Assembly (NCBI GenBank): GCA_913060695.1
Contig: CAJXUA010000017.1
Span: 1-64,000, forward strand
Direction of reading: 5' to 3'
DNA from: an uncultured Gammaproteobacteria bacterium
Lineage (GTDB): Bacteria > Pseudomonadota > Gammaproteobacteria > Pseudomonadales > Pseudohongiellaceae
Length of the DNA: 64,000 nucleotides
Positions 1 through 64,000 of the stretch are shown piece by piece. Numbering within the stretch: the first letter of the stretch is position 1; the number at the start of each line of letters is the position of its first letter. Position numbers and translations under genes: made by a program. The notes under the pieces are model-generated. The model was not told the DNA's origin and searched no databases. It worked only from the letters and a program-made list of their open reading frames with translations.

Positions 1-48
1 TCTACACAGAGTAGATCGTCGGCAGCGTCAGATGTGTATAAGAGACAG
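1..48 (+). other. Illumina Nextera P5 adapter and i5 index (sequencing artefact)
   Basis: Bases 1-7 are the end of the P5 flow-cell oligo, 8-15 read AGAGTAGA, which I recognise as a Nextera i5 index, 16-29 are TCGTCGGCAGCGTC, and 30-48 are AGATGTGTATAAGAGACAG, the Tn5 mosaic end. The order and spacing match a Nextera read-1 adapter exactly. This is untrimmed library sequence at a contig end, not genomic DNA. Confidence 0.98.
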
Positions 49-88
49 GTTCCTGTGTGAACCTGACCCCATTATAGGTTCTCAATCG
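49..88. repeat. GGGGTCAGGTTC-family repeat, end fragment
   Basis: The first genomic bases contain gaacctgacccc (59-70), the core of the repeat family found inverted at 34601-34765, 35984-36084 and 40445-40494. It directly abuts the adapter, so the contig may have broken inside a repeated sequence. Confidence 0.5.
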
Positions 89-119
89 GGCTCTGCCACC
101 TCCCCCGCAATTCATTTCC

Positions 120-2558
120 TTACAGACCATACATAAGCTGAACGCCAGTGGCACTTATGATCTCATAATCCGTCTTGCCATCCGCATTCACATCAGTCGC
201 ACGAAAGGCGATACCGTCGATGTTCTTAGTGGCCTCATAATAGGCCGCATCGTTAGCACTCAATGCCGTCACGAAGAAACTTGGTTTAAAATTTCCTATA
301 TTCGCAATCGTCACTATGCCGGTATTCCTATCCGTAGACGCATTCATGCCCGCATTCGCCAATGTTGTATAGAAGCCACTGGCGTTGGTGAAGGGCGTGA
401 TGCGCTGCTTCGCGCCATCGGCGCAATTTGCCACGAAGGCGTAATCCGCCGATGCAGGACTTCCAACTGGGGCTGTCAATGTGACTGCGCCACAGTTAGA
501 AGCCGTACCCAAATTATCGAAAGCAAACGCACCCGAAAAGGATTCGTTGTTGCCTAGGTCGATAAGAATTGAGCCGCTGTCCTTATAAGTCAATTGAAAG
601 CCAGCACTGCTAACAGCCTCTCCAAATGCAGCCTCGTCTAGAGCAGTGGGTGACACCTCATTCGCGATACCCGCACCAACCACTAATATTTTTCCGTTCG
701 CTAAAGTACTGGTCCCTGCCGGGAACGAGTTGGGCACAATGCGTAGAATTGTTCGAGCGACGTATTTTTCGCTATTGGTGGAATAAGTCAAAATACCAGC
801 GTCGTCTATCGCGATTGTCGGACTCGCAGTCGCGGCCAATAGATTGCCTGCACCGCTTATAATGGCGGCGCTCGAGGCTTGCGACTCACACTCGAGAATG
901 GCAAGGGCAATTCGAGACACTGGTATACCGAGATTGTTGCTTATGTCTTGTGTCGCCTGCTCTATCAATTGCGGGCAGTCTTGAATATTTGCAGACCCTA
1001 TCGAAATGCTAATTTTCAACTTTGGTTCAACTTGTACGGTAGTCGTTTCAAGTACTTTTTGTTTAGCACTTACATTGCTTTGGAGAAAATTGCGCACCTC
1101 AATCGGATCATTGCGATTAATGTCTTGCGCTGCGTCTAAGCCCTGCAAAGAATTGCTGATCGCAATAGTCGAAAGAGTGTTTACACTCGCCAACACTTCG
1201 TCGGGCACCTTATTGTCATTTAGACCGCTCATCTTATTAAGCAGCTGCGCACCCGCGTCTACCAGCGCAATTAACTCGGACTGAGTAGTCCCTCCATCTC
1301 CCTCCTTGATCAACGCCTTGGCGTTGTCGATAGCCTTCTTTGCCTCTGTCGCGAGCTGAGTTTTCTGGAGGCCGCTAAGGGCCGTACCACTACTGCTCAG
1401 GCCTGAGAACACATTGGCAATATTCGTAAGCACGCTTATGGAAGCACTTGCCGAGGTAGTCCCACCCGCTTGCTTCGCTTGTCCTGCCAACTCAACCGCC
1501 TTATTGGTTTGCAACAGGGTAGCAATAGCCTGCTCGCCAGTTAGCCTTCCTGCGGCGGCTGCGGCTGCGGCTCGCGATGCAATATTGCCGGCGTTGTTTA
1601 CGGCAGTCACAATCTTCGCAAGCGTATCGGCTGTAGGGACGACAGCAGTGTCTATCGGAGGAATAGCAGCCAGCTCATTTTCCAGATCATCCGCTTCCTG
1701 AGTCACGGCATCGCTAGAACCGCCGCTATCGCCACCGCCCGAATCACTGCCGCTACTCGAAGAAAGCACGACATTAAACTCTCCTTTGACGAAGTAGCCG
1801 CCGCTATAATTCGCAGCACTTAACAATACAAACGGTGCCGCCGCCGGTTGACCAGTAAAAACCGCAAAGCCACCGGTGGTCTTACCAAATCGCACAGCTG
1901 TTGCGGTTCCTGATTCTTTCACCGCAATCCAGTATTCATAAGAGGCCGGCTGATCGAATTCCGCTAGGATGATGGAGTCAAACAATGCATTGGCCGAACG
2001 GACCCGGCTGAGAAGGCTAGTGGCACTCATGGTGACGGTGCCACCGCTAATAGTGATGGGCCCATTCTGAGAACTATTCGGGATCGAAACACTCACCTCA
2101 ATAGTGCCACCACTATTACGCGCCTTAGCGACTAGAGATTGGGAGTTTGGGATAGTGCCGGTCATCACGCCTTCGTCCACTTGCAAAGAGAGCTTGGGGA
2201 TCTCAGCTTCGAAGCGGCGTCCAGGCACGTTCTTATCTTGAATTATGATGCCAACGCGAAAATCTGCACGATAGTTCTCGGAGGTTGCACTGGACACTAA
2301 GGTAAAGGCAAAACTAGGTATGCCTACCCCGTTGGTCGAAGGCACGTTCACAACGGCGCTGACCGTGCCATCAGCAGAGATGTTTACTAACTGAGAAAAA
2401 CCGGCACTTGCACCAGAACCGGTGATGCTGACTTGGTCGTCTTTCAAACCAATTTGTGCACCTAGTTCATGAGCGAAAGCACAAGAGCTTGAGCCTAGTA
2501 GTAATGCTAGAGAGCATTGGCTTATACGTCGAGCATCGAGAAGTTTGGTCAAAAACAT
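120..2558 (-). CDS. Large exported protein of unknown function
   Basis: Encodes 812 residues. A signal peptide is clear: hydrophobic stretch about 15-22, likely cleavage after A-F-A at 29. The N-terminal 260 residues look beta-rich. A Ser/Gly-rich linker near 265-285 leads to an Ala-rich, probably helical segment (about 290-450) with a run of seven Ala. The C-terminus contains D-V-N-A-D-G-K-T-D, a calcium-loop-like motif (about 789-797). The start is preceded by AGAGAGGAA on the coding strand. I recognise no enzyme family. Export and the Ca2+-like loop suggest a cell-surface or secreted role, but function is unknown. Confidence 0.85.
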   Translation of the reverse strand: MFLTKLLDARRISQCSLALLLGSSSCAFAHELGAQIGLKDDQVSITGSGASAGFSQLVNISADGTVSAVVNVPSTNGVGIPSFAFTLVSSATSENYRADFRVGIIIQDKNVPGRRFEAEIPKLSLQVDEGVMTGTIPNSQSLVAKARNSGGTIEVSVSIPNSSQNGPITISGGTVTMSATSLLSRVRSANALFDSIILAEFDQPASYEYWIAVKESGTATAVRFGKTTGGFAVFTGQPAAAPFVLLSAANYSGGYFVKGEFNVVLSSSSGSDSGGGDSGGSSDAVTQEADDLENELAAIPPIDTAVVPTADTLAKIVTAVNNAGNIASRAAAAAAAGRLTGEQAIATLLQTNKAVELAGQAKQAGGTTSASASISVLTNIANVFSGLSSSGTALSGLQKTQLATEAKKAIDNAKALIKEGDGGTTQSELIALVDAGAQLLNKMSGLNDNKVPDEVLASVNTLSTIAISNSLQGLDAAQDINRNDPIEVRNFLQSNVSAKQKVLETTTVQVEPKLKISISIGSANIQDCPQLIEQATQDISNNLGIPVSRIALAILECESQASSAAIISGAGNLLAATASPTIAIDDAGILTYSTNSEKYVARTILRIVPNSFPAGTSTLANGKILVVGAGIANEVSPTALDEAAFGEAVSSAGFQLTYKDSGSILIDLGNNESFSGAFAFDNLGTASNCGAVTLTAPVGSPASADYAFVANCADGAKQRITPFTNASGFYTTLANAGMNASTDRNTGIVTIANIGNFKPSFFVTALSANDAAYYEATKNIDGIAFRATDVNADGKTDYEIISATGVQLMYGL

Positions 2559-2684
2559 ACTGAAGTTCCTCTCTTCTAGTGCTTTTGCTTCTTCTTATTA
2601 GACTTCTTATTCTTTCCATACTCCTTAGCTAGCGAAGCTGACTTGGGTCAGTCTCGCATCGGACTAGTTCTAGGGCAAGCGCTC

Positions 2685-4052
2685 CTACTGGCGCTCCATC
2701 AATGGCGCGCTCACCCCTTCAATCCCCACCAAACTTAGAGTCAGCAGAAACGCCAACTGCGGCCCAAGATGAGAATTCTCAGGGCTATAATACTCCTCTG
2801 GGGAGTGCTCTCCGCCGCCGGATCCCCCGCCCCCAATCGTGATGGCAGGAATGCCTACCGACATCGGGATATTGGAATCGGTGCTCGAGGTGCGCAATTG
2901 TTGAATGGGCGAACCCACTTCTCTATAAGCTAGCGCCGCCACCTGCACCAAAGGATTGCCCGCAGCGGTATTGCCAACTGGTCGGTCACCAATGAGCCGG
3001 AAGTTCACGGTGACCTCACCGTTGTTCTGCCAACGCGCGTTCTCTTCGGCCACTGCCAGTGCCGTAACGTTCCTCACTCGCTCTTCCAGCTTTGCCAACT
3101 CCGCGGCATCGTTGGAGCGCATGTCGAGTTCGAACACCGCATCGGCTGCAATCGAGTTGACCGAGGTGCCGCCACTGACAGTGCCTACTGTGAATGTCGT
3201 CTTGGGCTCGCTAGGCACCTGCAGGTCGCCAATCTTGGTGATTGCACGGCCCATGGCATGTATGGCGCTGACTAGGCCAAAGGCGCTAAAGGAGTGACCA
3301 CCGGGGCCAGTGAATTCCACCGCGAAGCGGCGACTACCCGTGGCACCTGTTGTGATGCGGGTAAGACCAGAGCCGTCGATAGACACGAAGCCATCGATGT
3401 CCGGATGATCGCGGAACACCGCTTTGATGCCACGCAAGTCGCCGGGCCCCTCTTCCCCAACATTGCCAACGAACAAGATGTCGCCGACAGTCGGGATAGC
3501 ACTGCTATTAATCGCGTCGATAAGAGTAAGTAAGACCGTCAGTCCACGCCCATCGTCGCTGATCCCTGGCGCGTAGTAGCGTCCGTCACGCATCTGCACG
3601 GTCACATCGGTCTCTAGAGGGAAAACCGTATCGAGGTGCGCCGCTATGACGAACAAGGGACCATCGCCGCTACCCTTGCGCAGCCCAAGCACATTGCCCT
3701 CGCTGTCGATATACGCATCATTGAGGCCGCGATTGCGCATCTGTTGTAGGTAGTATTGCGCCCGCTCCTGCTCTTGAAAGGGTGGAGCTGGAATTTGTGT
3801 TAGGCGCACCTGCTCTGCGAGAGTCTCTGGCTCGTTTTCAGAGATTCGTTCCAGCATTGCTCGCACACGAGAGTCGCTTGCCACTGCTTGAAATCCCTCC
3901 ACTACCGGGGCTGTCGCAGTGACTGGCCCGATACTAGTTTGCGCTTGTAGCGAACCACTCATTACGCCAGCGCTTATCAACACGAGCGTCGGTGCTAAAA
4001 TGTGCGATCGGATGCTAGAAAGTAACGGAGAGATCAATGAAACACAGAGCAT
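2685..4052 (-). CDS. Exported M20-family metallopeptidase
   Basis: 455 residues with an N-terminal hydrophobic export signal (about 18-38). M20 zinc-site motifs are in order: H139-L-D141 in AAHLDTVFP, the bridging Asp in GISDDGRG (165-170), G-E-E-G at 199-202 with the general base Glu, and a C-terminal His in GGEHSPEEY. The GGHS dimerisation-domain signature is present. The family hydrolyses di- or tripeptides or N-acyl amino acids with two Zn2+; the closest pattern is the PepT/M20B type. The signal peptide places it in the periplasm. Substrate cannot be read from sequence. It is about 120 bases upstream of the 812-residue gene on the same strand. Confidence 0.9.
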   Translation of the reverse strand: MLCVSLISPLLSSIRSHILAPTLVLISAGVMSGSLQAQTSIGPVTATAPVVEGFQAVASDSRVRAMLERISENEPETLAEQVRLTQIPAPPFQEQERAQYYLQQMRNRGLNDAYIDSEGNVLGLRKGSGDGPLFVIAAHLDTVFPLETDVTVQMRDGRYYAPGISDDGRGLTVLLTLIDAINSSAIPTVGDILFVGNVGEEGPGDLRGIKAVFRDHPDIDGFVSIDGSGLTRITTGATGSRRFAVEFTGPGGHSFSAFGLVSAIHAMGRAITKIGDLQVPSEPKTTFTVGTVSGGTSVNSIAADAVFELDMRSNDAAELAKLEERVRNVTALAVAEENARWQNNGEVTVNFRLIGDRPVGNTAAGNPLVQVAALAYREVGSPIQQLRTSSTDSNIPMSVGIPAITIGGGGSGGGEHSPEEYYSPENSHLGPQLAFLLTLSLVGIEGVSAPLMERQ

Positions 4053-4075
4053 CGTTGCAACCTTTGTTGAATGTA

Positions 4076-4348
4076 CTAGTTAGTTGGAGCTCCTGGACGG
4101 AGCGACTGAATCGTGTCCGAAGCTTCGCGGGCTACGCGCTCTCTCTGGCTCACTGTCATGCAGACGAATTGAGGAAGGTTGGAGCCAACTACACGCTCAC
4201 GCTCACAAACCAACTTATCGCCTTCATTGCTAACTGTCGCATTGTAGCGCTCGACATCTGCCGCCGTCCGAATGGGACGATTGCTAGGGTCTACAGGGAC
4301 ACAAGCGTTAAGCAGGGCTATAACAGAGAACAAGAGAAACATTTTCAT
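4076..4348 (-). CDS. Small lipoprotein
   Basis: 90 residues. Begins MKMFLLFSVIALLNAC, a lipoprotein signal with lipobox L-L-N-A-C and lipidated Cys16. The mature part holds two further Cys (48 and 63) about 15 apart in the pattern V-C-E-R...V-C-M-T, as in a widespread family of short uncharacterised proteobacterial lipoproteins. It lies 23 bases upstream of the M20 peptidase on the same strand and could be cotranscribed with it. Function unknown. Confidence 0.75.
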   Translation of the reverse strand: MKMFLLFSVIALLNACVPVDPSNRPIRTAADVERYNATVSNEGDKLVCERERVVGSNLPQFVCMTVSQRERVAREASDTIQSLRPGAPTN

Positions 4349-4708
4349 AGCAACTAACTCTCAATTGGCAGCGAGCGAATCTCGATGCGAAGGTATAATT
4401 TACACGAACTTGAAAACTCGGGGTACTAATAAATCCCCGACGGCAAGAGCCCATCGCGAAAACTCTTAAGCGCGGCTTTTACGCGCGGCGAACGTAGTTT
4501 AAAACGCGATATTACGAGTTCCACGTCGAACACTAGCGCCTCTCGCCACGCACGATCTCTTATAACTCCCGCACTCTGTGACAATTGCTCACGATTAAGG
4601 AATTAAAACAGCACGCCACGAGATGCGTTTCATGATATTTTGCGGCGCGACCACGAAGGTCGCTCTTATCAGTAGAAGAATTCAATATAGTCATAGGCGG
4701 AGATTTCT
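4349..4708. other. Divergent intergenic region, 360 bp
   Basis: Separates the leftward lipoprotein from the rightward DUF5916 gene, so it must hold promoters for both. I see a GGCGGAG ribosome site 10 bases before 4709 and a possible -10 box TATAGT at 4686-4691, but no convincing -35. No repeat or RNA gene is visible. Confidence 0.5.
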
Positions 4709-6982
4709 ATGCGTTTTCCCAGATTAATACCTGCACTGGCAGCCCTCGTGCTCAGCAGCTTTGCCACCCTCGTTTCGGCAGCGGACAGCTTATCGAGTAT
4801 TGCCATCCCCCAAATCGATCAAGAGCCGACGCTCGCGGACTTCGCGGGCATGAGCCCAGCGACTGCCCTAGCGAGACAGATGACCAAGATCGAAGGCTTC
4901 GTGCAGCGCGAGCCAATCGACGGCGCGGCCGCTACTCAGCGCACCGAGGTCTATGTGGGTTACGACCAGAGCAAGCTCTACGCGGTATTCCTAGCCTTCG
5001 ACTCGAACCCCGAGTTGATCCGTGCGAACCTCGCCTCACGGGAGAACATCGGCGGCGACGATAGCGTTGAGATCACTATCGACACCTTCAATGACCAGCG
5101 CACCGCCTATACCTTCCGAGTCACGCCACTGGGCATGCAATGGGATGCGCGTTGGACCGAGGGCTTCTCGAACCGTGCCGGCTTCGATACCACGTGGGAA
5201 GCCGTATGGGATAGCGATGGCGAAGTAAACGACAAGGGCTATATGGTCAGCATCGCCGTGCCGCTGCGCGGCCTGCGTTTCCCTGCAGACTCCGAGCAGT
5301 TGTGGCGCGTGCAAGTGGGCCGTCAGATTCCGCGCCTGAGCGAGGAGAGCTTCTGGCCACCCTATTCCATCTCTGTCGATGGCCGCCTGAACCAGACCGC
5401 CATGCTAACCGGCATCCGCGACGTATCCCCGGGCAGCAACACCCAGATCACGCCCTTCGTGTTCGCGCGCAATGTAGACGCCTTGGACAATCGCGCACTC
5501 GGCGGCCCCAAGTTTCAGTCCGAGTCCGAATACGATGTCGGAGTAGACGCTAAGTTCGTCATCAATGACTCATGGGTGCTGGACCTCACACTTAACCCGG
5601 ATTTCTCCCAAGTGGAATCCGACGAGCCACAGGTGACGGTCAACGAGCGCTTCGAAGTGCAGTACCCCGAGCGTCGCCCCTTCTTCGTCGAGAACGCCGA
5701 CTTCTTCGCCACAGACTCCATTTTGCTCTTCACCCGTCGTATCATCGACCCAGAGGCTGGCCTGCGTTTCACCGGCCGCAGCGGTCCTTGGGGCGTGGGT
5801 ACGATGTTGATGAATGACGAGGCACCCGGCCTGAACCGCACTGCGGGCGACCCCCTCAACGGTGAGAAGGCGACTATCGGTGTGTTACGCGTATTCCGCG
5901 ATCTCGAAGGCCAAGACCGTGTTGGTTTCACGCTCACTGACCGCGAACTACTCGACGGCTACAACCTCGTTGGCAGCGTGGACGGTAAGTTCCGTTTCAA
6001 CCAGAACTGGGTAACCAACCTCGAGTACATCACCACAGAGACCGAACCGACTCTTGGCGGGCGCACCATCAATGGCGATCAGCGCAACATCCGCCTCGAC
6101 CGCGTGGGCCGCACCTTCAATACCCACTTCCACTTCGTGGATACCGACGCGGATTTCCGCACCCAGCTAGGCTTCCAGAACCGCTTCTTCAAGTCTGACA
6201 TCTCCGGCATTCACTGGCGTAGCAGCATGAACTACTACCCGGAGAATTCGGCGCTAACAAGCTGGAGCCCAGCCGCGATGGTCGTCTACCAAGACGATAA
6301 AGATGGTGTGAAGGTATACTCCGAGCTTTCGCCTTCGGTGACATGGAGCTTCCCCACCAGCCGCATCACCATCGGCGCGCAGGAAGTAACGGAAGTACTA
6401 CGTCCGAAAGACTTCGCAGGCTTGCCACGCGCGCAGGCTTACGACTACGGCAACTTCAGCGCTAACTATCGCAACTCGGTGCTGAGCAGCCTCACTGTGG
6501 ACCTAAGCTACCGCCAGGGCGACGCATTGAACCTAGTGCCACGCGTTGGCTTCCTGCCCTATGTCGCAGACACGAACCGCACCGACATCAGCGTGCTATA
6601 CCGCCCTATCGAGCGCCTGCGCATCGATAACTCCTATGTCCGCACCGAGCTAGACGGTGGCAAAGTGTTCAGCAATGACATCTTCCGCAGCAGCTGGAAC
6701 TATCAGTTTACTCGCGAGATGTCCCTGCGTTTTATCGCGCAGTATGAGAACACCGATGCCGGTCAGTTCACACGCCTGAAGGATGACAAGAACATGAACT
6801 TCGACATCCTGTTGCGCTATGTGCTTAACCCTTGGTCGGCGCTGTACTTTGGTTACAACACAAACCAGAGCAACTTCGACATTATCGAAACCGAAGGCGT
6901 TCGCGAAGTGGTCACCACTGACGACCTCAAGCGTGATGGCAGCCAGTTCTTCGTGAAGTTCTCGTATATGTTCCAACCTTAG
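4709..6982 (+). CDS. DUF5916-type outer-membrane protein with CBM9-like domain
   Basis: 757 residues. Signal peptide 1-25 (V-S-A-A). Residues about 35-240 form a family-9 carbohydrate-binding-like domain, with the characteristic V-Y-V-G-Y-D...L-Y-A-V-F...S-V-E-I-T-I-D-T-F and W-D-A-R-W. The remainder (about 240-757) is an alternating aromatic/polar beta-barrel pattern ending near F-F-V-K-F-S-Y-M-F. This layout is that of DUF5916 proteins, often found beside exported peptidases. Ligand unknown. A REP doublet follows the stop. Confidence 0.85.
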   Translation: MRFPRLIPALAALVLSSFATLVSAADSLSSIAIPQIDQEPTLADFAGMSPATALARQMTKIEGFVQREPIDGAAATQRTEVYVGYDQSKLYAVFLAFDSNPELIRANLASRENIGGDDSVEITIDTFNDQRTAYTFRVTPLGMQWDARWTEGFSNRAGFDTTWEAVWDSDGEVNDKGYMVSIAVPLRGLRFPADSEQLWRVQVGRQIPRLSEESFWPPYSISVDGRLNQTAMLTGIRDVSPGSNTQITPFVFARNVDALDNRALGGPKFQSESEYDVGVDAKFVINDSWVLDLTLNPDFSQVESDEPQVTVNERFEVQYPERRPFFVENADFFATDSILLFTRRIIDPEAGLRFTGRSGPWGVGTMLMNDEAPGLNRTAGDPLNGEKATIGVLRVFRDLEGQDRVGFTLTDRELLDGYNLVGSVDGKFRFNQNWVTNLEYITTETEPTLGGRTINGDQRNIRLDRVGRTFNTHFHFVDTDADFRTQLGFQNRFFKSDISGIHWRSSMNYYPENSALTSWSPAAMVVYQDDKDGVKVYSELSPSVTWSFPTSRITIGAQEVTEVLRPKDFAGLPRAQAYDYGNFSANYRNSVLSSLTVDLSYRQGDALNLVPRVGFLPYVADTNRTDISVLYRPIERLRIDNSYVRTELDGGKVFSNDIFRSSWNYQFTREMSLRFIAQYENTDAGQFTRLKDDKNMNFDILLRYVLNPWSALYFGYNTNQSNFDIIETEGVREVVTTDDLKRDGSQFFVKFSYMFQP

Positions 6983-7004
6983 AACCCGACATTCGGTAAA
7001 TACT

Positions 7005-7073
7005 GTGGGAGCGGGCTTGCCCGCGAAAAGGCCAGTGCCTCACTGAACCGTTCGCGGGCAAGCCCGCTCCCAC
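7005..7073. repeat. Pseudomonas-type REP doublet (REPIN-like), may act as terminator
   Basis: Two inverted copies of a 22-base unit beginning GTGGGAGCGGGCTTGCCCGC lie at 7005-7026 and 7052-7073 around a 25-base spacer. This is the classic Pseudomonas REP sequence. Each unit folds on itself and the pair forms a large hairpin. It lies between convergent genes (stop at 6982, stop at 7103), where such elements can stop transcription or protect mRNA. I find no second copy in the window. Confidence 0.92.
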
Positions 7074-7102
7074 GCTAAATCCTAACCCACATCAGTCAAG
7101 CA

Positions 7103-9274
7103 TCAAGCGAGCTTCAAAGGCAGTCGACTAAATGTTTTGCCAGTAACGGCAGTAAGTGCATTCGCAACCGCCGGCGCGATAGGAGGAGTTCCCGGCTCGC
7201 CTACGCCGCTAGGGGCATTGGTGGAGGCTAGGATATGTACCTCGACCTCTGGCATCGCATTCATGCGCAGCACACGGTAGTTATGGAAGTTACTCTGGTC
7301 TACTCTACCCTCTGTTAGCGTAATCTCATCCTCCAATGCTGCGGAGAGACCATAGGCGATACCGCCCTCAATCTGCGCCTTCACGATGTCGGGGTTAACC
7401 GCCACGCCACAGTCGACTACCGCCACAACGCGCTCTACCTTAAAGGTATCGCCGTCGACCGACACATCGACGATCTCCGCCACTGTCGAGCCGAAGGATG
7501 AGTGCACAGCTACGCCACGACCCCAGCCCTCTGGCAACACCTTAGTACCCCACTGCGCTTTCTCCGCCGCCAACTGCAGCACCGCAGTCTCGCGCGGGTT
7601 ATTCTTCAATAGCGCAAGGCGATAGGCTACTGGGTCTTGCCCCGCCTTTCGCGCCAAGGCGTCGATGAAGACTTCCTTGCTAAACGCCGTGTGCGTATTG
7701 CCCACCGAACGCCACCACTGCACCGGAATACCCGTTTGCGTAGTATGCAGTTCGACCTGACGCTCTGGCACATGGTAGGACATCTCTGTTAAGCCCTCGA
7801 TCGAACTGGCATCGATGCCATCGATAATCGAAGACGCCATGAAGGTGCCCTCCATGATCGACTGACCCGCCACACGGATCTGCAAAGCACTTGGCATGCC
7901 TTCGCTATCCAGCGCTGCCGTCAGCTTGTGCACATAGGCCGGACGGTAATAGCCGCCATGCATATCGTCTTCGCGAGACCACACCAGTTTGACAGGGGTG
8001 CCAGGTAGCTCTTTCGCAATGCGGGTCGCCTCTACAATATAGTCAGAGTTAGGATTCGCGCGGCGACCGAAGCCACCACCGGCGAATACCGTATTGATCT
8101 TCACTTCGTTAGTCTGGCCACCTAGTACGGCGGCGATTGCCGCTTGGTCGCCCGTCGGCATCTGGCAGCCATACCACATCTCTGCCTTCGTGCCATTGAC
8201 TAAGGCTACGCAGTTAATAGGCTCCATCTGCGCGTGGGATAGATAAGGGAACTCGTAAACGCCTTCGACTACATTCGAAGACGCCGCGATGCTCGCTGCG
8301 GCATTGCCCTCGCTCTCGGCGACGACGCCGGGGGTTTCCACTAGCTCATGATAACCCTTGAGAATCTCTGCGCTGCCGCGGGTCTCTGAGCGAGTCTCGT
8401 CCCATTGCACCTCGAGCTGTTCGCGCCCCTTGGTGGCGGTCCAATAGTCGGCGGCCACTACGGCAACACCCGACTCGATGGCAAAGACATGTTGCACGCC
8501 CTTCACTGCCAGCGCCTTGCTGGCATCGAAAGACAGTACCTTGGCGCCGAAACGCGGCGGGTGTGCGACCACTGCCGAGAGCATGCCGGGCAACTGAATG
8601 TCTTGGGTATAGATAGCGGTGCCATCGGCCTTGCCATCGTCCTTGCGCGTAGCCGCCAAGGTACCGATAAACTTGAAGTCCGCCGGAGACTTGAGGCTCA
8701 GGCTAGCCGTGTCTGGCGCTGGCAACAACGCCGCCGCCATCGCGAGTTCACCGAAGCTGGCGCTATGCTGAGCATGGCTCACACGGCCGTTCGCTACCTG
8801 AATATCAGCAGCTGCTACGCCCCATTGGCTAGCTGCCGCGGACACCAACATCGCTCGCGCCGCCGCGCCCGCTTCACGCATCTGCATATAACTGTTGGCC
8901 ATGCCGGTGCTGCCACCGGTGCCCTGCATGCCCATGAACAGATTGGCGTATTTCTCGACGTCCGCCGGTGCGTGCTCGCATACGATCTGCGCCCAGTCCG
9001 CGTCCATCTCTTCTGCCACACAGGTGGCTAAGCCGGTGTAGATGCCCTGGCCCATCTCAAGATGCTTGATCAGAACTTTAACTTGGTTGTCTGGACTGAT
9101 GCTGACGAAGGCATTGAACTCGAGTTTGGCGGCGCCTGCGCTCTGCGCTTGCGCGGTGCTTGTACCTAGGTTCATGCCTAGCACCAAGCCTGCACTAGTG
9201 CCCGCGGCGACCTTGAGGAAGCCACGACGGCTGATATTGTTAGAGCTGGTTTTAGCAAAACGTTGCATATTCAT
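7103..9274 (-). CDS. iorB: Isoquinoline 1-oxidoreductase-type molybdopterin subunit
   Basis: 723 residues from the ATG at 9274, whose A is the last base of the iorA stop (TAATG), so the two are translationally coupled; a longer upstream reading overlaps iorA and is rejected. A Tat signal S-R-R-G-F-L-K-V (15-22) precedes a hydrophobic stretch. Molybdopterin-binding motifs typical of the xanthine dehydrogenase family follow: [31 protein letters not shown] and, near the end, GVGEPGTPP with the probable catalytic Glu. The family hydroxylates N-heterocycles or aldehydes; the substrate here is unknown. Probably periplasmic, moved by Tat with its Fe-S partner. Confidence 0.92.
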
Positions 9275-9750
9275 TAGGCAGCTCCTCCCACGTTCTTCAT
9301 ATCTTTGGCAGCGAGCTTGATGCCGGCCTTGATACGAGAATAGGTGCCACAACGGCAAATGTTGCCAGACATCGCCGCATCGATCTCGGCGTCGCTTGGG
9401 TTGGCATTGCTCTCTAGCAAAGCCGCGGCCGACATGATTTGACCGGACTGGCAGTAGCCACACTGTGGCACCTGCAATTCAACCCAGGCTTGCTGCAGAG
9501 CGTTGCCCGCTGGGCTAGCCAAGCCTTCGATAGTGGTAATGTTTTTGCCCACCGCGGAGGCCACGGTAAGTACGCAGGTGCGGGTAGCGACACCGTCAAC
9601 CTGCATCGTGCATGCGCCGCATTGCGCCAGACCACAGCCAAACTTGGTGCCAGTGAACTTTAGATGGTCGCGCACCACCCAAAGTAGTGGCATGTCGCCG
9701 TCGACATCGACATCGTGGCGCTCGCCGTTAATCATGAGTGTATAAGCCAT
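9274..9750 (-). CDS. iorA: Isoquinoline 1-oxidoreductase-type [2Fe-2S] subunit
   Basis: 158 residues, the usual size. An N-terminal plant-type ferredoxin domain has C39-G-L-A-Q-C44-G-A-C47 and C59. The C-terminal helical domain has C97-G-Y-C100 and I-C132-R-C134, so all eight ligands for two [2Fe-2S] clusters are present. It passes electrons from the molybdenum centre of the downstream IorB. AGGAGG stands just before the ATG at 9750. There is no FAD subunit, as expected for the two-subunit Ior type. Confidence 0.95.
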
Positions 9751-10038
9751 AAGTCCTCCTAAGAGTGGGACAGAATATTGGTGAAGATTGGAAATAGGAC
9801 ACGCGCGCAGAGACTAGAGCGAGCGCCCGTTAAAAATTTTGTTGTAATGATGCGTACGATACTCCATTCAATGAGGATCATAAACCGACAATAGTAATAA
9901 TTTGCCGCCCCATTCGTGCTAAAAACTCTGTTATAAAGAGGCCAAGCAAAAGAGTGCTGCTGGCTATCCACAGGCTCGCACTGTTGATAATTACAATATA
10001 GCCACCACATACGCTCCCCCTAACTAGGAGGCACTGCC
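9751..10038. other. Divergent intergenic region between iorA and the antiporter gene
   Basis: About 290 bp that must contain promoters in both directions. TAGGAGG at 10024-10030 serves the rightward gene. An open frame on the minus strand (9759-10010) has no protein-like features and I do not call it. Confidence 0.5.
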
Positions 10039-11967
10039 TTGACCGACTACCTGCTACTAATCTTTATATTCCTCTTTGCAGGAGTGGTCGCAGTGCCGAT
10101 CGCCTCGCATTTTAAGCTTGGCTCTGTGCTGGGCTATTTGATCGCAGGCATCGCGATTAGCCCCGTCTTGTCGGTGCTTCTGGTCGACGTCGAGTCTCTG
10201 CAACATATCGCCGAGTTCGGCGTGGTGATGATGCTCTTCCTTGTAGGGCTAGAACTAGAGCCACGCCTCCTGTGGCAGATGCGCTCGCGCCTTTTGGGGC
10301 TAGGTGGTTTTCAAGTACTCTTAACGACTGGTTTGGTGATGGGCGTTGCAATGCTAATCGGCCAGCCCTGGACAGTGGCGTTGGCGATTGGTCTTGTGTT
10401 CTCACTCTCCTCTACCGCAATCGTGCTACAGACCCTAAACGAGAAGGGCTTGATGAAGTCCGACGGGGGCAAAGGCAGCTTCTCTGTGCTGCTATTTCAA
10501 GACATCGCCGTCATCCCGATGCTGGCGCTGTTGCCACTACTCGCCCTACCTAGCCTCTCTGGCGGTCTCGATCATGGTGCCGCCGCAATAGGAGAAACCG
10601 CAGGACACGACGCCGGCTTGAGCCTCGTGGCGGGCCTGAACGCCTGGCAGACTGCCTTGGTCACCATCGCCGCCATAGCCGCGGTAATCTTTGGGGGAAG
10701 CCGCCTTACTGCGCCGCTGTTTCGCTACATCGCCTCGGCGCGATTACGGGAACTGTTCACCGCCAGCGCCCTGCTGCTTATTGTCAGCATCGCACTCCTG
10801 ATGTCTCTGGTCGGGCTCTCCCCCGCGCTGGGGACCTTCTTGGCCGGCGTGGTGCTAGCCAATAGCGAATACCGCCATGAGCTGGAGTCCGATATCGACC
10901 CGTTCAAGGGGCTACTGCTAGGGCTGTTCTTCATGACGGTAGGGGCGGGCATCAACTTCGCGCTCTTGTTCGACAACCTCGGTGTCATCTTAGCCCTCAC
11001 TATCGGGCTAATCTTATTGAAGGCCGCAGTGATATTCGTGGTGGCACGCTTCTTCGAGCTTCGTGGCGCCAATCTATGGCTAATTTCACTGGGCTTGGCG
11101 CAAGCCGGCGAGTTCGGCTTCGTACTCCTGTCCTTCACCGTTGCGTCCAACGTCATCCCAAATGCAATCGCCGAGCAGTTACTGTTAATCGTGGCGCTTT
11201 CAATGTTGCTCACGCCGCTATTATTTATTATTTACGAACGCATTATCGCACCGCGCTATCAAGCCAAGATCAATCGCGAAGCCGACCCAATCGATCAACA
11301 TTGCAAAGTAATCATCGCGGGCCACGGCCGCGTAGGCGGCATCGCCAATCGCATGCTGCGTGGCGCCGGTTTCGACACCACGGTGATCGACTTTAGTTCC
11401 TCGAACTTGGAGATGCTGCGCGCGTTCAATATGAAGGTGTATTACGGCGACGCCACACGCCCCGACCTATTACACGCCGCAGGCATCGACTCCGCCGACA
11501 TCTTGGTGATCGCAATCGACGGCAAGGAGCACATCACCGAACTGGTTCGATACATGGCGAAGACTCACCCCCATGTGCATCTGATCGCCCGCGCTGTGGA
11601 TCGTCACCATGTCTATGATCTCTGGGCCGCTGGCTGCCGCGATATTGTGCGCGAGACCTTCGATAGCTCGCTGCGCATCGGCCGTTCCGCCCTCATCGCA
11701 TTGGGGCAGAGCGAAGCTAAAGCACAGCAGGTTTCGAGTCTATTCGAGAAGGTGGACCGGCGCTTCATGCGGGAGTTGGCCGATCTCTACGACCCGGAGG
11801 TCCCCCCTCACCAGAATCCTGCCTATGTCAGCAAGGTGATCGAATTGAACGAGGAGTGGGCGCGGCAGATCAAGGCCAAGACCTTCACCTCGAAAGACGA
11901 CGAGCTGAGCGAAGAGGACATCGAGAAGCTGGGGGATATCTACCTAAGCAACCCGACGAATGGCTAG
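10039..11967 (+). CDS. KefB/KefC-type cation:proton antiporter
   Basis: 642 residues from a TTG start, chosen because TAGGAGG lies 8 bases upstream and translation begins directly with the first membrane helix. Residues 1-390 are a CPA2 Na+/H+ exchanger domain with about 12 hydrophobic helices. After a short linker, a TrkA-N nucleotide-binding domain starts near 418 with G-H-G-R-V-G and continues through the YYGDATRPDLL motif. This is the architecture of glutathione-gated K+ efflux proteins of the inner membrane. The C-terminus is an acidic tail. No kefF/kefG accessory gene is adjacent. It converges on the MBL gene with only 5 bases between stops. Confidence 0.92.
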   Translation: MTDYLLLIFIFLFAGVVAVPIASHFKLGSVLGYLIAGIAISPVLSVLLVDVESLQHIAEFGVVMMLFLVGLELEPRLLWQMRSRLLGLGGFQVLLTTGLVMGVAMLIGQPWTVALAIGLVFSLSSTAIVLQTLNEKGLMKSDGGKGSFSVLLFQDIAVIPMLALLPLLALPSLSGGLDHGAAAIGETAGHDAGLSLVAGLNAWQTALVTIAAIAAVIFGGSRLTAPLFRYIASARLRELFTASALLLIVSIALLMSLVGLSPALGTFLAGVVLANSEYRHELESDIDPFKGLLLGLFFMTVGAGINFALLFDNLGVILALTIGLILLKAAVIFVVARFFELRGANLWLISLGLAQAGEFGFVLLSFTVASNVIPNAIAEQLLLIVALSMLLTPLLFIIYERIIAPRYQAKINREADPIDQHCKVIIAGHGRVGGIANRMLRGAGFDTTVIDFSSSNLEMLRAFNMKVYYGDATRPDLLHAAGIDSADILVIAIDGKEHITELVRYMAKTHPHVHLIARAVDRHHVYDLWAAGCRDIVRETFDSSLRIGRSALIALGQSEAKAQQVSSLFEKVDRRFMRELADLYDPEVPPHQNPAYVSKVIELNEEWARQIKAKTFTSKDDELSEEDIEKLGDIYLSNPTNG

Positions 11968-11972
11968 CGCGA

Positions 11973-12893
11973 TCATTGTGTAAGCTCCTCGTACACGATG
12001 GGGAGCAGGTCGTTCTGATTCCAAGTAGCCTCGCCGCCCCAGCGTTCGTCTAAATCGGCAGTGGGCGCGGCAGCTAAGACTTCCTCGAGGCTCATACCTT
12101 GTGCAATCAAGGCCGCCACTCGGTCGCGCACAGTAATCATCATGTCATAGACCTCCACCATGCCCGCCCTGTCGCTGAGACCGAAGCCGTGCCCCGGAAT
12201 CACCTTCGTAGTAGGCCCGGCTATCTCGATAGCGAGCGCCATCGCCTCGATCATGCCTAGATAACTACCGCCATTATAGTGGTCGATGATGGGATAGAAG
12301 TTGGTGCGAAACACGTCGCCGAGATGCAACGCATCGGACTGCACGAAATGCACGAAGCTGTCGCCATCGGTGTGCGCGGGCGGGGCTAGAAACACCCGCA
12401 CCTCCTCTTCGTTGAGATGGAAACTGATCGCCTTTGAGTAGGTGATGACCGGACGGGCTTGCGCCGATGGCTGGGGAAAGAACATGCCTCCGCGCCGCGG
12501 GATGCGCAGCTCTGTGAGCATCTTCAAGCGCACGCTCTCATGGGCAAGGATGACCACGCCATACTCGGCGAGATTATTATTGCCCCCGATATGGTCCGGA
12601 TGAATATGGGTGTTCACCGCGAAGCGAATGGGCTGATCCGTCAGCTCCCCCACCGCCTCTAACAATGACTCTGTGTCTCGGTCCCAGCGATCGTCGATCA
12701 ACAACACGCCATCGGGCCCATAGAACGCCCCGATGTTGCCGCCGCCATCGGGCGCCTGCAGCATTACCACCTTGTCGTTGATCGGGATAATCTCGAAACC
12801 CTGCTGTGCGCTGACTTGCACAGCAACGCTGCTAACGAAAATTAAGCTTAGAAGCAGCACTAAAGAGTGCCTTGTCTTGGCGGAATTGAACAT
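11973..12893 (-). CDS. Exported metallo-beta-lactamase-fold hydrolase
   Basis: 306 residues from the ATG at 12893, 5 bases after GAGG; an ATG at 12896 and a longer reading into ald are less likely. Signal peptide 1-29 (V-S-A). Zinc motif H96-I-H98-P-D100-H101 is intact, with later His in PPAHTDGDS and IPGHG and Asp in HLGDVF. This is the set for a two-metal MBL enzyme of the periplasm. Substrate unknown; members range from lactonases to broad hydrolases. It is the last gene of a leftward group behind ald. Confidence 0.9.
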   Translation of the reverse strand: MFNSAKTRHSLVLLLSLIFVSSVAVQVSAQQGFEIIPINDKVVMLQAPDGGGNIGAFYGPDGVLLIDDRWDRDTESLLEAVGELTDQPIRFAVNTHIHPDHIGGNNNLAEYGVVILAHESVRLKMLTELRIPRRGGMFFPQPSAQARPVITYSKAISFHLNEEEVRVFLAPPAHTDGDSFVHFVQSDALHLGDVFRTNFYPIIDHYNGGSYLGMIEAMALAIEIAGPTTKVIPGHGFGLSDRAGMVEVYDMMITVRDRVAALIAQGMSLEEVLAAAPTADLDERWGGEATWNQNDLLPIVYEELTQ

Positions 12894-12924
12894 CATCACC
12901 TCGTCATAATTTTTATTGTCATAC

Positions 12925-14052
12925 TTACTCGATTTGCAAAGCCTGCTCCGCCTCCACGTACTCGAGACCGAGTGCGTCGGCCACCGGTTTAGCAGTGATC
13001 TTGCCCGCATGCACATTTAGGCCATTACGCAGATGGGGGTCGTCTTGCAGCGCCTTCTTCAAGCCCTTATTCGCCAAGGCTAAGGCGAAAGGCAGAGTGG
13101 CATTGGTAAGCGCGATAGTCGAGGTGCGCGCCACCGCGCCGGGCATATTGGTAACGCAATAGTGAATAATGCCATCGACCTCATACACCGGGTCCTCATG
13201 GGTAGTGGGTCGGCTGGTCTCGAAGCAGCCGCCCTGATCGATGGCCACATCCACCATTACCGCTCCCGGCTTCATGAGCTTGAGCATCGCGCGGCTTACC
13301 AACTTAGGCGCAGCCGCACCGGGTATCAACACAGCTCCAATCACCAAGTCTGCCCTGCGCAGTGCCTGCTCGATATTCTCGATTGTGGAATATTGTGTCG
13401 TTATCTGCCCTACGAAGAGATCATCCAATTGGCGCAAGCGCGGCAGCGAGCGGTCGAGTATCGTGACTCGCGCGCCCATGCCCACCGCGATACGAGCGGC
13501 ACTTAGCCCAACCACGCCTCCACCAATCACTATCACATTGGCTGGCGCTACGCCTGGCACGCCGCCGAGCAAGATGCCATTGCCGCCGCGAATCTTCTCA
13601 AGGCAAAAGGCGCCTTGTTGCACAGATAACCTGCCAGCCACCTCACTCATCGGCGCGAGCAAGGGCAGGCCACCGTGGGCATCCGTGACCGACTCGTAGG
13701 CCACACAACTAGCGCCGGACTCCATGAGCATATGCGTCTGTTCTGGGTCTGGTGCGAGATGCAGATAGGCAAACAGTAGCTGCCCCTTGCGCAGCATCTT
13801 GCACTCCGCCGCCTGCGGCTCCTTCACCTTCACGATCATGTCGGCCTGCGCATAGAGGCTTTGGGCATCGTCTACAAGCTGCGCCCCTACTTGCTCATAT
13901 AGCGCATCGTCGAAACCCGTGCCGGTGCCCGCATCGCGCTGCACCAAGACCTTATGGCCATGGCTACAGAGCTCGCGCACACCCGCTGGAGTAAGGCCAA
14001 CTCTGTATTCATTGTTCTTAACTTCCTTCGGAACTCCGACAATCATAAGCAT
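12925..14052 (-). CDS. ald: Alanine dehydrogenase
   Basis: 375 residues, the family size. It interconverts L-alanine and pyruvate plus ammonia with NAD(H) in the cytoplasm. Begins (M-L)-M-I-V-G-V-P-K-E; the family usually starts at the second Met (14046), and GGAG fits either. Catalytic Lys in VKVKEP (about 75-77) and His98 in AYLHLAP are present. The NAD site [13 protein letters not shown] is intact, as is the family signature around ENIRG-like EKIRGGNG. It sits 20 bases downstream of the M42 peptidase stop and could use amino acids released by peptidases. Confidence 0.95.
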
Positions 14053-14072
14053 TGCACTCCAAATGTTTAACG

Positions 14073-16178
14073 TTACTCCAGCTCCAAAGGTGCCAGAGTC
14101 ATCGCTTTGATTAGTTTGATCAGCCCCGCGATATCGCGAATATCCGAGATCTCCGCCGGCGAATGGCTATAGCGCCCAGGCCAAGACAGCCCCGCATTCG
14201 GCGCGCCGAAGAAGGTGAAGCGCGTGCCATCGGTACCGCCCTGGGTGTGACCAATCTGATACGGAATGCCCATGGAGTCGGCCACTTCAACATTGCGTTT
14301 TAGCTCATAGGGCGTGGCCATGCTCGCGTTCTCGATAGAGCGTAACACTGGGCCGCTACCCAAGGGCGCGAGCGCGAAGTGTGGAGACTCCAATGGCGTG
14401 TGGGAGGATACGAAGGTGTCTATGCTATAGACCCGGCGCGTGCTATCGCCATAGCGTTTCGCCAATTCACCAGCACCACGCAGGCCGCCCTCCTCCTGTA
14501 CCGACCACGCATAGATCATGCGGTTCTTAACCTGCGTTGGGTCTATCTCGTTGATCGCAGTAAGGAGCGACATGACCCCCACCCTATCATCCATAGAACG
14601 GGACGCGTAGCGATAGTTGCCCATATGATGACCCTGCTTATGCATCGTGATGCCCATGCCGACACGCACTCCTGCCGCCGCCAGCGCGTTAGCATTCATA
14701 CCGAACCACGCCCGCACCGCCTCTGGGCGTTTAGTGTCCGGATTTGGTCGCTGCAAAAACACTCCCCGCAGATAACTAGGCGTGCTACTGGAGCTAGACT
14801 CCGCACCCGGGTCTATCTGCAGCACCGCCGGCTGCCCTTCCCATGCAGTGGTCACCACCCCGCCTAAGCTGCGCAGGCTCAGCGTGCCGTCCGCAGCGAT
14901 CTGCGTGATCTCCCAACCCACCTCGTCCATATGGGCAATGAAGACTGTCGCCTCGCCCGCTGACTCACCGAACTCCACGGTCAGATTGCCAATCGTGTCG
15001 ATCTGCGCCCGCTCTTGCGCCCACGCCGGCAGCCCGTCGTATACATGCTGGCGTACCGTGCCCTCGTGACGCGGCACCCCCATCAGCTCAGCAAAAATAT
15101 CGAGACGCTGCTCTAACGCCATTAGCTCTGTTCGCTCAGAGTGCGCCCCGAAACGCGCAGGGTCGTTGTTGATGACCTTAGCGGGGGCCGGCGCCGCTAT
15201 CCAGGCAGGCGCGGCCGCACTTGAATTGATGGCGCTCACCAGTGTTGCCATCAAGTCATTCGCCGCGCCGATTTTCATTCGCTCCATCAATGCGTCTGGG
15301 CTCGACACCTGTGGCGTAATCACGCGTACAGATTGGATATCGCGCTGCGTAAACACCACCCCGAGATTGCCCGCCAGAGTTGGCAGTACTCGATTGCTCG
15401 CTTGTGTGTCACCCGGCCCCACTAGGATAAGATTGTCCGCATGGGGAAGCCAACGCAGTGCGGCCGCCATGCCAGTCCAACCGAATACCTGTTGCACGCT
15501 GAGCACATAACTCGTGCTGCCCTGCGCGCCGTTAAGCCCCGCCTGAGCCGCCGCGAACACCGCGGCACAAGAGACCCGTGCGCCAGCGCGGGGCCCTGCT
15601 AACTCGTCGCCATAGCTCCAAGCGGGCAGGTCGCGCAAGATCGGGTTCAGCAAGGATATCCCCAGCGCCGCGACCTCCTCTGCCGAGTCCACACCGGCAT
15701 CTAGCCAGAGATCATTCTGAGTGATCAGCGCCGTCTCGTCCGCATGCTGTGCTGCGAAGTGACCGTTCGCAACGCCAGAAACCACGACCTGTGGCCCCGA
15801 CTCGGTCAAGATGCGCAGGTGCTGCCCCTCATGAGCCTGATCCCAGAGCGGATGATTAGAGCCAGTGCCGATGCGATGCACCCGTATATAGCCATCGTCG
15901 GTAATCTGGCTGACCGAATAGGCGTAGGAATCTAAACCGCAGGCAACAACGCGATGAGGACTCCCCTGTCCGACACTCTTGATGAGATTGCCGTAGCGAT
16001 CGCGCTGCCAACCCGGAAAGCTTGCCTCAAGTGAATCTGTAGCCCAATGCTCATGGCCGGTAGGGGCGTCGAGTGCGACCCAAGAAGCCAGAATGTCGCC
16101 AGTGTTAGGTTGGGCGAGGGAGAAAGTAGAATGAAGAATCGACAATAAGAAAATGGAGAACGCACAAAACCGCTTCAT
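14073..16178 (-). CDS. Exported tandem M42-type aminopeptidase with degenerate N-terminal half
   Basis: 701 residues from the ATG at 16178, preceded by AGAGG; an earlier start lacks a ribosome site. Signal peptide ends near F-S-L-A-Q. The C-terminal half has a full M42 metal set: HMDEVG, SMDDRVG, VQEEGGLRGA, Y-S-I-D, and HTQGGTDGT...YSHSPAEI. The N-terminal half aligns by eye with the same fold (DLWLDAGVDSAEEVAALGI) but lacks ligands: G-L-D replaces H-M-D, G-P-R-A-G-A-R replaces the D-D-R block and Q-Q-V-F-G replaces Q-E-E-V-G. It may be a structural or regulatory half. The active half should be a co-catalytic metal aminopeptidase in the periplasm. Confidence 0.85.
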   Translation of the reverse strand: MKRFCAFSIFLLSILHSTFSLAQPNTGDILASWVALDAPTGHEHWATDSLEASFPGWQRDRYGNLIKSVGQGSPHRVVACGLDSYAYSVSQITDDGYIRVHRIGTGSNHPLWDQAHEGQHLRILTESGPQVVVSGVANGHFAAQHADETALITQNDLWLDAGVDSAEEVAALGISLLNPILRDLPAWSYGDELAGPRAGARVSCAAVFAAAQAGLNGAQGSTSYVLSVQQVFGWTGMAAALRWLPHADNLILVGPGDTQASNRVLPTLAGNLGVVFTQRDIQSVRVITPQVSSPDALMERMKIGAANDLMATLVSAINSSAAAPAWIAAPAPAKVINNDPARFGAHSERTELMALEQRLDIFAELMGVPRHEGTVRQHVYDGLPAWAQERAQIDTIGNLTVEFGESAGEATVFIAHMDEVGWEITQIAADGTLSLRSLGGVVTTAWEGQPAVLQIDPGAESSSSSTPSYLRGVFLQRPNPDTKRPEAVRAWFGMNANALAAAGVRVGMGITMHKQGHHMGNYRYASRSMDDRVGVMSLLTAINEIDPTQVKNRMIYAWSVQEEGGLRGAGELAKRYGDSTRRVYSIDTFVSSHTPLESPHFALAPLGSGPVLRSIENASMATPYELKRNVEVADSMGIPYQIGHTQGGTDGTRFTFFGAPNAGLSWPGRYSHSPAEISDIRDIAGLIKLIKAMTLAPLELE

Positions 16179-16262
16179 AAGACCTCTTTCGAAAACGAGA
16201 TTATCAACTAGTGGATTTGGCACTACTTCGAAGATGACATCCGTTTGCCGAGAACAGCTCTT

Positions 16263-16847
16263 TTAGGAAGACAGCTTCTTGCAGCTTATACGCCAGTTTG
16301 TGTACACGAAGGACCCATCACTGCTGATCCACTCGCCTCTCCAGTCAAAACCCTGCGCACTGATATTGCTAAACGTCAGTGTAGAAAAACCGTCTATGTC
16401 CCTGCCCGGCGCCTTCTGCGGCTGACGCAGGACTATCTCCTCGCCCACCACCCCACCGGTCCACTCGCCGCTGCCATATACAGGCATCGAGAAATAGGTC
16501 ACCCGCCATTGCTGCGTGAGCGGATCGAAGATGCGGATATTGCCGTTGTGCGCGCTGCCCGAACGGCCACTGTCGATAATCCCAAAGCCATTGAGATAAT
16601 AGTGCGCGTCCCACGTGCGCTGCCCCTGCGTCCACTGTTCGGTGCTCGGATTGAAGACCTCGTCTTTACAGTCGTTCCTGCCGACCATGAAAGCGAACTG
16701 ACTAAGCTGTGGCGGCGCATCGGGATTAGGCCGCCCGTAGGGATATTCTGGACTCGGGTCGTAGGGTTGATCGCCAGCACGAGGCTCTGCTGCGTGGACG
16801 ATTAGCGCAGTAAAGCTCAAAACGAAAAATAGAATGGCTTTTTGCAA
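16263..16847 (-). CDS. Exported DUF1579-like protein
   Basis: 194 residues from a TTG start at 16847, supported by GGGAGAAGGGGA just upstream and an immediate signal peptide ending A-L-I-V-H-A-A. The mature part begins with a Pro-rich stretch and continues as a beta-rich domain with W and G motifs (WTQGQRTWDAHYYLNGFG, WTGGVVGEE, WRGEW). This resembles exported DUF1579-type proteins of unknown function. It lies upstream of the M42 gene on the same strand, with 84 bases between. Confidence 0.7.
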   Translation of the reverse strand: MQKAILFFVLSFTALIVHAAEPRAGDQPYDPSPEYPYGRPNPDAPPQLSQFAFMVGRNDCKDEVFNPSTEQWTQGQRTWDAHYYLNGFGIIDSGRSGSAHNGNIRIFDPLTQQWRVTYFSMPVYGSGEWTGGVVGEEIVLRQPQKAPGRDIDGFSTLTFSNISAQGFDWRGEWISSDGSFVYTNWRISCKKLSS

Positions 16848-17049
16848 TCCCCTTCTCCCTCGCCAGTGCCCCTAGCGCTGAGGCACTAGAATCGCAAAGA
16901 ATAGGGCGCACCGCCAGTAAAACATCATCTACAAGCCCTGCAATCTAGGCTAAGTGACTGAACTGTAAGTGATTGAATCAATGCGTGGAGAATACTGGCA
17001 GATTAAGAGCCAGCACTTTATAATACGCGGCCCGCAAGGGGCTGCTATA

Positions 17050-17126
17050 GGGCCTATAGCTCAGTTGGTTAGAGCAACGGACTCATAATCCGTTGGTCCC
17101 TGGTTCGAGTCCAGGTGGGCCCACCA
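17050..17126 (+). tRNA. tRNA with CAU anticodon, probably tRNA-Ile2
   Basis: 77 bases with encoded CCA. Acceptor stem GGGCCTA pairs with TGGGCCC; D arm contains AGCTCAGTTGGTTAGAGC; the anticodon stem ACGGA/TCCGT encloses loop CTCATAA with anticodon CAT at 34-36; T arm GTTCGAGTCC. CAU is read by both elongator Met and Ile2 (lysidine-modified). The TTGGTC variable region and G/C-rich acceptor look more like Ile2 than the GGGGTC of elongator Met. The 3' 46 bases are the left attachment site of the island. Confidence 0.95.
17081..17126 (+). repeat. attL: 46-bp direct repeat in tRNA 3' end
   Basis: From the anticodon (actcataatcc) through CCA, identical over 46 bases to 31049-31094. Integration by a tyrosine recombinase at a tRNA 3' end leaves exactly this pattern and regenerates the tRNA gene on the left. 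Confidence 0.93.
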
Positions 17127-17186
17127 TTTTATGCATTTAAATCAATGCGTTATTGTAATCGAACGTTCCAATAACGCATATTTTTT

Positions 17187-17228
17187 GCTTACACACCGCT
17201 TACACACTCTTTTTTGCTGCTTACACAC
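17187..17228 (+). promoter_or_regulatory. Putative integrase arm-type sites (3 x GCTTACACAC)
   Basis: Three copies of GCTTACACAC within 42 bases, 60 bases inside attL. A matching GCTTACACAC plus a CCTACACAC lie at 30971-30992, about 57 bases inside attR. Paired short direct repeats flanking both core sites are typical of tyrosine-integrase arm sites; the assignment is inference. Confidence 0.6.
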
Positions 17229-17610
17229 TTTTTGGGGACTCAAGCCTGCGTTTCTCCAAAGGCCCGGAACACGTGGCTTACAGCCTTTATGATTGCATTG
17301 AACTCAGCAGAACAGGCTATTCCCGACTATGAGCTGCCGCGTCTACGTGACTAATTGTGCATCAGGACTTGCTGGTTCCTGGGCTAACAACCGTGGCTGT
17401 TGCGACGTGAATAGCTCCCCAACCATGATCTGGTTTAATGATAGGCATTTACACAAAATTTAATACTGTCTCGGAACGACCTCCAACGCCAAGTCTCGAC
17501 TTACTAACACCGAAAATGAAATTACTAGGCTTTAAAATTCGAAGCCGGCAAAACCTATCGCACTTTACTTCGAGGCAAGAATCGCGGAGCTTACAAATAT
17601 GTAATCGGAA

Positions 17611-17644
17611 TGTCATCTTTCTGACAGCCAGGCTTCCGTACAAT
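17611..17644 (+). promoter_or_regulatory. Putative metal-regulated promoter of copA
   Basis: Palindrome TGTCA-N6-TGACA (17611-17626) followed by a -10-like TACAAT at 17639-17644, with no good -35. A dyad in place of the -35 is what a CopR/CusR-type activator would use. About 200 bases of leader separate it from the copA start. Inference only; no copRS genes occur in the window. Confidence 0.4.
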
Positions 17645-17845
17645 AGCTTCCAAAATCGTATGCGCCACATGGGGATGATGTGGCGGACTAAAGTTTACTC
17701 ACGCAGTTCTCGTCTAGGCTGAGAATATAATTGGGCTGTGATTTTTCGAATTGCTCCATTTTCGAGCATACACGTCACCGCTCCGTCATTCTGGATCATT
17801 CTACTTGCCAGAAAAACACTGATTAGAAAGTCAAAGGAAACCGCA

Positions 17846-19645
17846 ATGCCAAGTAACTATTCAAACTCTAGGCGTCAATTTCTGCGACGTGCCGGCATGG
17901 CCGGTACATTAATAGGCATGAGCCCTCTAGTACCCGCATTCGCCGCGCAACCAACGGGTCTTGGAGCTGAGCCCCCATATACTCCCGTAGACCTCAGCAT
18001 TTCCCGTCAACTCCTTGATATCGGCGGGCAACTAGGCGATACCGTCACGATTAGCGGTTCTATCCCTGGACCGCTAATCCGCCTAAAAGAAGGTCAAGAT
18101 GCTGTAATTCGTGTAAGTAATCTTCTGAATGAAACCACCTCCATTCATTGGCATGGCTTGTTGGTACCCCCCGAGATGGATGGCGTACCCGGTGTTAGCT
18201 TTGCTGGCATCCAGCCAGGTGAAACGTTTCAATACGAATTTCCAGTTAAACAAAGCGGCACGTATTGGTATCACAGTCATTCTGGATTGCAGGAACAACA
18301 GGGGCACTATGGGCCGCTGATCATAGACCCCGTTGCGCCAGAGCCATTTAGCTATGATCGTGAATTCGTAGTAATGCTGTCCGATTGGACATTCGAAGAT
18401 CCAATGAGCGTGCTTAGGAAACTAAAAAAACAGAGCGATTATTACAATTATCAACGACGGACGGTACCGGAGTTATTTAACGACGCGAAGCGTAACGGCT
18501 GGGGTAGCACGATTCGAGAACGTCTGGTCTGGGCACGATCGCGCATGGCCCCGACAGACATCGCCGATATCAGCGGCGCCACCTATACTTATCTCATGAA
18601 CGGAATGGCTCCAAATTCCAACTGGACAGGATTGTTTCGACCCGGAGAACGGCTACGGCTGCGATTCATTAACGGTGCGACTATGAGCTATTTCGATGTA
18701 CGCATACCGGGACTGAAGATGACTGTTGTTCAGGCAGACGGCCAGAACATCCAACCGGTGTCTGTCGATGAATTTCGAATTAGTCCTGCGGAGACTTACG
18801 ACGTTCTGGTCGAACCAGACAATAATGAAGCTTACACAATTTTTGCAGCATCTATGGATCGCAGCGGCTACGCACGTGGCACACTGGCAACAAGCACCGG
18901 ACTCGAGGCAGCAATACCCGCGCTGGGCAGTCGACCTGTACGAACAATGAAAGACATGGGAATGGGGGCCGCCGCGATGGCAGGCATGGCTCCAACAGCG
19001 AATGCCAGCGCTTCGACTATGCCTATGCCTATGAAAAACGATGCAACCCAGATGCCCTCGGGCAACAATACTATGTCTATGTCTCCATCGCCTGTGAAGC
19101 ACGGCACTGATCATCACGGCAAAGGCAATACGATGGTCGCGGAGTTTCCTAGTAACCGCATGAGCGAGCCTGGAGATGGATTGGAAAACAATGGCCGTCG
19201 CGTGCTCACATATTCCGACTTACGGAGCTTCTCGCCCATTCCCGAGCAACGAGAACCGGAACGCGAAGTGGAATTACATCTAACAGGTGTTATGGACCGG
19301 TACATGTGGTCGTTCGACGGGAAAAAGTTTTCCGAGGTCGATGGCCCAATCCAATTTAGGTATGGCGAGCGCCTCCGTCTGGTACTGGTCAACGACACCA
19401 TGATGGAACACCCAATCCATTTACACGGCATGTGGCTGGAACTCGAGAACGGTGCCAACGAGTATCGCCCGCGAAAGCACACACTGAATGTTAAACCTGG
19501 CGAACGACTTTCCGCATTAGTTAATGCTGACGTACTCGGCAATTGGGCCTTTCACTGTCACCTGCTCTATCACATGGATATGGGGATGTTTCGAGTGGTC
19601 TCCGTGACCAATGATGCAGTTCTTACGGAGAAAAGTCATGGATAA
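17846..19645 (+). CDS. copA: CopA-type multicopper oxidase
   Basis: 599 residues from the ATG at 17846 with AAAGGA upstream; a GTG 108 bases earlier adds a non-signal sequence. Tat signal S-R-R-Q-F-L-R-R at 8-15. All copper-site motifs are present: HWHG, YWYHSHSG, HPIHLHGMW and FHCHLLYHMDMGM with the T1 Met axial region. A Met-rich segment (about 355-415, MKDMGMGAAAMAGMAP, TMPMPMKN, TMSMS) fits copper binding. In this family the enzyme oxidises Cu(I) in the periplasm and gives copper tolerance. Overlaps copB by 8 bases. Confidence 0.93.
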   Translation: MPSNYSNSRRQFLRRAGMAGTLIGMSPLVPAFAAQPTGLGAEPPYTPVDLSISRQLLDIGGQLGDTVTISGSIPGPLIRLKEGQDAVIRVSNLLNETTSIHWHGLLVPPEMDGVPGVSFAGIQPGETFQYEFPVKQSGTYWYHSHSGLQEQQGHYGPLIIDPVAPEPFSYDREFVVMLSDWTFEDPMSVLRKLKKQSDYYNYQRRTVPELFNDAKRNGWGSTIRERLVWARSRMAPTDIADISGATYTYLMNGMAPNSNWTGLFRPGERLRLRFINGATMSYFDVRIPGLKMTVVQADGQNIQPVSVDEFRISPAETYDVLVEPDNNEAYTIFAASMDRSGYARGTLATSTGLEAAIPALGSRPVRTMKDMGMGAAAMAGMAPTANASASTMPMPMKNDATQMPSGNNTMSMSPSPVKHGTDHHGKGNTMVAEFPSNRMSEPGDGLENNGRRVLTYSDLRSFSPIPEQREPEREVELHLTGVMDRYMWSFDGKKFSEVDGPIQFRYGERLRLVLVNDTMMEHPIHLHGMWLELENGANEYRPRKHTLNVKPGERLSALVNADVLGNWAFHCHLLYHMDMGMFRVVSVTNDAVLTEKSHG

Positions 19646-20402
19646 GCGGGCCCTAACACCTTTGCAATTGATTCACATCGTACTCGGAAGTCTGTTCGTG
19701 GGTCTCAATCCCTCCGCATTTGCTGCGGAACCCGGCTGGCCAGAACCTGTAGACGACAACCTGTCAGTGGGAATGATACTTGCGGATCAGTTTGAATACC
19801 GCGACAACGATGGTGCAGATACTCTGCGCTGGGACATGCAAGGATGGCAAGGAACAGATACCAACAAACTATGGATGAAGTTCGAAGGTAATGATGAAAC
19901 ATCAGCATCTGGAGGGGAATTGGAACTGCAAGCGCTCTATAGCCGCATGGTAGCGCCGTTCTGGGATTTCCAAGTTGGGCTGCGCCATGACCGTGTATAT
20001 GGATCCGGCCCCAATCAGGATCGGAGCTTCGCCGTACTAGGCTTCCAAGGGTTGGCGCCCTATCGATTCGAAGTTGAGCCCGCCCTGTTTCTCAGCGAAG
20101 ATGGGGACGTATCTGCGAGACTCGTAGGAACTTACGACCTACTATTTTCTCAGCGTCTCATACTACAACCAAGGTTCGAGACCAATATTGCGGCCAGCGC
20201 GTCACCAAAGTTCGGTGTAGGCAGCGGATTGAACGACGTACAACTTGGCCTGAGATTACGTTATGAGATTCGCAGAGAATTCGCTCCCTATATAGGCGTT
20301 AGTCGACAACACCGTTTTGGAAAGACGGCTGATCTGATGCGCGCGGATGGGGGAGACGTTGATAATTTCGCTGTCGTTGCCGGTTTTAGAATCTGGTTCT
20401 AG
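19638..20402 (+). CDS. copB: CopB-type outer-membrane copper-resistance protein
   Basis: 254 residues from the ATG at 19638, after ACGGAGAAA and overlapping the end of copA. Signal peptide ends P-S-A-F-A-A. The mature protein is a beta-barrel pattern with CopB landmarks: MILADQFEYRDN, MQGWQGTDTNKLWMKFEG, FWDFQVGLRHD and a C-terminal FAVVAGFRIWF. It lacks the long Met/His-rich N-terminal repeat of some CopB proteins. It acts in the outer membrane with CopA. Confidence 0.92.
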   Translation: MDKRALTPLQLIHIVLGSLFVGLNPSAFAAEPGWPEPVDDNLSVGMILADQFEYRDNDGADTLRWDMQGWQGTDTNKLWMKFEGNDETSASGGELELQALYSRMVAPFWDFQVGLRHDRVYGSGPNQDRSFAVLGFQGLAPYRFEVEPALFLSEDGDVSARLVGTYDLLFSQRLILQPRFETNIAASASPKFGVGSGLNDVQLGLRLRYEIRREFAPYIGVSRQHRFGKTADLMRADGGDVDNFAVVAGFRIWF

Positions 20403-20447
20403 TGATAGAATCTCAAACATTTAAAAGTCATAAAGGAACTTTTCACA

Positions 20448-20921
20448 ATGCTACCGATTGAACAGATCCATCCACTTGTCGTGCATTTCCCGATTGTTTT
20501 CGTATTGATGCTTGCAGCGTTCGACTGTGTCGTCGTTTCCCGAGGCTCCGCGATCAGCGGTCGTACAGCTATAGCCAATATCTCTACCGGCCTTGCCTTT
20601 GGCGCAGGTATTGCCGCTGCGCTCGCTTTTCTGTTTGGCGACCGCGCGCTCGATGTTGCGCTTGCTAAAGGCACTCCACTCGACGTGCTGGAACTCCATG
20701 AAGAGCTAGGTACTGCAACTGCGGCAGCTCTGGCTGTATGGGGCCTCGTTCGTGCTGTTATTTGGTGGCGAAATATATCGCTATCGCGCAGTTTGTGCTG
20801 GGCCATTGTAGCAATCGAACTCGCGCTTGCTGCATTGATCGTTACAACTGCCTTCTTTGGCGGCCAACTTGTGTACGAATTTGGGGTAGGAATAGCTTCG
20901 AGCGCGCGGTCGCTGCGATAG
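20448..20921 (+). CDS. DUF2231 membrane protein
   Basis: 157 residues with four hydrophobic helices (about 12-30, 45-65, 85-108, 120-142). Begins with the DUF2231 signature I-H-P-L-V-V-H-F-P-I and has H-E-E-L-G in the third segment. Such proteins often accompany copper or other metal-resistance genes, and some homologues look haem-linked. AAAGGAA lies 9 bases before the ATG. Lies 45 bases after copB in the same direction, so it is probably the third gene of the copper cassette. Confidence 0.85.
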   Translation: MLPIEQIHPLVVHFPIVFVLMLAAFDCVVVSRGSAISGRTAIANISTGLAFGAGIAAALAFLFGDRALDVALAKGTPLDVLELHEELGTATAAALAVWGLVRAVIWWRNISLSRSLCWAIVAIELALAALIVTTAFFGGQLVYEFGVGIASSARSLR

Positions 20922-20996
20922 CTGCGATAGCTGCAGGAATTTATCCTGGCGGTGTATCGCTTTCAAGTTCATGCACACAAGAGGGTACTAATGTAA

Positions 20997-22373
20997 TGAA
21001 CCATCCCCACCCCTGCTAGGCATTTGCATTCTTTCTGCTTAGCACCCAAGTTGAAGTCTTTAACCCGGGAATGGAGATTGACATGACAATCAGTGTACTA
21101 GGTATCGATATTGCAAAAAACACCTTTCAACTTCACGGCACAGACCGCGCCGGTAATGCAGTTCTTAAGCAGCGCCTACCGAGAAACAAGCTTGCAGCCT
21201 ATGTGGCGAACTTGCCGCAATGCCTGGTTGTCATGGAATCCTGTGGTGGCGCCAATTATTGGGCAAGAGTTTTTCAACGAAGTGGTCATTCAGTAAAATT
21301 GATCAGCCCTCAATTCGTGAAGCCCTTTGTCAAAACCAACAAAAATGATGCGAACGATGCCCAGGCGATAGTAGAGGCAGCAAGTAGGCCCTCTATGAAC
21401 TTCGTTCCCATCAAACAGGTTGAACAACAAGATATTCAATCGATTCATAGAGTCCGCAGTCGAGTCGTTAAAAATAGAACCGCATTGATCAATGAAATCA
21501 GAGGATTGTGCTTAGAGTATGGGATTATCGTTTCTCCAGGCGCGGCAAAGGTTAAACGATCTCTGTGCTCAATTATTGGCGACGCTACAACCGAATTTAC
21601 CTAGTCCTCACGAGAATGCATGAAAGATCTTTATGATGAGCTCACAGAGCTTGAAGCCAGATTAAAGAAGTTGAACGTAAAGGTACGGCAACTCTGTCAG
21701 CACAATGAAACTTGCCGCCGCTTACTGAAAATACCGGGTGTCGGAGAATTAACTGCAACGGCTGTTGTTGCCGCCGTGCCAAATGCTAACGAATTCAAAA
21801 ATGGCCGCCATATGTCAGCTTGGTTGGGCCTGGTTCCCCGACAATCATCTAGCGGTGACAAACAGGTCTTGCTCGGCATTAGTAAGCGAGGCGACAGGTA
21901 CTTACGGACCCTCCTGATCCATGGTGCAAGAGCGGCATTAAGTCACTACAAGAAAACAGAGACGGGCTATGGACGTTGGTTAGTTGAAAGGAAAGCGACA
22001 CTTAGCTTTAACAAAGCGGCTGTTGCGTTGGCTAACAAGAATGCACGGATAATATGGTCCTTGCTTCGCACAGGGGAAGAATTTAATAGTGATGTTCAAA
22101 TGGCTGCTGCCTGATACTCAATATCGAGTGGCTTCTTTAATAAAAGAAAAAATATCCCAAGTTTGCTGTAGTTGATTTCAATGATGGCTAATAGGTCAAA
22201 CCAGCTCTTCTAGAACCTGAAACTTGTCACGGCCCTAAGAGGCCATGGTACTGATGAGGCAGAAGAGTGCGAATTTACATCAGGGCACAAGCTTTGCGTG
22301 GAAGCCGAATATATGACCGCAACTTAGACGTATGGCAACAATTGAAAATCGACTTGCAAAAGGGGATGGTTCA
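20997..22373 (+). mobile_element. IS110/IS1111-type insertion sequence, transposase broken
   Basis: About 1.4 kb bounded by the inverted pair tgaaccatcccc (20997-21008) and ggggatggttca (22362-22373), as in IS1111-group elements with subterminal repeats. It encloses one DEDD-type transposase interrupted by a TAG. Exact ends are uncertain because this group makes no target duplication and its repeats lie inside the ends. Confidence 0.8.
21083..22114 (+). pseudogene. IS110-family transposase with in-frame amber codon
   Basis: Read through, the product is about 343 residues, full length for IS110. The N-terminal DEDD RuvC-like domain has GIDIAKNTF and NDANDAQAI; the C-terminal Transposase_20 domain has IPGVGELTATAVVA, MSAWLGLVPRQ and KRGDRYLRTLLIHGARA. 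A TAG at 21602-21604 interrupts it and both halves stay in the same frame, so a single substitution explains the break. The downstream part could restart at the ATG at 21620 but would lack the catalytic domain. Confidence 0.88.
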
Positions 22374-22748
22374 TATATGACAAGTTAATTCTTCAATGCA
22401 GAGCAAATCCGCGTCAATCTCGCTCTATATCGCCTCCGCTTTTTTCAAGACACCACCCATGCTTCCGATTGTCCATTTAAACGGACATCGTTGGATAACG
22501 CCGATCTAGAAAATTTAGTGCTCACACACAAGTTAAGTTCGAGCGGCGCCACCCCATCTTCAAAGCCCGACAAAATCCACTGCATTTCTAAGCTTATCAA
22601 CCGATACATCTATGTAACGCTTTGCCGCCAAAGCTTTGAGCGCACCCTACTACTCTCACTTCTGAATCACTCAGTATCCCAAATAAGCTGTCAGGCAACC
22701 TGTTATCAAAAACAGCTTACCGATTGAAAGGTAGCAGACTGAAGCATT
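22374..22748. other. Non-coding stretch after the insertion sequence
   Basis: About 375 bp. It opens with tgacaagttaattct (22377-22391), which matches the left end of the GGTACTGACAAGTTAA element family at 34532-34546. The open frame 22491-22727 (plus) has no ribosome site or protein-like composition and is not called. Confidence 0.4.
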
Positions 22749-22994
22749 CTAATGCCCTACTGGAAAAATGCCTTTTTCAACAGCCCTGATATTTTCTTCT
22801 GCCTTTTTTAGCATTGCGTCTACACTAACGTTAAGATAGTTCTTTGATTTAGGGAATCCGTTCAATGCTGCTGCTGGGATGTCGTTTCGAAACGACAATC
22901 CAACGAAAGGCAATGCTCTAACCTGTCACGCATACCCCTCAGACCATTCAGTATATCCATCTTCTCTGATAGGATGATGGGCAGCGCAATCCAT
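22749..22994 (-). pseudogene. Small protein-like reading frame with in-frame TGA
   Basis: On the minus strand an ATG at 22994 opens MDCAAHHPIREDGYTEWSEGYA, which meets a TGA at 22928-22926. The same frame then continues 58 codons (...LPFVGLSFRNDIPAAALNG..., ...KKAEENIRAVEKGIFPVGH) to TAG at 22749. The sequence composition looks like a real small protein of about 81 residues. Family not recognised. Either a nonsense pseudogene or a sequence error. Confidence 0.4.
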
Positions 22995-23021
22995 TAGCTT
23001 TTAGATAGAGAGTTATTCGGC

Positions 23022-23789
23022 ATGAACAATAATAAATATCTACTATATGTTTCGCTTCTCTATTTTAAAATCCTATTAGCCACTCCAGCCTATAATAGAT
23101 ATTGTCAGGCAAAAATTGCCAATGATGAATTCGCGGAGAAAGCGCTTTTAGATCAACACCCCAACCTAGAAAAGATATGGTTGTTTTGGGGGGATATATA
23201 TAATTTTGAGAAAAACCCCAATGAGGTGAAATACTTCACAAAGTGGTTTGATCAAAATCAGCATAAGTTCTGGGACGTCACTTTTAGTAGAGTAAGACTA
23301 GTCAGAGAAGGGTCCCTAATTAGGGCAAAAAGAGGAGACATCTATTGCACTATACCTAAAGGGATTGATGCACATATGATATCTCACTTATTCAGGCGAA
23401 CAGCAAGCCAGATAAAATCCGCAGCAAACAAAATGGGCGGAGATTATGTGCTTTCTCTCAATAAAGACAATAAAAGCTACACACCTCTAAAAACTCGTCA
23501 ATACGAACGAGCTGTAACTGTACTCTACTGGCGAAATTACTTGGGCCTCAGCCCCAAAGAGATCATTTTGAAAGCATATAAGTGGAAGAGTGTTGAATGG
23601 GATAAGTTTAGGATAAAAGTTGATAAGTACCTCAAGATTAACCGCAAGAAGAAACTTGAAGACGTTAATTTTGTTGACCTCCAAACAATAGTAAAAGACA
23701 TAGACAGACTCCGCATCCAGGGTGTAACCATCTCCAATAGCATACTCAATGATGACTTCACATTTCCAGCCTTAGCTAGACCCTTCTAG
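23022..23789 (+). CDS. Hypothetical island protein, 255 residues
   Basis: Not recognised. A hydrophobic start (YLLYVSLLYFKILLATPAYNRY) is followed by W- and F-rich segments (IWLFWGDIYNF, YFTKWFDQNQHKFWDVTF) and a basic, probably helical C-terminal half (AYKWKSVEWDKFRIKVDKYLKINRKKK). Basic charge and the repeated aromatic pattern resemble uncharacterised proteins carried by integrative elements. Base composition is clearly AT-richer than the flanking chromosome. First gene of a rightward group ending at the terminator at 26757. Confidence 0.7.
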   Translation: MNNNKYLLYVSLLYFKILLATPAYNRYCQAKIANDEFAEKALLDQHPNLEKIWLFWGDIYNFEKNPNEVKYFTKWFDQNQHKFWDVTFSRVRLVREGSLIRAKRGDIYCTIPKGIDAHMISHLFRRTASQIKSAANKMGGDYVLSLNKDNKSYTPLKTRQYERAVTVLYWRNYLGLSPKEIILKAYKWKSVEWDKFRIKVDKYLKINRKKKLEDVNFVDLQTIVKDIDRLRIQGVTISNSILNDDFTFPALARPF

Positions 23790-24034
23790 AACTCACGACA
23801 CTTTTTCCCCGATTTCGGCAATTTTTTTGTCGCGTACGCTCCTGCCTGACTTCTGTAGACTTTCCCTCGTTGACGGCAATTACTATCGCCTGCCTTGCAT
23901 GCGACTCAGTACGCTCAACACGCTCTTTAACAGTCTAATTTTACAACCACAAGATACATTTGCATGTAACAAAGATGCATATGTTGCTTTCAGCGGCATA
24001 CCCAACACACTAACTCACAAAACGGAGTACAAAA

Positions 24035-24580
24035 ATGCTAACTAATCGTCTAATCAACTCAAAATCAACCACTGCCCAAGTAGACTTAGTTTCTAAAAGT
24101 CGCGTCTTCGCTCGAAAAATTATTAATAACCTTAATAACCCTGACAAGTTGCTTGCCTACGCCGCCAGAATTTACGAAATCAGCCAACAGCATCCAGCAG
24201 CCAACTCACTCCAACGCGAAGCAGAGTTTGCAACCCAAAAAGCTATCCATATCCAAAATCAACCAGAAAATGTTGCTACTCAGGTCATTTTCGACGGGAT
24301 AAAGTTTTTCAAAAAGAATGGAAAACGTTTTAGCCCTCGCCTATTCGCTATGTATAACCGTTATGAAAGCTGGACAAATGTACACGTCCGCTTACTAACA
24401 AAGGGCATTGGTGGAAAGAATTTTCAATGGTTGCGTGATAGCAACATGCTTCACCTTACTAGTGAGTGGTTTGTTGCTACTCATGCCCGCCACCTTGCTT
24501 CGCCTGAGCAACTCAATGAGCTTGACGCACTTCTGTCAAGCTCCGGCAGTAACCAATCAACTCTTCGTTTGGCAGCGTAA
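24035..24580 (+). CDS. Hypothetical island protein, 181 residues
   Basis: Not recognised. Predominantly helical and basic, with no signal peptide or membrane segment; central segment ESWTNVHVRLLTKGIGGKNFQWLRDS. ACGGAG stands 9 bases before the ATG. It is 4 bases upstream of the next small gene, and the spacing suggests one transcript through to 26679. A TTG-initiated frame just upstream (23827-24045) is judged spurious. Confidence 0.7.
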   Translation: MLTNRLINSKSTTAQVDLVSKSRVFARKIINNLNNPDKLLAYAARIYEISQQHPAANSLQREAEFATQKAIHIQNQPENVATQVIFDGIKFFKKNGKRFSPRLFAMYNRYESWTNVHVRLLTKGIGGKNFQWLRDSNMLHLTSEWFVATHARHLASPEQLNELDALLSSSGSNQSTLRLAA

Positions 24581-24584
24581 TCAA

Positions 24585-24827
24585 ATGGAAGGTAGTAAGA
24601 AAGTATCTCTTACCCAAAAGCACATAAAACACGGCATTCAGTTCTTTGAAACCAACAAGCCAGATAAAGGCGCTGAAGTTCGCTGCACACGATGTGACTT
24701 ATTTTTGTGGTGGGCCAGCGACAGCGAAACTTCCGACTGGCTAAGCTTTGGAAATCGCCTTAAATGCAAGCCAGCAACAAAACCCGTACTACAGCTCGTA
24801 TGTGACAACACAAGGGGGGAAACGTGA
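24585..24827 (+). CDS. Small zinc-ribbon-like protein, 80 residues
   Basis: Starts at the ATG at 24585, 5 bases after the previous stop, giving MEGSKKVSLTQKH. It contains V-R-C-T-R-C near 33-36 and two further Cys (about 58 and 73), enough for a metal-binding ribbon. The stop overlaps the start of the next gene by 4 bases. Basic and short; may bind nucleic acid, by inference. Confidence 0.6.
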   Translation: MEGSKKVSLTQKHIKHGIQFFETNKPDKGAEVRCTRCDLFLWWASDSETSDWLSFGNRLKCKPATKPVLQLVCDNTRGET

Positions 24828-25006
24828 ATACAGACAAACACCGTAATCATAAAGTTACTGTTCGCATTGTAACTACGCCATCGCCTCATAAGTACGAAAT
24901 CTTCTGCATCAAATGCAAGAAGCACGTCCAGTGGACTACTCAAGCAATGTACGACGCTCACATAGCCCTTGAACAAGACGGGCAACCAAATACCGTTGTC
25001 GCATAA
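24824..25006 (+). CDS. Small CxxC protein, 60 residues
   Basis: GTG start overlapping the preceding stop (GTGA), with GGGGGGA just upstream. Contains C-I-K-C followed by K-K-H-V-Q-W, plus further His, suggesting a half zinc ribbon. Its coupling to the 80-residue CxxC protein suggests the two may work together. Function unknown. Confidence 0.6.
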   Translation: MNTDKHRNHKVTVRIVTTPSPHKYEIFCIKCKKHVQWTTQAMYDAHIALEQDGQPNTVVA

Positions 25007-25105
25007 AGCGACAATCTAACGAATCACTCGCACAAAACCTAATCGTCCGCTCGCTTGCGAGTGTGTGGCTGCGGATAGCTTTGCCTCAAAAATGGAGAAA
25101 TAACT

Positions 25106-25957
25106 ATGTTGCCTACAAACACTGACCCGCAAATCACATCAACTCAAACCCAATCCCACTTCATTAAGGAAAGCTCTATGAATATGCCACTACCTACCAG
25201 CGAACCAATTGTAGATGCCAATGCCCATACAATTGTGTTGCGCAACAATAAAATCGAAATTGAGACCTCTCTCAATAACGTCAAACAGATTGCCACCCAC
25301 TGGTACAAAACCAGTTACAGAACGCTTTATATCATCTTAGGACAATGCTATGAGCTGTATTACTTAATAGAAGAAGCTCCAACTGATGACAGAGATACTT
25401 ATAAAGAGCAAGTCAAAAACTCCTACGAGTCACTGAAGGGCGCACAAGGGGCTAAAAACCTACGAAGCAGAATTGTTTCAGTAGTCTTTAACTTTTCTGA
25501 GTTGGATAGGAAGGTGCGTAGCCGTTATGCCACTGTGCTAACGCGTGCCTTCAATCATGCAGATAAGCCCACTGACTCCGCTTCATTCATTACCTGGCTA
25601 GAGGAGCAAGGGGGTATTGTGGCCGCACTCAGCAAGAAAAATGGAGATAAGGTTACTAACAAGACTCCACAGATCGAAATAAACTCTAAAATTCGCTCAC
25701 TGCCTGTAAAAGCACGCGTTGCATTACCCAACAGCGGAAATCGTTTTGTAGTGCTTCTAGCGCAAGGCGTGAACAGCAGTACCGTAGATATACTTTATCA
25801 ATTTGAGGACGATACCCTGTGTGAAAGTATAGCTACCCGCGCATTCAAAGCCGTAGAGAAAGGCGATGACAGCAATGATAAAAAATCTCCTGAATGTGTC
25901 ATTGCGTCCTTCGAGAAGGAATTATCAGGCACTGAAACAAGTGAGGGCTTAGTTTAA
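25106..25957 (+). CDS. Hypothetical protein coupled to AAA+ ATPase
   Basis: 283 residues, not recognised. The ATG at 25106 has GGAG upstream; an ATG at 25178 with AAGGA is an alternative. A central helical region (QIATHWYKTSYRTLYIILGQCYELYYL) is rich in aromatic residues and is followed by basic helices. The stop overlaps the ATPase start (TAATG), so the two are translationally coupled and probably act as partners. A role in element DNA replication or maintenance is inference from the partner only. Confidence 0.7.
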   Translation: MLPTNTDPQITSTQTQSHFIKESSMNMPLPTSEPIVDANAHTIVLRNNKIEIETSLNNVKQIATHWYKTSYRTLYIILGQCYELYYLIEEAPTDDRDTYKEQVKNSYESLKGAQGAKNLRSRIVSVVFNFSELDRKVRSRYATVLTRAFNHADKPTDSASFITWLEEQGGIVAALSKKNGDKVTNKTPQIEINSKIRSLPVKARVALPNSGNRFVVLLAQGVNSSTVDILYQFEDDTLCESIATRAFKAVEKGDDSNDKKSPECVIASFEKELSGTETSEGLV

Positions 25958-26679
25958 TGCTACCTAGCAACCTGAGTGAGGTGGCATTTACTAACACTAG
26001 TGAAGCCACCTATGTCCAACGTATAGTGGGAGGGGAAGTGCGCTTCCCCTCCCACTCCAAAAGCTGTTTTCTACTTTATGGAAAATATGGGTCCGGCAAG
26101 ACGACGCTGGCTCACATGCTGCCCACATTACTTGAGCACCAAAATGCTGAGACTAGCGAACGTCAAGACAACGATTGGCAATACAACTACCGCAGTGATG
26201 CGACAAGTGTGACTCCAGCCAATAGTGGAAAACCAGCATTGCTTCCAGCCAACTTCAACATCATTGACTGTGGCTCACATCACAGTAACGCAGCAATCAG
26301 TATCATTCAGGACATTGAGAAAAAAAGCCGGAGCGATCTCAGCATGGTGCTTCGAGCTGGGCGGTTTAATCACTTTCTGATAGATGAACTTGATTGCTGG
26401 GGCGAACCAGCTCAAGCCAAGCTAAAGGGCCTGATTACTTCTGCCCCTATATGGAATGTCTTCTATATAACCACTAACAGCAAAGGCAAAATTGATGAAG
26501 GGATCATTAGCCGAAGTATCAAGATCGAGTTAAATGGCAGGGACCAAAAGTTCTACCTAGAAGCAGTCAAAAAGCACTTTCCTCACATAACAAGTTATAG
26601 CGAAAAACAGTTATGCGAAATTATAAATGCCTGCGATTGTGACTGGCGGCAAGTGGAGGACATGATGAACAGACTATAA
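25957..26679 (+). CDS. AAA+ ATPase, clamp-loader-like
   Basis: 240 residues. Walker A G-K-Y-G-S-G-K-T-T at 42-50, Walker B F-L-I-D-E-L-D at 140-146, a sensor-1-like T-T-N-S in FYITTNSKGKIDEG and an arginine-finger-like S-R-S in IISRSIKIEL. The C-terminal helices (YLEAVKKHFP, NACDCDWRQVEDMMNRL) resemble the lid domain of clamp-loader and RuvB-like ATPases. The acidic residue order I-D-E-L-D suits DNA-acting AAA+ proteins. Last gene before a strong terminator. Likely loads or remodels a replication or recombination complex; the target is unknown. Confidence 0.8.
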   Translation: MLPSNLSEVAFTNTSEATYVQRIVGGEVRFPSHSKSCFLLYGKYGSGKTTLAHMLPTLLEHQNAETSERQDNDWQYNYRSDATSVTPANSGKPALLPANFNIIDCGSHHSNAAISIIQDIEKKSRSDLSMVLRAGRFNHFLIDELDCWGEPAQAKLKGLITSAPIWNVFYITTNSKGKIDEGIISRSIKIELNGRDQKFYLEAVKKHFPHITSYSEKQLCEIINACDCDWRQVEDMMNRL

Positions 26680-26756
26680 TCCCTCTTCACTCGTTGCTTC
26701 ATTGTTTTAATCCGATATCTGGTGTCCAGTAAGAGATAATCTTCATCTAGCGTTAC

Positions 26757-26783
26757 AAAAGGGCAGTTTATTCTGCCCTTTTT
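26757..26783 (+). terminator. Rho-independent terminator
   Basis: AAAAGGGCAG, a six-base loop, CTGCCC and a run of T: a 10-bp-class hairpin followed by TTTTTATTATT. It ends the rightward unit 23022-26679, and since its stem is flanked by A and T runs it could also work leftward. Confidence 0.9.
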
Positions 26784-26859
26784 ATTATTCGTTCACGAGA
26801 GATGTTACGGAGCAACGAATACCTCAGGATTGAAGATTTTCAAGAAGGTGCGCAATAAG

Positions 26860-27177
26860 CTAACTCAAGTTTCCCGTCGCCCTTCTTTCTATCTCTTCAA
26901 GCACCTCATCTGCCAAGCCACTCATAAACCTTTGTCTTTTCTTATAGTGAGCACCATTCCTTGTGCTCACATCCTCAGACATTTCAAGCCATATATCGCT
27001 ATAGCGTCGTAAATTACCGTATAGGCTCAACAAGGCATTATTGCTTATGTCTGTGTTGTTATATCTGCACACGAACCAGTAATTCCTGTCCTTGCTCAAA
27101 TACTCCCTGCTGAACTTGCTCTTGCTTAATCTGTTATCAAAATCTTTGAGTTGTTCGTATATTTTGTCTACTACCAC
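26860..27177 (-). CDS. Hypothetical protein, 105 residues
   Basis: Short, charged, helical protein without signal or membrane segment. Features include DRNYWFVCRYNNTDIS and MSGLADEVLEEIERRATG. Not recognised. It follows the 110-residue gene by 5 bases, so the two form a leftward pair facing the terminator at 26757. Low-GC composition is shared with the rest of the island. Confidence 0.6.
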   Translation of the reverse strand: MVVDKIYEQLKDFDNRLSKSKFSREYLSKDRNYWFVCRYNNTDISNNALLSLYGNLRRYSDIWLEMSEDVSTRNGAHYKKRQRFMSGLADEVLEEIERRATGNLS

Positions 27178-27182
27178 TTCCC

Positions 27183-27515
27183 TTATAACCTCCGTGTTGA
27201 ATTCGCCAATTCAATATCTGCTTTGTACCTTTCCAATATATTCATTGCTTCTGCAAACATACTTGCCGTATCCAGCCATCCGTCCATGTCAATAAGTGAC
27301 GAATCAATACAGCTGTACCTAGCTGCTTCCTTTCCTAGTGAGCGAATGAAAACATCATTCAGGCTCAACTCGTCAATCCATCTACGGCTAAATTCAGTTG
27401 GTTTACCTCTGTTATGCCTCTCAATAATGCTTATGGCAATTTCACGTATGCTAGGCTTTCTTCCCTCTATTAATTCATATAATTTCATATCCCTTATATT
27501 TATCTTTTCAGGCAT
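27183..27515 (-). CDS. Hypothetical protein, 110 residues
   Basis: Not recognised. Starts MPEKINIRDMKLYELIEGRKPS; helical, no transmembrane segment. The pattern S-I-R-E-I-A-I-S-I-I-E-R could be a short helix-turn-helix-like stretch but is not convincing. Paired with the 105-residue gene downstream and about 110 bases from the HUH-like gene upstream. Confidence 0.6.
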   Translation of the reverse strand: MPEKINIRDMKLYELIEGRKPSIREIAISIIERHNRGKPTEFSRRWIDELSLNDVFIRSLGKEAARYSCIDSSLIDMDGWLDTASMFAEAMNILERYKADIELANSTRRL

Positions 27516-27628
27516 GCTCTATCTGTGGAATTAAAGCAGAACCAAGTAATATCATTGATTGTGATTATTCCGACAACACTCTAGCTACACATAGTTAAAT
27601 GTGGCGCTGAGATAAGATACGTTTAGCT

Positions 27629-28144
27629 TTATTGTTTATTGCTATGCTTACGAATAAAACTGCTGCGCAAATCAATAACATCTTTATTGTTAATAATCTG
27701 CCTAGCTATATCTTTTGTGTTGTACGCGCACACTGCTTTATTGTCTCGTATCTCGCTGTTGATACGCTGCACTAGGTATTCACTAGCTCTGTGTGCTTCA
27801 GAGTTATTCAGCGCATACCAAGCACTTACAATAAGCTCTGTTACTTCTTGCTCTGTGTGATTGCCAAATTTCTTTACGAGTATGTGAGCATGCGGTTTTT
27901 GCTTCTCCTCAATTGCTACAATGCGCTCTATCCTACAAACCTTTTTGTACTTCTCACGCTTCTCATAGGTGTATTCACTGCACTCCAACTGGTAAAACAG
28001 CTTACTTAGCAGCTTACTAAATGCCTCGTGGTATAAATCGTCAGATTGAGAGTTGAGTACATATACATAGTCAGCACCAAATTGCTCACAGTACTTCGCA
28101 TATGCTTCCTGCGTTGCTTTCGCTTGAGTAAATAGATTTGTCAT
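27629..28144 (-). CDS. HUH-endonuclease-like protein (possible Rep or relaxase)
   Basis: 171 residues. P-H85-A-H87-I-L-V is a hydrophobic-flanked HUH motif, preceded by a beta-like strand (RIERIVAIEE) and followed by a helix. A candidate catalytic Tyr lies 54 residues later in A-Y141-N-T-K144-D-I, and the Y-x-x-K spacing is that of rolling-circle initiators. The upstream ADYVYVL could be motif I. The enzyme class nicks ssDNA and links to it through Tyr. It is shorter than most Rep proteins, so it may be a minimal domain or only superficially similar. Confidence 0.5.
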   Translation of the reverse strand: MTNLFTQAKATQEAYAKYCEQFGADYVYVLNSQSDDLYHEAFSKLLSKLFYQLECSEYTYEKREKYKKVCRIERIVAIEEKQKPHAHILVKKFGNHTEQEVTELIVSAWYALNNSEAHRASEYLVQRINSEIRDNKAVCAYNTKDIARQIINNKDVIDLRSSFIRKHSNKQ

Positions 28145-28474
28145 ACATCTATTTATCTAACTGCTAAATTTCTACAGCCAAACTGGGTTAAAGCAGCTAA
28201 CCCCCTTCCCGCACCCGTTCAATATGTATGATTCTTTATAATTCCACACATTCCCCTCCAATCTCACATCAAATCAATGAGTTAACGTCAGCACCTTCTT
28301 CGATCGTTTTTCACAATGTATGGATATATCGTCGAACACTACAAAAGCACACATTTACGGTGAATTTGGTGGATAAACGATGGATTTTGAGTGAAGAGGA
28401 GCTGCAGGAGCTGCTCTTGGTGAAAACAGTACGCATAGGCGTGCGAAAAACGTGCATTGATGAGGAGATAGAGG

Positions 28475-29062
28475 ATGAAACAAGCGAAAGTACTGAATCA
28501 GAGCGAAATCAAGCGATTGATGCGCGTCACAAGCACGACAAAGCACGCTAGCAGAAACAAAGTAGTAATACTGCTGAGCTATCTAGCTGGGCTTAGAGCT
28601 TGTGAGATTGCGTCACTGCGCATAGGTGACGTTATGTCGTTTCAAACGGACATAGTGGAGGCTAAAACCGAGATAGTGCTTCGCAGCTGGCAAACCAAAG
28701 GAAGCAAGGCTCAAACAGTGATTGTGGGTACGCAGCTACGCAGTGAGCTGGAATCATACCTACGGGGGATAAGCACAGCTGCTATAGATACTAATGCACC
28801 TCTTATACGCTCTCAGAAAGGCAGCGCATTTAGCAGTCAAACCATCCAAAACCTATTCCGTACCCTGTACGCGGCGGCAAACGTAGAGCATGCAAGCAGC
28901 CACAGCGGCAGACGCACGTTCATCACCAATCTCAGCGAGAAAGGAGTAAGTGTACGTGTCATTCAGGAGCTTGCGCGTCATAGCAGCATGGTAACGACAC
29001 AGCGTTATATAGATGTGAGCGTGGATAAGCTGCGGAATGCTACGGATTTGGTGGCTATCTAA
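28475..29062 (+). CDS. Tyrosine recombinase, catalytic domain only
   Basis: 195 residues. The tyrosine-recombinase set is complete: R41 in AGLRACEIA, K75 in TKGSK, H143-S-G-R146, H169 in ELARHSS and nucleophile Y178 in TTQRYIDV. The N-terminal core-binding domain of XerC/D or phage integrases is missing; size and layout resemble FimB/FimE. TGAGGAG and GAGG precede the ATG. Distinct from the 450-residue integrase. It may invert a DNA segment, act as an excision partner, or be a relic of another element. Confidence 0.85.
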   Translation: MKQAKVLNQSEIKRLMRVTSTTKHASRNKVVILLSYLAGLRACEIASLRIGDVMSFQTDIVEAKTEIVLRSWQTKGSKAQTVIVGTQLRSELESYLRGISTAAIDTNAPLIRSQKGSAFSSQTIQNLFRTLYAAANVEHASSHSGRRTFITNLSEKGVSVRVIQELARHSSMVTTQRYIDVSVDKLRNATDLVAI

Positions 29063-29079
29063 AACGCAAGGAAACGAGT

Positions 29080-29376
29080 ATGAGAAGTAAATTTGTAGCA
29101 GCTATATTCTTCCTTATTTGGGGAGTAGCATATTTTGGTTGGGACTGGGGTGGTTGGGGCGCATTACTCTTTGCGGCTTTCTGCACAGGTGGCATAGCAA
29201 GCTTATTCAGAATGGGAATCACCAATTCATCTCAACCTAAAAATATGAAATCACGCGGCTCAATTTACTCCAACAGGAACATCATGGGGAAAGTTTGTAA
29301 GAACACAGCATGTGGGTTTCAAAACGGATGGGCACCTTTCATATGCAAAAGGTGCGGTAGATTCTTGGGAGTGTAA
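29080..29376 (+). CDS. Small membrane protein with C-terminal zinc ribbon
   Basis: 98 residues: two hydrophobic N-terminal segments (about 5-22 and 25-42) then a C-terminal ribbon with C-K-N-T-A-C and C-K-R-C, four Cys in all. Starts 17 bases after the recombinase stop with AAGGAAACG upstream, so probably cotranscribed with it. Not recognised; membrane anchoring with a cytoplasmic ribbon is inferred. Confidence 0.6.
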   Translation: MRSKFVAAIFFLIWGVAYFGWDWGGWGALLFAAFCTGGIASLFRMGITNSSQPKNMKSRGSIYSNRNIMGKVCKNTACGFQNGWAPFICKRCGRFLGV

Positions 29377-29541
29377 GTCTCAAATACAGCCCTATTTGAC
29401 CACTTCTCATAATCCTCAGGCGCTGTTTAACCTCAATAGCTGCGTGACCTATTCCCCTCTCTATTCTTACCTTACAATCTTTCCAATTTATCGGGTTCTA
29501 AGCCAAAGCATTTTAATTGCCTAAAATACGCGTACCGACCT

Positions 29542-30894
29542 TTATCCTTTCTTTGCCTTATAAGCCCCATCAACATTCCCTAAGCTTCGAAGTAACTCTC
29601 CTACTTTCTCGCCTCGTAGCTGCTCTTTGGCCTCCTTTACCTGCAAATGGCTATAGTGCTTCTCGATCATCTGTACACTCGTTCCCATATGCTTGGCCAA
29701 GGTGTGTATTGCTGTGCCCTCAAGTGTCAGCCGCAATGTGGCATATGTATGTCTTAGGCTATAGAACACATGCTTGTCACCAGTCTTCGTATCAACCAGC
29801 AAGTTGTGATCCTCTAAATACTTCTCAAACAATTTCTGGAAGCTTGTCGGCTCACTGCCATCCTTGAGCCTAAATACATAGTCCTTTTGCTTTGGTGTAA
29901 CAAAATCTTCAAGCCAGAACTTGCCGCTCTTATTGACTTCATAATTCCGCTCAGCGATTCGCTCCAATGCGGCTATAGTCAAGCCATTGCCTAATATGGT
30001 GCGGGTACCAGTCTTACCCGAGACGGTAAGCCAGCATTCTCTCAGCAGCCTTACTTCGCGTATTGGTTCACCAGTAGGCTCAAACACTTCTTGCGTACCA
30101 TCTTCATTAGCAGCAACAGTCTCACCCTTATCAATAGTCTCTCTAGTCAGCTCTATCTGATTCCATTTAAGATTCATCAGCTCAGCGCCGGGTCTGGCCC
30201 CAGTATCTAGTAACACATACACATAGTCTTTCAAGAGCAGGGCCAGCTCCTTACTCTTCTGGTGTTTCCTTTTAACTGTCCATGCGTCAAAGTTAGCCAA
30301 TATGGCCTGTATTTCTTTCTGCTCAAACGCTGGTCGCCTATTACTTACATTTCCTTTCTCAAGCTTCAGTATTGGTCGCACCGCTTCTGTCAGGAACTTA
30401 CGTGTAATAGCTTCATCGAAGATACGGTTAAGTGCAGCATTGTGAGTTTGTAATGTGCTGCGGCTTGGTTCCTTGCCCATCTGTTCAATACGCCACAGAT
30501 CAAACTCATCAAGCAATTTGTAATCAATGCTTGTGGCGTTGTAATTGCCAAAGAATGGGATTAGATACTTGTTGATGACGGTCAGATAGTCTTTGTACTT
30601 TCGAAGGCCACGATCATTCTTAGCTTCGTCTTCTAGGCGCTTGATAGCGAGCTTGGCAATATCTCTAAACTTGCGAGTCAGTACGGGCATACCCATTCGC
30701 TTTAAAGCTTGAGCATCGTAGAGCAACTCTAAGGCTTTCTTCTTGGCCTTATCTAGGTCAGCTTCACCAGTGCTTTTGCGCTGCCATGCCCCATCAACTT
30801 TAAAGCGACATTGCCACAATCGGCTACGGCCTCGCTTGTAGATGATGAGTTCGTTATCTATTATGGTGTGAGTTGTATCGACGGGTTTAGGCAT
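29542..30894 (-). CDS. int: Island tyrosine integrase
   Basis: 450 residues with an N-terminal arm-binding-like region (residues 10-60, RLWQCRFKVDGAWQRKSTG), a core-binding SAM-like domain (about 75-180) and a catalytic domain. Catalytic residues: R234 in TGARPGAEL, box II Y378-S-L-R381-H382 (Tyr at the usual first His, common in island integrases), H402 in AKHMGTS and Y414 in EKHYSHL. It lies 155 bases inside attR and is oriented inward. It should catalyse integration into and excision from the tRNA 3' end; no excisionase is obvious. Confidence 0.93.
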   Translation of the reverse strand: MPKPVDTTHTIIDNELIIYKRGRSRLWQCRFKVDGAWQRKSTGEADLDKAKKKALELLYDAQALKRMGMPVLTRKFRDIAKLAIKRLEDEAKNDRGLRKYKDYLTVINKYLIPFFGNYNATSIDYKLLDEFDLWRIEQMGKEPSRSTLQTHNAALNRIFDEAITRKFLTEAVRPILKLEKGNVSNRRPAFEQKEIQAILANFDAWTVKRKHQKSKELALLLKDYVYVLLDTGARPGAELMNLKWNQIELTRETIDKGETVAANEDGTQEVFEPTGEPIREVRLLRECWLTVSGKTGTRTILGNGLTIAALERIAERNYEVNKSGKFWLEDFVTPKQKDYVFRLKDGSEPTSFQKLFEKYLEDHNLLVDTKTGDKHVFYSLRHTYATLRLTLEGTAIHTLAKHMGTSVQMIEKHYSHLQVKEAKEQLRGEKVGELLRSLGNVDGAYKAKKG

Positions 30895-30970
30895 AGTGTG
30901 TTGGCGCCCCTATCAGGCTATACACCTGTATCGGTGTGCAAGCGTTACTTTATTGGTTAAAGTATACGTT

Positions 30971-30992
30971 GCTTACACACTTTCCTACACAC
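30971..30992 (+). promoter_or_regulatory. Putative integrase arm-type site at island right end
   Basis: GCTTACACAC at 30971-30980 and CCTACACAC at 30984-30992 repeat the boxes near attL. They lie between the int start and attR, so they could also serve as operator for int autoregulation. Inference. Confidence 0.55.
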
Positions 30993-31048
30993 TTAAATTT
31001 ATTTCCTATAACATACTGATTTTAATAGGCATTAATTTAGTGCAATCA

Positions 31049-31094
31049 ACTCATAATCCGTTGGTCCCTGGTTCGAGTCCAGGTGGGCCCACCA
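31049..31094 (+). repeat. attR: 46-bp copy of tRNA 3' end
   Basis: Identical to 17081-17126 from actcataatcc to CCA. The 5' half of the tRNA is absent here, so this is the right attachment site and not a second gene. Confidence 0.93.
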
Positions 31095-31536
31095 CTTCCT
31101 TCGCTTCGCTCAGTCGCGCTAGACCTCACTGAACTAATCCAGCCAAAAATCACAGATTTTTGTCGTTCGACTGCGCGCAAAGCTCGCGCTTTGCAAACTG
31201 CGCTTGCCTCACCCAGGTGGGCCCACCAAATTCCTTTCGATTTCATCGAGTTACGATTCGGACAACGGACTATGAGGTTTTATAGTCCGTTTGCCTCACC
31301 ATAATCCCCCGAAAAATCACCTCCGCACCACAAAACTCCGCACCTGCGAACGAGGATGCTGAGATTGAATTTCTCGTCGAGGAAGTGGCAATGGGGCGGG
31401 GGAAAGGTCACTATGTGCAAAGAGTTTAGAGACAAATGAACAAGCTAATTAGTTATGAACGAAATAACAGCGATTCAATGCACCTGCGGTCAGGCAAACT
31501 AAACCAAACAAGGCTAGAATTGCTCTAGCTTTTAAT
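31095..31536. other. Post-island non-coding region with further tRNA scars and hairpins
   Basis: 442 bp without a gene. Contains a second short tRNA-end copy (31213-31228), a hairpin AAAAATC/GATTTTT (31145-31161), a GCAAAG/CTTTGC hairpin near 31180-31197, and a dyad acggactat/atagtccgt at 31264-31289 that begins like the tRNA anticodon arm (caacggact). This last could be the original tRNA terminator or another decayed tRNA piece. Confidence 0.5.
31213..31228 (+). repeat. Second partial tRNA 3'-end copy (16 bp)
   Basis: ccaggtgggcccacca repeats the terminal 16 bases of the tRNA and of attR, 118 bases beyond attR. Likely scar of an older or neighbouring integration. Confidence 0.7.
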
Positions 31537-32733
31537 GTGCGAGGAGCAAGAGGAATTGGTCCATTGAATCAAGCCAGTGTTTTTACACGAAAGCTTCGTA
31601 TAGTCAGTCTAGCCGCCGGACTGCTTACCACAGCCGTCCTAACCTCCCGTGCACAGACAGGTGCGGAGTTCACTCCGCATTCCAGCGACCCTATCGATCT
31701 GGCAATCGTTGGACCGATGGTGGGGACGAGTTTTGCCGTCGGCATGCAGTTTAGCGCAGGAACCAAGGCTGCTATTGCCACCTTGACCGAGGGCAAGCTG
31801 ATGGGCCGCCCTATCAGGGTTACCGAGTATGATGACAATTGTGTGAAACTAATCGCAGAGAAACTGTCTCTTGATTTGGCGCAAACTCCGCCAGATGTGG
31901 TGATCGGTCACTCCTGCTCGGCCACAACACTGGTATCAGCGCCAATTTACGCCCGCCACGGCATCTTGCAAATTACTCCAGCCTCTACAGCACCTCAGGT
32001 CACAGAAATGGGGATCTCCAGTATTTTTCGCATGATCGGACGGGACGATCTACAAGGGCGTATGGCCGCCGAATGGCTGGCGTCGCATCACCGTGACGAT
32101 AAGATAGGCATTTTTGGCTTCGATAATGACTACTCCGCCGGACTTACCGGAATAGCCATCGAAGAACTGGAAAACCGGGGGATTGAGCGCACCTTGCTTG
32201 AGCAAGGCTCGGCATCAGCCACTTCTTATCTCAGTGAGATCATGAACTTTGTGGCAGCAGAGGTCGACGTCGTTTACGTCGTGGGCGGCGCACTGGACAG
32301 TGGCGTATTTGTGCGACAAGCCAACTTGGTGGCAGCTCCCTTCCGGATCATTGGTACTGACACGATGGTCTCTTCAATATTCAGAGAGACTGCTGGAGAG
32401 GCCGCCGATGGTATACCGTTTACCTTCCCTGCAGATGCCATCGCGCTTATTGATGACGCACAGACTCGCGCGGCCATGGATGCAATCAAGCAACAGGGAA
32501 TGGCTCCCGAAGGCTATACATTATTGGCTTATGCTGCTACCCAAGTATGGGTGGAAGGCGTAAGACGGGCAGAAAGTCTGGACAGCGATGTAGTTGCTGC
32601 TGCAATCCGACAGGCACCACTGCAAACTGTGCTGGGCACCGTCTCTTTTGACGCAAAAGGTGACATACAAACCACTTACGCTCCGTTTTCATGGTTTATG
32701 TGGCAGGATGGTCAGCGTGTCCCACTCCAATAG
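31537..32733 (+). CDS. Periplasmic branched-chain-amino-acid-type binding protein, probable sensor partner
   Basis: 398 residues from GTG at 31537; a TTG at 31564 after AGAGGA is a good alternative giving a tidier signal peptide (LRIVSLAAGLLTTAVLTSRAQ). The mature protein is a type I periplasmic-binding fold of the LivJ kind (VIGHSCSATTLVSAPIYARHGILQITPAST, GFDNDYSAG, EGYTLLAYAATQVW). No ABC permease or ATPase is nearby. Instead it overlaps a periplasmic-sensor diguanylate cyclase by 26 bases. This suggests ligand sensing similar in logic to TorT-TorS. Ligand unknown. Confidence 0.88.
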   Translation: MRGARGIGPLNQASVFTRKLRIVSLAAGLLTTAVLTSRAQTGAEFTPHSSDPIDLAIVGPMVGTSFAVGMQFSAGTKAAIATLTEGKLMGRPIRVTEYDDNCVKLIAEKLSLDLAQTPPDVVIGHSCSATTLVSAPIYARHGILQITPASTAPQVTEMGISSIFRMIGRDDLQGRMAAEWLASHHRDDKIGIFGFDNDYSAGLTGIAIEELENRGIERTLLEQGSASATSYLSEIMNFVAAEVDVVYVVGGALDSGVFVRQANLVAAPFRIIGTDTMVSSIFRETAGEAADGIPFTFPADAIALIDDAQTRAAMDAIKQQGMAPEGYTLLAYAATQVWVEGVRRAESLDSDVVAAAIRQAPLQTVLGTVSFDAKGDIQTTYAPFSWFMWQDGQRVPLQ

Positions 32734-34516
32734 GAAAAGCTTCCCTCAAATCGCACTGTCTAGACTGGGCATTCGTGCCAGTTTTCTTGTCAGCATCAGC
32801 GCTATGGCTTTTTTTATGCTTGTAGTCACCCTGACCGCCATGGCGACATCAACGAGTGCCGCGCGCAATATCAACAATATTATCGATGAACAGTTGCCGG
32901 TCACACTAAGCAGCCTTAACACAACGCGAGCAGTGGGTGCGTTAGCAGCATCCAGCCAAACCTTGATTGCTGTAAAGTCCCGAACTGAACAGGAGCACGC
33001 GCTTGCGGGTGCAGATCTTGCGCAACAGTCACTGGAAGAGGCTCTGGATCAACTCGCACAGACCGCTGGAATGACAGCTGCGGCTGACATCATAAGTCTC
33101 AGTAACGATCTCACCCAAAACATCAGTAGTCTTCGGACTCTCGTTGATGAGCGTCTGTCTCTGATTGAATTCAAGCAACATGCCCGTGAACAGCTCATGA
33201 CCAACCTACAATCATTTCAGCAGTTATTGACCTACCGAATACGTATTGTCGAAAGCGACAGCGATGTCATGGTGTTGTTATTGAACAGCCCCACAGTTTC
33301 CATGGAACAAGTAGCCGCACTGGCGGCCAAGATGGCGCCACAGATACCGTTACTACGTTTTTATGCGGAAATAGAGTCAATAGTCAGAAGAATGTTAGCC
33401 GCGGCGGAGGCTCCATCTTTAACCATTCTTGCTGTAGACAAAGAAACCATCGAGAGTGCTCTCGATAGCACCGCCACAACACTGAATCGCTTGCCTACAC
33501 AGATTGCAGGCGAGTTGGACAATTCTTTTACTGAGCTACGCACGCTGAACAGCGTGCTGGATGGCCTTATCGGATTGCGTCAACGTGAGCTGACACTGCT
33601 GAGCGAAGGTGAAATCCGGAATCAGCAAAACCATGAGATTATAGACCAAGTTTCTGTTGCGGCTGCACAATTGGCAAATCGACAACTCGCACAGATCACC
33701 CTAGCCGGCAGAGACGCTTCGGCAAACAGCCAGTCGTCTTTGAGGTTTTTGCTGGCCATCTCTGTCGCAGGTTTATTGGGTCTGCTCGCGTTCTTCTATT
33801 TTCATGTGATGTGTCACTTAGTTGCGCGACTCCTATCTTTGAGCCAGAGCATGCAAATGATAGCCGCCGGCGACTATGACCTTGATTTGCCAAGCGAGGG
33901 ATCTGACGAGCTGGGTCGCCTTGGTAGCGCTGTGCGCAAGTTCCAGAAGATGACTGTGGAAGCCACCAAGCGCGAGGAAGATCTGCAGTCGGTGAATAAA
34001 GAGCTTGAGACTCTGTCTGCATTAGACGGCTTGACTAGTCTAGCGAATCGAAGGCGCTTTGATGAGGCGTTTTTAGCTGAATGGGCCAGAGCCAAACGCA
34101 CAGGGGCATCTATAGCAGTACTTATGCTTGATGTAGATAATTTCAAACGGTTCAACGACCGCTATGGGCATCAAGCTGGTGATGACTGTCTCAAGCGAGT
34201 TGCCAATGTGCTAAAAACAAGGGGCATCCGCCAGACCGATTTGGCAGCGCGCTACGGGGGTGAGGAGTTCTGTATTGTGCTACCACACTGTGATATCCAA
34301 GGCGCTCAACTTGTGGGCACTCAAATTGTTCAGGCGATTGAAGCTCTACAGATACCTCACGAGGATTCCCCCTTTGAGGTAGTAACAATCAGTGCGGGCG
34401 CGGCAGCCACTATCCCTACGCAAGACAATAATGCGGACAATTTAGTCAATCAAGCAGACCGAGCACTTTATAAGGCCAAAGCTGCAGGGCGAAACCAGCT
34501 CGCCACAGACTGCTGA
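32708..34516 (+). CDS. Membrane diguanylate cyclase with TorS-like sensor domain
   Basis: 602 residues from the ATG at 32708 inside the end of the binding-protein gene; a longer reading extends into that gene. Helix TM1 24-46, a long helical periplasmic domain (about 47-342; N-I-I-D-E-Q-L-P, SLNTTRAVGALAASSQTLIA), TM2 about 343-370, HAMP to about 425, and GGDEF about 445-602. The active site is G-G-E-E-F, with an inhibitory RxxD site (R-Q-T-D) five residues before it. It makes c-di-GMP from two GTP. The sensor segment resembles TorS-type domains that bind a periplasmic partner. Confidence 0.9.
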   Translation: MVSVSHSNRKSFPQIALSRLGIRASFLVSISAMAFFMLVVTLTAMATSTSAARNINNIIDEQLPVTLSSLNTTRAVGALAASSQTLIAVKSRTEQEHALAGADLAQQSLEEALDQLAQTAGMTAAADIISLSNDLTQNISSLRTLVDERLSLIEFKQHAREQLMTNLQSFQQLLTYRIRIVESDSDVMVLLLNSPTVSMEQVAALAAKMAPQIPLLRFYAEIESIVRRMLAAAEAPSLTILAVDKETIESALDSTATTLNRLPTQIAGELDNSFTELRTLNSVLDGLIGLRQRELTLLSEGEIRNQQNHEIIDQVSVAAAQLANRQLAQITLAGRDASANSQSSLRFLLAISVAGLLGLLAFFYFHVMCHLVARLLSLSQSMQMIAAGDYDLDLPSEGSDELGRLGSAVRKFQKMTVEATKREEDLQSVNKELETLSALDGLTSLANRRRFDEAFLAEWARAKRTGASIAVLMLDVDNFKRFNDRYGHQAGDDCLKRVANVLKTRGIRQTDLAARYGGEEFCIVLPHCDIQGAQLVGTQIVQAIEALQIPHEDSPFEVVTISAGAAATIPTQDNNADNLVNQADRALYKAKAAGRNQLATDC

Positions 34517-34528
34517 GTGGTATTGACG

Positions 34529-34546
34529 GTACTGACAAGTTAATTC
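34529..34546 (+). repeat. GGTACTGACAAGTTAA element, left end only
   Basis: gtactgacaagttaattc just after the diguanylate cyclase stop matches the terminal repeat of elements at 35857-36121 and 44762-44917. No matching right end lies close by, so the element is truncated or interrupted by the repeat at 34601. Confidence 0.65.
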
Positions 34547-34600
34547 TATTCTTTTAGTTCGAAGTGTTATTTGAGACGCAACCAACACTCCCGCTTTAAA

Positions 34601-34765
34601 GGAATCAAGGAATCAAGGAATCAAGGGGTCAGGTTCCTTGATCTCAGGATAAAAATGCTTAGCTACAGCAGATCATGGGATCAAAATACTTGATGCTCGT
34701 CCTTGTCACTGGGCTTGTCTTGAGATCAAGGAACCTGACCCCTTGATTCCTTGACCCCTTGATTC
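34601..34765. repeat. GGGGTCAGGTTC inverted-repeat element
   Basis: Perfect 30-base arms at 34617-34646 and 34721-34750 around a 74-base centre, with extra GGAATCAAGG copies outside (34601-34616) and a second ACCCCTTGATTCC (34753-34765). The layout is that of REP-like elements mobilised by RAYT (Y1-transposase) proteins. No such transposase is in the window. It abuts the stop of the downstream nuclease-family gene and may terminate transcription. Confidence 0.85.
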
Positions 34766-35659
34766 CTACCGAGACCGTATTACTAGCTCCGCTGCCACGG
34801 GATAATGGTCCGACGGCCATCGCCCGTCCACGCTGTGTAGTACCGTAACGGCTCGCTCCACTGTGACGGGCCCGCCGACCAGAACCCAGTCGATACGGCC
34901 CTCGCGCCCCTCCGGCGGTGGGCCAAAACCGTTCGACGTCAGTGGTGGTCCCTCCTGCTTTTCTGCGACTACCCAAGCATCCTTGAGGCCATCGCTCGTC
35001 GCGGCATGCCACGTCTCGCTTGTTTCTGCGATGGCGTTAAAGTCACCCATGACCACTACCACGCTCTCGGGAGGATGTTGCGCGATGTGCGCATTGATCT
35101 GCTCTGCGGACTGGATCTGACGAGGGCCGCCACGCAGTGTGAAATGTGTGTTGTAGGCGTAAAACTGTCGGTCAGTCTCGAGATGGTGGAAGCGAGCCCA
35201 GGTTACTATGCGGGAGCCCCGACTGGGTTGCGTAGGTGGATTCGGATCGTCCGCGAGCCAGAATGTGCCAGATTCTATTGGAACCAGCACCTCGTACTTG
35301 TAGAAGATCGGAGTCGCCTCGCTCAGCCCAACGCCTCCGTTCAGACCGCGGTCGACGCCCAACCATCGGTACTCGGGCATTTCCGATTGGAGAAAATCAA
35401 GCTGCACCGAGAGAGCCTCCTGAAGACCGAGGACGTCGGGGTCGAGGGCTCGCACGGTCTCGACCACAAGCTCTTTGCGCATTGGCCAAATGTTATCGCC
35501 GTCTTGTCCATCCGCAGTTCGAATATTAAATGTCATCACGTCGAGTTCGAAGGACGTGTCATCCGATTCTGCTTGCTGGGCAAAGAGCGTCATCGGGCTG
35601 GTAGACAGTACGATCACAGTCAGGACATGGACAGCGAATCGATACCGAGTGCGCTTCAC
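34766..35659 (-). CDS. Exported endonuclease/exonuclease/phosphatase-family protein
   Basis: 297 residues with a signal peptide ending T-L-F-A-Q. EEP-fold motifs are in order: M-T-F-N-I-R, G-L-Q-E-A with the Mg2+ ligand Glu, T-H-F in YNTHFTLRG, G-D-F-N-A, I-D-W-V, and the catalytic S-D-H-Y-P-V near the C-terminus. The family cleaves phosphodiester or phosphate esters; secreted members of this shape are often called exported nucleases or sphingomyelinase-like. The substrate is not determined. The stop codon touches the inverted repeat at 34750-34765. Confidence 0.9.
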   Translation of the reverse strand: MKRTRYRFAVHVLTVIVLSTSPMTLFAQQAESDDTSFELDVMTFNIRTADGQDGDNIWPMRKELVVETVRALDPDVLGLQEALSVQLDFLQSEMPEYRWLGVDRGLNGGVGLSEATPIFYKYEVLVPIESGTFWLADDPNPPTQPSRGSRIVTWARFHHLETDRQFYAYNTHFTLRGGPRQIQSAEQINAHIAQHPPESVVVVMGDFNAIAETSETWHAATSDGLKDAWVVAEKQEGPPLTSNGFGPPPEGREGRIDWVLVGGPVTVERAVTVLHSVDGRWPSDHYPVAAELVIRSR

Positions 35660-35856
35660 GGATACTTTTTTATTACAGAGGAGTAGCCGATGGCCGGGGA
35701 ATAGTTCTTGGTGGCCAAGCTGGAAGACCAGCGCTTGAGTGTATTCTGAGAAAATGGGAAGCCTCCTAGACTGTGCGTGCTTAAGAGCGGACCAAGAAGG
35801 ATCATTGGCTTTGAATTAAACAGCCAAGTCAGAAATTCGCGATGGGCCATCTCAGG

Positions 35857-36121
35857 GTGCTGACAAGTTAACTATTACCGCTCTGAAAATCTACTACTTA
35901 CATACCTCTATTTTCCGACTGTATTTTCCCAAGACACAAAGGCACGCTGTCTAAAAAGTCTTCGATATCACGGTGACTGAGTAGGAATCAGGGGGTCAGG
36001 TTCTTTGATCGTCCGATTTAGGGAATACAGTGGGAGATCAACGAACCTGACCCCTTGATTCCTTTTTGATTCCTCCTGATTCCCAAAATATTGACAGATT
36101 GAGGGTTAACTTGTCAGTACC
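35857..36121. mobile_element. MITE-like element with GGTACTGACAAGTTAAC ends, copy B
   Basis: Left end gtgctgacaagttaac (35857-35872), right end gttaacttgtcagtacc (36105-36121), 265 bp, no coding capacity. Subterminal ttgacagatt near the right end also occurs in other copies. Copy length exceeds that of relatives (about 156-159 bp) by about the size of the nested repeat at 35984-36084. Confidence 0.85.
35984..36084. repeat. GGGGTCAGGTTC inverted repeat nested in MITE copy B
   Basis: ggaatcagggggtcaggttc (35984-36003) faces gaacctgaccccttgattcc (36043-36062), followed by extra GATTCC units. Sits inside the MITE, so it arrived later. Confidence 0.85.
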
Positions 36122-36423
36122 ACAAAATTAGTTCTGACAAGCCGGTATAATTAGTGCACACTGATTTTTCGCGGCCTCTTTTGCATTCGAAGACCAAGAC
36201 TAATAATGCAACCCCTCACCATATACTAAGAGTTTCACTCAGGCTTAAATCTCTTCACTTATACGTGGCTACCACCTACTCGCGGTAACAATTCTTATAC
36301 CTTTCTAAGTACGCGCTTGACGACGAAATAAACGGTAAGTACCCGTCCGCCTTTGGCTTTCACTAAAGCCAATACTCTTCAGCTTTCACAGCTATAAAAA
36401 CGCCCTAAACCTTGGATATCTCT

Positions 36424-39400
36424 ATGAGAAAAACTTTACCGTTATTTCTTTTCTGTTGTGTTTTTGCTTCTTCCAAAGTAGCCCTTGCGCAGTCCACTTT
36501 GTTTTTTGATGACTTCGAGACTGCAGTAAACTCCGTTTGGAGCGAGAATCCAAGCCAATCCTTCCCACAACTAGTCACTAACCAGAACCGCAGCTACTCG
36601 GGAGAGCAATCAGCCCACAGTGGAACGACATCAGGCCGGGAAATCTCTTATCAAGCAGTGACCCCTGTCTCCGAGGGCCAAGTAACTCTGTCTTGGCGTC
36701 TGTTTTTAGACGATGTCACGGTCTACGACACGGCTAGCTTCTTCTTAAACTCTGGAAGCTCCTCAAGCGACCTTGGGTTCGAATTGGCGCTATCCGATCT
36801 GGTTGTGTTAGCCGCAGGTTCTCTTGACTCATCCTATGTTCCTGGAGTTGCCAGCATAGCAGGCGGTATTTGGCATGAGCTTGCCATCGTTTACGACTTC
36901 GATACGCAGCAGGCACAGTTCGTTGTGGATGGCAAACAGGTAAGGGTGGCCTCAACGCAGCTATCGACTATCGAAAGCTTTTCCTTTCGTGCAGATGATC
37001 CGCAACTGTATGTCGACGATGTAAGGCTAAGCCAAAAAATTGTTCAGGAGCCGCCCGTCAACAGCGTTGTATTCGGCGACAGTTTTGAGAGTGGCGACAC
37101 TGCCAACTGGAGCGACACCGGCACGCTCAGCCCACAAATGACTGCCTTAGCCGCGCAAGGTCATAGCGGGAATTTTTCAGTCCATGCGTCTGCGGAAACA
37201 GCCCAAGCAAGCATATTAAGAACTGAATTTTCTCCTCTATCTTCCGGGCAGGTTTCAGCCAGCTGGTGGGTCAAAATAGATGACTCGTCACTAGGGAAAG
37301 CCATATCGTTCTCATTAGGTCAAAATCTCAGCATCAGTCTTGATTCTGGCGACTCTACGCTGACTCTGGTAGCGTTGAATAATAATGACCAACTTTTCCG
37401 ACACCCATTAAGCGTTTTAGAGAGCGGCCGTTGGTATAAGCTTACGATTGATTATGATTTTGAGACCGCCAGCACAATATTCTCACTTGATGACAACACG
37501 CTCGATGAATTGACAATCGTAATAGAACCCATTGCTTTCTTCCAAATGGCATCGGCCGACGATCGAATTTACATCGACGACATTGCTATCTCGCATACAG
37601 ATCTTGGACCCGTGTATCTAGCGCCTGCTCAGATCGGACCGGTCACTTTTGTGCAGCAAAGAGGCTTCAATTTTGAATACACTCTAGAGGCAGACACTAT
37701 CCACGCCAGCTGGGAGAATATTCCTGAGGCCGATAATTATCGTCTCTATTACAACCTAACCGGGTTCGACTCACTCGAGAGTATCGCCTATCTTGAATTC
37801 GGCACACTCACCGAAGCCGAGGCTGCGCTGCCCTATGGCAGCCACTTTTTCGTCGTTATCGCTGCTTTGAAAGGCGATGAAATTCTTGTTATCTCCAATA
37901 CTCAAGAAATCGAAATAACGCCATTGAGCATAGAGTTATTGAGCACGGTAGATTTCGCGGGAAAAATGCAATTGAGCTGGAACGAAATAACGCGGATTGA
38001 CAATTACCGTGCGTATTATAGTGAGCAGCCCTTCAAAGACACGGATGGGATTGACTTCGTTGACCTAGGTACTACGACTTCATTTGAGTTCGATCTTTTT
38101 CGTGGTGCTAATTATTACATAGGGCTCACAGCAAAAGTGCCGGGTAACAACGAATCGGCTCTCTCTAACATTGAACGCGTATCTTACGGCACGTCCTCCC
38201 CAGTATTTCCACCACCGCCACCACCAAATCCAGACATTATAGACGCCTTCTCTATGTGGGGCCCTGTTGACGTCGATGAATTTGGTATTTCTTGGGGACG
38301 CCTAGTCATCCCACGCCCGCACGAACCCCGCATTCCAGTATTAGACCAATTGGAACTAAGCTTGACTGCCGGAACCGCCACAGACACGACAATCGCTGCG
38401 AATATTGTGACGATACCTGAGACTATCCGTTCTACTATTGATTACAAAAAATATTCAACCGGTGGCGTTATTGAGTATTTTCAGTTGGCGAAAGCAAATT
38501 ATTATGCAACATACAGACGGGCTTACGGTTTCACAACCGTCAGCCTAAGCCTTGGCATGGTGTTTGGCGAGCAGGACATAGGGCAGTTCATAAACTTGCA
38601 CGTTACCGCCACCGATGATTCTGGCAACAAGTACCATCTCTATACGCATGATGTTTTTGGTACTCTGTCTTGGGTCAAAGACTCCCCCTATGGACTCACT
38701 TTCCTTTCAGGAATCGCTACAGCGGGCAGCAAGAGTTATGACGGAATACCACTGCCAAGTGATCTAGCTGGGGAAATTCAAATTCAAATCTCCTACGAAA
38801 GCGTGGGTCTCACTGGAGCCGTTCGACAGGTAGTAACCGAACCGTTCTTCATAACCATCAATGCTCCCTACAAGAAACTTGATTTTGCAGGCAATGAGCT
38901 GCCAGATTCGGCGGCAACTTGGTCATGTGTAAGAGATGTGGAGTACGGCCTTGTTTGGGAGAATAAGACCAACGATGGTGGCTTAAGAGACTTTAGGCAT
39001 ACCTATTCTTGGTACAATTCAGCCTATGCAGGCAGTGCACTTTATAGGCCCTATTTGGATCCATACAAAAATTTTGCACAAAGGGGTATGGTTCCAAACT
39101 TAGGCAAATGCGCTGACACAGTGAATTGCGATACCGACAAGTTTATTACGCAAGTAAATACAGCTGGGCTTTGTGGTGCGAGTGATTGGCGACTTCCGAC
39201 CTCGTATGAACTGCGCGAAATTGTGCAAAATTCCAGTGTCGGATATCCTTGGAATCAAACTAAGTATTTACCTTATAGTCCAGATGCATGGAGCAGTACT
39301 GAAAGTATTTCAAGTGGCTCTAGGGACTGGGTTTACTATGATCGTTTTAATTCACCTGAGTTTATAGGCGAGATGCGTTTTGGCGGCGCCCAAAAAAAAC

Positions 39401-39465
39401 GGCAATACGTTAGCACTTTAATGAGCAGGCCATTAGGAGTTGTTTTGGTTCGAACATCTAAGTAG
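36424..39465 (+). CDS. Large exported protein with lectin-like, fibronectin-like and DUF1566 domains
   Basis: 1013 residues from the ATG at 36424; an in-frame TTG 12 bases upstream is less likely. Signal peptide 1-22 (V-A-L-A-Q). Two related beta domains follow (about 25-205 and 215-390; F-F-D-D-F-E-T and F-G-D-S-F-E-S starts), resembling concanavalin-like folds. Next come two short fibronectin-III-like repeats (about 405-590, each with N-Y-R-x-Y-Y), a poly-Pro hinge near 595 and a beta domain to about 820. The C-terminal DUF1566 domain has DWRLPTSYELREIV and WSSTES. Probably a cell-surface or secreted adhesin-like protein; function inferred. Confidence 0.8.
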   Translation: MRKTLPLFLFCCVFASSKVALAQSTLFFDDFETAVNSVWSENPSQSFPQLVTNQNRSYSGEQSAHSGTTSGREISYQAVTPVSEGQVTLSWRLFLDDVTVYDTASFFLNSGSSSSDLGFELALSDLVVLAAGSLDSSYVPGVASIAGGIWHELAIVYDFDTQQAQFVVDGKQVRVASTQLSTIESFSFRADDPQLYVDDVRLSQKIVQEPPVNSVVFGDSFESGDTANWSDTGTLSPQMTALAAQGHSGNFSVHASAETAQASILRTEFSPLSSGQVSASWWVKIDDSSLGKAISFSLGQNLSISLDSGDSTLTLVALNNNDQLFRHPLSVLESGRWYKLTIDYDFETASTIFSLDDNTLDELTIVIEPIAFFQMASADDRIYIDDIAISHTDLGPVYLAPAQIGPVTFVQQRGFNFEYTLEADTIHASWENIPEADNYRLYYNLTGFDSLESIAYLEFGTLTEAEAALPYGSHFFVVIAALKGDEILVISNTQEIEITPLSIELLSTVDFAGKMQLSWNEITRIDNYRAYYSEQPFKDTDGIDFVDLGTTTSFEFDLFRGANYYIGLTAKVPGNNESALSNIERVSYGTSSPVFPPPPPPNPDIIDAFSMWGPVDVDEFGISWGRLVIPRPHEPRIPVLDQLELSLTAGTATDTTIAANIVTIPETIRSTIDYKKYSTGGVIEYFQLAKANYYATYRRAYGFTTVSLSLGMVFGEQDIGQFINLHVTATDDSGNKYHLYTHDVFGTLSWVKDSPYGLTFLSGIATAGSKSYDGIPLPSDLAGEIQIQISYESVGLTGAVRQVVTEPFFITINAPYKKLDFAGNELPDSAATWSCVRDVEYGLVWENKTNDGGLRDFRHTYSWYNSAYAGSALYRPYLDPYKNFAQRGMVPNLGKCADTVNCDTDKFITQVNTAGLCGASDWRLPTSYELREIVQNSSVGYPWNQTKYLPYSPDAWSSTESISSGSRDWVYYDRFNSPEFIGEMRFGGAQKKRQYVSTLMSRPLGVVLVRTSK

Positions 39466-39500
39466 TTAAAAAGATGACTGATTGCCTGCTTCGTTTGACG

Positions 39501-39659
39501 TTGCTGACAAGTTAACTATTTTTGGTCTGAAAAGAGGGAATCGATTGCCTATTTTGCAAGCAATCGTCGTCCTAGAGAGTGCCAGTAATCAGGAATACAG
39601 ACGATTTTACTGAGATTTTGTAGATCCAGCCCAACGGCCGAAGTTAACTTGTCAGGACC
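39501..39659. mobile_element. MITE-like element, copy C
   Basis: Left end ttgctgacaagttaac and right end gttaacttgtcaggacc, 159 bp, non-coding. An internal dyad (gattgcctattttgcaagcaatc, about 39541-39564) adds secondary structure. Lies between the DUF1566 and TPR genes. Confidence 0.85.
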
Positions 39660-39711
39660 ATCGGGATATATTGTGGTCAAGTTAATGACACATCATAGAC
39701 AGGAGGGCGTC

Positions 39712-40395
39712 ATGACAACTACGTTTTCGATACGCGTACTAACCCTTTTCAGCGCCACGGCTACCGTGTTGGCCAGCGCTACAATTCATGCGCAGCCTGT
39801 CTCTCCGCTCACTATCATCGATGGTAGTTATGCTGAGCAGTGCTCCATGGCGGCGCGCAATCCGCAAGCAGCGTCCGGGATTATGATCACCGGATCGCGA
39901 GTAATCATTTCGCCCATACGGCTCTGTACGCTAGCAATACAGGAGGGTGGTGAGGCGGCGAATCGGGCAGCGAGCTATAACAATCGTGGTGTACTCCACT
40001 TTGAGGCGGCGAACTATGATGATGCCTTGGCCGATTTCACAGAAGCTGTGCATCTGGACGACACACTGACATTCGCTCACATCAATCGGGGTAATATCTT
40101 TAATCTGCGTGAACAGTGGGCGCAGGCCATCAGCGCCTTCAATCGTGCCATTGAACTGGGTATTCAGCCCAGATCGGGAAGCGTCGGGGAAACAACCGAG
40201 TCGTCGGCGTCGCGTCAGGCCAGTAAGGTACGTGAGGTCCGTGAGCTGGCGAGGGCTCATTTCAACAGGGGTATCGCCCACGAAAACCTGGAACAGCTCC
40301 GCGAAGCCTATCTCGACTACCTCAGGGCATCGCAACTGGCACCCGAATGGGAGGAGCCGCACAAGGAGTTTGAGCGCTTCGAAGTTGTAAGGTGA
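39712..40395 (+). CDS. Exported tetratricopeptide-repeat protein
   Basis: 227 residues from the ATG at 39712 with GGAGG 7 bases upstream; an earlier start lacks a ribosome site. Signal peptide ends A-T-I-H-A-Q. TPR-type helices begin near residue 85: A-A-S-Y-N-N-R-G-V-L-H-F-E-A-A-N-Y-D-D-A-L-A-D-F, a second unit F-A-H-I-N-R-G-N-I, and a third after a Ser-rich linker. It should be a periplasmic protein-protein interaction module; partner unknown. Confidence 0.85.
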   Translation: MTTTFSIRVLTLFSATATVLASATIHAQPVSPLTIIDGSYAEQCSMAARNPQAASGIMITGSRVIISPIRLCTLAIQEGGEAANRAASYNNRGVLHFEAANYDDALADFTEAVHLDDTLTFAHINRGNIFNLREQWAQAISAFNRAIELGIQPRSGSVGETTESSASRQASKVREVRELARAHFNRGIAHENLEQLREAYLDYLRASQLAPEWEEPHKEFERFEVVR

Positions 40396-40404
40396 TGAAT
40401 CGTG

Positions 40405-40440
40405 GGTACTGACAAGTTAACTCTCTGAATTCGCGAAAAT
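40405..40440 (+). repeat. MITE family left end (copy D)
   Basis: ggtactgacaagttaact followed by ctctgaattcgcgaaaa, which matches the left subterminal part of copy F (44762) and of the end at 49463. The partner right end of the same subfamily is at 41803-41857, so rdgC lies between the two. Confidence 0.75.
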
Positions 40441-40444
40441 CCAC

Positions 40445-40494
40445 GGAATCAAGGAACCTGACCCCTTGATTCCTTCCTTGATTCCTTGATTCCC
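40445..40494. repeat. GGGGTCAGGTTC-family repeat
   Basis: ggaatcaaggaacctgaccccttgattcc plus extra TTGATTCC units. It runs into the rdgC stop codon at 40494, placed like the repeat that abuts the nuclease-family gene at 34766. Confidence 0.8.
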
Positions 40495-41414
40495 TAGCCG
40501 TCATCGCCTACACAGCCAATAGCACCAAAGGCGGCGGCGAACGACTTCATAAATTTACTTATCTCTAGGCTCATAATGGCAAAGTCTTGGTCAAATTGCT
40601 GAGCCGCACTTTCCGCATCAGACTCTTCTGCTTTCTCTAGGATCATATCTTCGAACTTAAGACGTGAGATGCTCAGATCGGCACCGATGACACAGCTCAA
40701 GGTGTCGTTCCAGAGAACCCCTAGCTTCTTCACCTGTTTGCCGGCACTTAGATGCGCCTGAATCTCTTCAGTGGCTAAATCCTGCCCCTTGCAGCGCACG
40801 ACATTGCTATCTTCCATAGGATTAAACAGCTCAACCTCTTGGTTGATGCTAAACCCTTCGGCGGCATTCTGCTGCTCGACCCAACGCGTCATGATATCGC
40901 CAGGCGCCACTTTGGCGACAGGCAAGGTCACAGAGAGGGTTTCAAGGCTTTCGCGAAGAGTATTGATGAACTCCTCAGCGACAGTCGCACTGCTAGTATT
41001 AACAATGAACAAGTCTTCTTTAGAGGCGATATACCCATAAACTTTGCGTGTACGAGAAAAGGCGCGAGGCAACAACGTGGCAATCACGTCATCCTTGAGC
41101 TGTAGCTTCTCTTTGCGGGAGATCTTGCGCGCTTGCCTCTCTTCGATCTCTTCTACTTTTTCCGCTAGCACTTCATTGACCACTGACGCAGGCAGCAGCT
41201 TCTCATCTTTGCGCATACACAGCATGATGTAGTTGCCTACCGAATGCGTTAGTAACTCCCCTTCTTTACCCAATGGGCTTACCCAGCCTGTACGGCTTTT
41301 CCCGTAATTTTCGCCTTCAATAAAGGCTTGGGAAAGGAGTTTTTCTTCAAGCGCTTCAGCGCTGTGGGCGAAAGGCTTACTAAAACAGTAGAAACGAATA
41401 TTTCTAAAGAACAT
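40494..41414 (-). CDS. rdgC: Recombination-associated protein RdgC
   Basis: 306 residues, full length for RdgC. Begins M-F-F-R-N-I-R-F-Y-C-F and shows the family landmarks GKSRTGWVSPLG, KLLPASVVNEVLAEKVEEIE and K-x-L-x-x-D-V-I-A-T-L-L-P-R-A-F. RdgC forms a DNA-encircling dimeric ring that modulates RecA. It is normally a core gene with little synteny to mobile DNA. Here it is flanked by a MITE-type left end (40405) and a right end (41857), with a PepSY fragment behind it. Confidence 0.95.
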   Translation of the reverse strand: MFFRNIRFYCFSKPFAHSAEALEEKLLSQAFIEGENYGKSRTGWVSPLGKEGELLTHSVGNYIMLCMRKDEKLLPASVVNEVLAEKVEEIEERQARKISRKEKLQLKDDVIATLLPRAFSRTRKVYGYIASKEDLFIVNTSSATVAEEFINTLRESLETLSVTLPVAKVAPGDIMTRWVEQQNAAEGFSINQEVELFNPMEDSNVVRCKGQDLATEEIQAHLSAGKQVKKLGVLWNDTLSCVIGADLSISRLKFEDMILEKAEESDAESAAQQFDQDFAIMSLEISKFMKSFAAAFGAIGCVGDDG

Positions 41415-41471
41415 GTGCGCACATCCAAAAGCTTGCAGAATCAGGGGGCGAGATTCTACTGCAAAGCACCC

Positions 41472-41640
41472 TCAGTGACGATGCCAAATTCGCAGCAATT
41501 TGGCTGGCCTGCGTTTACGCCACCAGATATAGAGGCCTGTCACGAACAAGATTGCCGGCAGGAAGCCGCTGATAAACACGAGTATCGGCCCTACCAGCCC
41601 AAGTGCATCACCGTTGTGCAGCGGGAAGAAGCAATTGAGC
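41472..41640 (-). pseudogene. C-terminal remnant of a PepSY-associated membrane protein
   Basis: Minus-strand translation gives L-H-N-G-D-A-L-G-L-V-G-P-I-L-V-F-I-S-G, then LPAILFVTGLYIWWRKRRPA, ending at a TGA (41472-41474). This is the last helix and tail of PepSY_TM proteins, which are linked to siderophore or copper reduction. The rest of the gene, upstream on the minus strand, is missing. It is a relic and explains why plus-strand frames here look odd. Confidence 0.75.
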
Positions 41641-41802
41641 ATCACAGTGCCAGCCGACTTGTCTCGGCCATCCCATACATTGAGCAGCGCACAGTCGTCG
41701 CGTGCGTCGGGTTAAGTACGGGAACTATTCTTGAACCTATCGGTGGTAGAGCCAGAAAGTGTATTGGAGGATTTCGGCTGGGAAACGATGGCGCTTGAAC
41801 AG

Positions 41803-41857
41803 TTTTGATTGAGTCATGCGTCGGATACTGACAGATTGCGAATTCACTTGTTAGTAC
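41803..41857 (-). repeat. MITE family right end (copy E)
   Basis: ttttgattgagtcatgc...tactgacagattgcg...acttgttagtacc; the first part matches the right subterminal region of copy F (gattgagtcatgc at 44868). The terminal repeat has drifted (attcacttgttagtacc). Confidence 0.7.
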
Positions 41858-41865
41858 CATATGTC

Positions 41866-42369
41866 TCAATATATGTCGCCATTTATCGCGAGCTGGGTTA
41901 GATACAGCCGCATATCAAGTTCAAGCTGGTGGTAGTCGCTGGACATATGACAACAGAGTTTGTAAAAGGCTTTGTTATGGCCCTTTTCTTTTAAATGGGC
42001 TAATTCATGAACAATAATCATCCTTAGAAATGGTTCTGGACATTTCCTAAAAACATCACTAATTCTGATTTCATTTTTGCTCTTCAGTTTGTTTCCTTGA
42101 ACCCTGGAAACAAATGTATGTAGCCCTAGTGCGTTGTTAATCACGTGAATTTTTGGGTCATAAATCACCTGACTTAGCGGTGATGACTTTTTTATGTATT
42201 GGTTCTTTATTGCTACAGCGTACTCTCGCAGCAATTTGTCACTCACAAAATTGTGTGTTGTGGTGTATTTTTTTAGCAGGTAATCTGCCAGGTTGCCTTG
42301 CTCTATAAGTTGTATCGCTTGGTCTTTTATCTGCTGAGGATAGCTTGAAATATATTTTAAAGTGGACAT
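41866..42369 (-). CDS. YgjP-like zinc metallopeptidase-domain protein
   Basis: 167 residues. I-I-V-H121-E-L-A-H125-L-K-E-K-G-H131-N-K-A-F-Y is the HExxH zinc-protease signature with the third His, as in YgjP/DUF45 and SprT-like proteins. The segment before it (IRISDVFRKCPEPFLR) matches the family strand before the helix. Cytoplasmic, no signal. Function in this family is not established. Near-full length for a short YgjP. Starts just beyond MITE end E. Confidence 0.8.
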   Translation of the reverse strand: MSTLKYISSYPQQIKDQAIQLIEQGNLADYLLKKYTTTHNFVSDKLLREYAVAIKNQYIKKSSPLSQVIYDPKIHVINNALGLHTFVSRVQGNKLKSKNEIRISDVFRKCPEPFLRMIIVHELAHLKEKGHNKAFYKLCCHMSSDYHQLELDMRLYLTQLAINGDIY

Positions 42370-42403
42370 TGTCTAGCCATCTAGTTTGATTGACATAACT
42401 TCT

Positions 42404-42741
42404 TTATCTGACGAAATTAAGTGATGTTCGGTGATAAGTTACCGTAATAGGGTATTTAGGCTCATGCGATAGTTTACATCGATTTTTGGCGTACTTCGTC
42501 GTATCGTGAATTGTTTCAGGGATAAGCTCTCTATGAGCCACACCGTCTTGATCGACGGCACGCCATAGGTAATGCCGCTCCCCTTGGATCTTCAAGAATA
42601 CCTCGTCTATATAGAACGCGTCTCCGTATCCGCTATGCTTTCTTCTCTGTCGTTGAGCGTACTTAGATCCGAACTTGTTGGACATAGGCGTATAGCTTCG
42701 TAGCTCACTTCAATACCACGCTGAGAGAGTTGTAATCCCCC
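42404..42741 (-). pseudogene. IS6-family transposase relic with frameshift and internal deletion
   Basis: The 93-residue reading contains the IS6 core G-Y-G-D-A-F-Y-I-D-E-V-F-L-K-I and H-Y-L-W-R-A-V-D-Q-D-G. This then jumps straight to V-A-H-R-E-L-I-P-E-T, losing about 40 residues with the second catalytic Asp. Upstream, in another frame, L-S-Q-R-G-I-E-V-S-Y-E-A-I-R (about 42690-42741) is the N-terminal helix-turn-helix part, so a frameshift separates them. Clearly dead. A second relic lies at 49545-49640. Confidence 0.85.
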
Positions 42742-42757
42742 CTAGAATCCGTGGTAC

Positions 42758-43033
42758 TTATTTTTTACCTACAAACCCAGCCAGAAACTTACTAAACGGC
42801 ACGATATTGCCGTCCATGTACGAGTGGATATATACAAAAATGAAGTGTCCCAGTACAACGCGAACGGCTGCTTCTTTTTCCCGCAGCATATCCATCAAAG
42901 CAGGCATGGCATCCCGCACGGCATCAGGCTTCTGCGGTACATGCATAGAGCGCCGAATGAAAACGTCACCACTACGATAACCTGCCAAATCGCTGGCCTT
43001 CAGAATACCAGCCGTCACACTGGGTGCAAACAT
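42758..43033 (-). pseudogene. Fic-domain protein fragment
   Basis: 91 residues: G-Y-R-S-G-D-V-F-I-R...V-P, then V-V-L-G-H-F-I-F-V-Y-I-H70-S-Y-M-D-G-N. These match the middle of Fic-family AMP-transferases, whose active motif is HPFxDGNGR. Here the motif breaks after D-G-N and continues I-V-P-F-S-K, losing the Gly-Arg that bind phosphate. N- and C-terminal parts are missing. The fragment is non-functional as Fic; it borders the IS6 relic. Confidence 0.75.
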
Positions 43034-43377
43034 CTCACAGTACCAGTCTCTATGGTCAGCACTAATGACTTCGCCAGCATTAGCGCCGCACTATTTGTAG
43101 TTTATTATGTTGCACCATTTTTAGTTTATGCTGTCGATTAAAAGGATGCTTTTATGGGTAATCTAAGTATCAATATACCGCATAGATTAAACTGCCGGCC
43201 TGAAGTCTAAGGTGTTTAGTAGGAGATACCAGAGAAGCCCTATGCTTAATTACGAATGGCTAAAAGTAGTCCCGCTATAGAGCAAAGCTGTAAGGCGGGC
43301 TAGACAAGATCTCATGCAGACGCTACCTTTTGCCCCTCTATAAACCCCAGTGTTATCTACAAAAAACGGGATTCTTA
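43034..43377. other. Intergenic 344 bp before the M24 gene
   Basis: AT-rich. Contains an imperfect hairpin cccgctatagagcaaagctgtaaggcggg (about 43270-43298). No gene seen; presumably holds the promoter of the M24 peptidase gene. Confidence 0.45.
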
Positions 43378-44751
43378 ATGAAATTGTCCATGCCGTTAGC
43401 CGCTCTGTTTTTCACGCTTGTGTTCGCCGCCCCGGTTCAGGCTCAGGCACCTGTCTACGTGCCGGCATCCAGCCCCGCTCGCGTGCACGCGCTGCCCACC
43501 CTGCGCGAGCAGGCGCTTGAGCAGCAGGCCTGGCTTGAGGCACGGCTTAATCGCGTGTTGCCGACGCTGATGGCTGAGTACGACGTGGATATGTGGATAG
43601 TGTCGATGCGCGAGTATGCCGAGGACCCGGTGTTCTGGTCTATCACATCGCCCACGACCTTTGCAGCGCGTCGCCGCTCCATCTACGTGATGACGCTGCA
43701 GCCAGACGGAAGCGTCGAGCGGCTCGCGCTCGGCGGTAGCAGTCAGGGCGGGGTGTTTGAAGCCTTCCGCTCAACCCGGCCCGCGCCAACGCAGGCTACC
43801 AGCGAACTGGTCGGTGACGAACAGTGGCGACTGCTGCGTGAATTGATCGAAGACCGCGACCCGCGCAACATTGCACTTAATATCGATCCAGAATGGGCGT
43901 TTTCGGATGGCCTGCACGCCGGCGAGCGTGAAGCGCTCGAAGAGGCGCTTGGCCCATATGCTGACCGTGTGGTGCGCGAGCCACGCTTGGCGATAAATTA
44001 CATTGCCCTGCGCCTGCCTGAGATGATGCCGCGCTACCGCAAGATCATGGAGACCGTGCACGCCGTCATCTCACAAGCCTTCTCCAACGCGGTGATCACC
44101 CCCGGCGAAACCACTACCGAGGATGTGATCTGGTGGATGCGCCAGCGCGTGCAGGAGCTGGGTTATCAGGTGTGGTTCCAACCCTCGGTGGATGTGTCAC
44201 GCCAAGGTGAAGGCCGCATCAGCGGCGACACCGTCATACAGCCCGGTGACTTACTGTGGACAGACTTCGGTGTGATCGCCATGAACCTGCACACCGATAC
44301 ACAACATCTTGGCTACGTGCTAAAGCCCGGCGAGACCCAAGCGCCAGCCGGTCTGCAGCAATGCATAGCGGATTCCAATCGCATGCAAGAGATATTGCTA
44401 GAAGAGATGGAGCCGGGTCGCACAGGCAATGAGATTCTCGCAGCGACGCTGGCGCGCATAAGCCGCGAAGGTATTACCGGCACCGTGTACACCCATCCCA
44501 TCGGTGACCACGGCCACGGTGCCGGGCCAATGATCGGGCGCTGGGATGCGCAGGAAGGCGTGCCCATTCGAGGCGACGCAGTGCTATTAGCATCGACCTG
44601 GCACTCTATCGAACTGCAGGCCACGCGGACTATTCCCGAGTGGGGCGGTGAACCCGCGAACTGCAGGCAGGAAGAAGAGGCTTATCTGGATGCTCAAGGC
44701 GAGCGCCATTGGGTGTATCGCCGCCAAACAGAGTTTCATTTGGTTTGGTGA
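43378..44751 (+). CDS. Exported M24-family (Xaa-Pro aminopeptidase-like) protein
   Basis: 457 residues from the ATG at 43378; an upstream start gives no signal peptide. Signal ends A-P-V-Q-A-Q. An N-terminal creatinase-like domain (about 40-215) is followed by the pita-bread domain. Metal-ligand candidates: D in WTDFGV, D in LHTDTQHLGYV, H in HPIGDHGHGAGP, and two Glu toward the end (S-I-E-L-Q, Q-T-E-F). The usual first DxG motif is W-T-D-F-G. Codon use is distinctly GC-richer than the flanks. Periplasmic peptidase likely, substrate unknown. Confidence 0.85.
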   Translation: MKLSMPLAALFFTLVFAAPVQAQAPVYVPASSPARVHALPTLREQALEQQAWLEARLNRVLPTLMAEYDVDMWIVSMREYAEDPVFWSITSPTTFAARRRSIYVMTLQPDGSVERLALGGSSQGGVFEAFRSTRPAPTQATSELVGDEQWRLLRELIEDRDPRNIALNIDPEWAFSDGLHAGEREALEEALGPYADRVVREPRLAINYIALRLPEMMPRYRKIMETVHAVISQAFSNAVITPGETTTEDVIWWMRQRVQELGYQVWFQPSVDVSRQGEGRISGDTVIQPGDLLWTDFGVIAMNLHTDTQHLGYVLKPGETQAPAGLQQCIADSNRMQEILLEEMEPGRTGNEILAATLARISREGITGTVYTHPIGDHGHGAGPMIGRWDAQEGVPIRGDAVLLASTWHSIELQATRTIPEWGGEPANCRQEEEAYLDAQGERHWVYRRQTEFHLVW

Positions 44752-44761
44752 TTCAATAGGA

Positions 44762-44917
44762 GTATCGACAAGTTAACTCTCTGAATCCGCTAAAAACTAA
44801 ACAATTCTAGTTCTACGCGGCAACTGCACTTTCCCAAGAGGAATCGGTGAGGTTTAAGCATTTTTGATTGAGTCATGCTCCGAATTCTGGCGAATTGGGA
44901 GTTAACTTGTCAGTACC
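44762..44917. mobile_element. MITE-like element, copy F (best-defined)
   Basis: 156 bp. Left end gtatcgacaagttaactctctgaatccgc, right end gattgagtcatgc...gttaacttgtcagtacc. Terminal repeats of about 17 bases, no open frame. Its left part matches end D (40405) and the end at 49463; its right part matches end E (41803). Confidence 0.85.
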
Positions 44918-44965
44918 AAAATCATAACGTCCGATTCTATTTCTTAAATTTTTTTCAAAATCTTT

Positions 44966-45463
44966 CTAAGCTTTTGTGAAAGGACCAATACGGACTAAGG
45001 ACTCCGAATCGTGCGCCCCCTCAAAATGTTTATCTTTATCCAACCATGGCGTGGAATTGCACGGCACGCCCATTTTCCTAGCCAGACTTTCGAAAAGGGC
45101 CCATGACCCTTGGTTAGCACTGGTAATCGTGGTTTCGAGAAAGCGGATTTTTTCGCAGACTGGGCGAGCTAGAATCTCCGCTAGCATGCGTGAGGCCAAC
45201 CCCGAGCCCCGTGCCTCTTCTGCCACCGCCACTTGCCAGACAAACAAGGTATCTGGATGTTTGGGTTGCACGTACCCTGAGATAAAACCAACGATATGAT
45301 CAGACTCGGCGATAACGGATGTGTCAGCGAAATGGCCACACTGGAGAATATTACAATAAGTGGAGTTGGTATCCAGTGGTGGACAGCGCTCGACAAGTCG
45401 CCAAACGCCTAAACCATCTTCGAGTACCGGCGAACGCAACGTAATATGCTTTGAATGTGTCAA
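44966..45463 (-). CDS. ectA: Diaminobutyrate acetyltransferase, orphan
   Basis: 165 residues, normal EctA length. GNAT fold with EctA-specific blocks: the start I-T-L-R-S-P-V-L-E-D-G, V-E-R-C-P-P-L-D-T-N-S-T-Y-C-N-I-L-Q-C, H-F-A-D-T-S-V-I-A-E and the acetyl-CoA loop E-E-A-R-G-S-G-L-A. EctA acetylates L-2,4-diaminobutyrate at the gamma nitrogen, the second step of ectoine synthesis. Neither ectB nor ectC is adjacent; the neighbours are a MITE and a GTPase operon. Possibly transferred alone or complementing a distant locus. Confidence 0.92.
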   Translation of the reverse strand: MTHSKHITLRSPVLEDGLGVWRLVERCPPLDTNSTYCNILQCGHFADTSVIAESDHIVGFISGYVQPKHPDTLFVWQVAVAEEARGSGLASRMLAEILARPVCEKIRFLETTITSANQGSWALFESLARKMGVPCNSTPWLDKDKHFEGAHDSESLVRIGPFTKA

Positions 45464-45584
45464 ATATCCTCCGAATAAATCAATGATATAACTATCATAA
45501 CTATAAGCTTAAACAACTCTCATATGCACAATTTCTAGTGCGAATTAAAGAAGCGCCACGAGCTACTGATTTCGGCCGTGGTCC

Positions 45585-47144
45585 TCATTCGTCTTTCTTA
45601 TCGGTCCGTGAGCCTGCCAAACGGCTCCCAAACAGTTTTACACCTTGCTTCACACCCCGAGCTCCTTTTTTAACCTGGCCACGCAGACGGCGTTCGCGGC
45701 GAGCACCCTCCACTCGCCGCCGATTGCGCTGCACCAGTTGCGATTCTTTCAACGCCGAACACAGGGCGTCTTGAATAAGACTCAGATTCCATGGCTCGAT
45801 GCCTGTGCTGACTGGCAGGGGCTCTAATCCGTCCATGTCGCTGGCAATGGCGTGTACCGCTGCGATAATAGTGCTGATTGCAGGCTCAGGCAGCGGGCCT
45901 TGGCCAGCAGACCAGTTGCTGACCAGTTGATCCACGGCAGTGGCCACTGCAATCACCACAGGCCTGCGGCGCCGGGGGTGCGCTTCGAACCACGCATCAA
46001 AGTGCTGTTTCAGGCGCTGGTCCACTGCGCGGGCGGGGCGATTGGCACGCAGCACCCATACAATCATGTCGGCCTGAGTCATTTCCTCGAGCATTCTTTC
46101 CTGTCGAGCGGGCGAGCCATCCAGCCCCTCACTATCCAGAAAATGGCAAGCGATGCCATCCAGCTCGGTTTGATAGGCGACCAGTTCGGCGGTGGTGGCT
46201 GCCGCATCCGTTTCAGCGCGATGATCAGCCAACAGAGCGTTGATCAGAGTCGATTTACCGGCACTGGTCTGCCCCACAAAAAGAATGCGCAGTGGCAAAT
46301 CCGGCAATGCCTGCCGCTTCTCGTCGGCCTTGGCAGAGGCGAGCTGGATCTGCAGCAGTTCCGCATCGGAGAAACGCAGGCGGCCGGAATAGAGCTCTAT
46401 CGCGGCATAGGCGACCTCTTCAAGCAGTACCGCCTGTAGGACCCCTATCATATTCCCCGTCACGTATTTCGAATTACCACCTGCCACTATCTGCTCTAGC
46501 TCGCGCAGCACTCCGGCGGCCGGATAGAGGGCGAAACGCGCGAGGCGGCCGCTGCCATAGGCTACTTTCCATAACATGTTGGCGCGGTGACGGTGACGCC
46601 AGAGCCAGTACAGGGTCGCCAGCGACACTTGGTCAGAAAAAGGCAATTTGCTGCGCAGGTGCCCTCGGTAGCGTGAGGCGGTGGACTCCAGCAGCAGCAA
46701 CGCTTCAGGCAAGGTGAAATTCAATGCGCTCTTGCTCTTGCCACCCAACCCAGCCGCAACCCGATTCACTACCTCTAGGGCCTGTTCCGGCAGATCTTCC
46801 CAAGGCTGAACCCCACCGGTGGTCGCACCGATATGCCGGCTTACCTCGGCAAACACCTCTTTTTCCTTGGGAAGCCATTCCGGGTCCGGCTTAACCGTCA
46901 GGTCAGCCGCTTCCATGCGAGTTTCAGTGCGTGTCCGCCAGCGCTTCCGCAGTAAACCCCGCAACAGGAACAGCACCGCACCGGGCAGTAAAATTAGGCC
47001 GAGAAACCATAAGATACCGCCATGCTCCGCGAGCCAGAGAAACCCCAGTGGCATTAGCACAATAAAAGGGAGACCCAGCGCCAGCGCCATCAGCAGATGA
47101 TCCCAGCGCAGCAGTGCCCGAAGCAGTTTATCGCCGCCTTTCAC
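45585..47144 (-). CDS. Membrane GTPase, second gene of a GTPase pair
   Basis: 519 residues. Two N-terminal membrane helices (about 13-35 and 42-62), a helical middle domain, then a G domain from about 285: P-loop G-Q-T-S-A-G-K-S-T-L-I-N, G3-like D-S-E-G in HFLDSEGLDG, and a G4-like A-V-D-Q position. The C-terminal 50 residues are strongly basic (RNRRRVEGARRERRLRGQ). Resembles dynamin-like or YcjX-neighbour GTPases of unknown role. Overlaps the preceding GTPase gene by 17 bases, so cotranslated. Confidence 0.8.
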   Translation of the reverse strand: MKGGDKLLRALLRWDHLLMALALGLPFIVLMPLGFLWLAEHGGILWFLGLILLPGAVLFLLRGLLRKRWRTRTETRMEAADLTVKPDPEWLPKEKEVFAEVSRHIGATTGGVQPWEDLPEQALEVVNRVAAGLGGKSKSALNFTLPEALLLLESTASRYRGHLRSKLPFSDQVSLATLYWLWRHRHRANMLWKVAYGSGRLARFALYPAAGVLRELEQIVAGGNSKYVTGNMIGVLQAVLLEEVAYAAIELYSGRLRFSDAELLQIQLASAKADEKRQALPDLPLRILFVGQTSAGKSTLINALLADHRAETDAAATTAELVAYQTELDGIACHFLDSEGLDGSPARQERMLEEMTQADMIVWVLRANRPARAVDQRLKQHFDAWFEAHPRRRRPVVIAVATAVDQLVSNWSAGQGPLPEPAISTIIAAVHAIASDMDGLEPLPVSTGIEPWNLSLIQDALCSALKESQLVQRNRRRVEGARRERRLRGQVKKGARGVKQGVKLFGSRLAGSRTDKKDE

Positions 47145-48246
47145 GTCGCGCCCTCCTCAATGCATCGGTATACAGCGCGCGTAGCTCATCGGGCTCGATG
47201 GCGAGCCCCTGCTGCTTACGGTGCAGATAGAACGCTGCCGCGCGCCCTAGCGCATAGGTCGCGGCAAAACTGACGGCACCCGCAGCGGCGGCGCCCGCCG
47301 TCTGACCATACACAGGAATCAATTTGATCAGTTGACGAATTGCATAACTAGCGCCATATCTTGCCGCGGCGCCAGCCCCCAGTGCTAGGGTAAACTCGGT
47401 CATACGTGAGCGAGTCCATTCCACTGTGTAACGCTTCCCCAGTGTGCGCAACATCTCGGCCTGGATGGCGGGCACAGTGACTGCCCCCACGACGGGCACC
47501 AAATCGGAGGCGCCGGCTGCACCGGCATACCACAGCACCTTGGCGCGCAGTTCGGAGAACGCACCGCGCTCGGCGCCCCGTTGCTCATCTCGCGCCAGCA
47601 ACAACGCGACCTCGGGAATGACTGTATCCAGCGCAGTGACTAGTGCATCGATTCCCGATTCTGTAGCGCAGGCTTCGCCAGGCAGGAGGACAGTTTCGAC
47701 AGAGGCTAACTCCCTGCCCGCGGCCTTTTCGAAAACCTGCTGGGTCTGCTGACGGGCCCGAAAACGGGTCTGTTCCTCTGGCAGCAAATCCGCGCCATTG
47801 TGAACCACGATGATGGGGGTATCCGAGCGGCGCTTGCGCACGGCGCTAATCGCCGCTGCCACCTCGCTCTGCACCGGGTCGTCCAGACGCGCCACCACCA
47901 GCAGCACATGGCTGCGTTTTTCACAGGCCTCAAGATCATCGGCTGGATCGTAGCCTGTCTCGCCAAGTCCGCGGGTATCGAGGAAGCGCATCACCGGTAG
48001 GTCTTCAGGAAAGTCGAACATATCGGCTGTGCGTGTGCACGGCGCAAAGCCATTGCCTACCTGGGCAGCGCTGAGGCCAGTCAGGGCGCGGATAAGCGAT
48101 GACTTGCCAGCACCGGTTTTACCCAGCAGCCAGATCACTGGCAGTGGCCGCCCGGCGCCGGCAAGCGCCGTCTCCACATCAGTTTGCTCTCCCTCACTGC
48201 CGGGCTTTGCAATGGCTTGCCAGAGGCGTTCGAAATATCGGTTCAT
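47128..48246 (-). CDS. GTPase with C-terminal YcjF/DUF697-like membrane region
   Basis: About 372 residues from M-N-R-Y-F-E-R-L-W (48246); an ATG at 48270 or a TTG at 48345 would lengthen it, and none has a clear ribosome site. G domain: L-L-G-K-T-G-A-G-K-S-S-L-I-R, G3 D-T-R-G-L-G-E-T, G4-like H-N-G-A-D. The C-terminal part has two hydrophobic, Gly/Ala-rich stretches (ASDLVPVVGAVTVPAIQAEM; AAAAGAVSFAATYALG) typical of DUF697. The pair with 45585-47144 should act at the inner membrane; process unknown. Confidence 0.75.
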   Translation of the reverse strand: MNRYFERLWQAIAKPGSEGEQTDVETALAGAGRPLPVIWLLGKTGAGKSSLIRALTGLSAAQVGNGFAPCTRTADMFDFPEDLPVMRFLDTRGLGETGYDPADDLEACEKRSHVLLVVARLDDPVQSEVAAAISAVRKRRSDTPIIVVHNGADLLPEEQTRFRARQQTQQVFEKAAGRELASVETVLLPGEACATESGIDALVTALDTVIPEVALLLARDEQRGAERGAFSELRAKVLWYAGAAGASDLVPVVGAVTVPAIQAEMLRTLGKRYTVEWTRSRMTEFTLALGAGAAARYGASYAIRQLIKLIPVYGQTAGAAAAGAVSFAATYALGRAAAFYLHRKQQGLAIEPDELRALYTDALRRARRERRR

Positions 48247-48573
48247 TGTGTGGCGCCGCCCGGTGTCCATGTCGATGTATTGCTCATGGGGAGCAGTATA
48301 CTCACTCAAGGACAACAAGGGATATTCCGGGGACAGTTTACTCAATTCGAGTCTGAACTCTGCTCACCTCCGCAGGGAGCAGTGCACAGAGCCTGCAGCG
48401 CTAACAATCCCGTGGACTTCTCAGTCGTTGAGCAAGCTGTGGGCCAATTGGTCGGAAACGGGGGAAATCCAAGACTGTTTAGAAAGATATTTCTTATCTA
48501 CGAATTCGTGCCAATTAAAGTGGAAAGAATCGAAAATAGATCCGTATTAGGAGGAAATAAACTGCTGAATTGC

Positions 48574-49347
48574 CTATTGCGGCGTAGCAAGACGTGCATC
48601 GGGGATAGCATCGACATCGGTAATCACTTGGCGCTGCGGCATGTATGAAAGCAGTAAATCTGTTTCAGTTTTTACCACGCCATAGCACTCGCAACTCAGC
48701 GTTTCCAGTTTCGGGCGATCGATAACTTTGATCAGTCCACGTGCGTATGAAATCACGCCTAGCTTTTGTAATTTCGCCGCGGCGCTGGTAACACTTTCGC
48801 GGCGAACCCCTAGCATATTACTGATAAATTCCTGGGTCATAGTCAAGTGATTGTCTGACAAACGATCCATAGAGAGCAGGAGCCAACGGCAAATTTGCTG
48901 GTCAATCGAATGATGGCGATTACAAACCGCGGTTTGAGACACTTGCGTAATCAGCGCCTGTGTATAGCGAAGCATCAGTAATAGCAGCTGGCCATGGCGG
49001 TTAAACTCTTCTTTGACTCGCCGCTGCGGAAGACGATAAGCATAACCTGCACTTTGTACCATTGACCTGCTCGGTGTGCTTTCGCCACCTAGAAATAGAG
49101 TAACGCCTAGCAAACCCTCATTACCCACTACCGAAATCGCTGTCGACGCCCCATTTTCCATTAAATACTGCAGAGAAATAATCGAGTTTGTGGGGAAGTA
49201 TACATGACTAATTTTCCGCCCTGATTCATACAATGTTGCACGCAATGGCAGTGGCACGAGCTCGAGAAACGGGAATAAACGCCGTTGTACCTCTGGTGAC
49301 AGGGCCGCGAGCAGATGATTGTGCTGAGGATGGGGATTGGTAGGCAT
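48574..49347 (-). CDS. Crp/Fnr-family transcriptional regulator
   Basis: 256 residues from the ATG at 49347 (M-P-T-N-P-H); longer starts look untranslated. N-terminal cyclic-nucleotide-binding-like barrel (about 25-140; V-Y-F-P-T-N-S-I-I-S-L, V-G-N-E-G-L-L-G-V) and C-terminal winged helix (about 160-230; L-T-M-T-Q-E-F-I-S-N-M-L-G-V-R-R-E-S-V-T). The cAMP-binding Arg-Ser pocket is not conserved, so another signal is likely. No FNR Cys cluster. Target genes not evident; it lies alone between the GTPase pair and a MITE end. Confidence 0.88.
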   Translation of the reverse strand: MPTNPHPQHNHLLAALSPEVQRRLFPFLELVPLPLRATLYESGRKISHVYFPTNSIISLQYLMENGASTAISVVGNEGLLGVTLFLGGESTPSRSMVQSAGYAYRLPQRRVKEEFNRHGQLLLLMLRYTQALITQVSQTAVCNRHHSIDQQICRWLLLSMDRLSDNHLTMTQEFISNMLGVRRESVTSAAAKLQKLGVISYARGLIKVIDRPKLETLSCECYGVVKTETDLLLSYMPQRQVITDVDAIPDARLATPQ

Positions 49348-49462
49348 TACAATACGCTCGGCACTTACTAAGAGGAAATGAAGAGTACCATTTATCGAAA
49401 TGATAAACACAGCAATCCAAGATGACCCTCTTGCAGAGCCTTAGCAGTATCCTATTATTACA

Positions 49463-49500
49463 GACAAGTTAGCTCTCTGGACTCGCGAAAATCGCTGTCT
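49463..49500 (+). repeat. MITE family left end
   Basis: acagacaagttagctctctggactcgcgaaaat matches the left end and subterminal part of copies D and F with a few changes. No right end in the same orientation before 52425. Confidence 0.65.
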
Positions 49501-49544
49501 AGCGCCCTCTCTACCGCCGTTTCTGCAAGAATAAATCAACAACT

Positions 49545-49640
49545 TCACTATCTTGATCGACGGCTCTTCACAAGTAATGCCGCTCACATTGCTTCTTCAC
49601 GAATACATCATCGATAAGGTCACTGTATTCGGCCATGATC
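49545..49640 (-). pseudogene. IS6-family transposase relic, second copy
   Basis: Minus-strand reading M-A-E-Y-S-D-L-I-D-D-V-F-V-K-K-Q-C-E-R-H-Y-L-stop-R-A-V-D-Q-D aligns with the same block of the relic at 42404-42741. An in-frame stop replaces the Trp. Only this segment remains, 50 bases inside a MITE-family left end. Confidence 0.75.
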
Positions 49641-49716
49641 CCCCCTATACTGCACTTACCAAAATAACAGCCACTAATCTTCATGCCACTTCAGGCGCAT
49701 CCAGGCATTTCAGCGT

Positions 49717-50073
49717 ATGAGCATACAAAGAATAAACCCCAGCAAACTCTGGTCAGACATCACCGTATATAACGGCATCGCCTATTTTGTAGAGGTGCCA
49801 GAAACTGACCTTGGCTCAGATATCCGCGGCCAGGTTCAACAGGTGCTGGACCAAGCAGAAAGATCCTTAAAGAAAGTCGGCAGCAACAGATCACAAGTGT
49901 TGTCCGTCACCATATACCTGACAGACTTCACCAATATGGCAGGACTAAATCAGGTGTGGGAGAGCTGGTTTGAACAAGGTACTGCTCCCAGTCGAGCTTG
50001 CGTGAAAGCCGAGCTGGCAAATCCAAGTTACTTGGTCGAGGTGGCGTTTGTGGCGGCGGCCGGGGATTTCTGA
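49717..50073 (+). CDS. RidA-family protein
   Basis: 118 residues, full length for YjgF/YER057c/UK114. Key features: N-G-I-A-Y-F, N-R-S-Q-V-L-S-V-T-I-Y-L-T-D-F, and the C-terminal signature R-A-C-V-K-A-E-L-A-N-P-S-Y-L-V-E-V-A-F-V-A with the active-site Arg and Glu. RidA hydrolyses reactive enamine/imine intermediates in the cytoplasm; subgroup members vary in substrate. Alone, 120 bases before the dehydrogenase gene in the same direction. Confidence 0.9.
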   Translation: MSIQRINPSKLWSDITVYNGIAYFVEVPETDLGSDIRGQVQQVLDQAERSLKKVGSNRSQVLSVTIYLTDFTNMAGLNQVWESWFEQGTAPSRACVKAELANPSYLVEVAFVAAAGDF

Positions 50074-50193
50074 ACAGGGCAGTGCTCAGCGTTATACAAA
50101 TGTCCTACCTTTAGCCCATGCCGCTTGGCGCTAACATGATGCCGCGATGGCTGCTATATTGGTCCAATTTGCCGCCAAATCACGAGGTTTCAT

Positions 50194-51327
50194 ATGTCAT
50201 CGAATTCCACCTATCTTCAAATGATCTCCACCGTTTCAGATGCAGGAGAACTGCGTCTCGAGTTAGTCGAAAAACCAATCCCGACGCCTAAGGAAAATGA
50301 GGTAGTGATCAAGATCGAGGCCACGCCTATAAACCCTTCAGACCAGGGCGTAATGTTTGGTATGTCAGACATCAGTGCTGCCAAAACATCGGGCACCGGC
50401 AAGGATACGGTATTGACCGTACCCGTCTCCGCGCAAGGCTTGCGCGTAATGAAGGCAAGAGTAGGCCAGCCGCTTGCCGTGGGTAATGAAGGTGCCGGCA
50501 CAGTGGTCGCCACCGGCAGCAGTGATTTAGCAAAGAGTCTGGCAGGAAAAACTGTTGCCGTGATGGGTGGCAGCATGTATAGCCAATATCGCTGTGTGGA
50601 GGCGACTGCGTGCTTGCCTTTGCTGGAGGGGCATACGGCCAAAGATGGCGCGTCCTGCTTCGTCAATCCGCTAACTGCACTGTCGATGATTGAGACTATG
50701 AAGCTGGAAGGCCATACGGCTCTTGTGCATACCGCCGCTGCCTCAAATCTTGGCCAGATGTTGGTACGCATCTGCAAATCCGACGGCGTTGAGCTTGTCA
50801 ACATCGTGCGCAAAGAAGAGCAAGCCAAGCTACTGCGCGACATGGGCGCAAAATATGTGGTGAACAGTAGCTCCGACAGTTTTATGGCAGAGCTGACCGA
50901 TGCGATCCATGCTACGGGTGCGACACTCGGCTTTGATGCCACCGGTGGCGGCATGCTGGCTTCCAATATACTTTCCTGCATGGAAGCCGCCGCGGCAAGA
51001 ACACCCGGTGCTTACAGCGTCTACGGATCAGTCAAACACAAGCAAGTGTATCTCTATGGTGGTCTAGATACCTCTCCCACAGTGCTTAACCGCGGTTACG
51101 GCATGGCGTGGGGAGTCGGCGGCTGGTTGTTGCCGAATTTTCTCGCCAAAGCCGGAGTGGAAGTTGCCGCGCGTTTGCGCAGCCGGGTCGCGAAAGAGTT
51201 AAAGACTAGCTTTGCCAGCCGCTACACCAATGAGCTTTCTCTGACCGAAGCACTGCAGGCGGATACAGTGCGCCAGTACTACGCGAAACATACGGGTGAA
51301 AAATATTTGATCTGCCCGCAGAAGTAA
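50194..51327 (+). CDS. MDR-family oxidoreductase (quinone/enoyl reductase-like)
   Basis: 377 residues. N-terminal GroES-like domain (E-V-V-I-K-I-E-A-T-P-I-N-P-S-D, then V-G-N-E-G-A-G-T-V-V-A-T-G) and a Rossmann domain in which the usual GxGGVG is A-A-S-N-L-G-Q. The D-A-T-G-G-G segment near 250 fits. Zinc-ligand residues of alcohol dehydrogenases are absent, so it is a zinc-free NADPH reductase; homologues are loosely called NADPH:quinone reductase. Starts after an AT-rich leader with a weak ribosome site (CGAGG). Confidence 0.88.
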   Translation: MSSNSTYLQMISTVSDAGELRLELVEKPIPTPKENEVVIKIEATPINPSDQGVMFGMSDISAAKTSGTGKDTVLTVPVSAQGLRVMKARVGQPLAVGNEGAGTVVATGSSDLAKSLAGKTVAVMGGSMYSQYRCVEATACLPLLEGHTAKDGASCFVNPLTALSMIETMKLEGHTALVHTAAASNLGQMLVRICKSDGVELVNIVRKEEQAKLLRDMGAKYVVNSSSDSFMAELTDAIHATGATLGFDATGGGMLASNILSCMEAAAARTPGAYSVYGSVKHKQVYLYGGLDTSPTVLNRGYGMAWGVGGWLLPNFLAKAGVEVAARLRSRVAKELKTSFASRYTNELSLTEALQADTVRQYYAKHTGEKYLICPQK

Positions 51328-51329
51328 CT

Positions 51330-51370
51330 GGAATCAAAGGAGTCAGAGTAATTTTATCCCCTTTGATCCC
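51330..51370. repeat. GTCAGAGTAATTTTATCCCC-type repeat (related family)
   Basis: ggaatcaaaggagtcagagt...atcccctttgatccct: an inverted pair GGAATCAAAGG/CCTTTGATCCC of the same general type as the GGGGTCAGGTTC repeats but a different subfamily. Directly after the dehydrogenase stop. Confidence 0.6.
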
Positions 51371-51373
51371 TAA

Positions 51374-51405
51374 AAAGCCCGAGCACTTTGAAGTGGTCGG
51401 GCTTT
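51374..51405. terminator. Bidirectional Rho-independent terminator
   Basis: AAAGCCCGAGCAC, loop TTTGAA, GTGGTCGGGCTTT, flanked by A and T runs. Lies between the convergent dehydrogenase and SGNH genes and can serve both. Confidence 0.88.
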
Positions 51406-51489
51406 CCTTTGGCAGCGGCGTAATGAACTGCATTCTCGGCTATTTGATTGATATCTAGACCGGTCGTTTGCCACTGAAAAGCGATCAAA

Positions 51490-52149
51490 CTAGTTGCGGA
51501 TATTATCGATTGCTCTCTTGATAATTGGATCCCATAATTCGTAGCCAAGCGGGTTCAAGTGCATCCCGTCACCGATAAAAATATCGTCTTTTAGACGACC
51601 ACTCTCGCCAATCATCGAAGAGGATATATCCACAAAATTCACCGCTTCTTTTGACTCGGCATACTCTAGCAACAACTGATTAGAAAGCAGCTTATTTTTT
51701 CGAACATCTTTGCCAAGAATATCGTCGATCAAGGTTGGCTTCATGGATAGAAGCAGCACGGGGGTTGTTGGAAAGTCCTGCTCGATTCTATTTACTAGCT
51801 CCTTAAACGCATTTACCACGATGTCTGGCGACCGGCCCTGCTCCACATCGATATCGCAATAAAACAATATCATGGAGGGATTGTGCTTTTTGATCACATC
51901 ATCGTAGTAGTGGAGCACCTCAGGTATTGAGGCGCCGCCAAAACCACGATTGATTACTGGATACTCGGGAAACGAGTTTGCCGTTTCCCAAAACACGATG
52001 CTGGAGCTACCCACAAAAAGAATTGGATCCTTCGCTAGCGTGTTTCGAGCGTCAAAGCGACGAAAGTTTTCAATGCTGCTTTCGAAACGATCTATCGCAA
52101 TCGATCTATCGCGCACATACTTAGCTTGTCCCTCGTGATAGAGCTCCAT
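51490..52149 (-). CDS. SGNH/GDSL-family hydrolase
   Basis: 219 residues. Block I F-V-G-S-S-S-I-V-F-W with the nucleophile Ser, block II N-R-G-F-G-G-A-S-I, block III-like Y-C-D-I-D, block V D-G-M-H-L-N-P-L-G-Y with the Asp-His pair. The esterase set is complete. Relatives with this F-V-G-S-S-S motif usually carry a signal peptide. Here the protein starts M-E-L-Y-H-E-G-Q without one, so the gene may have lost its 5' end or the enzyme is cytoplasmic. A MITE end and a tRNA scar lie just upstream. Confidence 0.88.
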   Translation of the reverse strand: MELYHEGQAKYVRDRSIAIDRFESSIENFRRFDARNTLAKDPILFVGSSSIVFWETANSFPEYPVINRGFGGASIPEVLHYYDDVIKKHNPSMILFYCDIDVEQGRSPDIVVNAFKELVNRIEQDFPTTPVLLLSMKPTLIDDILGKDVRKNKLLSNQLLLEYAESKEAVNFVDISSSMIGESGRLKDDIFIGDGMHLNPLGYELWDPIIKRAIDNIRN

Positions 52150-52275
52150 GGCTTCTCTAAATCTTTCCGGTTCAGAATTACCCTCGGAAGACTAAGCTAT
52201 CTGCTAACTAGTGGGAAAATATAGGATATTAACCTACCAAAGGCGGATTCGTGAGTTAATTAGTAGATTTTATAC

Positions 52276-52315
52276 GAATTCGTCGGTCCAGGGTTTGAGT
52301 CGAGGTGGACCCAGC
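52276..52315 (+). repeat. Degenerate copy of tRNA 3' end (decayed att scar)
   Basis: About 32 of 41 bases match the tRNA segment taatccgttggtccc...cccacca, ending ggacccagca. The two T-arm strands and acceptor 3' strand are recognisable but carry substitutions; there is no 5' half. Probably an old integration scar. Confidence 0.65.
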
Positions 52316-52389
52316 AAATCTCTCGCAAGACATCAAGAAATAGACGAATCAATGCCTTTTGTACCTGATTTTCATAGATTTCAGGACTA

Positions 52390-52425
52390 GCTTCTGACAG
52401 ATTAGCGGTTAACTTATCAGCAACC
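52390..52425 (-). repeat. MITE family right end
   Basis: cttctgacagattagcggttaacttatcagcaacc: right terminal repeat with the typical ctgacagatt 15 bases inside. Stands just before the PAS-GGDEF gene, 75 bases after the tRNA scar. Confidence 0.7.
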
Positions 52426-52458
52426 ATCTTCGACTTAGCCAACAGAGGACCATACTAG

Positions 52459-54153
52459 ATGCCTCTAGATCACAACAAAGATCCATCCCTTCTCTATAAT
52501 TCTGAAGTGATGCCGAGTGATACAAAGATGTATCTCGACGCTGTGCTCAACAATATTGAAGACCCCGTATTTATAAAAGATCAAAGCAGTAGGCTGGTTC
52601 TTGTCAATGATGCCTTTTGCGAAATTTTTGGCCTTTCTAGAGACGAAGTAATCGGCAAGACGCTTGCCGAGAATGTCCCGCTGAGCGAGCGGGAGCATTT
52701 TCTGTCGGTCGATAGACAGGTACTAGAGCTTGGGAAAGAGATTTCAATTGAAGAGACACTCACCACCAATGGAATGCAAAGCAAAACTATTCAAACCAAG
52801 AAGAGTCGATTCTTAGATTCAAAAGGTAACTCATATCTCGTTGGCATAATTCGAGACATCACCGAAATTAAGGAAGCTGAAAAAAGGATTGGGGAAAATA
52901 GAGAGCGCCTATCATTGGCCTTGCTCCATAGTAAAATTGGTATCTGGGAGCTAAAGCCTCAAACCCAAGAGTTGATCTGGGACGATTCTATGTATTCCTT
53001 GTTCAACATACGACGTGAAGATTGTTCTGGAAATAGGCAAGCGTGGGCGCAGGCGGTACACCCCGATGATATAGAAAGTACGAGACGGATTATGCAGGAC
53101 GCCATGACAGGACAAACTCTAGTTAACCATGGGTTCAGAGTTGTTTGGCAAAATGGCGAAGTTCATCGAATCCATGATACTGCGAAGATATTTTACGATA
53201 AACATGGTACGCCAGTGCGTTTACTCGGCGTCAGCACCGATGTTACCGAACAGTATGAGGCCGAACGTAAGTTAAAACTCTATGCAAGTGTATTCGTCCA
53301 TGCCGGCGAAGGCATTATGATAACCGACGCCACTTCCACTATCATCGAAGTCAACGATACATTTTGCCAAATCACTGGCTATACACGCGAAGAAATACTC
53401 GGGCAGAGCCCAAATATTCTTCGATCTGAGCGCCAAACAGCAGAGTTTTACGCCGAGATGTGGGACACACTTAAAGCGGAAGGCAGCTGGAAAAGTGAGA
53501 TCTGGAATAGACGCAAAAACGGCGAAGTCTATGCTGAGCTTCTCACCATTAGCGCTGTGAAAGATGAGAAAGGGCTACTGCAAAACTATGTAGCCATTTT
53601 TAGCGACATTTCCTTGATGAAAAAACATCAAGATCAATTAGAGCATATTGCACATTATGACGTACTAACCAATCTCCCTAACCGTGTATTACTTACAGAC
53701 CGTTTGAACCAATCCATGCTGCACTCCCGACGGCATAAAAATTTACTCGCAGTCGCTTTTTTGGATATGGACGGATTCAAACTCGTCAACGATACCTATG
53801 GGCATAATATAGGGGATAAGCTGCTAGTTGCGTTCTCTGAACGCATCTCGGAAGCGTTACGTGAAAGTGACACGCTGGCCCGCTTTGGTGGTGATGAGTT
53901 TATTTTCACAATAGCTGATTTAGCCAAAGTTGAGGATTCGATACCAGTACTAGAGCGACTACTGCACTCACTGAGAAGGCCCATCACAGTGGGGGAAATA
54001 ACGTTAAAAATCAGTGCCAGCGTTGGCGTTGCTATCTACCCTAGAGATAGTGATTCTGCAGATATCTTGATACGCAAAGCCGACCAGGCGATGTATTCAG
54101 CAAAGCAAGCAGGCAAGAACAGATATCATATCTTCAATTCCATACAGGATTAA
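52459..54153 (+). CDS. Cytoplasmic diguanylate cyclase with three PAS domains
   Basis: 564 residues, no membrane helix. PAS 1 about 22-140 (N-N-I-E-D-P-V-F-I-K-D), PAS_3-type 2 about 145-265 (G-I-W-E-L...V-H-P-D-D), PAS 3 about 270-390 (V-H-A-G-E-G-I-M-I-T-D...ITGYTREEILGQSPNILRSE), then GGDEF about 405-564. Active site G-G-D-E-F near 476, with RxxD (R-E-S-D) five residues before it. Makes c-di-GMP. PAS domains may bind haem, flavin or a small ligand; no cofactor residue is certain. No EAL domain. Confidence 0.92.
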   Translation: MPLDHNKDPSLLYNSEVMPSDTKMYLDAVLNNIEDPVFIKDQSSRLVLVNDAFCEIFGLSRDEVIGKTLAENVPLSEREHFLSVDRQVLELGKEISIEETLTTNGMQSKTIQTKKSRFLDSKGNSYLVGIIRDITEIKEAEKRIGENRERLSLALLHSKIGIWELKPQTQELIWDDSMYSLFNIRREDCSGNRQAWAQAVHPDDIESTRRIMQDAMTGQTLVNHGFRVVWQNGEVHRIHDTAKIFYDKHGTPVRLLGVSTDVTEQYEAERKLKLYASVFVHAGEGIMITDATSTIIEVNDTFCQITGYTREEILGQSPNILRSERQTAEFYAEMWDTLKAEGSWKSEIWNRRKNGEVYAELLTISAVKDEKGLLQNYVAIFSDISLMKKHQDQLEHIAHYDVLTNLPNRVLLTDRLNQSMLHSRRHKNLLAVAFLDMDGFKLVNDTYGHNIGDKLLVAFSERISEALRESDTLARFGGDEFIFTIADLAKVEDSIPVLERLLHSLRRPITVGEITLKISASVGVAIYPRDSDSADILIRKADQAMYSAKQAGKNRYHIFNSIQD

Positions 54154-54286
54154 GCCTCCGTTACACAGCGCTAAACCTATGCCGGCTAGTGAATTCCCAG
54201 AGTGGATCAAGGGCTGGAAGCCTAATGTGCGCTGGCAGGACCAAAGAAAGCTCTAACTAAATAGAAGTCAGCGGCTTTTCTAACCC

Positions 54287-55474
54287 TCAATAGAAACTCA
54301 AAAACAAATCCGCCAGCCTCTTCACCCGCCCCCAGAACCAAATCTTTAGTCGAAAATGCAGGGGCAGTTTACGCCATGCTTGACGTGTTAGCTCATTGCT
54401 TTGGCCGAAGTCCCGTTCGAAGCACCGCTGCACGATTTTTGTCAGCGCTGGGTCTAATGAGTTCTGATTGGCCTCTAAGTTCCAGTGCAAAGTCCAGTGG
54501 TCGAAATTGCATGAACCCAGCGACACCCATTGGTCGACCATAACCGATTTTAAATGGGAGAAGCGTGGTTGGTACTCGAAGATTCTTACACCAGCGCGTA
54601 GAAGATTAGCGTAATAAATTTGTCCCGCATAACGCACACCTGGTAGGTCCGTAAAATTACCACATACCTGCAGGCGCACATCGATACCGCGCCGTGCAGC
54701 ATGGATCAATGCGATTCTAAGCACTCGTGATGGAACAAAGTAGGGGGTGGAAAGCCATACGCGGGTTTTAGCCGCGCGGATGCGGGTGATCAATGGCCAC
54801 AGCATGTCGCGGTTATTGCGTGATGCACTGAAAGCGACCCGGCCTAGACCTGGCATGGCGTCCGGCAGAGACACGATGGAGCGTTGTTGCTTTGATATGT
54901 CGAGCTTTTTGCGGCGGGGTTTGTTGGCTTGCCGCCAGCATTGCTCGAACAGGCTTTGCCAGTCGGCGACGATACCACCTTTAACCACCAACATCTGCTC
55001 ATGCCAGGGCGTTTGACCTGCATCATTCGCGATACAGAATTCATCCGTGAAGCCAAAACCACCAATACAGGCTATGTGCTGATCGAACACCAGCACTTTA
55101 CGATGGTCGCGGTGCAGGTTACGCACGCCGTTGTACCATGTGAGAGGGTTGTAAAATTGCAACTTCACCCCAGCCTCGCGCAGTATCTGGCGTTCTGCAG
55201 CGACAAAATCACTACTTCCGCTAGCATCAAACAGACAGCGCACGGCAACCCCTCGCTCGGCGGCAGCACTTAAGGCCACTACTAACTGCTGGGTAGCTCG
55301 TCCAGATGCCACTAGATACAGCTCGATATCAATGCAGTGCTCTGCCGCCTCTATGTACTGCATAACGCGCGGGAAAAATTCGGTACCGTCGATTAACAGC
55401 TCGAATTGGCAATCATGGTGCCAGTTGAACTGAGTCTTGTTGTTTGCCGGCATACCCGTATGGCCCATCTTCAT
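54287..55474 (-). CDS. Phospholipase D-family cardiolipin synthase-like enzyme
   Basis: About 395 residues from the ATG at 55474 with TTAGGG upstream; a start at 55561 adds an unlikely extension. Two HKD-type motifs: H-R-D-H-R-K-V-L-V-F-D and a second site S-H-L-K-S-V-M-V-D with the following S-C-N-F-D. Both carry His-x-Lys and Asp. Size and spacing resemble ClsB, which joins phosphatidylglycerol with another lipid at the inner membrane. The pair with the VTT protein gene across the MITE is divergent. Confidence 0.85.
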   Translation of the reverse strand: MKMGHTGMPANNKTQFNWHHDCQFELLIDGTEFFPRVMQYIEAAEHCIDIELYLVASGRATQQLVVALSAAAERGVAVRCLFDASGSSDFVAAERQILREAGVKLQFYNPLTWYNGVRNLHRDHRKVLVFDQHIACIGGFGFTDEFCIANDAGQTPWHEQMLVVKGGIVADWQSLFEQCWRQANKPRRKKLDISKQQRSIVSLPDAMPGLGRVAFSASRNNRDMLWPLITRIRAAKTRVWLSTPYFVPSRVLRIALIHAARRGIDVRLQVCGNFTDLPGVRYAGQIYYANLLRAGVRIFEYQPRFSHLKSVMVDQWVSLGSCNFDHWTLHWNLEANQNSLDPALTKIVQRCFERDFGQSNELTRQAWRKLPLHFRLKIWFWGRVKRLADLFLSFY

Positions 55475-55584
55475 AGCCCTAAGGCAAAATTTAATTGAGG
55501 CCACTGTGAAGCCGGTTGGAACTGTCAATGCGTTCGCGTGGAAAACACTGTCGTTTGCCAAGCATTAGTGGTTTCATACTGGGA

Positions 55585-55617
55585 TTTTGGCAGATGAAGA
55601 GTTAACTTGTCTGTACT
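55585..55617 (-). repeat. MITE family right end
   Basis: ttttggcagatgaagagttaacttgtctgtact, a right terminal repeat with TGTCTG in place of TGTCAG. Between the divergent ClsB-like and VTT genes; no left end nearby. Confidence 0.65.
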
Positions 55618-55728
55618 GTTGCACACACTAGAATGAACCCCAATGGCGAGAATATTTTCATACGTATGCGGCCTGCATTGCGGGCACTCACTCCAGCTCG
55701 AAACACTAGTATCTGGGGATGCCGTATT

Positions 55729-56439
55729 ATGAGCAAAGAAAAGAGTGCCGCGCGCAGTAAACGGAAATTGGCAATACTCTCCCTTGTCTTCCTACTACTG
55801 GCCGCGCTTGCCTGGTATGCGAACACTATCTTCTCATTGGAGGATCTTGCGCTGCAGGAGGATCGCTTTCGCTCAGCCATTGCGCAGAATCCAGTGCGTT
55901 CGTTTCTGATTGGTTTTATTGTCTACACACTGCTTGCACTGGTCCCTGGAACGGGCGGGAAAGCCATTATCTACAGTTGGCTGTTTGGTTTTTGGCAGGC
56001 GATGCTTATCGTAACGGTCGGTCTTAGCATCGCTGCGATGGCAATTTTTATGCTGAGTCGTTACCTGTTCCAATCCACCATCGAGCGTCGCTACACTAGC
56101 TTCGTCGCAACAATGAACGCACACATCGAAAAAGAAGGGGCCTTTTACCTGCTGACACTGCGAATGATGCACGCCCCGTTCTCGATCGTAAATCCGGTCA
56201 GCGGGGCGAGCCGAGTGCCAAGTTGGACTTTTTTCTGGACTACTGTGGTGGGCCTAGTGCCAGCCAATGCGATCTGGGCTTATGTTGGCCTAAGCCTACC
56301 CTCGCTTCGCGAATTAGCGCTACATGGGTCGAGCGCCTTCATCGATGCACCACTTATTCTGTCCCTGATAGCCTGCGGGGCATTTCCTCTTCTTGTACGC
56401 TGGATGTTCAACCGTTTCGGTTCTAGCGCAAATAGATAG
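55729..56439 (+). CDS. VTT/DedA-superfamily (TVP38/TMEM64) membrane protein
   Basis: 236 residues from the ATG at 55729 (M-S-K-E-K-S-A-A-R-S-K-R-K); an earlier start is not hydrophobic and is unlikely. About five hydrophobic segments. The VTT core is visible: P-G-T-G-G-K-A-I, then F-G-F-W-Q-A...A-A-M-A-I-F-M-L-S-R-Y-L-F and later P-F-S-I-V-N...G. Such proteins act as lipid scramblases or polyprenyl-phosphate flippases in the inner membrane. Neighbouring a cardiolipin synthase-like gene suggests a lipid theme. Confidence 0.85.
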   Translation: MSKEKSAARSKRKLAILSLVFLLLAALAWYANTIFSLEDLALQEDRFRSAIAQNPVRSFLIGFIVYTLLALVPGTGGKAIIYSWLFGFWQAMLIVTVGLSIAAMAIFMLSRYLFQSTIERRYTSFVATMNAHIEKEGAFYLLTLRMMHAPFSIVNPVSGASRVPSWTFFWTTVVGLVPANAIWAYVGLSLPSLRELALHGSSAFIDAPLILSLIACGAFPLLVRWMFNRFGSSANR

Positions 56440-56455
56440 CTCCTAAAAACCTAAG

Positions 56456-57418
56456 CTAGCGAACTTTGCTATTCTTATCTTGATACATAGCAGCATCCGC
56501 TTCTTGAATCATTTCCTCTGCTGACTTTTCCGTATCGTATGGAAAATATTCTTGGCCTACACTGTACTCAATCTTGTAGGGCTTTTTCATAGTCGCGTTT
56601 GCCTGATCAACTGCTACGGAAAATCTAGTTAAAATTTGCTCAGTATTCTCTTTGTCAGAATCAGTCAGCATGGCAACAAATTCATCGCCACCTAGTCGGC
56701 CTATCACATCAACATCCCGAAACGTATCAAGCATTAGCTGTGCAAATTTGCTTAGCACAAAGTCACCTTCATGGTGTCCATATGTATCGTTTATGACTTT
56801 AAACTTATTAAGATCAAATAGTAGAAATGTCATTGCGACTTTTCGACGTCGACACAGTTTTAAATTGTGATCAGCTAGCGTTAGAAAACCACGCCTGTTC
56901 GAAATTAAAGTCAGCTCGTCTAAAGTAGCCAGCTGTATCGATTTTATTTCTTGTTCAATCATAGCGCCAAGATCTTTGAGGAGTTGCTGGTCCTCCTCAG
57001 CCATCACTCGAGGTTTTTCATCGATTAAGCACAAGGTTCCTATGTTCAGCCCCTCCCTGATTTTCAAAGTGTAACCAGCATAGAAACGAATATATGGAGC
57101 CTCAGTTACAAGGGGATTATCAAAAAATCGCTCATCTTTAACTGCGTCTGGTATTATGAACAGGCCTTCTTGATTAATTGCATGCCCACAAAAGGAAATG
57201 TCTCTGGGCGTTTCAGTTGCTTCAAGGCCCTGCTTGGACTTAAACCATTGACGATCCTCATCAACCAGACTAACCAGAGAAATAGACACGTTAAACATTC
57301 GTTTAGCCATACGCGTTACGCGATCGAACCGTTCCTCGTGGGAGGAATCAAGAACATTTAGCGTTCTCAATGCGTGTAATCGCTCTGCTTCATTACTTGG
57401 AATTGTAGGCTTTATCAT
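56456..57418 (-). CDS. GAF-GGDEF diguanylate cyclase
   Basis: 320 residues, soluble. GAF domain about 20-155 (V-S-L-V-D-E-D-R-Q-W-F-K-S-K, F-C-G-H-A-I, L-N-I-G-T-L-C-L-I-D-E-K-P-R). GGDEF about 160-320 (L-D-E-L-T...N-R-R-G-F). Active site G-G-D-E-F with inhibitory R-D-V-D five residues before it. Synthesises c-di-GMP in response to an unknown cytoplasmic ligand. Converges on the VTT gene with 16 bases between stops. Third diguanylate cyclase of the window. Confidence 0.92.
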   Translation of the reverse strand: MIKPTIPSNEAERLHALRTLNVLDSSHEERFDRVTRMAKRMFNVSISLVSLVDEDRQWFKSKQGLEATETPRDISFCGHAINQEGLFIIPDAVKDERFFDNPLVTEAPYIRFYAGYTLKIREGLNIGTLCLIDEKPRVMAEEDQQLLKDLGAMIEQEIKSIQLATLDELTLISNRRGFLTLADHNLKLCRRRKVAMTFLLFDLNKFKVINDTYGHHEGDFVLSKFAQLMLDTFRDVDVIGRLGGDEFVAMLTDSDKENTEQILTRFSVAVDQANATMKKPYKIEYSVGQEYFPYDTEKSAEEMIQEADAAMYQDKNSKVR

Positions 57419-58060
57419 TAGGCTCCCGTCATCTAACAGCTAATATTGTGATTTTAGAATAGGCCATGGCCCCTGCTCACACTTGGTTTATTGTTCATAA
57501 GTAATACTCACTACTCGCAAGCTATTGTATTACGCCTTTTCCCAAGACATAACAATCTAGCTGCAATTTTATACTCTAAACATATCACACCGACAAGAGC
57601 GGAAAATAAAGCCGTATAGTGAACTCCCGCCACGACAATTAACTTAAAACTTTCATTTAAACAGTTACTTGCTTGAACATAGAGGTGTCTAGCTCGCTTC
57701 TAAGGCGATCTGCTTGGGCATTCGATACACAGCGCAAGGAAATCGTTTGAACTTCTCCGAGTTAGGGCCGCAAAGGGCGTGCCGCTCCTTTGACTCATAA
57801 TCCGCTGGTCGATTGATCACGTTTAGGTATACCTACCACTCCCTTCACCAGTCACGCTAATCCTCATTACACTTTCCAGGCAAGTGGAACCCTTTTAAGT
57901 AATCCCGCTACTAACTAGCAGCAAAGCGATTTTCCCTATAAATTGGCAGGCTTTTATACTAATAGGAAAGTCAGTGAAAATACTTGCAATTTTTTGAGTT
58001 TAGTTTGCGAGTCAGCTAAACTCATATGACAACTATAATGTTCTTAAAAGGAATAATGAT
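57419..58060. other. Intergenic 642 bp with a tRNA fragment
   Basis: AT-rich, divergent promoters expected. It contains a 19-base piece of the tRNA anticodon arm (57792-57810). The last 100 bases before 58061 hold TCATATGACAACTATAATG with a TATAAT-class -10 (about 58033-58038) and AAAAGGAAT as ribosome site. No gene seen. Confidence 0.5.
57792..57810 (+). repeat. Fragment of tRNA-CAU anticodon arm
   Basis: gactcataatccgctggtc differs from the tRNA at one base in 19. It then diverges at once. Includes the first bases of the attL core, so it may mark the outer boundary of the accreted region. Confidence 0.55.
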
Positions 58061-59293
58061 ATGGTCGCAAAAAATAAGGTATTTCTTGCACTTTTTGGTG
58101 CCGCCGCGATCTTTGCGTCTGGCGTTTCAAGCGCTCAAACAGTTTTAACATATACAAGTGACAACAGCGTTGATACATGGGATCCGATCTTCCCAGCCGC
58201 AGCTGATGCTAACTGGCCAACTACTGTCTGCACTACTGTGCCTTCCGTTGGGCTCAACGCTAATTGGGTTAACCCACATAAAGCCAGCGCATTCGGAACA
58301 AACATTCATCCATGGCAAGGTGCTCAGAGTTTCTCGGCTTCCTGGATTAACGCATGGTCGAATATCACCTCTCAGGGGCCTGGCGGTCATAATTGGACGA
58401 AGTACTCTACCGAGGTTTCCGGCACTGGTAGCTTCGTGCTCAACCTCCTTGCGGACAATTGTTCATGGATCTATTTAGATGGCACTCTCGTAGGCTTTCA
58501 AGGCGCTTATAGCACGCACCCGGCTCCAAGTTATCCCGTCGCTATGAACGGAACACACACGCTTGAGTTCGTAATTTTCGACGGCGGTGGCCTGGCAGGT
58601 GGCATGTATCATCTCCAAACTAATACCGGCACGGTATTCGAAGATACAGATGGCGATGGCCTAACTGACCCAGAGGAAGTCCTTTACAGCACCGACCCTC
58701 TCAATCCAGACACAGACGGCGATGGCGTAAGTGACGGAGACGAGGTAGCGCGAGGGACTGATCCTACGGTTTCCGATCTTGATTCTGATGGCGATGGCCT
58801 TACTGACTTACAGGAAGTCCTTTACAACACTGACCCTCTTAACCCAGACACAGACGGCGATGGCGTAAGTGACGGAGACGAAGTAGCGCAAGGTACTGAC
58901 CCTACGGTTTTCGATGGTGATTCTGATGGCGATGGCCTTACTGACGACGTAGACGCTTGTGTAAACTCTATACTCTCCACTACGGTCTCTATCAACGGTG
59001 TTGATTCTGGCGTTGCTAACACCACCAATGCAATGGGCTGCAACATTGCGGACTTACTTGATAGCGCCTGCTCGGGTGACTTCAAGAATCACGGTCAATT
59101 CGTAAGCTGCGTAACTCACGCTGCTACTGAATTACGCAAAGCAGGAATCCTCAACAACAGCGAACGCTCCGCAATAGTAAAGGCGGCAGCGAAATCTGGT
59201 AAGTCAGGTAAGTCTGAGAAATCTGGCAAATCCGATAAATCTGACAAGTCTGATAAATCTGGCAAGTCCAAGAAATCTGGAAAGTCCAAATAG
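58061..59293 (+). CDS. Exported calcium-repeat (thrombospondin-3-like) protein with X-Lys-Ser tail
   Basis: 410 residues. Signal peptide ends G-V-S-S-A-Q (about 26). An N-terminal beta domain (about 27-190, [22 protein letters not shown]) resembles PA14/lectin-like folds. Then about 195-295 has repeated D-x-D-G-D-G-L-T-D and D-T-D-G-D-G-V-S-D loops, the Ca2+-binding thrombospondin type-3 pattern, with [13 protein letters not shown] helical segment follows (about 320-372). The last 33 residues are eleven X-K-S triplets (X = G, D, E or K). Function unknown; likely surface-exposed. Confidence 0.88.
58649..58950 (+). repeat. 138-bp tandem repeat inside the calcium-repeat gene
   Basis: gatggcgatggcc recurs at 58649, 58787 and 58925, exact spacing 138 bases (46 codons). 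Two full units and the start of a third, in frame with the Ca2+-binding motif. Differences are mostly synonymous, implying recent duplication. Confidence 0.9.
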
Positions 59294-59388
59294 AAGCGGG
59301 ACAACTGCCCTATAGTTCGAACTTCTGATGTACTAGGCAATTCCCGGTTCGGGTATTACACATACAGCAGAGGTTTGAACCTCTAGAT

Positions 59389-59439
59389 AACGGGGATAAC
59401 TTAGTCAGCGGAGTAATTGCTGACTAAGCTATCCCCGTT
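59389..59439 (+). terminator. Long-stem terminator-like hairpin
   Basis: aacggggata...ttagtcagc faces gctgactaa...tatccccgtt around a 9-base loop, about 20 paired bases, then TTTCAG. A smaller dyad agaggtttgaacctct lies at 59369-59384. Together they probably end the calcium-repeat transcript. Confidence 0.75.
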
Positions 59440-59604
59440 TCAGTTATTGGGATCAAAAAAATCGAATAGATCTAATGCGCAGTATTGCGCTCGAGATCAA
59501 TCGCTACATAGACAGCCAAACAATAAAAGGTTTAGTTATTGAGTGAACTACGCGTTGTTCCCTAGCGTATGTTTATTGCTCCTTTTATTCACGGCATCGA
59601 TCCT

Positions 59605-61164
59605 ATGTATAAGAAGAAACTCTATTTTTTCTCCATCAGCTTCGCAGGCGCCCTAATCGTCACGCTAATAGCGACAGCGATCTCCGCCAATTTCACTCGC
59701 CAGAACCTAGAGCAAAGCACCACGGCACAGTCGCTTCTTGGCGAACACTTGATGCTCTCTAGTGTCTCCTATCGCCTATTTAAGCAATTAACCGACGAGT
59801 TGATTTTTGGACAAAACGCCAATCAGGCAGAGGTCCGCAATAAAGAAAATCAAATTGCAGCCTCGCTCTCAAAGATTCGCGAACTCGAATTGCAGCAGCG
59901 CTCGGCCTTAGGCGAACAAGTCACTCAAGGCAGTGTCGAGGACACCGAAGATCTCGCCGACCTGCTCGATAGCATTATTGGAGAGTTTAGAGCCGTAGTA
60001 GCAAGTGAAGACACCTCGCCGCTAAGTACACAAAGTCGTGTGCAGCGTCTGTTGGAAGTCACTATAGACAATCAATTTCGAGAAGCTATTGATGCAGCAG
60101 TAAGGCGCCAAAGCACGGTTGTGGCGACAATTAATGCTCAAATCGATACGTTGAATACTGCGATCGTTTGGTTCACTTCGGCTTTTGGCCTCATCTCCAT
60201 CCCCTTAGTAATCCTCGCTTGCACGTGGTTGTTGAATCAACTCTACAAACCTCTAGATGCGATTCGTTATGGCGCCGAGGCCATTGCCATCGGTCGCTAT
60301 ACCCACCGCTTGCCAGAAACACTCGACAAAGAGTTTCAACAGATCGTGCTGGCGTTCAACTCTATGGCAAACCAACTATCGGAGCATGAGTCTAAGGCCG
60401 AGCAGTCTCGGCGCCAACTCGAGTATGCAGTGGAACAACGCACTCGTGAGTTAACCGACGCCAACCAACGCCTAACCACAATCGACACGAAACGCCGTCA
60501 GTTCCTCGCCGATCTTAGTCACGAACTACGCACGCCCCTCACCGTGATAAGAGGAGAAGCTCAGGTCACATTGCGCCATCCTACCGCTGGGAACGAAGCG
60601 TACAGAGAGACTCTGGATACCATACTCGCCCAGGCTGTTAGCCTTAGTCGTTTGGTAGAAGATCTTCTGCTACTGGCACGTGCAGAAATTAGCCATGTGA
60701 CACTCGACCTTGAGGTGTGCGAGCTCACGCGATGGCTAACACAGCAGACTGCTCATTGGTCGAGAGTCGCACCGACTCACCATTTCGATCTCTTTCTCCC
60801 ACACGATAACGCTCCGCTAATGGCAAAAGTCGACTCGCAGCGCTTGGCGCAAGTTCTTGCGATTTTGATCGACAATGCCATTAAATATTCCCCTACTGGA
60901 AGCGAGATTAGCCTTGCCGCAAGTGTATCTCCTGGAAAAGTCAGCATTAGCGTCACCGATCAAGGAAGCGGCATCGCACCAGCGGATACAGGCCCAATTT
61001 TTGAACGCTTCGTTCGCATCAACCGGCGTGGTGACGGAGCCGGACTAGGGCTAGCGATTGCGCGCACCATCATTGAAGCTCATGGTGGCGAGATCAGCGT
61101 GGAATCTGTTCTTAACAAGGGCTCGAGCTTTACGCTGACACTGCCACTGGGGGCAGCCCTATGA
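59605..61164 (+). CDS. Sensor histidine kinase
   Basis: 519 residues from M-Y-K-K-K-L-Y-F (59605); an ATG at 59569 is an alternative. TM1 about 8-28, a periplasmic helical domain to about 195, TM2 about 195-220, HAMP about 220-275, a coiled coil, HisKA with F-L-A-D-L-S-H306-E-L-R-T-P and HATPase_c ending in G-A-G-L-G-L-A-I-A-R-T-I-I-E-A-H-G-G. All catalytic boxes are present. The stop overlaps the response regulator start by 4 bases (ATGA). The signal is unknown. Confidence 0.92.
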   Translation: MYKKKLYFFSISFAGALIVTLIATAISANFTRQNLEQSTTAQSLLGEHLMLSSVSYRLFKQLTDELIFGQNANQAEVRNKENQIAASLSKIRELELQQRSALGEQVTQGSVEDTEDLADLLDSIIGEFRAVVASEDTSPLSTQSRVQRLLEVTIDNQFREAIDAAVRRQSTVVATINAQIDTLNTAIVWFTSAFGLISIPLVILACTWLLNQLYKPLDAIRYGAEAIAIGRYTHRLPETLDKEFQQIVLAFNSMANQLSEHESKAEQSRRQLEYAVEQRTRELTDANQRLTTIDTKRRQFLADLSHELRTPLTVIRGEAQVTLRHPTAGNEAYRETLDTILAQAVSLSRLVEDLLLLARAEISHVTLDLEVCELTRWLTQQTAHWSRVAPTHHFDLFLPHDNAPLMAKVDSQRLAQVLAILIDNAIKYSPTGSEISLAASVSPGKVSISVTDQGSGIAPADTGPIFERFVRINRRGDGAGLGLAIARTIIEAHGGEISVESVLNKGSSFTLTLPLGAAL

Positions 61165-61844
61165 AAATCCTAATTGCAGATGACGAGCAGGCTCTTCTCA
61201 ACTTTCTCGAACGAGGGCTTCGGGCAGAAGGCTATGAATGCATTGCGACAAAATAACTTCACGAAGTCAGCGTGCTCGCCCAGAAACATAAGCCCTCACT
61301 CATCATTCTTGATCGACTGTTTGCCGATGATGACAGCATCAAAGAGATTCAGAATATTCGGCAAAAAGTACCCCACGCTATGCTACTGCTCTTAACTGCG
61401 CTCGACGATGTTAGTGAGCGGGTGGCAGGACTAAAGCATGGTGCCGACGACTATCTTTGCAAACCCTTTGACTTTGACGAGCTGCTAGCAAGGATCGAGG
61501 CACTGGCTCGCAGGTCCGGGATGAGAAGCGAAAATGAACGGTCAGAACTGAGCATTGGAACCCTGCGCATAGACCGAGAAAATCGTCTTGCGTTTAGTCG
61601 CAATGTCGAACTAAATCTCACCAAGATAGAGTTTGACCTGCTACTGTACTTCGCTGAGAACGAGGGCAAAGTCCTATCACGAGAGCGCATACTAAATCGT
61701 GTGTGGAGTACGCAGTCAGATCCACTCACCAATATTGTGGACGTCTATATCAGCCGATTGCGACAGAAAATAGACGCCCCGCAGAGTAAATCATTTATTC
61801 AAACCCTGCGGGGCAATGGTTATCGAATGCGCATTAATGGATAG
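61161..61844 (+). pseudogene. OmpR-family response regulator with in-frame TAA
   Basis: Starts M-K-I-L-I-A-D-D-E-Q-A-L-L at 61161 and after 31 codons meets TAA at 61254-61256. The frame then continues unbroken to 61844 through the rest of the receiver (phospho-acceptor in L-I-I-L-D-R, T in LLLLTAL, K in YLCKPFDF) and a winged helix (T-K-I-E-F-D-L-L-L-Y-F, V-D-V-Y-I-S-R-L-R-Q-K-I). One base change (for example GAA to TAA) explains it. A restart at GTG 61272 would lack the first strand and acidic pocket. Nonsense mutation, assembly error or readthrough. Confidence 0.85.
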
Positions 61845-62691
61845 GAGATAGAAGGTCTGGGTTATCCACTAGGTTTCTGACCCCGTGCGCCTCTGATTCG
61901 TCAAAGGCGTTGCCACCACACCACTCACCCACTGTCTCAATATCGACAATGGCAACTTCGGGGCGCACGCTCCAACTGACTAAGAGCGGAGAGCCTTGCT
62001 CATTATAGGAAGGCCCAGTGGTCGAGCCCGCGTATTGAATGGGCTGACCTGTGTTACTAGGAATATTAAGTGCCTGATAGTAACCATCGCGCATACCATG
62101 ATCAGCCAAATCATTGAAGTCAAGAGCATTCCTATCGTTAGCGAGCACATACACCTGCCCTTCCACTCGCAGTTGAGGGTTGCCAGTAGCAGGATTCAAG
62201 CAAGCGCCTAAAGTGGCCCCAGGCATCGCCTGTGCTGTAGAGAACACATAGTGAGCCTCTATGGTGTCTCCTGGCTGCAGCGCTCCGTGATCACTTGGAC
62301 AAATGGCCGTTGATGTTGGCGCAAGTTGAGCTGCGGTTAATGTGCCGTTGTATCTAAAACCAGAATTGTAGCCCTTACCATCGCCATTGCCTGCATAGCT
62401 AGTGAACTCCCCGCCACTATGCTCGGCATTTTTGTGAAAATGGATATTGCACAGGTTCATCTGCGTATGCGCCGGCGCTGGGCTAAATACTCGCAGATTA
62501 CTGCCCTCATGCTCGTTCAGATCACGGGGCGACTGAGGGCCAAAACCTTGACCCTCGGTGTTCTGAGCCAATGCGCGGTGCTGTGCTTGGATAACGCTAT
62601 CGGCGACGTTCTCGCCTCCGGATTGCGCATGGGCTATCCCCACTGTCGCAAGCACAAGCGTTGAGAGTGCAGTCTTGGTAAATTGACGCAT
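61834..62691 (-). CDS. Delta-class carbonic anhydrase, exported
   Basis: 285 residues from the ATG at 62691, preceded by AAGGAG. Signal peptide ends V-G-I-A-H-A-Q. Blocks of the delta-class/CA-like family are present: N-L-C-N-I-H-F-H-K-N-A-E-H-S-G-G-E-F, E-A-H-Y-V-F, and a C-terminal E-W-C-G-G-N-A. His in the first two blocks are the expected zinc ligands. It would hydrate CO2 in the periplasm or outside. The stop overlaps the opposing response-regulator end by 11 bases. Confidence 0.85.
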   Translation of the reverse strand: MRQFTKTALSTLVLATVGIAHAQSGGENVADSVIQAQHRALAQNTEGQGFGPQSPRDLNEHEGSNLRVFSPAPAHTQMNLCNIHFHKNAEHSGGEFTSYAGNGDGKGYNSGFRYNGTLTAAQLAPTSTAICPSDHGALQPGDTIEAHYVFSTAQAMPGATLGACLNPATGNPQLRVEGQVYVLANDRNALDFNDLADHGMRDGYYQALNIPSNTGQPIQYAGSTTGPSYNEQGSPLLVSWSVRPEVAIVDIETVGEWCGGNAFDESEAHGVRNLVDNPDLLSPIH

Positions 62692-62858
62692 AAATAACTC
62701 CTTGAATTGAAACAACACAAGAAGCATATGCAAGTCATCTGAATTCTATTTGAATCGAAAATTAAAAAAAGATGAATAGCTCAGTTATTTTTTAGCCAAA
62801 TAGACAATCAACACGTCATAATAAGGACAAACCCGGTGAAGCTCTAAGGACTGCGTGC

Positions 62859-63731
62859 ATGGAAGAAAGTATCTCTACATCACTTACCGATTTTTCTGTT
62901 CCAGACTCCATCTGGAGCCTTTTAATTAGTACTGCCTTACTGATCATTGGTGTCTTGATAGTTCGCGCACTGATCGCGCGCTTCATCAAGCGTCAGGTCG
63001 ACTCTCCGGAGCTTCGCCGGCGCTGGCTCGTGCAATCACGCAACGGCCTGCTTTTGTTGATGATCTTGGGCTTAGTGCTTATCTGGGGCGAAGAGCTGCG
63101 CACCTTAGCCCTATCGATCGTAGCCATCGCAGTGGCTTTCGTGGTCGCCACTAAAGAATTGATCATGTGTATCACTGGCTCCATCCTAAAAGCCGGCGCC
63201 GGATCATTCAGTATTGGCGACAGAATTCAGATCAAAGACTTTCGCGGCGATGTGATAGACCAGAACCTGCTCGCCACCACCATTCTAGAGGTGGGCCCCG
63301 GCAAGCTGACACATCAGCGCACAGGCCGCATGGCGGTGATTCCAAATGCACTGTTTGTCTCCGAGCCTGTCATCAATGAAAGCTTTACTCATGACTATGT
63401 GCTGCACGTGTTCACCGTGCCCTTCAGGCGTGACGATGACTGGCGTGGGGCTCAAAAAGCGATTTTGGCTGCGGCGCGCAAACAGTGCGAACCTTTCTTG
63501 GAAGAGGTGCGTCGTTATATGAATCGAGTCAGCTCGTCACGCGGGCTAGAGCCGCCCTCTGTGGACCCGAGGGTCACCATGCAGGTGCCTGTGGCAGGCG
63601 AGATTCATTTGATCGTGCGGGTGCCGACAAAGTCTGGGCAACGTGGCCTTATTGAGCAGGCCATCATGGCTGAAGTATTCCAAGATAACGATTATCTGCC
63701 CAAAACTAAGCAATTAGGAGAGAGACCATGA
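62859..63731 (+). CDS. MscS-family mechanosensitive channel-like protein
   Basis: 290 residues with three N-terminal hydrophobic segments (about 20-40, 62-82, 84-110) and an MscS beta domain after F-S-I-G-D-R-I-Q-I (about 122-130). The pore-lining helix lacks the typical Gly/Ala zipper in part (VAIAVAFVVATKELIMCITGS). Size fits a short MscS. The C-terminal domain fits the cytoplasmic cage. It should release solutes on osmotic downshock or have a signalling role. The stop overlaps the next start (ATGA). Confidence 0.85.
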   Translation: MEESISTSLTDFSVPDSIWSLLISTALLIIGVLIVRALIARFIKRQVDSPELRRRWLVQSRNGLLLLMILGLVLIWGEELRTLALSIVAIAVAFVVATKELIMCITGSILKAGAGSFSIGDRIQIKDFRGDVIDQNLLATTILEVGPGKLTHQRTGRMAVIPNALFVSEPVINESFTHDYVLHVFTVPFRRDDDWRGAQKAILAAARKQCEPFLEEVRRYMNRVSSSRGLEPPSVDPRVTMQVPVAGEIHLIVRVPTKSGQRGLIEQAIMAEVFQDNDYLPKTKQLGERP

Positions 63732-64000
63732 AAACTTCTCTATTGGCAACACTGCTCGTCGCGCTACTCATGGGACAAGCGCACAATGCACTGGCACAAA
63801 GCCCTTACTCTGCCGCAGGCATTGCCCTAGACAGCGAGTGGAAGCAAGCCATCTACCAGTTCGCTGTAGAGAATCTCCAACACTCTGCATGGGGGTTGGA
63901 GCACTACGAACGCAATTATTTAGTGGCCACCGAGCTGGCGCAGCAAGACTCGCTCACCATCGATGAAGAGGTATTATTCGCAGCGGCCTTTTTGCATGAC
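63728..64000 (+). CDS. Exported HD-domain protein, cut by window end
   Basis: 91 codons before the window ends. Begins at the ATG at 63728 overlapping the MscS stop, with GGAG 8 bases upstream. Signal peptide ends A-H-N-A-L-A-Q. The last visible residues A-A-F-L-H-D are the first half of an HD metal-phosphohydrolase motif, with the preceding G-L-E-H-Y-E-R-N and V-A-T-E-L-A helices typical of that domain. A periplasmic HD hydrolase is unusual; the remainder is needed to confirm. Confidence 0.75.
   Translation, partial: MKTSLLATLLVALLMGQAHNALAQSPYSAAGIALDSEWKQAIYQFAVENLQHSAWGLEHYERNYLVATELAQQDSLTIDEEVLFAAAFLHD

Follow-up and report, generated by a model that had tools for sequence, protein, structure and literature searches.

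A 14-kb block of DNA lying in a tRNA gene raises the question of whether it is one more genomic island with accreted genes or an integrative element with a gene set of its own. The block is part of a 64,000-nucleotide stretch (hereafter, the window) of contig CAJXUA010000017.1, from an uncultured gammaproteobacterium of the Pseudohongiellaceae. Judged from its sequence, region 17127–31094 is taken to be an integrated mobile element in the 3′ half of a tRNA-CAU gene and a representative of a new family of tRNA-targeted integrative elements, in which known integration chemistry would be combined with an undescribed core; these two readings are held jointly, as highly probable.

The tRNA Target and the Ends of the Island

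17050–17126, plus strand: tRNA-CAU gene, the target of the island (ARAGORN call: Met)
17081–17126, plus strand: attL core of 46 bp, the last 46 bases of the tRNA, identical to the attR core
31049–31094, plus strand: attR core, an exact 46-bp copy found by repeat search

This tRNA gene, the sole one in the 64-kb window, is probably tRNA-Ile2, by comparison with Escherichia coli ileX. The earlier note had placed an island of about 14 kb in the gene, with exact 46-bp att repeats, and the two cores indeed agree with 0 mismatches. Similarity extends beyond the core to 61 bp at 92% (17069–17129/31037–31097), and this pair is the one direct-repeat family reported in 16800–31600 (minimum length 18, seed 12). 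The target tRNA is regenerated, and the displaced fragment lies at the opposite end of the island. When single island proteins were used as queries, no second copy of the island was found; a fragment of the AAA gene (see below) is present on a 3-kb MAG contig that has no tRNA.

Two Tyrosine Recombinases and Putative Arm Sites

29542–30894, minus strand: 450-aa tyrosine integrase P0003 (IntL), with Phage_integrase and SAM-like domain matches
28475–29062, plus strand: 195-aa short tyrosine recombinase P0007, with a FimB/XerC-like catalytic domain and catalytic motifs present
17187–17228, plus strand: arm-type-like GCTTACACAC in three copies (at 17187, 17198 and 17219), close to the left end on its inner side
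30971–30980, plus strand: a fourth copy of the arm-type-like GCTTACACAC, on the inner side of the right end

The 450-residue tyrosine integrase noted earlier just inside the right repeat is borne out by its minus-strand ORF and domain matches. Arg234, Arg381, His382 and Tyr414 of IntL are invariant across four aligned integrases, in all of which the first His of HxxR is replaced by Tyr; these are the presumed catalytic residues, with Lys294 as a further candidate. The 10-bp GCTTACACAC occurs at four sites in the 64 kb, every one no more than about 100 bp from one of the two ends, compared with a mean of 0.2 and a maximum of 1 in 20 Markov shuffles. The repeat at 30971–30980 and position 17221 have TTACACACTTT in common, and the inner 150 bp of both ends share seven 9-mers, as against none in 1972 random pairs. 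The GCTTACACAC repeats are placed as arm-type integrase sites would be, and are regarded as putative arm sites.

The genes for IntL and P0007 are apart and in opposite orientation. P0007 aligns over almost its full length with models of DNA invertases of the FimB/FimE type (198 and 200 aa), and the catalytic domains of XerC and XerA also align along nearly all of it, but its scores lie far under the curated cut-offs. Unlike both groups, P0007 is accompanied by an integrase and an AAA pair.

The P2–AAA Gene Pair

25106–25957, plus strand: 283-aa core protein P0002 (P2), whose stop codon shares one base with the start codon of AAA
25957–26679, plus strand: 240-aa AAA+ ATPase P0001, clamp-loader type

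Walker A, Walker B, TTN and an SRS/SRC-type arginine are all present in P0001, and the AAA profile matches RFC small subunits, DnaX and T4 gp44. P0001 has in common with these clamp loaders an AAA+ domain with Walker A/B and an SRC-type arginine; it differs from them in that its roughly 240 residues would, judging from lengths, offer space for two ATPase sub-domains but none for a collar. PADLOC, consulted for a defence role, gave just AAA-domain matches (best 2.5e-6, TRIP13 with the ATPase of G729, an outside genome described below) and weak ones for the short recombinase, and that role was rejected.

The match of P0001 to PHROG clamp loaders (E = 1e-9) could mean that the element is a defective prophage or a phage satellite whose replication relies on a clamp loader of phage type, and IntL/short-recombinase pairs do occur in IMG/VR contigs, one of which (L097) has terminase- and portal-like ORFs by eye. 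This reading is very unlikely, given that no structural, packaging or lysis family was found among 10 island proteins searched against PHROGs, that the integrase–head protein match of 0.2 is at chance level, and that P0001 is unmatched in 50,697 phage records and, by the peptide patterns used, in IMG/VR. P0001 has likewise no match in 72,556 plasmid records, and P0002, P0004 and P0006 have none in IMG/VR. The AAA protein of G729 (P0008) gave six plasmid records, at most about 28% identical, which were read as housekeeping clamp-loader or RarA proteins and rejected.

The core is rare near the window's own host. The window AAA was found in one of 144 relatives and P2 in one of 390 genomes of the order, in both cases the genome of the window itself; an AAA fragment (80%) is present on an OM182 MAG contig.

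Recurrence of the Four-Gene Core

IntL, the short recombinase, P2 and AAA occur together in 11 loci of nine genomes, which belong to one genus in another family of the class. The first locus, in G729, was found by a search of 398 genomes of the phylum with the window AAA, and the other 10 (eight genomes, one genus) were picked by AAA matches in the family of G729. Compared with the window, the G729 proteins are 36% (IntL), 40% (short recombinase), 25% (P2, E = 2e-6) and 26% (AAA) identical. Window-protein queries matched IntL, the short recombinase and AAA in all 10 further loci (AAA by construction) and P2 in three; an independent profile of the 11 outside P2 sequences picks out P0002 in the window at E = 1.7e-12, with the second-best window ORF at 6.7. 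Exact direct repeats of 42–60 bp with a tRNA half enclose the core in 6 of the 11 outside loci; in the other five, the stretch examined showed no tRNA repeat around the core. The window has the four core genes between att repeats of a tRNA half, the arrangement by which the family is defined here.

The family-wide AAA search matched 16 of 274 genomes, from which G729 and the 10 loci of eight genomes were examined; G1391 (E = 1e-32) and G1338 and G595 (241 aa, about 5e-13) were left out of the locus set, and four AAA matches with frames of 363–373 aa were set aside. A class-wide AAA profile matched 24 of 369 genomes at E ≤ 1e-6; 22 of these, with frames of at least 396 aa and a DnaX-type look, were dropped, and the window's own genome and G878 alone were kept. 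G878 has a related integrase and AAA, and neither P2 nor the short recombinase is on its 5.5-kb contig. Beside the integrases of G1121, G599 and G928, no match to AAA, P2 or the short recombinase was found in the 6.6 to 40 kb examined.

Cargo differs between loci of the family, and gene order in the window differs from that in the outside loci. DUF6641 is present in all 11 outside loci and has no match in the window stretch searched. A P4 gene is present in eight of them; membership of window P0004 in the P4 family was suggested by mixed profiles and was rejected, as an independent profile of outside P4 sequences missed it. P0004, P0005 and P0006 have no match in the 10 outside loci.

The same genes could be viewed as an ordinary tRNA genomic island, in which a lone phage-type integrase is accompanied by unrelated accreted genes and P2–AAA and the second recombinase are mere cargo. 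In its favor, different islands occupy this tRNA hotspot within the genus, copA and similar cargo are common on plasmids, and relatives of IntL without an AAA match are found (L089, L091, L092, L093, L094 and L095; all 11 IMG/VR loci). Against this stand the joint presence of the four genes, with other neighbors, in 11 loci of a different family, and the pairing of IntL with the short recombinase in 5 of the 11 IMG/VR loci (L100 and L101 look like near-copies) and in Azospirillum pAB510d, so that an ordinary island appears distinctly improbable. The possibility raised in the earlier note, that the exact gene set represents an undescribed integrative element, gains substance from the recurrence of the four genes in the 11 outside loci, and no description of the IntL/short recombinase/P2/AAA core was found in the literature searched.

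Relation to Known Elements

Like the tRNA islands with lambda-type integrases in the Islander database, the present island has exact tRNA fragment repeats, an intact tRNA, an end-adjacent integrase and arm-like repeats; it differs in the extra core (short recombinase and P2–AAA) that recurs between lineages. GInts (ginABCD; PMC5385486) and strand-biased circularizing elements (intA, tfp, intB, srap; PMC10214605) have, like the island, at least two tyrosine recombinase genes and cargo that can be exchanged, and tRNA is unmentioned in the available portions of both texts. By gene order in those portions, the GInt is set apart by ginABCD, an operon that groups three recombinase-fold genes at one end, as against two, apart, in the island, and the strand-biased circularizing element by an intA–tfp–intB–srap operon at its left end, which is absent here. 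From both, as there described, the island also differs in that a clamp-loader-type ATPase pair is part of its core.

Among 20 proteins scanned with Pfam, none of the type IV secretion or relaxase genes of integrative and conjugative elements was found, and PHROGs detected no prophage or satellite structural or packaging genes in 10 island proteins. Integrative and mobilizable elements (IMEs) resemble the island in having an integrase without a recognised conjugation apparatus and, possibly, a rolling-circle-type nickase; in contrast to them, no relaxase is recognised here, and the AAA pair is unmentioned for IMEs in the accessible part of the source (PMC5704250).

Cargo and Base Composition

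17738–19645, plus strand: multicopper oxidase (CopA-like), cargo (Pfam)
19611–20402, plus strand: CopB copper resistance protein, cargo (Pfam)
20448–20921, plus strand: DUF2231 membrane protein, cargo (Pfam)
21071–22114, plus strand: IS110-family transposase gene with an in-frame stop (ORFs 21071–21604 and 21620–22114)

Pfam confirmed the copper-resistance cassette described earlier in its multicopper oxidase, CopB and DUF2231 genes. These copper genes are ordinary, exchangeable cargo; the best listed plasmid copies of the CopA-like gene are about 60–62% identical. The G+C content is 56% in 1–17049, 49% in 17127–22200, 43% in 22200–31094 and 50% in 31229–64000, in keeping with the remark that the interior is AT-richer from about 22 kb. 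This copy of the island may be old, because the IS110 gene is interrupted and scar DNA is present at the right end.

Other Island Genes and a Candidate Nickase

23022–23789, plus strand: 255-aa P0004, no assigned function
24035–24580, plus strand: 181-aa protein, no family
26860–27177, minus strand: DUF6626 protein
27183–27515, minus strand: 110-aa protein, no family
27629–28144, minus strand: 171-aa P0006, with H-x-H and YNTK stretches
29080–29376, plus strand: 98-aa protein, no family

An 84% identical copy of P0004 is encoded in G012, of the same genus, beside a related integrase at tRNA-Phe. The motifs of P0006 make it a candidate HUH-like protein. They also raise the alternative of an IME whose non-canonical relaxase, of rolling-circle type, would be the 171-aa HUH-like P0006 and which would use the conjugation pores of other elements. 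Similar small proteins adjoin related integrases in pAB510d and G878, but these are not significantly similar by BLAST (E = 6.5 and 0.018); P0006 has no informative match in Pfam, NCBIfam, PHROG or PDB, its single-sequence fold has a pLDDT of 41.7, and it is unmatched in the outside loci. Rolling-circle-type relaxases are known in IMEs (PMC5704250), and the alternative is retained as unlikely. P0006 had no match in phage and plasmid records, and its pAB510d analog matched itself alone among plasmids.

Palindromes and Boxes

22881–22896, no strand: perfect 16-bp palindrome GTCGTTTCGAAACGAC, the sole TCGTTT-N(1-2)-AAACGA match in the whole genome

A second palindrome at 28636 (two mismatches) was within shuffle expectation and was rejected. 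In a control, the reversed pattern gave four sites in G001 and one in G013. G012 has a second palindrome match at C22:543, beside which no family core gene was recognised by eye. Two outside loci of the 11 (G1392c and G1344) lack the palindrome, and in others it also lies beyond the tRNA repeats.

Three outside genomes contain nine boxes of about 100 bp that start with the palindrome GTCGTTTTAAACGAC. For eight of the nine, the 3′ end of the next gene, on the minus strand, is no more than about 100 bp away; a similar gene comes after the second box in G729 but after the first in G1226, and single-strand folding of five boxes gave the palindrome stem alone as a consistent structure. A cassette-collecting element, in which IntL would move the whole, P2 and the ATPase would copy the circle and the short recombinase would capture and shuffle multi-gene cargo at the boxes, is conceivable, if decidedly improbable. 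The window has one palindrome and no box was found in it; on the cassette reading, its member would be a stripped relative.

A Model for the Proposed Family

For the preferred reading, that of a recurrent tRNA-targeted family, lambda-type site-specific recombination would put the element into the 3′ half of the tRNA-CAU gene. IntL would recombine the 46-bp core carried by the element circle with its exact counterpart in the tRNA gene, leaving the tRNA whole and the displaced half as the mark of the right end; the direct repeats near both ends would be its arm sites. The element would be excised as a circle, which P2–AAA, as guessed from their families, may help to copy or maintain, perhaps with the HUH-like protein as nickase, and the short recombinase (a guess of the same kind) may resolve or rearrange the element or its modules. 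Transfer is presumed, by a route for which the proteins scanned offer no recognised conjugation gene. Copper resistance would be exchangeable cargo on the recurrent core of IntL, short recombinase and P2–AAA pair.

Most genes of environmental genomic islands are usually dismissed as unknown cargo. Here, four such genes make up a portable core common to distantly related bacteria, one of its members being an ATPase of a kind known elsewhere from the loading of replication clamps. If this ATPase serves the excised element, it would represent a new route of self-maintenance for a small island in which no conjugation genes are recognised. The four core genes could serve as markers for finding such elements, with copper resistance here and other cargo elsewhere.

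The Same tRNA in Relatives and the Right Flank

31095–31228, no strand: 134 bp with a truncated tRNA 3′ end as the last part; G012 has similar sequence next to an att-like copy
31229–34618, no strand: more hotspot DNA, with a periplasmic-binding-protein gene and a HAMP–GGDEF gene

In G012, the tRNA is joined directly to sequence found to the right of the island. Its left flank is 92–94% identical to that of the window, its tRNA is identical, and from the base after the tRNA it matches window 31229–31372 at 92%. G012 is not a virgin site, as another island follows its tRNA; the uninterrupted locus sought in related genomes is represented by a junction that lacks this island, though another follows there. 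With the exact repeats and the arm-type motifs at both ends, this junction upholds the earlier reading as a genomic island in a tRNA gene.

The tRNA-CAU gene is a multi-island hotspot in the genus, with different islands there, and between genomes of the genus the region from 17127 to at least 34618 is variable. The truncated third copy of the tRNA 3′ end is at 31211–31228; its 16-bp end occurs three times in the window, compared with a mean of 0.00 in 100 shuffles. Stretch 31095–31228 is probably a remnant of another event at the same tRNA. Region 31229–34618 was not found at this place in G012, except for its first 144 bases, or in G005, except for a 55-base piece, and sequence common to the window and G012 resumes at 34619.

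Ends and Target of the Copper Element

The copper insert is a real tRNA-borne integrative element, and its mode of integration is of a known kind. The one tRNA gene that ARAGORN finds in the window has the anticodon CAU (17050–17126), and an exact copy of its last 46 bases is present at 31049–31094, which bears out the earlier note in its proposal of a tRNA-CAU island with 46-bp repeats; the tyrosine integrase, the change in G+C content and the copper-resistance genes described there are likewise confirmed as stated. This repeat is the one direct-repeat family reported within 16800–31600 (minimum length, 18). The 3′ end of the tRNA is present a third time, in truncated form, at 31211–31228.

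The motif GCTTACACAC has four sites in 64,000 bases (17187, 17198, 17219, and 30971), each just inside an element end; 20 Markov shuffles of the window contain 0.2 sites on average and one at most. Seven 9-mers are common to the inner 150 bases of both ends, a number equalled by none of 1972 random pairs of 150-base segments. Arm-type sites surround the core of a lambda-type integrase in such a layout, and the end motifs of the copper element are laid out as putative sites of this type.

Core Genes

The core of the element consists of four genes:

IntL (P0003), integrase
P0007, 195-residue recombinase, with matches to XerC-type models and weaker ones to FimB-type models
25957–26679, P0001, AAA+ ATPase with a PHROG clamp loader match (1e-9)
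P0002 (P2), whose end overlaps the P0001 start codon; family searches gave no informative match

A three-sequence profile of P0001 matches RFC small subunits (7e-12), DnaX (2e-8) and T4 gp44 (1e-5) in the PDB, and the P0001 length of 240 residues would leave no room for a collar domain. An AAA fragment is also present in an OM182 MAG.

Recurrence of the Core

Beyond the window's own genome, a P0001 search of 398 genomes of the phylum yields a single match, in G729, which belongs to another family of the same class. Its integrase is 36% identical to P0003 and its recombinase 40% identical to P0007, and the gene immediately before its AAA gene resembles P0002. This core lies in a 26.4-kb stretch that is bounded on one side by a tRNA-CAU gene and on the other by an exact repeat of the 5′ half of that tRNA; the stretch also includes RND-type efflux genes (read by eye). 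A profile search of 274 genomes of the family of G729 gives matches in 16, the strong AAA-profile matches being nine in its genus (G729 included) and one in another genus (G1391). Ten further loci, chosen by AAA match, were fetched from eight of the matched genomes. Searches that use only the window proteins find IntL, the short recombinase and AAA in all ten (AAA by selection) and P2 in three, whereas a mixed profile detects P2 in all ten (weakest, 7e-5). Conversely, a profile built from the 11 outside P2 sequences only finds the window P0002 among 793 ORFs (1.7e-12). All 11 outside loci carry a gene for DUF6641, for which a literature search gave no match, and eight carry a P4 gene. In genome G878, a related integrase occurs with AAA and a serine resolvase on a 5.5-kb contig in which neither P2 nor the short recombinase was found.

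Exact direct repeats of 42–60 bp that contain a tRNA half surround the core in six of the 11 outside loci (tRNA-CAU in four, tRNA-Phe in two); the other five have no enclosing repeat within the stretch fetched. In one locus (G1392a), both repeat copies are tRNA halves and no whole tRNA lies within the stretch. The smallest repeat-bounded locus is 11.0 kb long, and its cargo includes a methyltransferase-like gene (by eye). With this conserved core, the copper element counts on this evidence as a member of an undescribed family; the suggestion of an undescribed integrative element is to that extent upheld, as the core recurs in the outside loci. No description of the core was found among the papers listed by the literature searches (two-integrase/AAA/clamp-loader elements, strand-biased circularizing elements, tRNA islands, and Pseudohongiella and Polynucleobacter islands), within which coverage of subscription papers is limited. 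The available portions of PMC10214605, PMC5385486, PMC5704250, and PMC5644125 do not describe it, and in that of PMC5644125 the words integrase and tRNA are absent.

A single tRNA-Phe gene in G1289 (C1, 1728998–1751006; L131–L132) has displaced copies on either side: a 3′ half is found about 11.7 kb away in one direction and a 5′ half about 10.2 kb away in the opposite direction, as if the tRNA were flanked by islands on both sides.

The tRNA-CAU Hotspot in the Genus

In G012, a genome of the same genus, sequence that matches window 31229 onward (144 bases, 92%) begins directly after an identical tRNA, and the same junction therefore exists without the copper island. The uninterrupted locus that had been sought in relatives is thus found in part: the tRNA is directly joined to the right flank, but in G012 a displaced 3′ half of that tRNA lies 31 kb further on, so that the site is occupied, not empty. 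In the window, 17127–31094 is the copper element, and the segment 31095–31228 is probably the scar of another event.

A query of the left flank plus tRNA finds matches in every one of 14 genomes from the genus, the window's own among them, in several via other tRNAs only, and extra 3′-half copies of tRNA-CAU are present in five (G012, G005, G011, G013, and G007). In this genus, the 3′ end of tRNA-CAU is a hotspot for islands. Window-like sequence returns in G012, from 34619, about 300 bases past the displaced 3′ half, and the block that G005 has in common with the window (34765–35956) starts just past a 3′-half copy. On its right side the hotspot extends at least to 34618; this border is not firmly set, because both genomes have one more att-like copy past the common block, directly after it in G005 and 12 kb on in G012.

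Different DNA lies between tRNA-CAU and the same downstream block in the window (17127–34618), G012 (C23, 291306–322909) and G005 (C32, 19438–39606); as read by eye, G012 has type I restriction-like genes there and G005 a cytosine-methyltransferase-like gene. The attR with its adjoining 134 bp (window 31042–31211) is 89% similar to G012:C23 334854–335013, about 12 kb past the first displaced att copy of G012, which suggests stacked insertions and deletions at tRNA-CAU.

Palindromes and Boxes

The palindrome GTCGTTT-N(1–2)-AAACGAC has one perfect copy in the window, at 22881; one further copy each is located in the G012 tRNA-Phe locus and within the integrase gene of locus L096. Eight of nine genome-wide matches to the palindrome core in G729 fall inside the element. 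The palindrome is missing from two of the 11 outside loci, and in some it also occurs beyond the tRNA repeats. Nine boxes of about 100 bp, opened by the palindrome, are present in G729 (L057/L082), G1392 (L129–L130) and G1226 (L137–L138), where they lie between cargo genes and their palindrome varies from GTCGTTTTAAACGAC to ATTAGTGCGATCTATTACC; a search of the window for the box found none. Eight of the nine lie at most about 100 bp from the 3′ end of the next minus-strand gene, and the gene after the second box in G729 resembles the one after the first box in G1226. The boxes resemble attC sites in position, but differ from them in having no consistent long hairpin.

Cargo and Proposed Mechanism

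The copper cargo comprises a multicopper oxidase, CopB and a DUF2231 protein. The oxidase is ordinary cargo, because plasmids carry many of this kind (2941 records at E ≤ 1e-50; about 60–62% identical at best among the matches listed). Adjoining the copper genes is the following feature:

21071–22114, IS110-family transposase gene, reading frame interrupted by an in-frame stop

The ends, their shared motifs, the catalytic motifs, the alternative junction and the recurrence are established by the sequences themselves. The mechanism proposed for the element is that it would form a circle, that P2 and AAA would serve maintenance or replication, and that the short recombinase may have a resolving or module-shuffling role. 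Transfer would be passive, as the scanned proteins include no recognised product of a conjugation or virion gene.

Wider Relatives of the Recombinases

Few genomes carry this integrase family: at E ≤ 1e-40 it is detected in 5 of 369 from the class, one of them the window's own genome. The G012 tRNA-Phe locus has a related integrase (35%) and an adjoining copy of the 255-residue protein P0004 (84% identical), after which the contig ends. Plasmid pAB510d of Azospirillum sp. B510 carries an integrase (22% identical) together with a short recombinase (45%), as well as a 560-residue protein with a weak P2-profile match (E = 0.004). The two recombinases also occur together in 5 of 11 IMG/VR loci found by integrase profile; an AAA match is absent from pAB510d and from these integrase/short-recombinase loci. 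In two IMG/VR contigs that are apparent near-copies (L100 and L101), the two genes are convergent and about 20 bp apart, an arrangement that suggests that their products act together.

Small proteins are encoded near related integrases in pAB510d (L095:5464–6087), the window (27629–28144; P0006) and L080 (4735–5469). They are alike by eye, with IRD..A..YNTK in two and H-x-H in two (BLAST, not significant), and are possibly a group of rolling-circle-type nickases.
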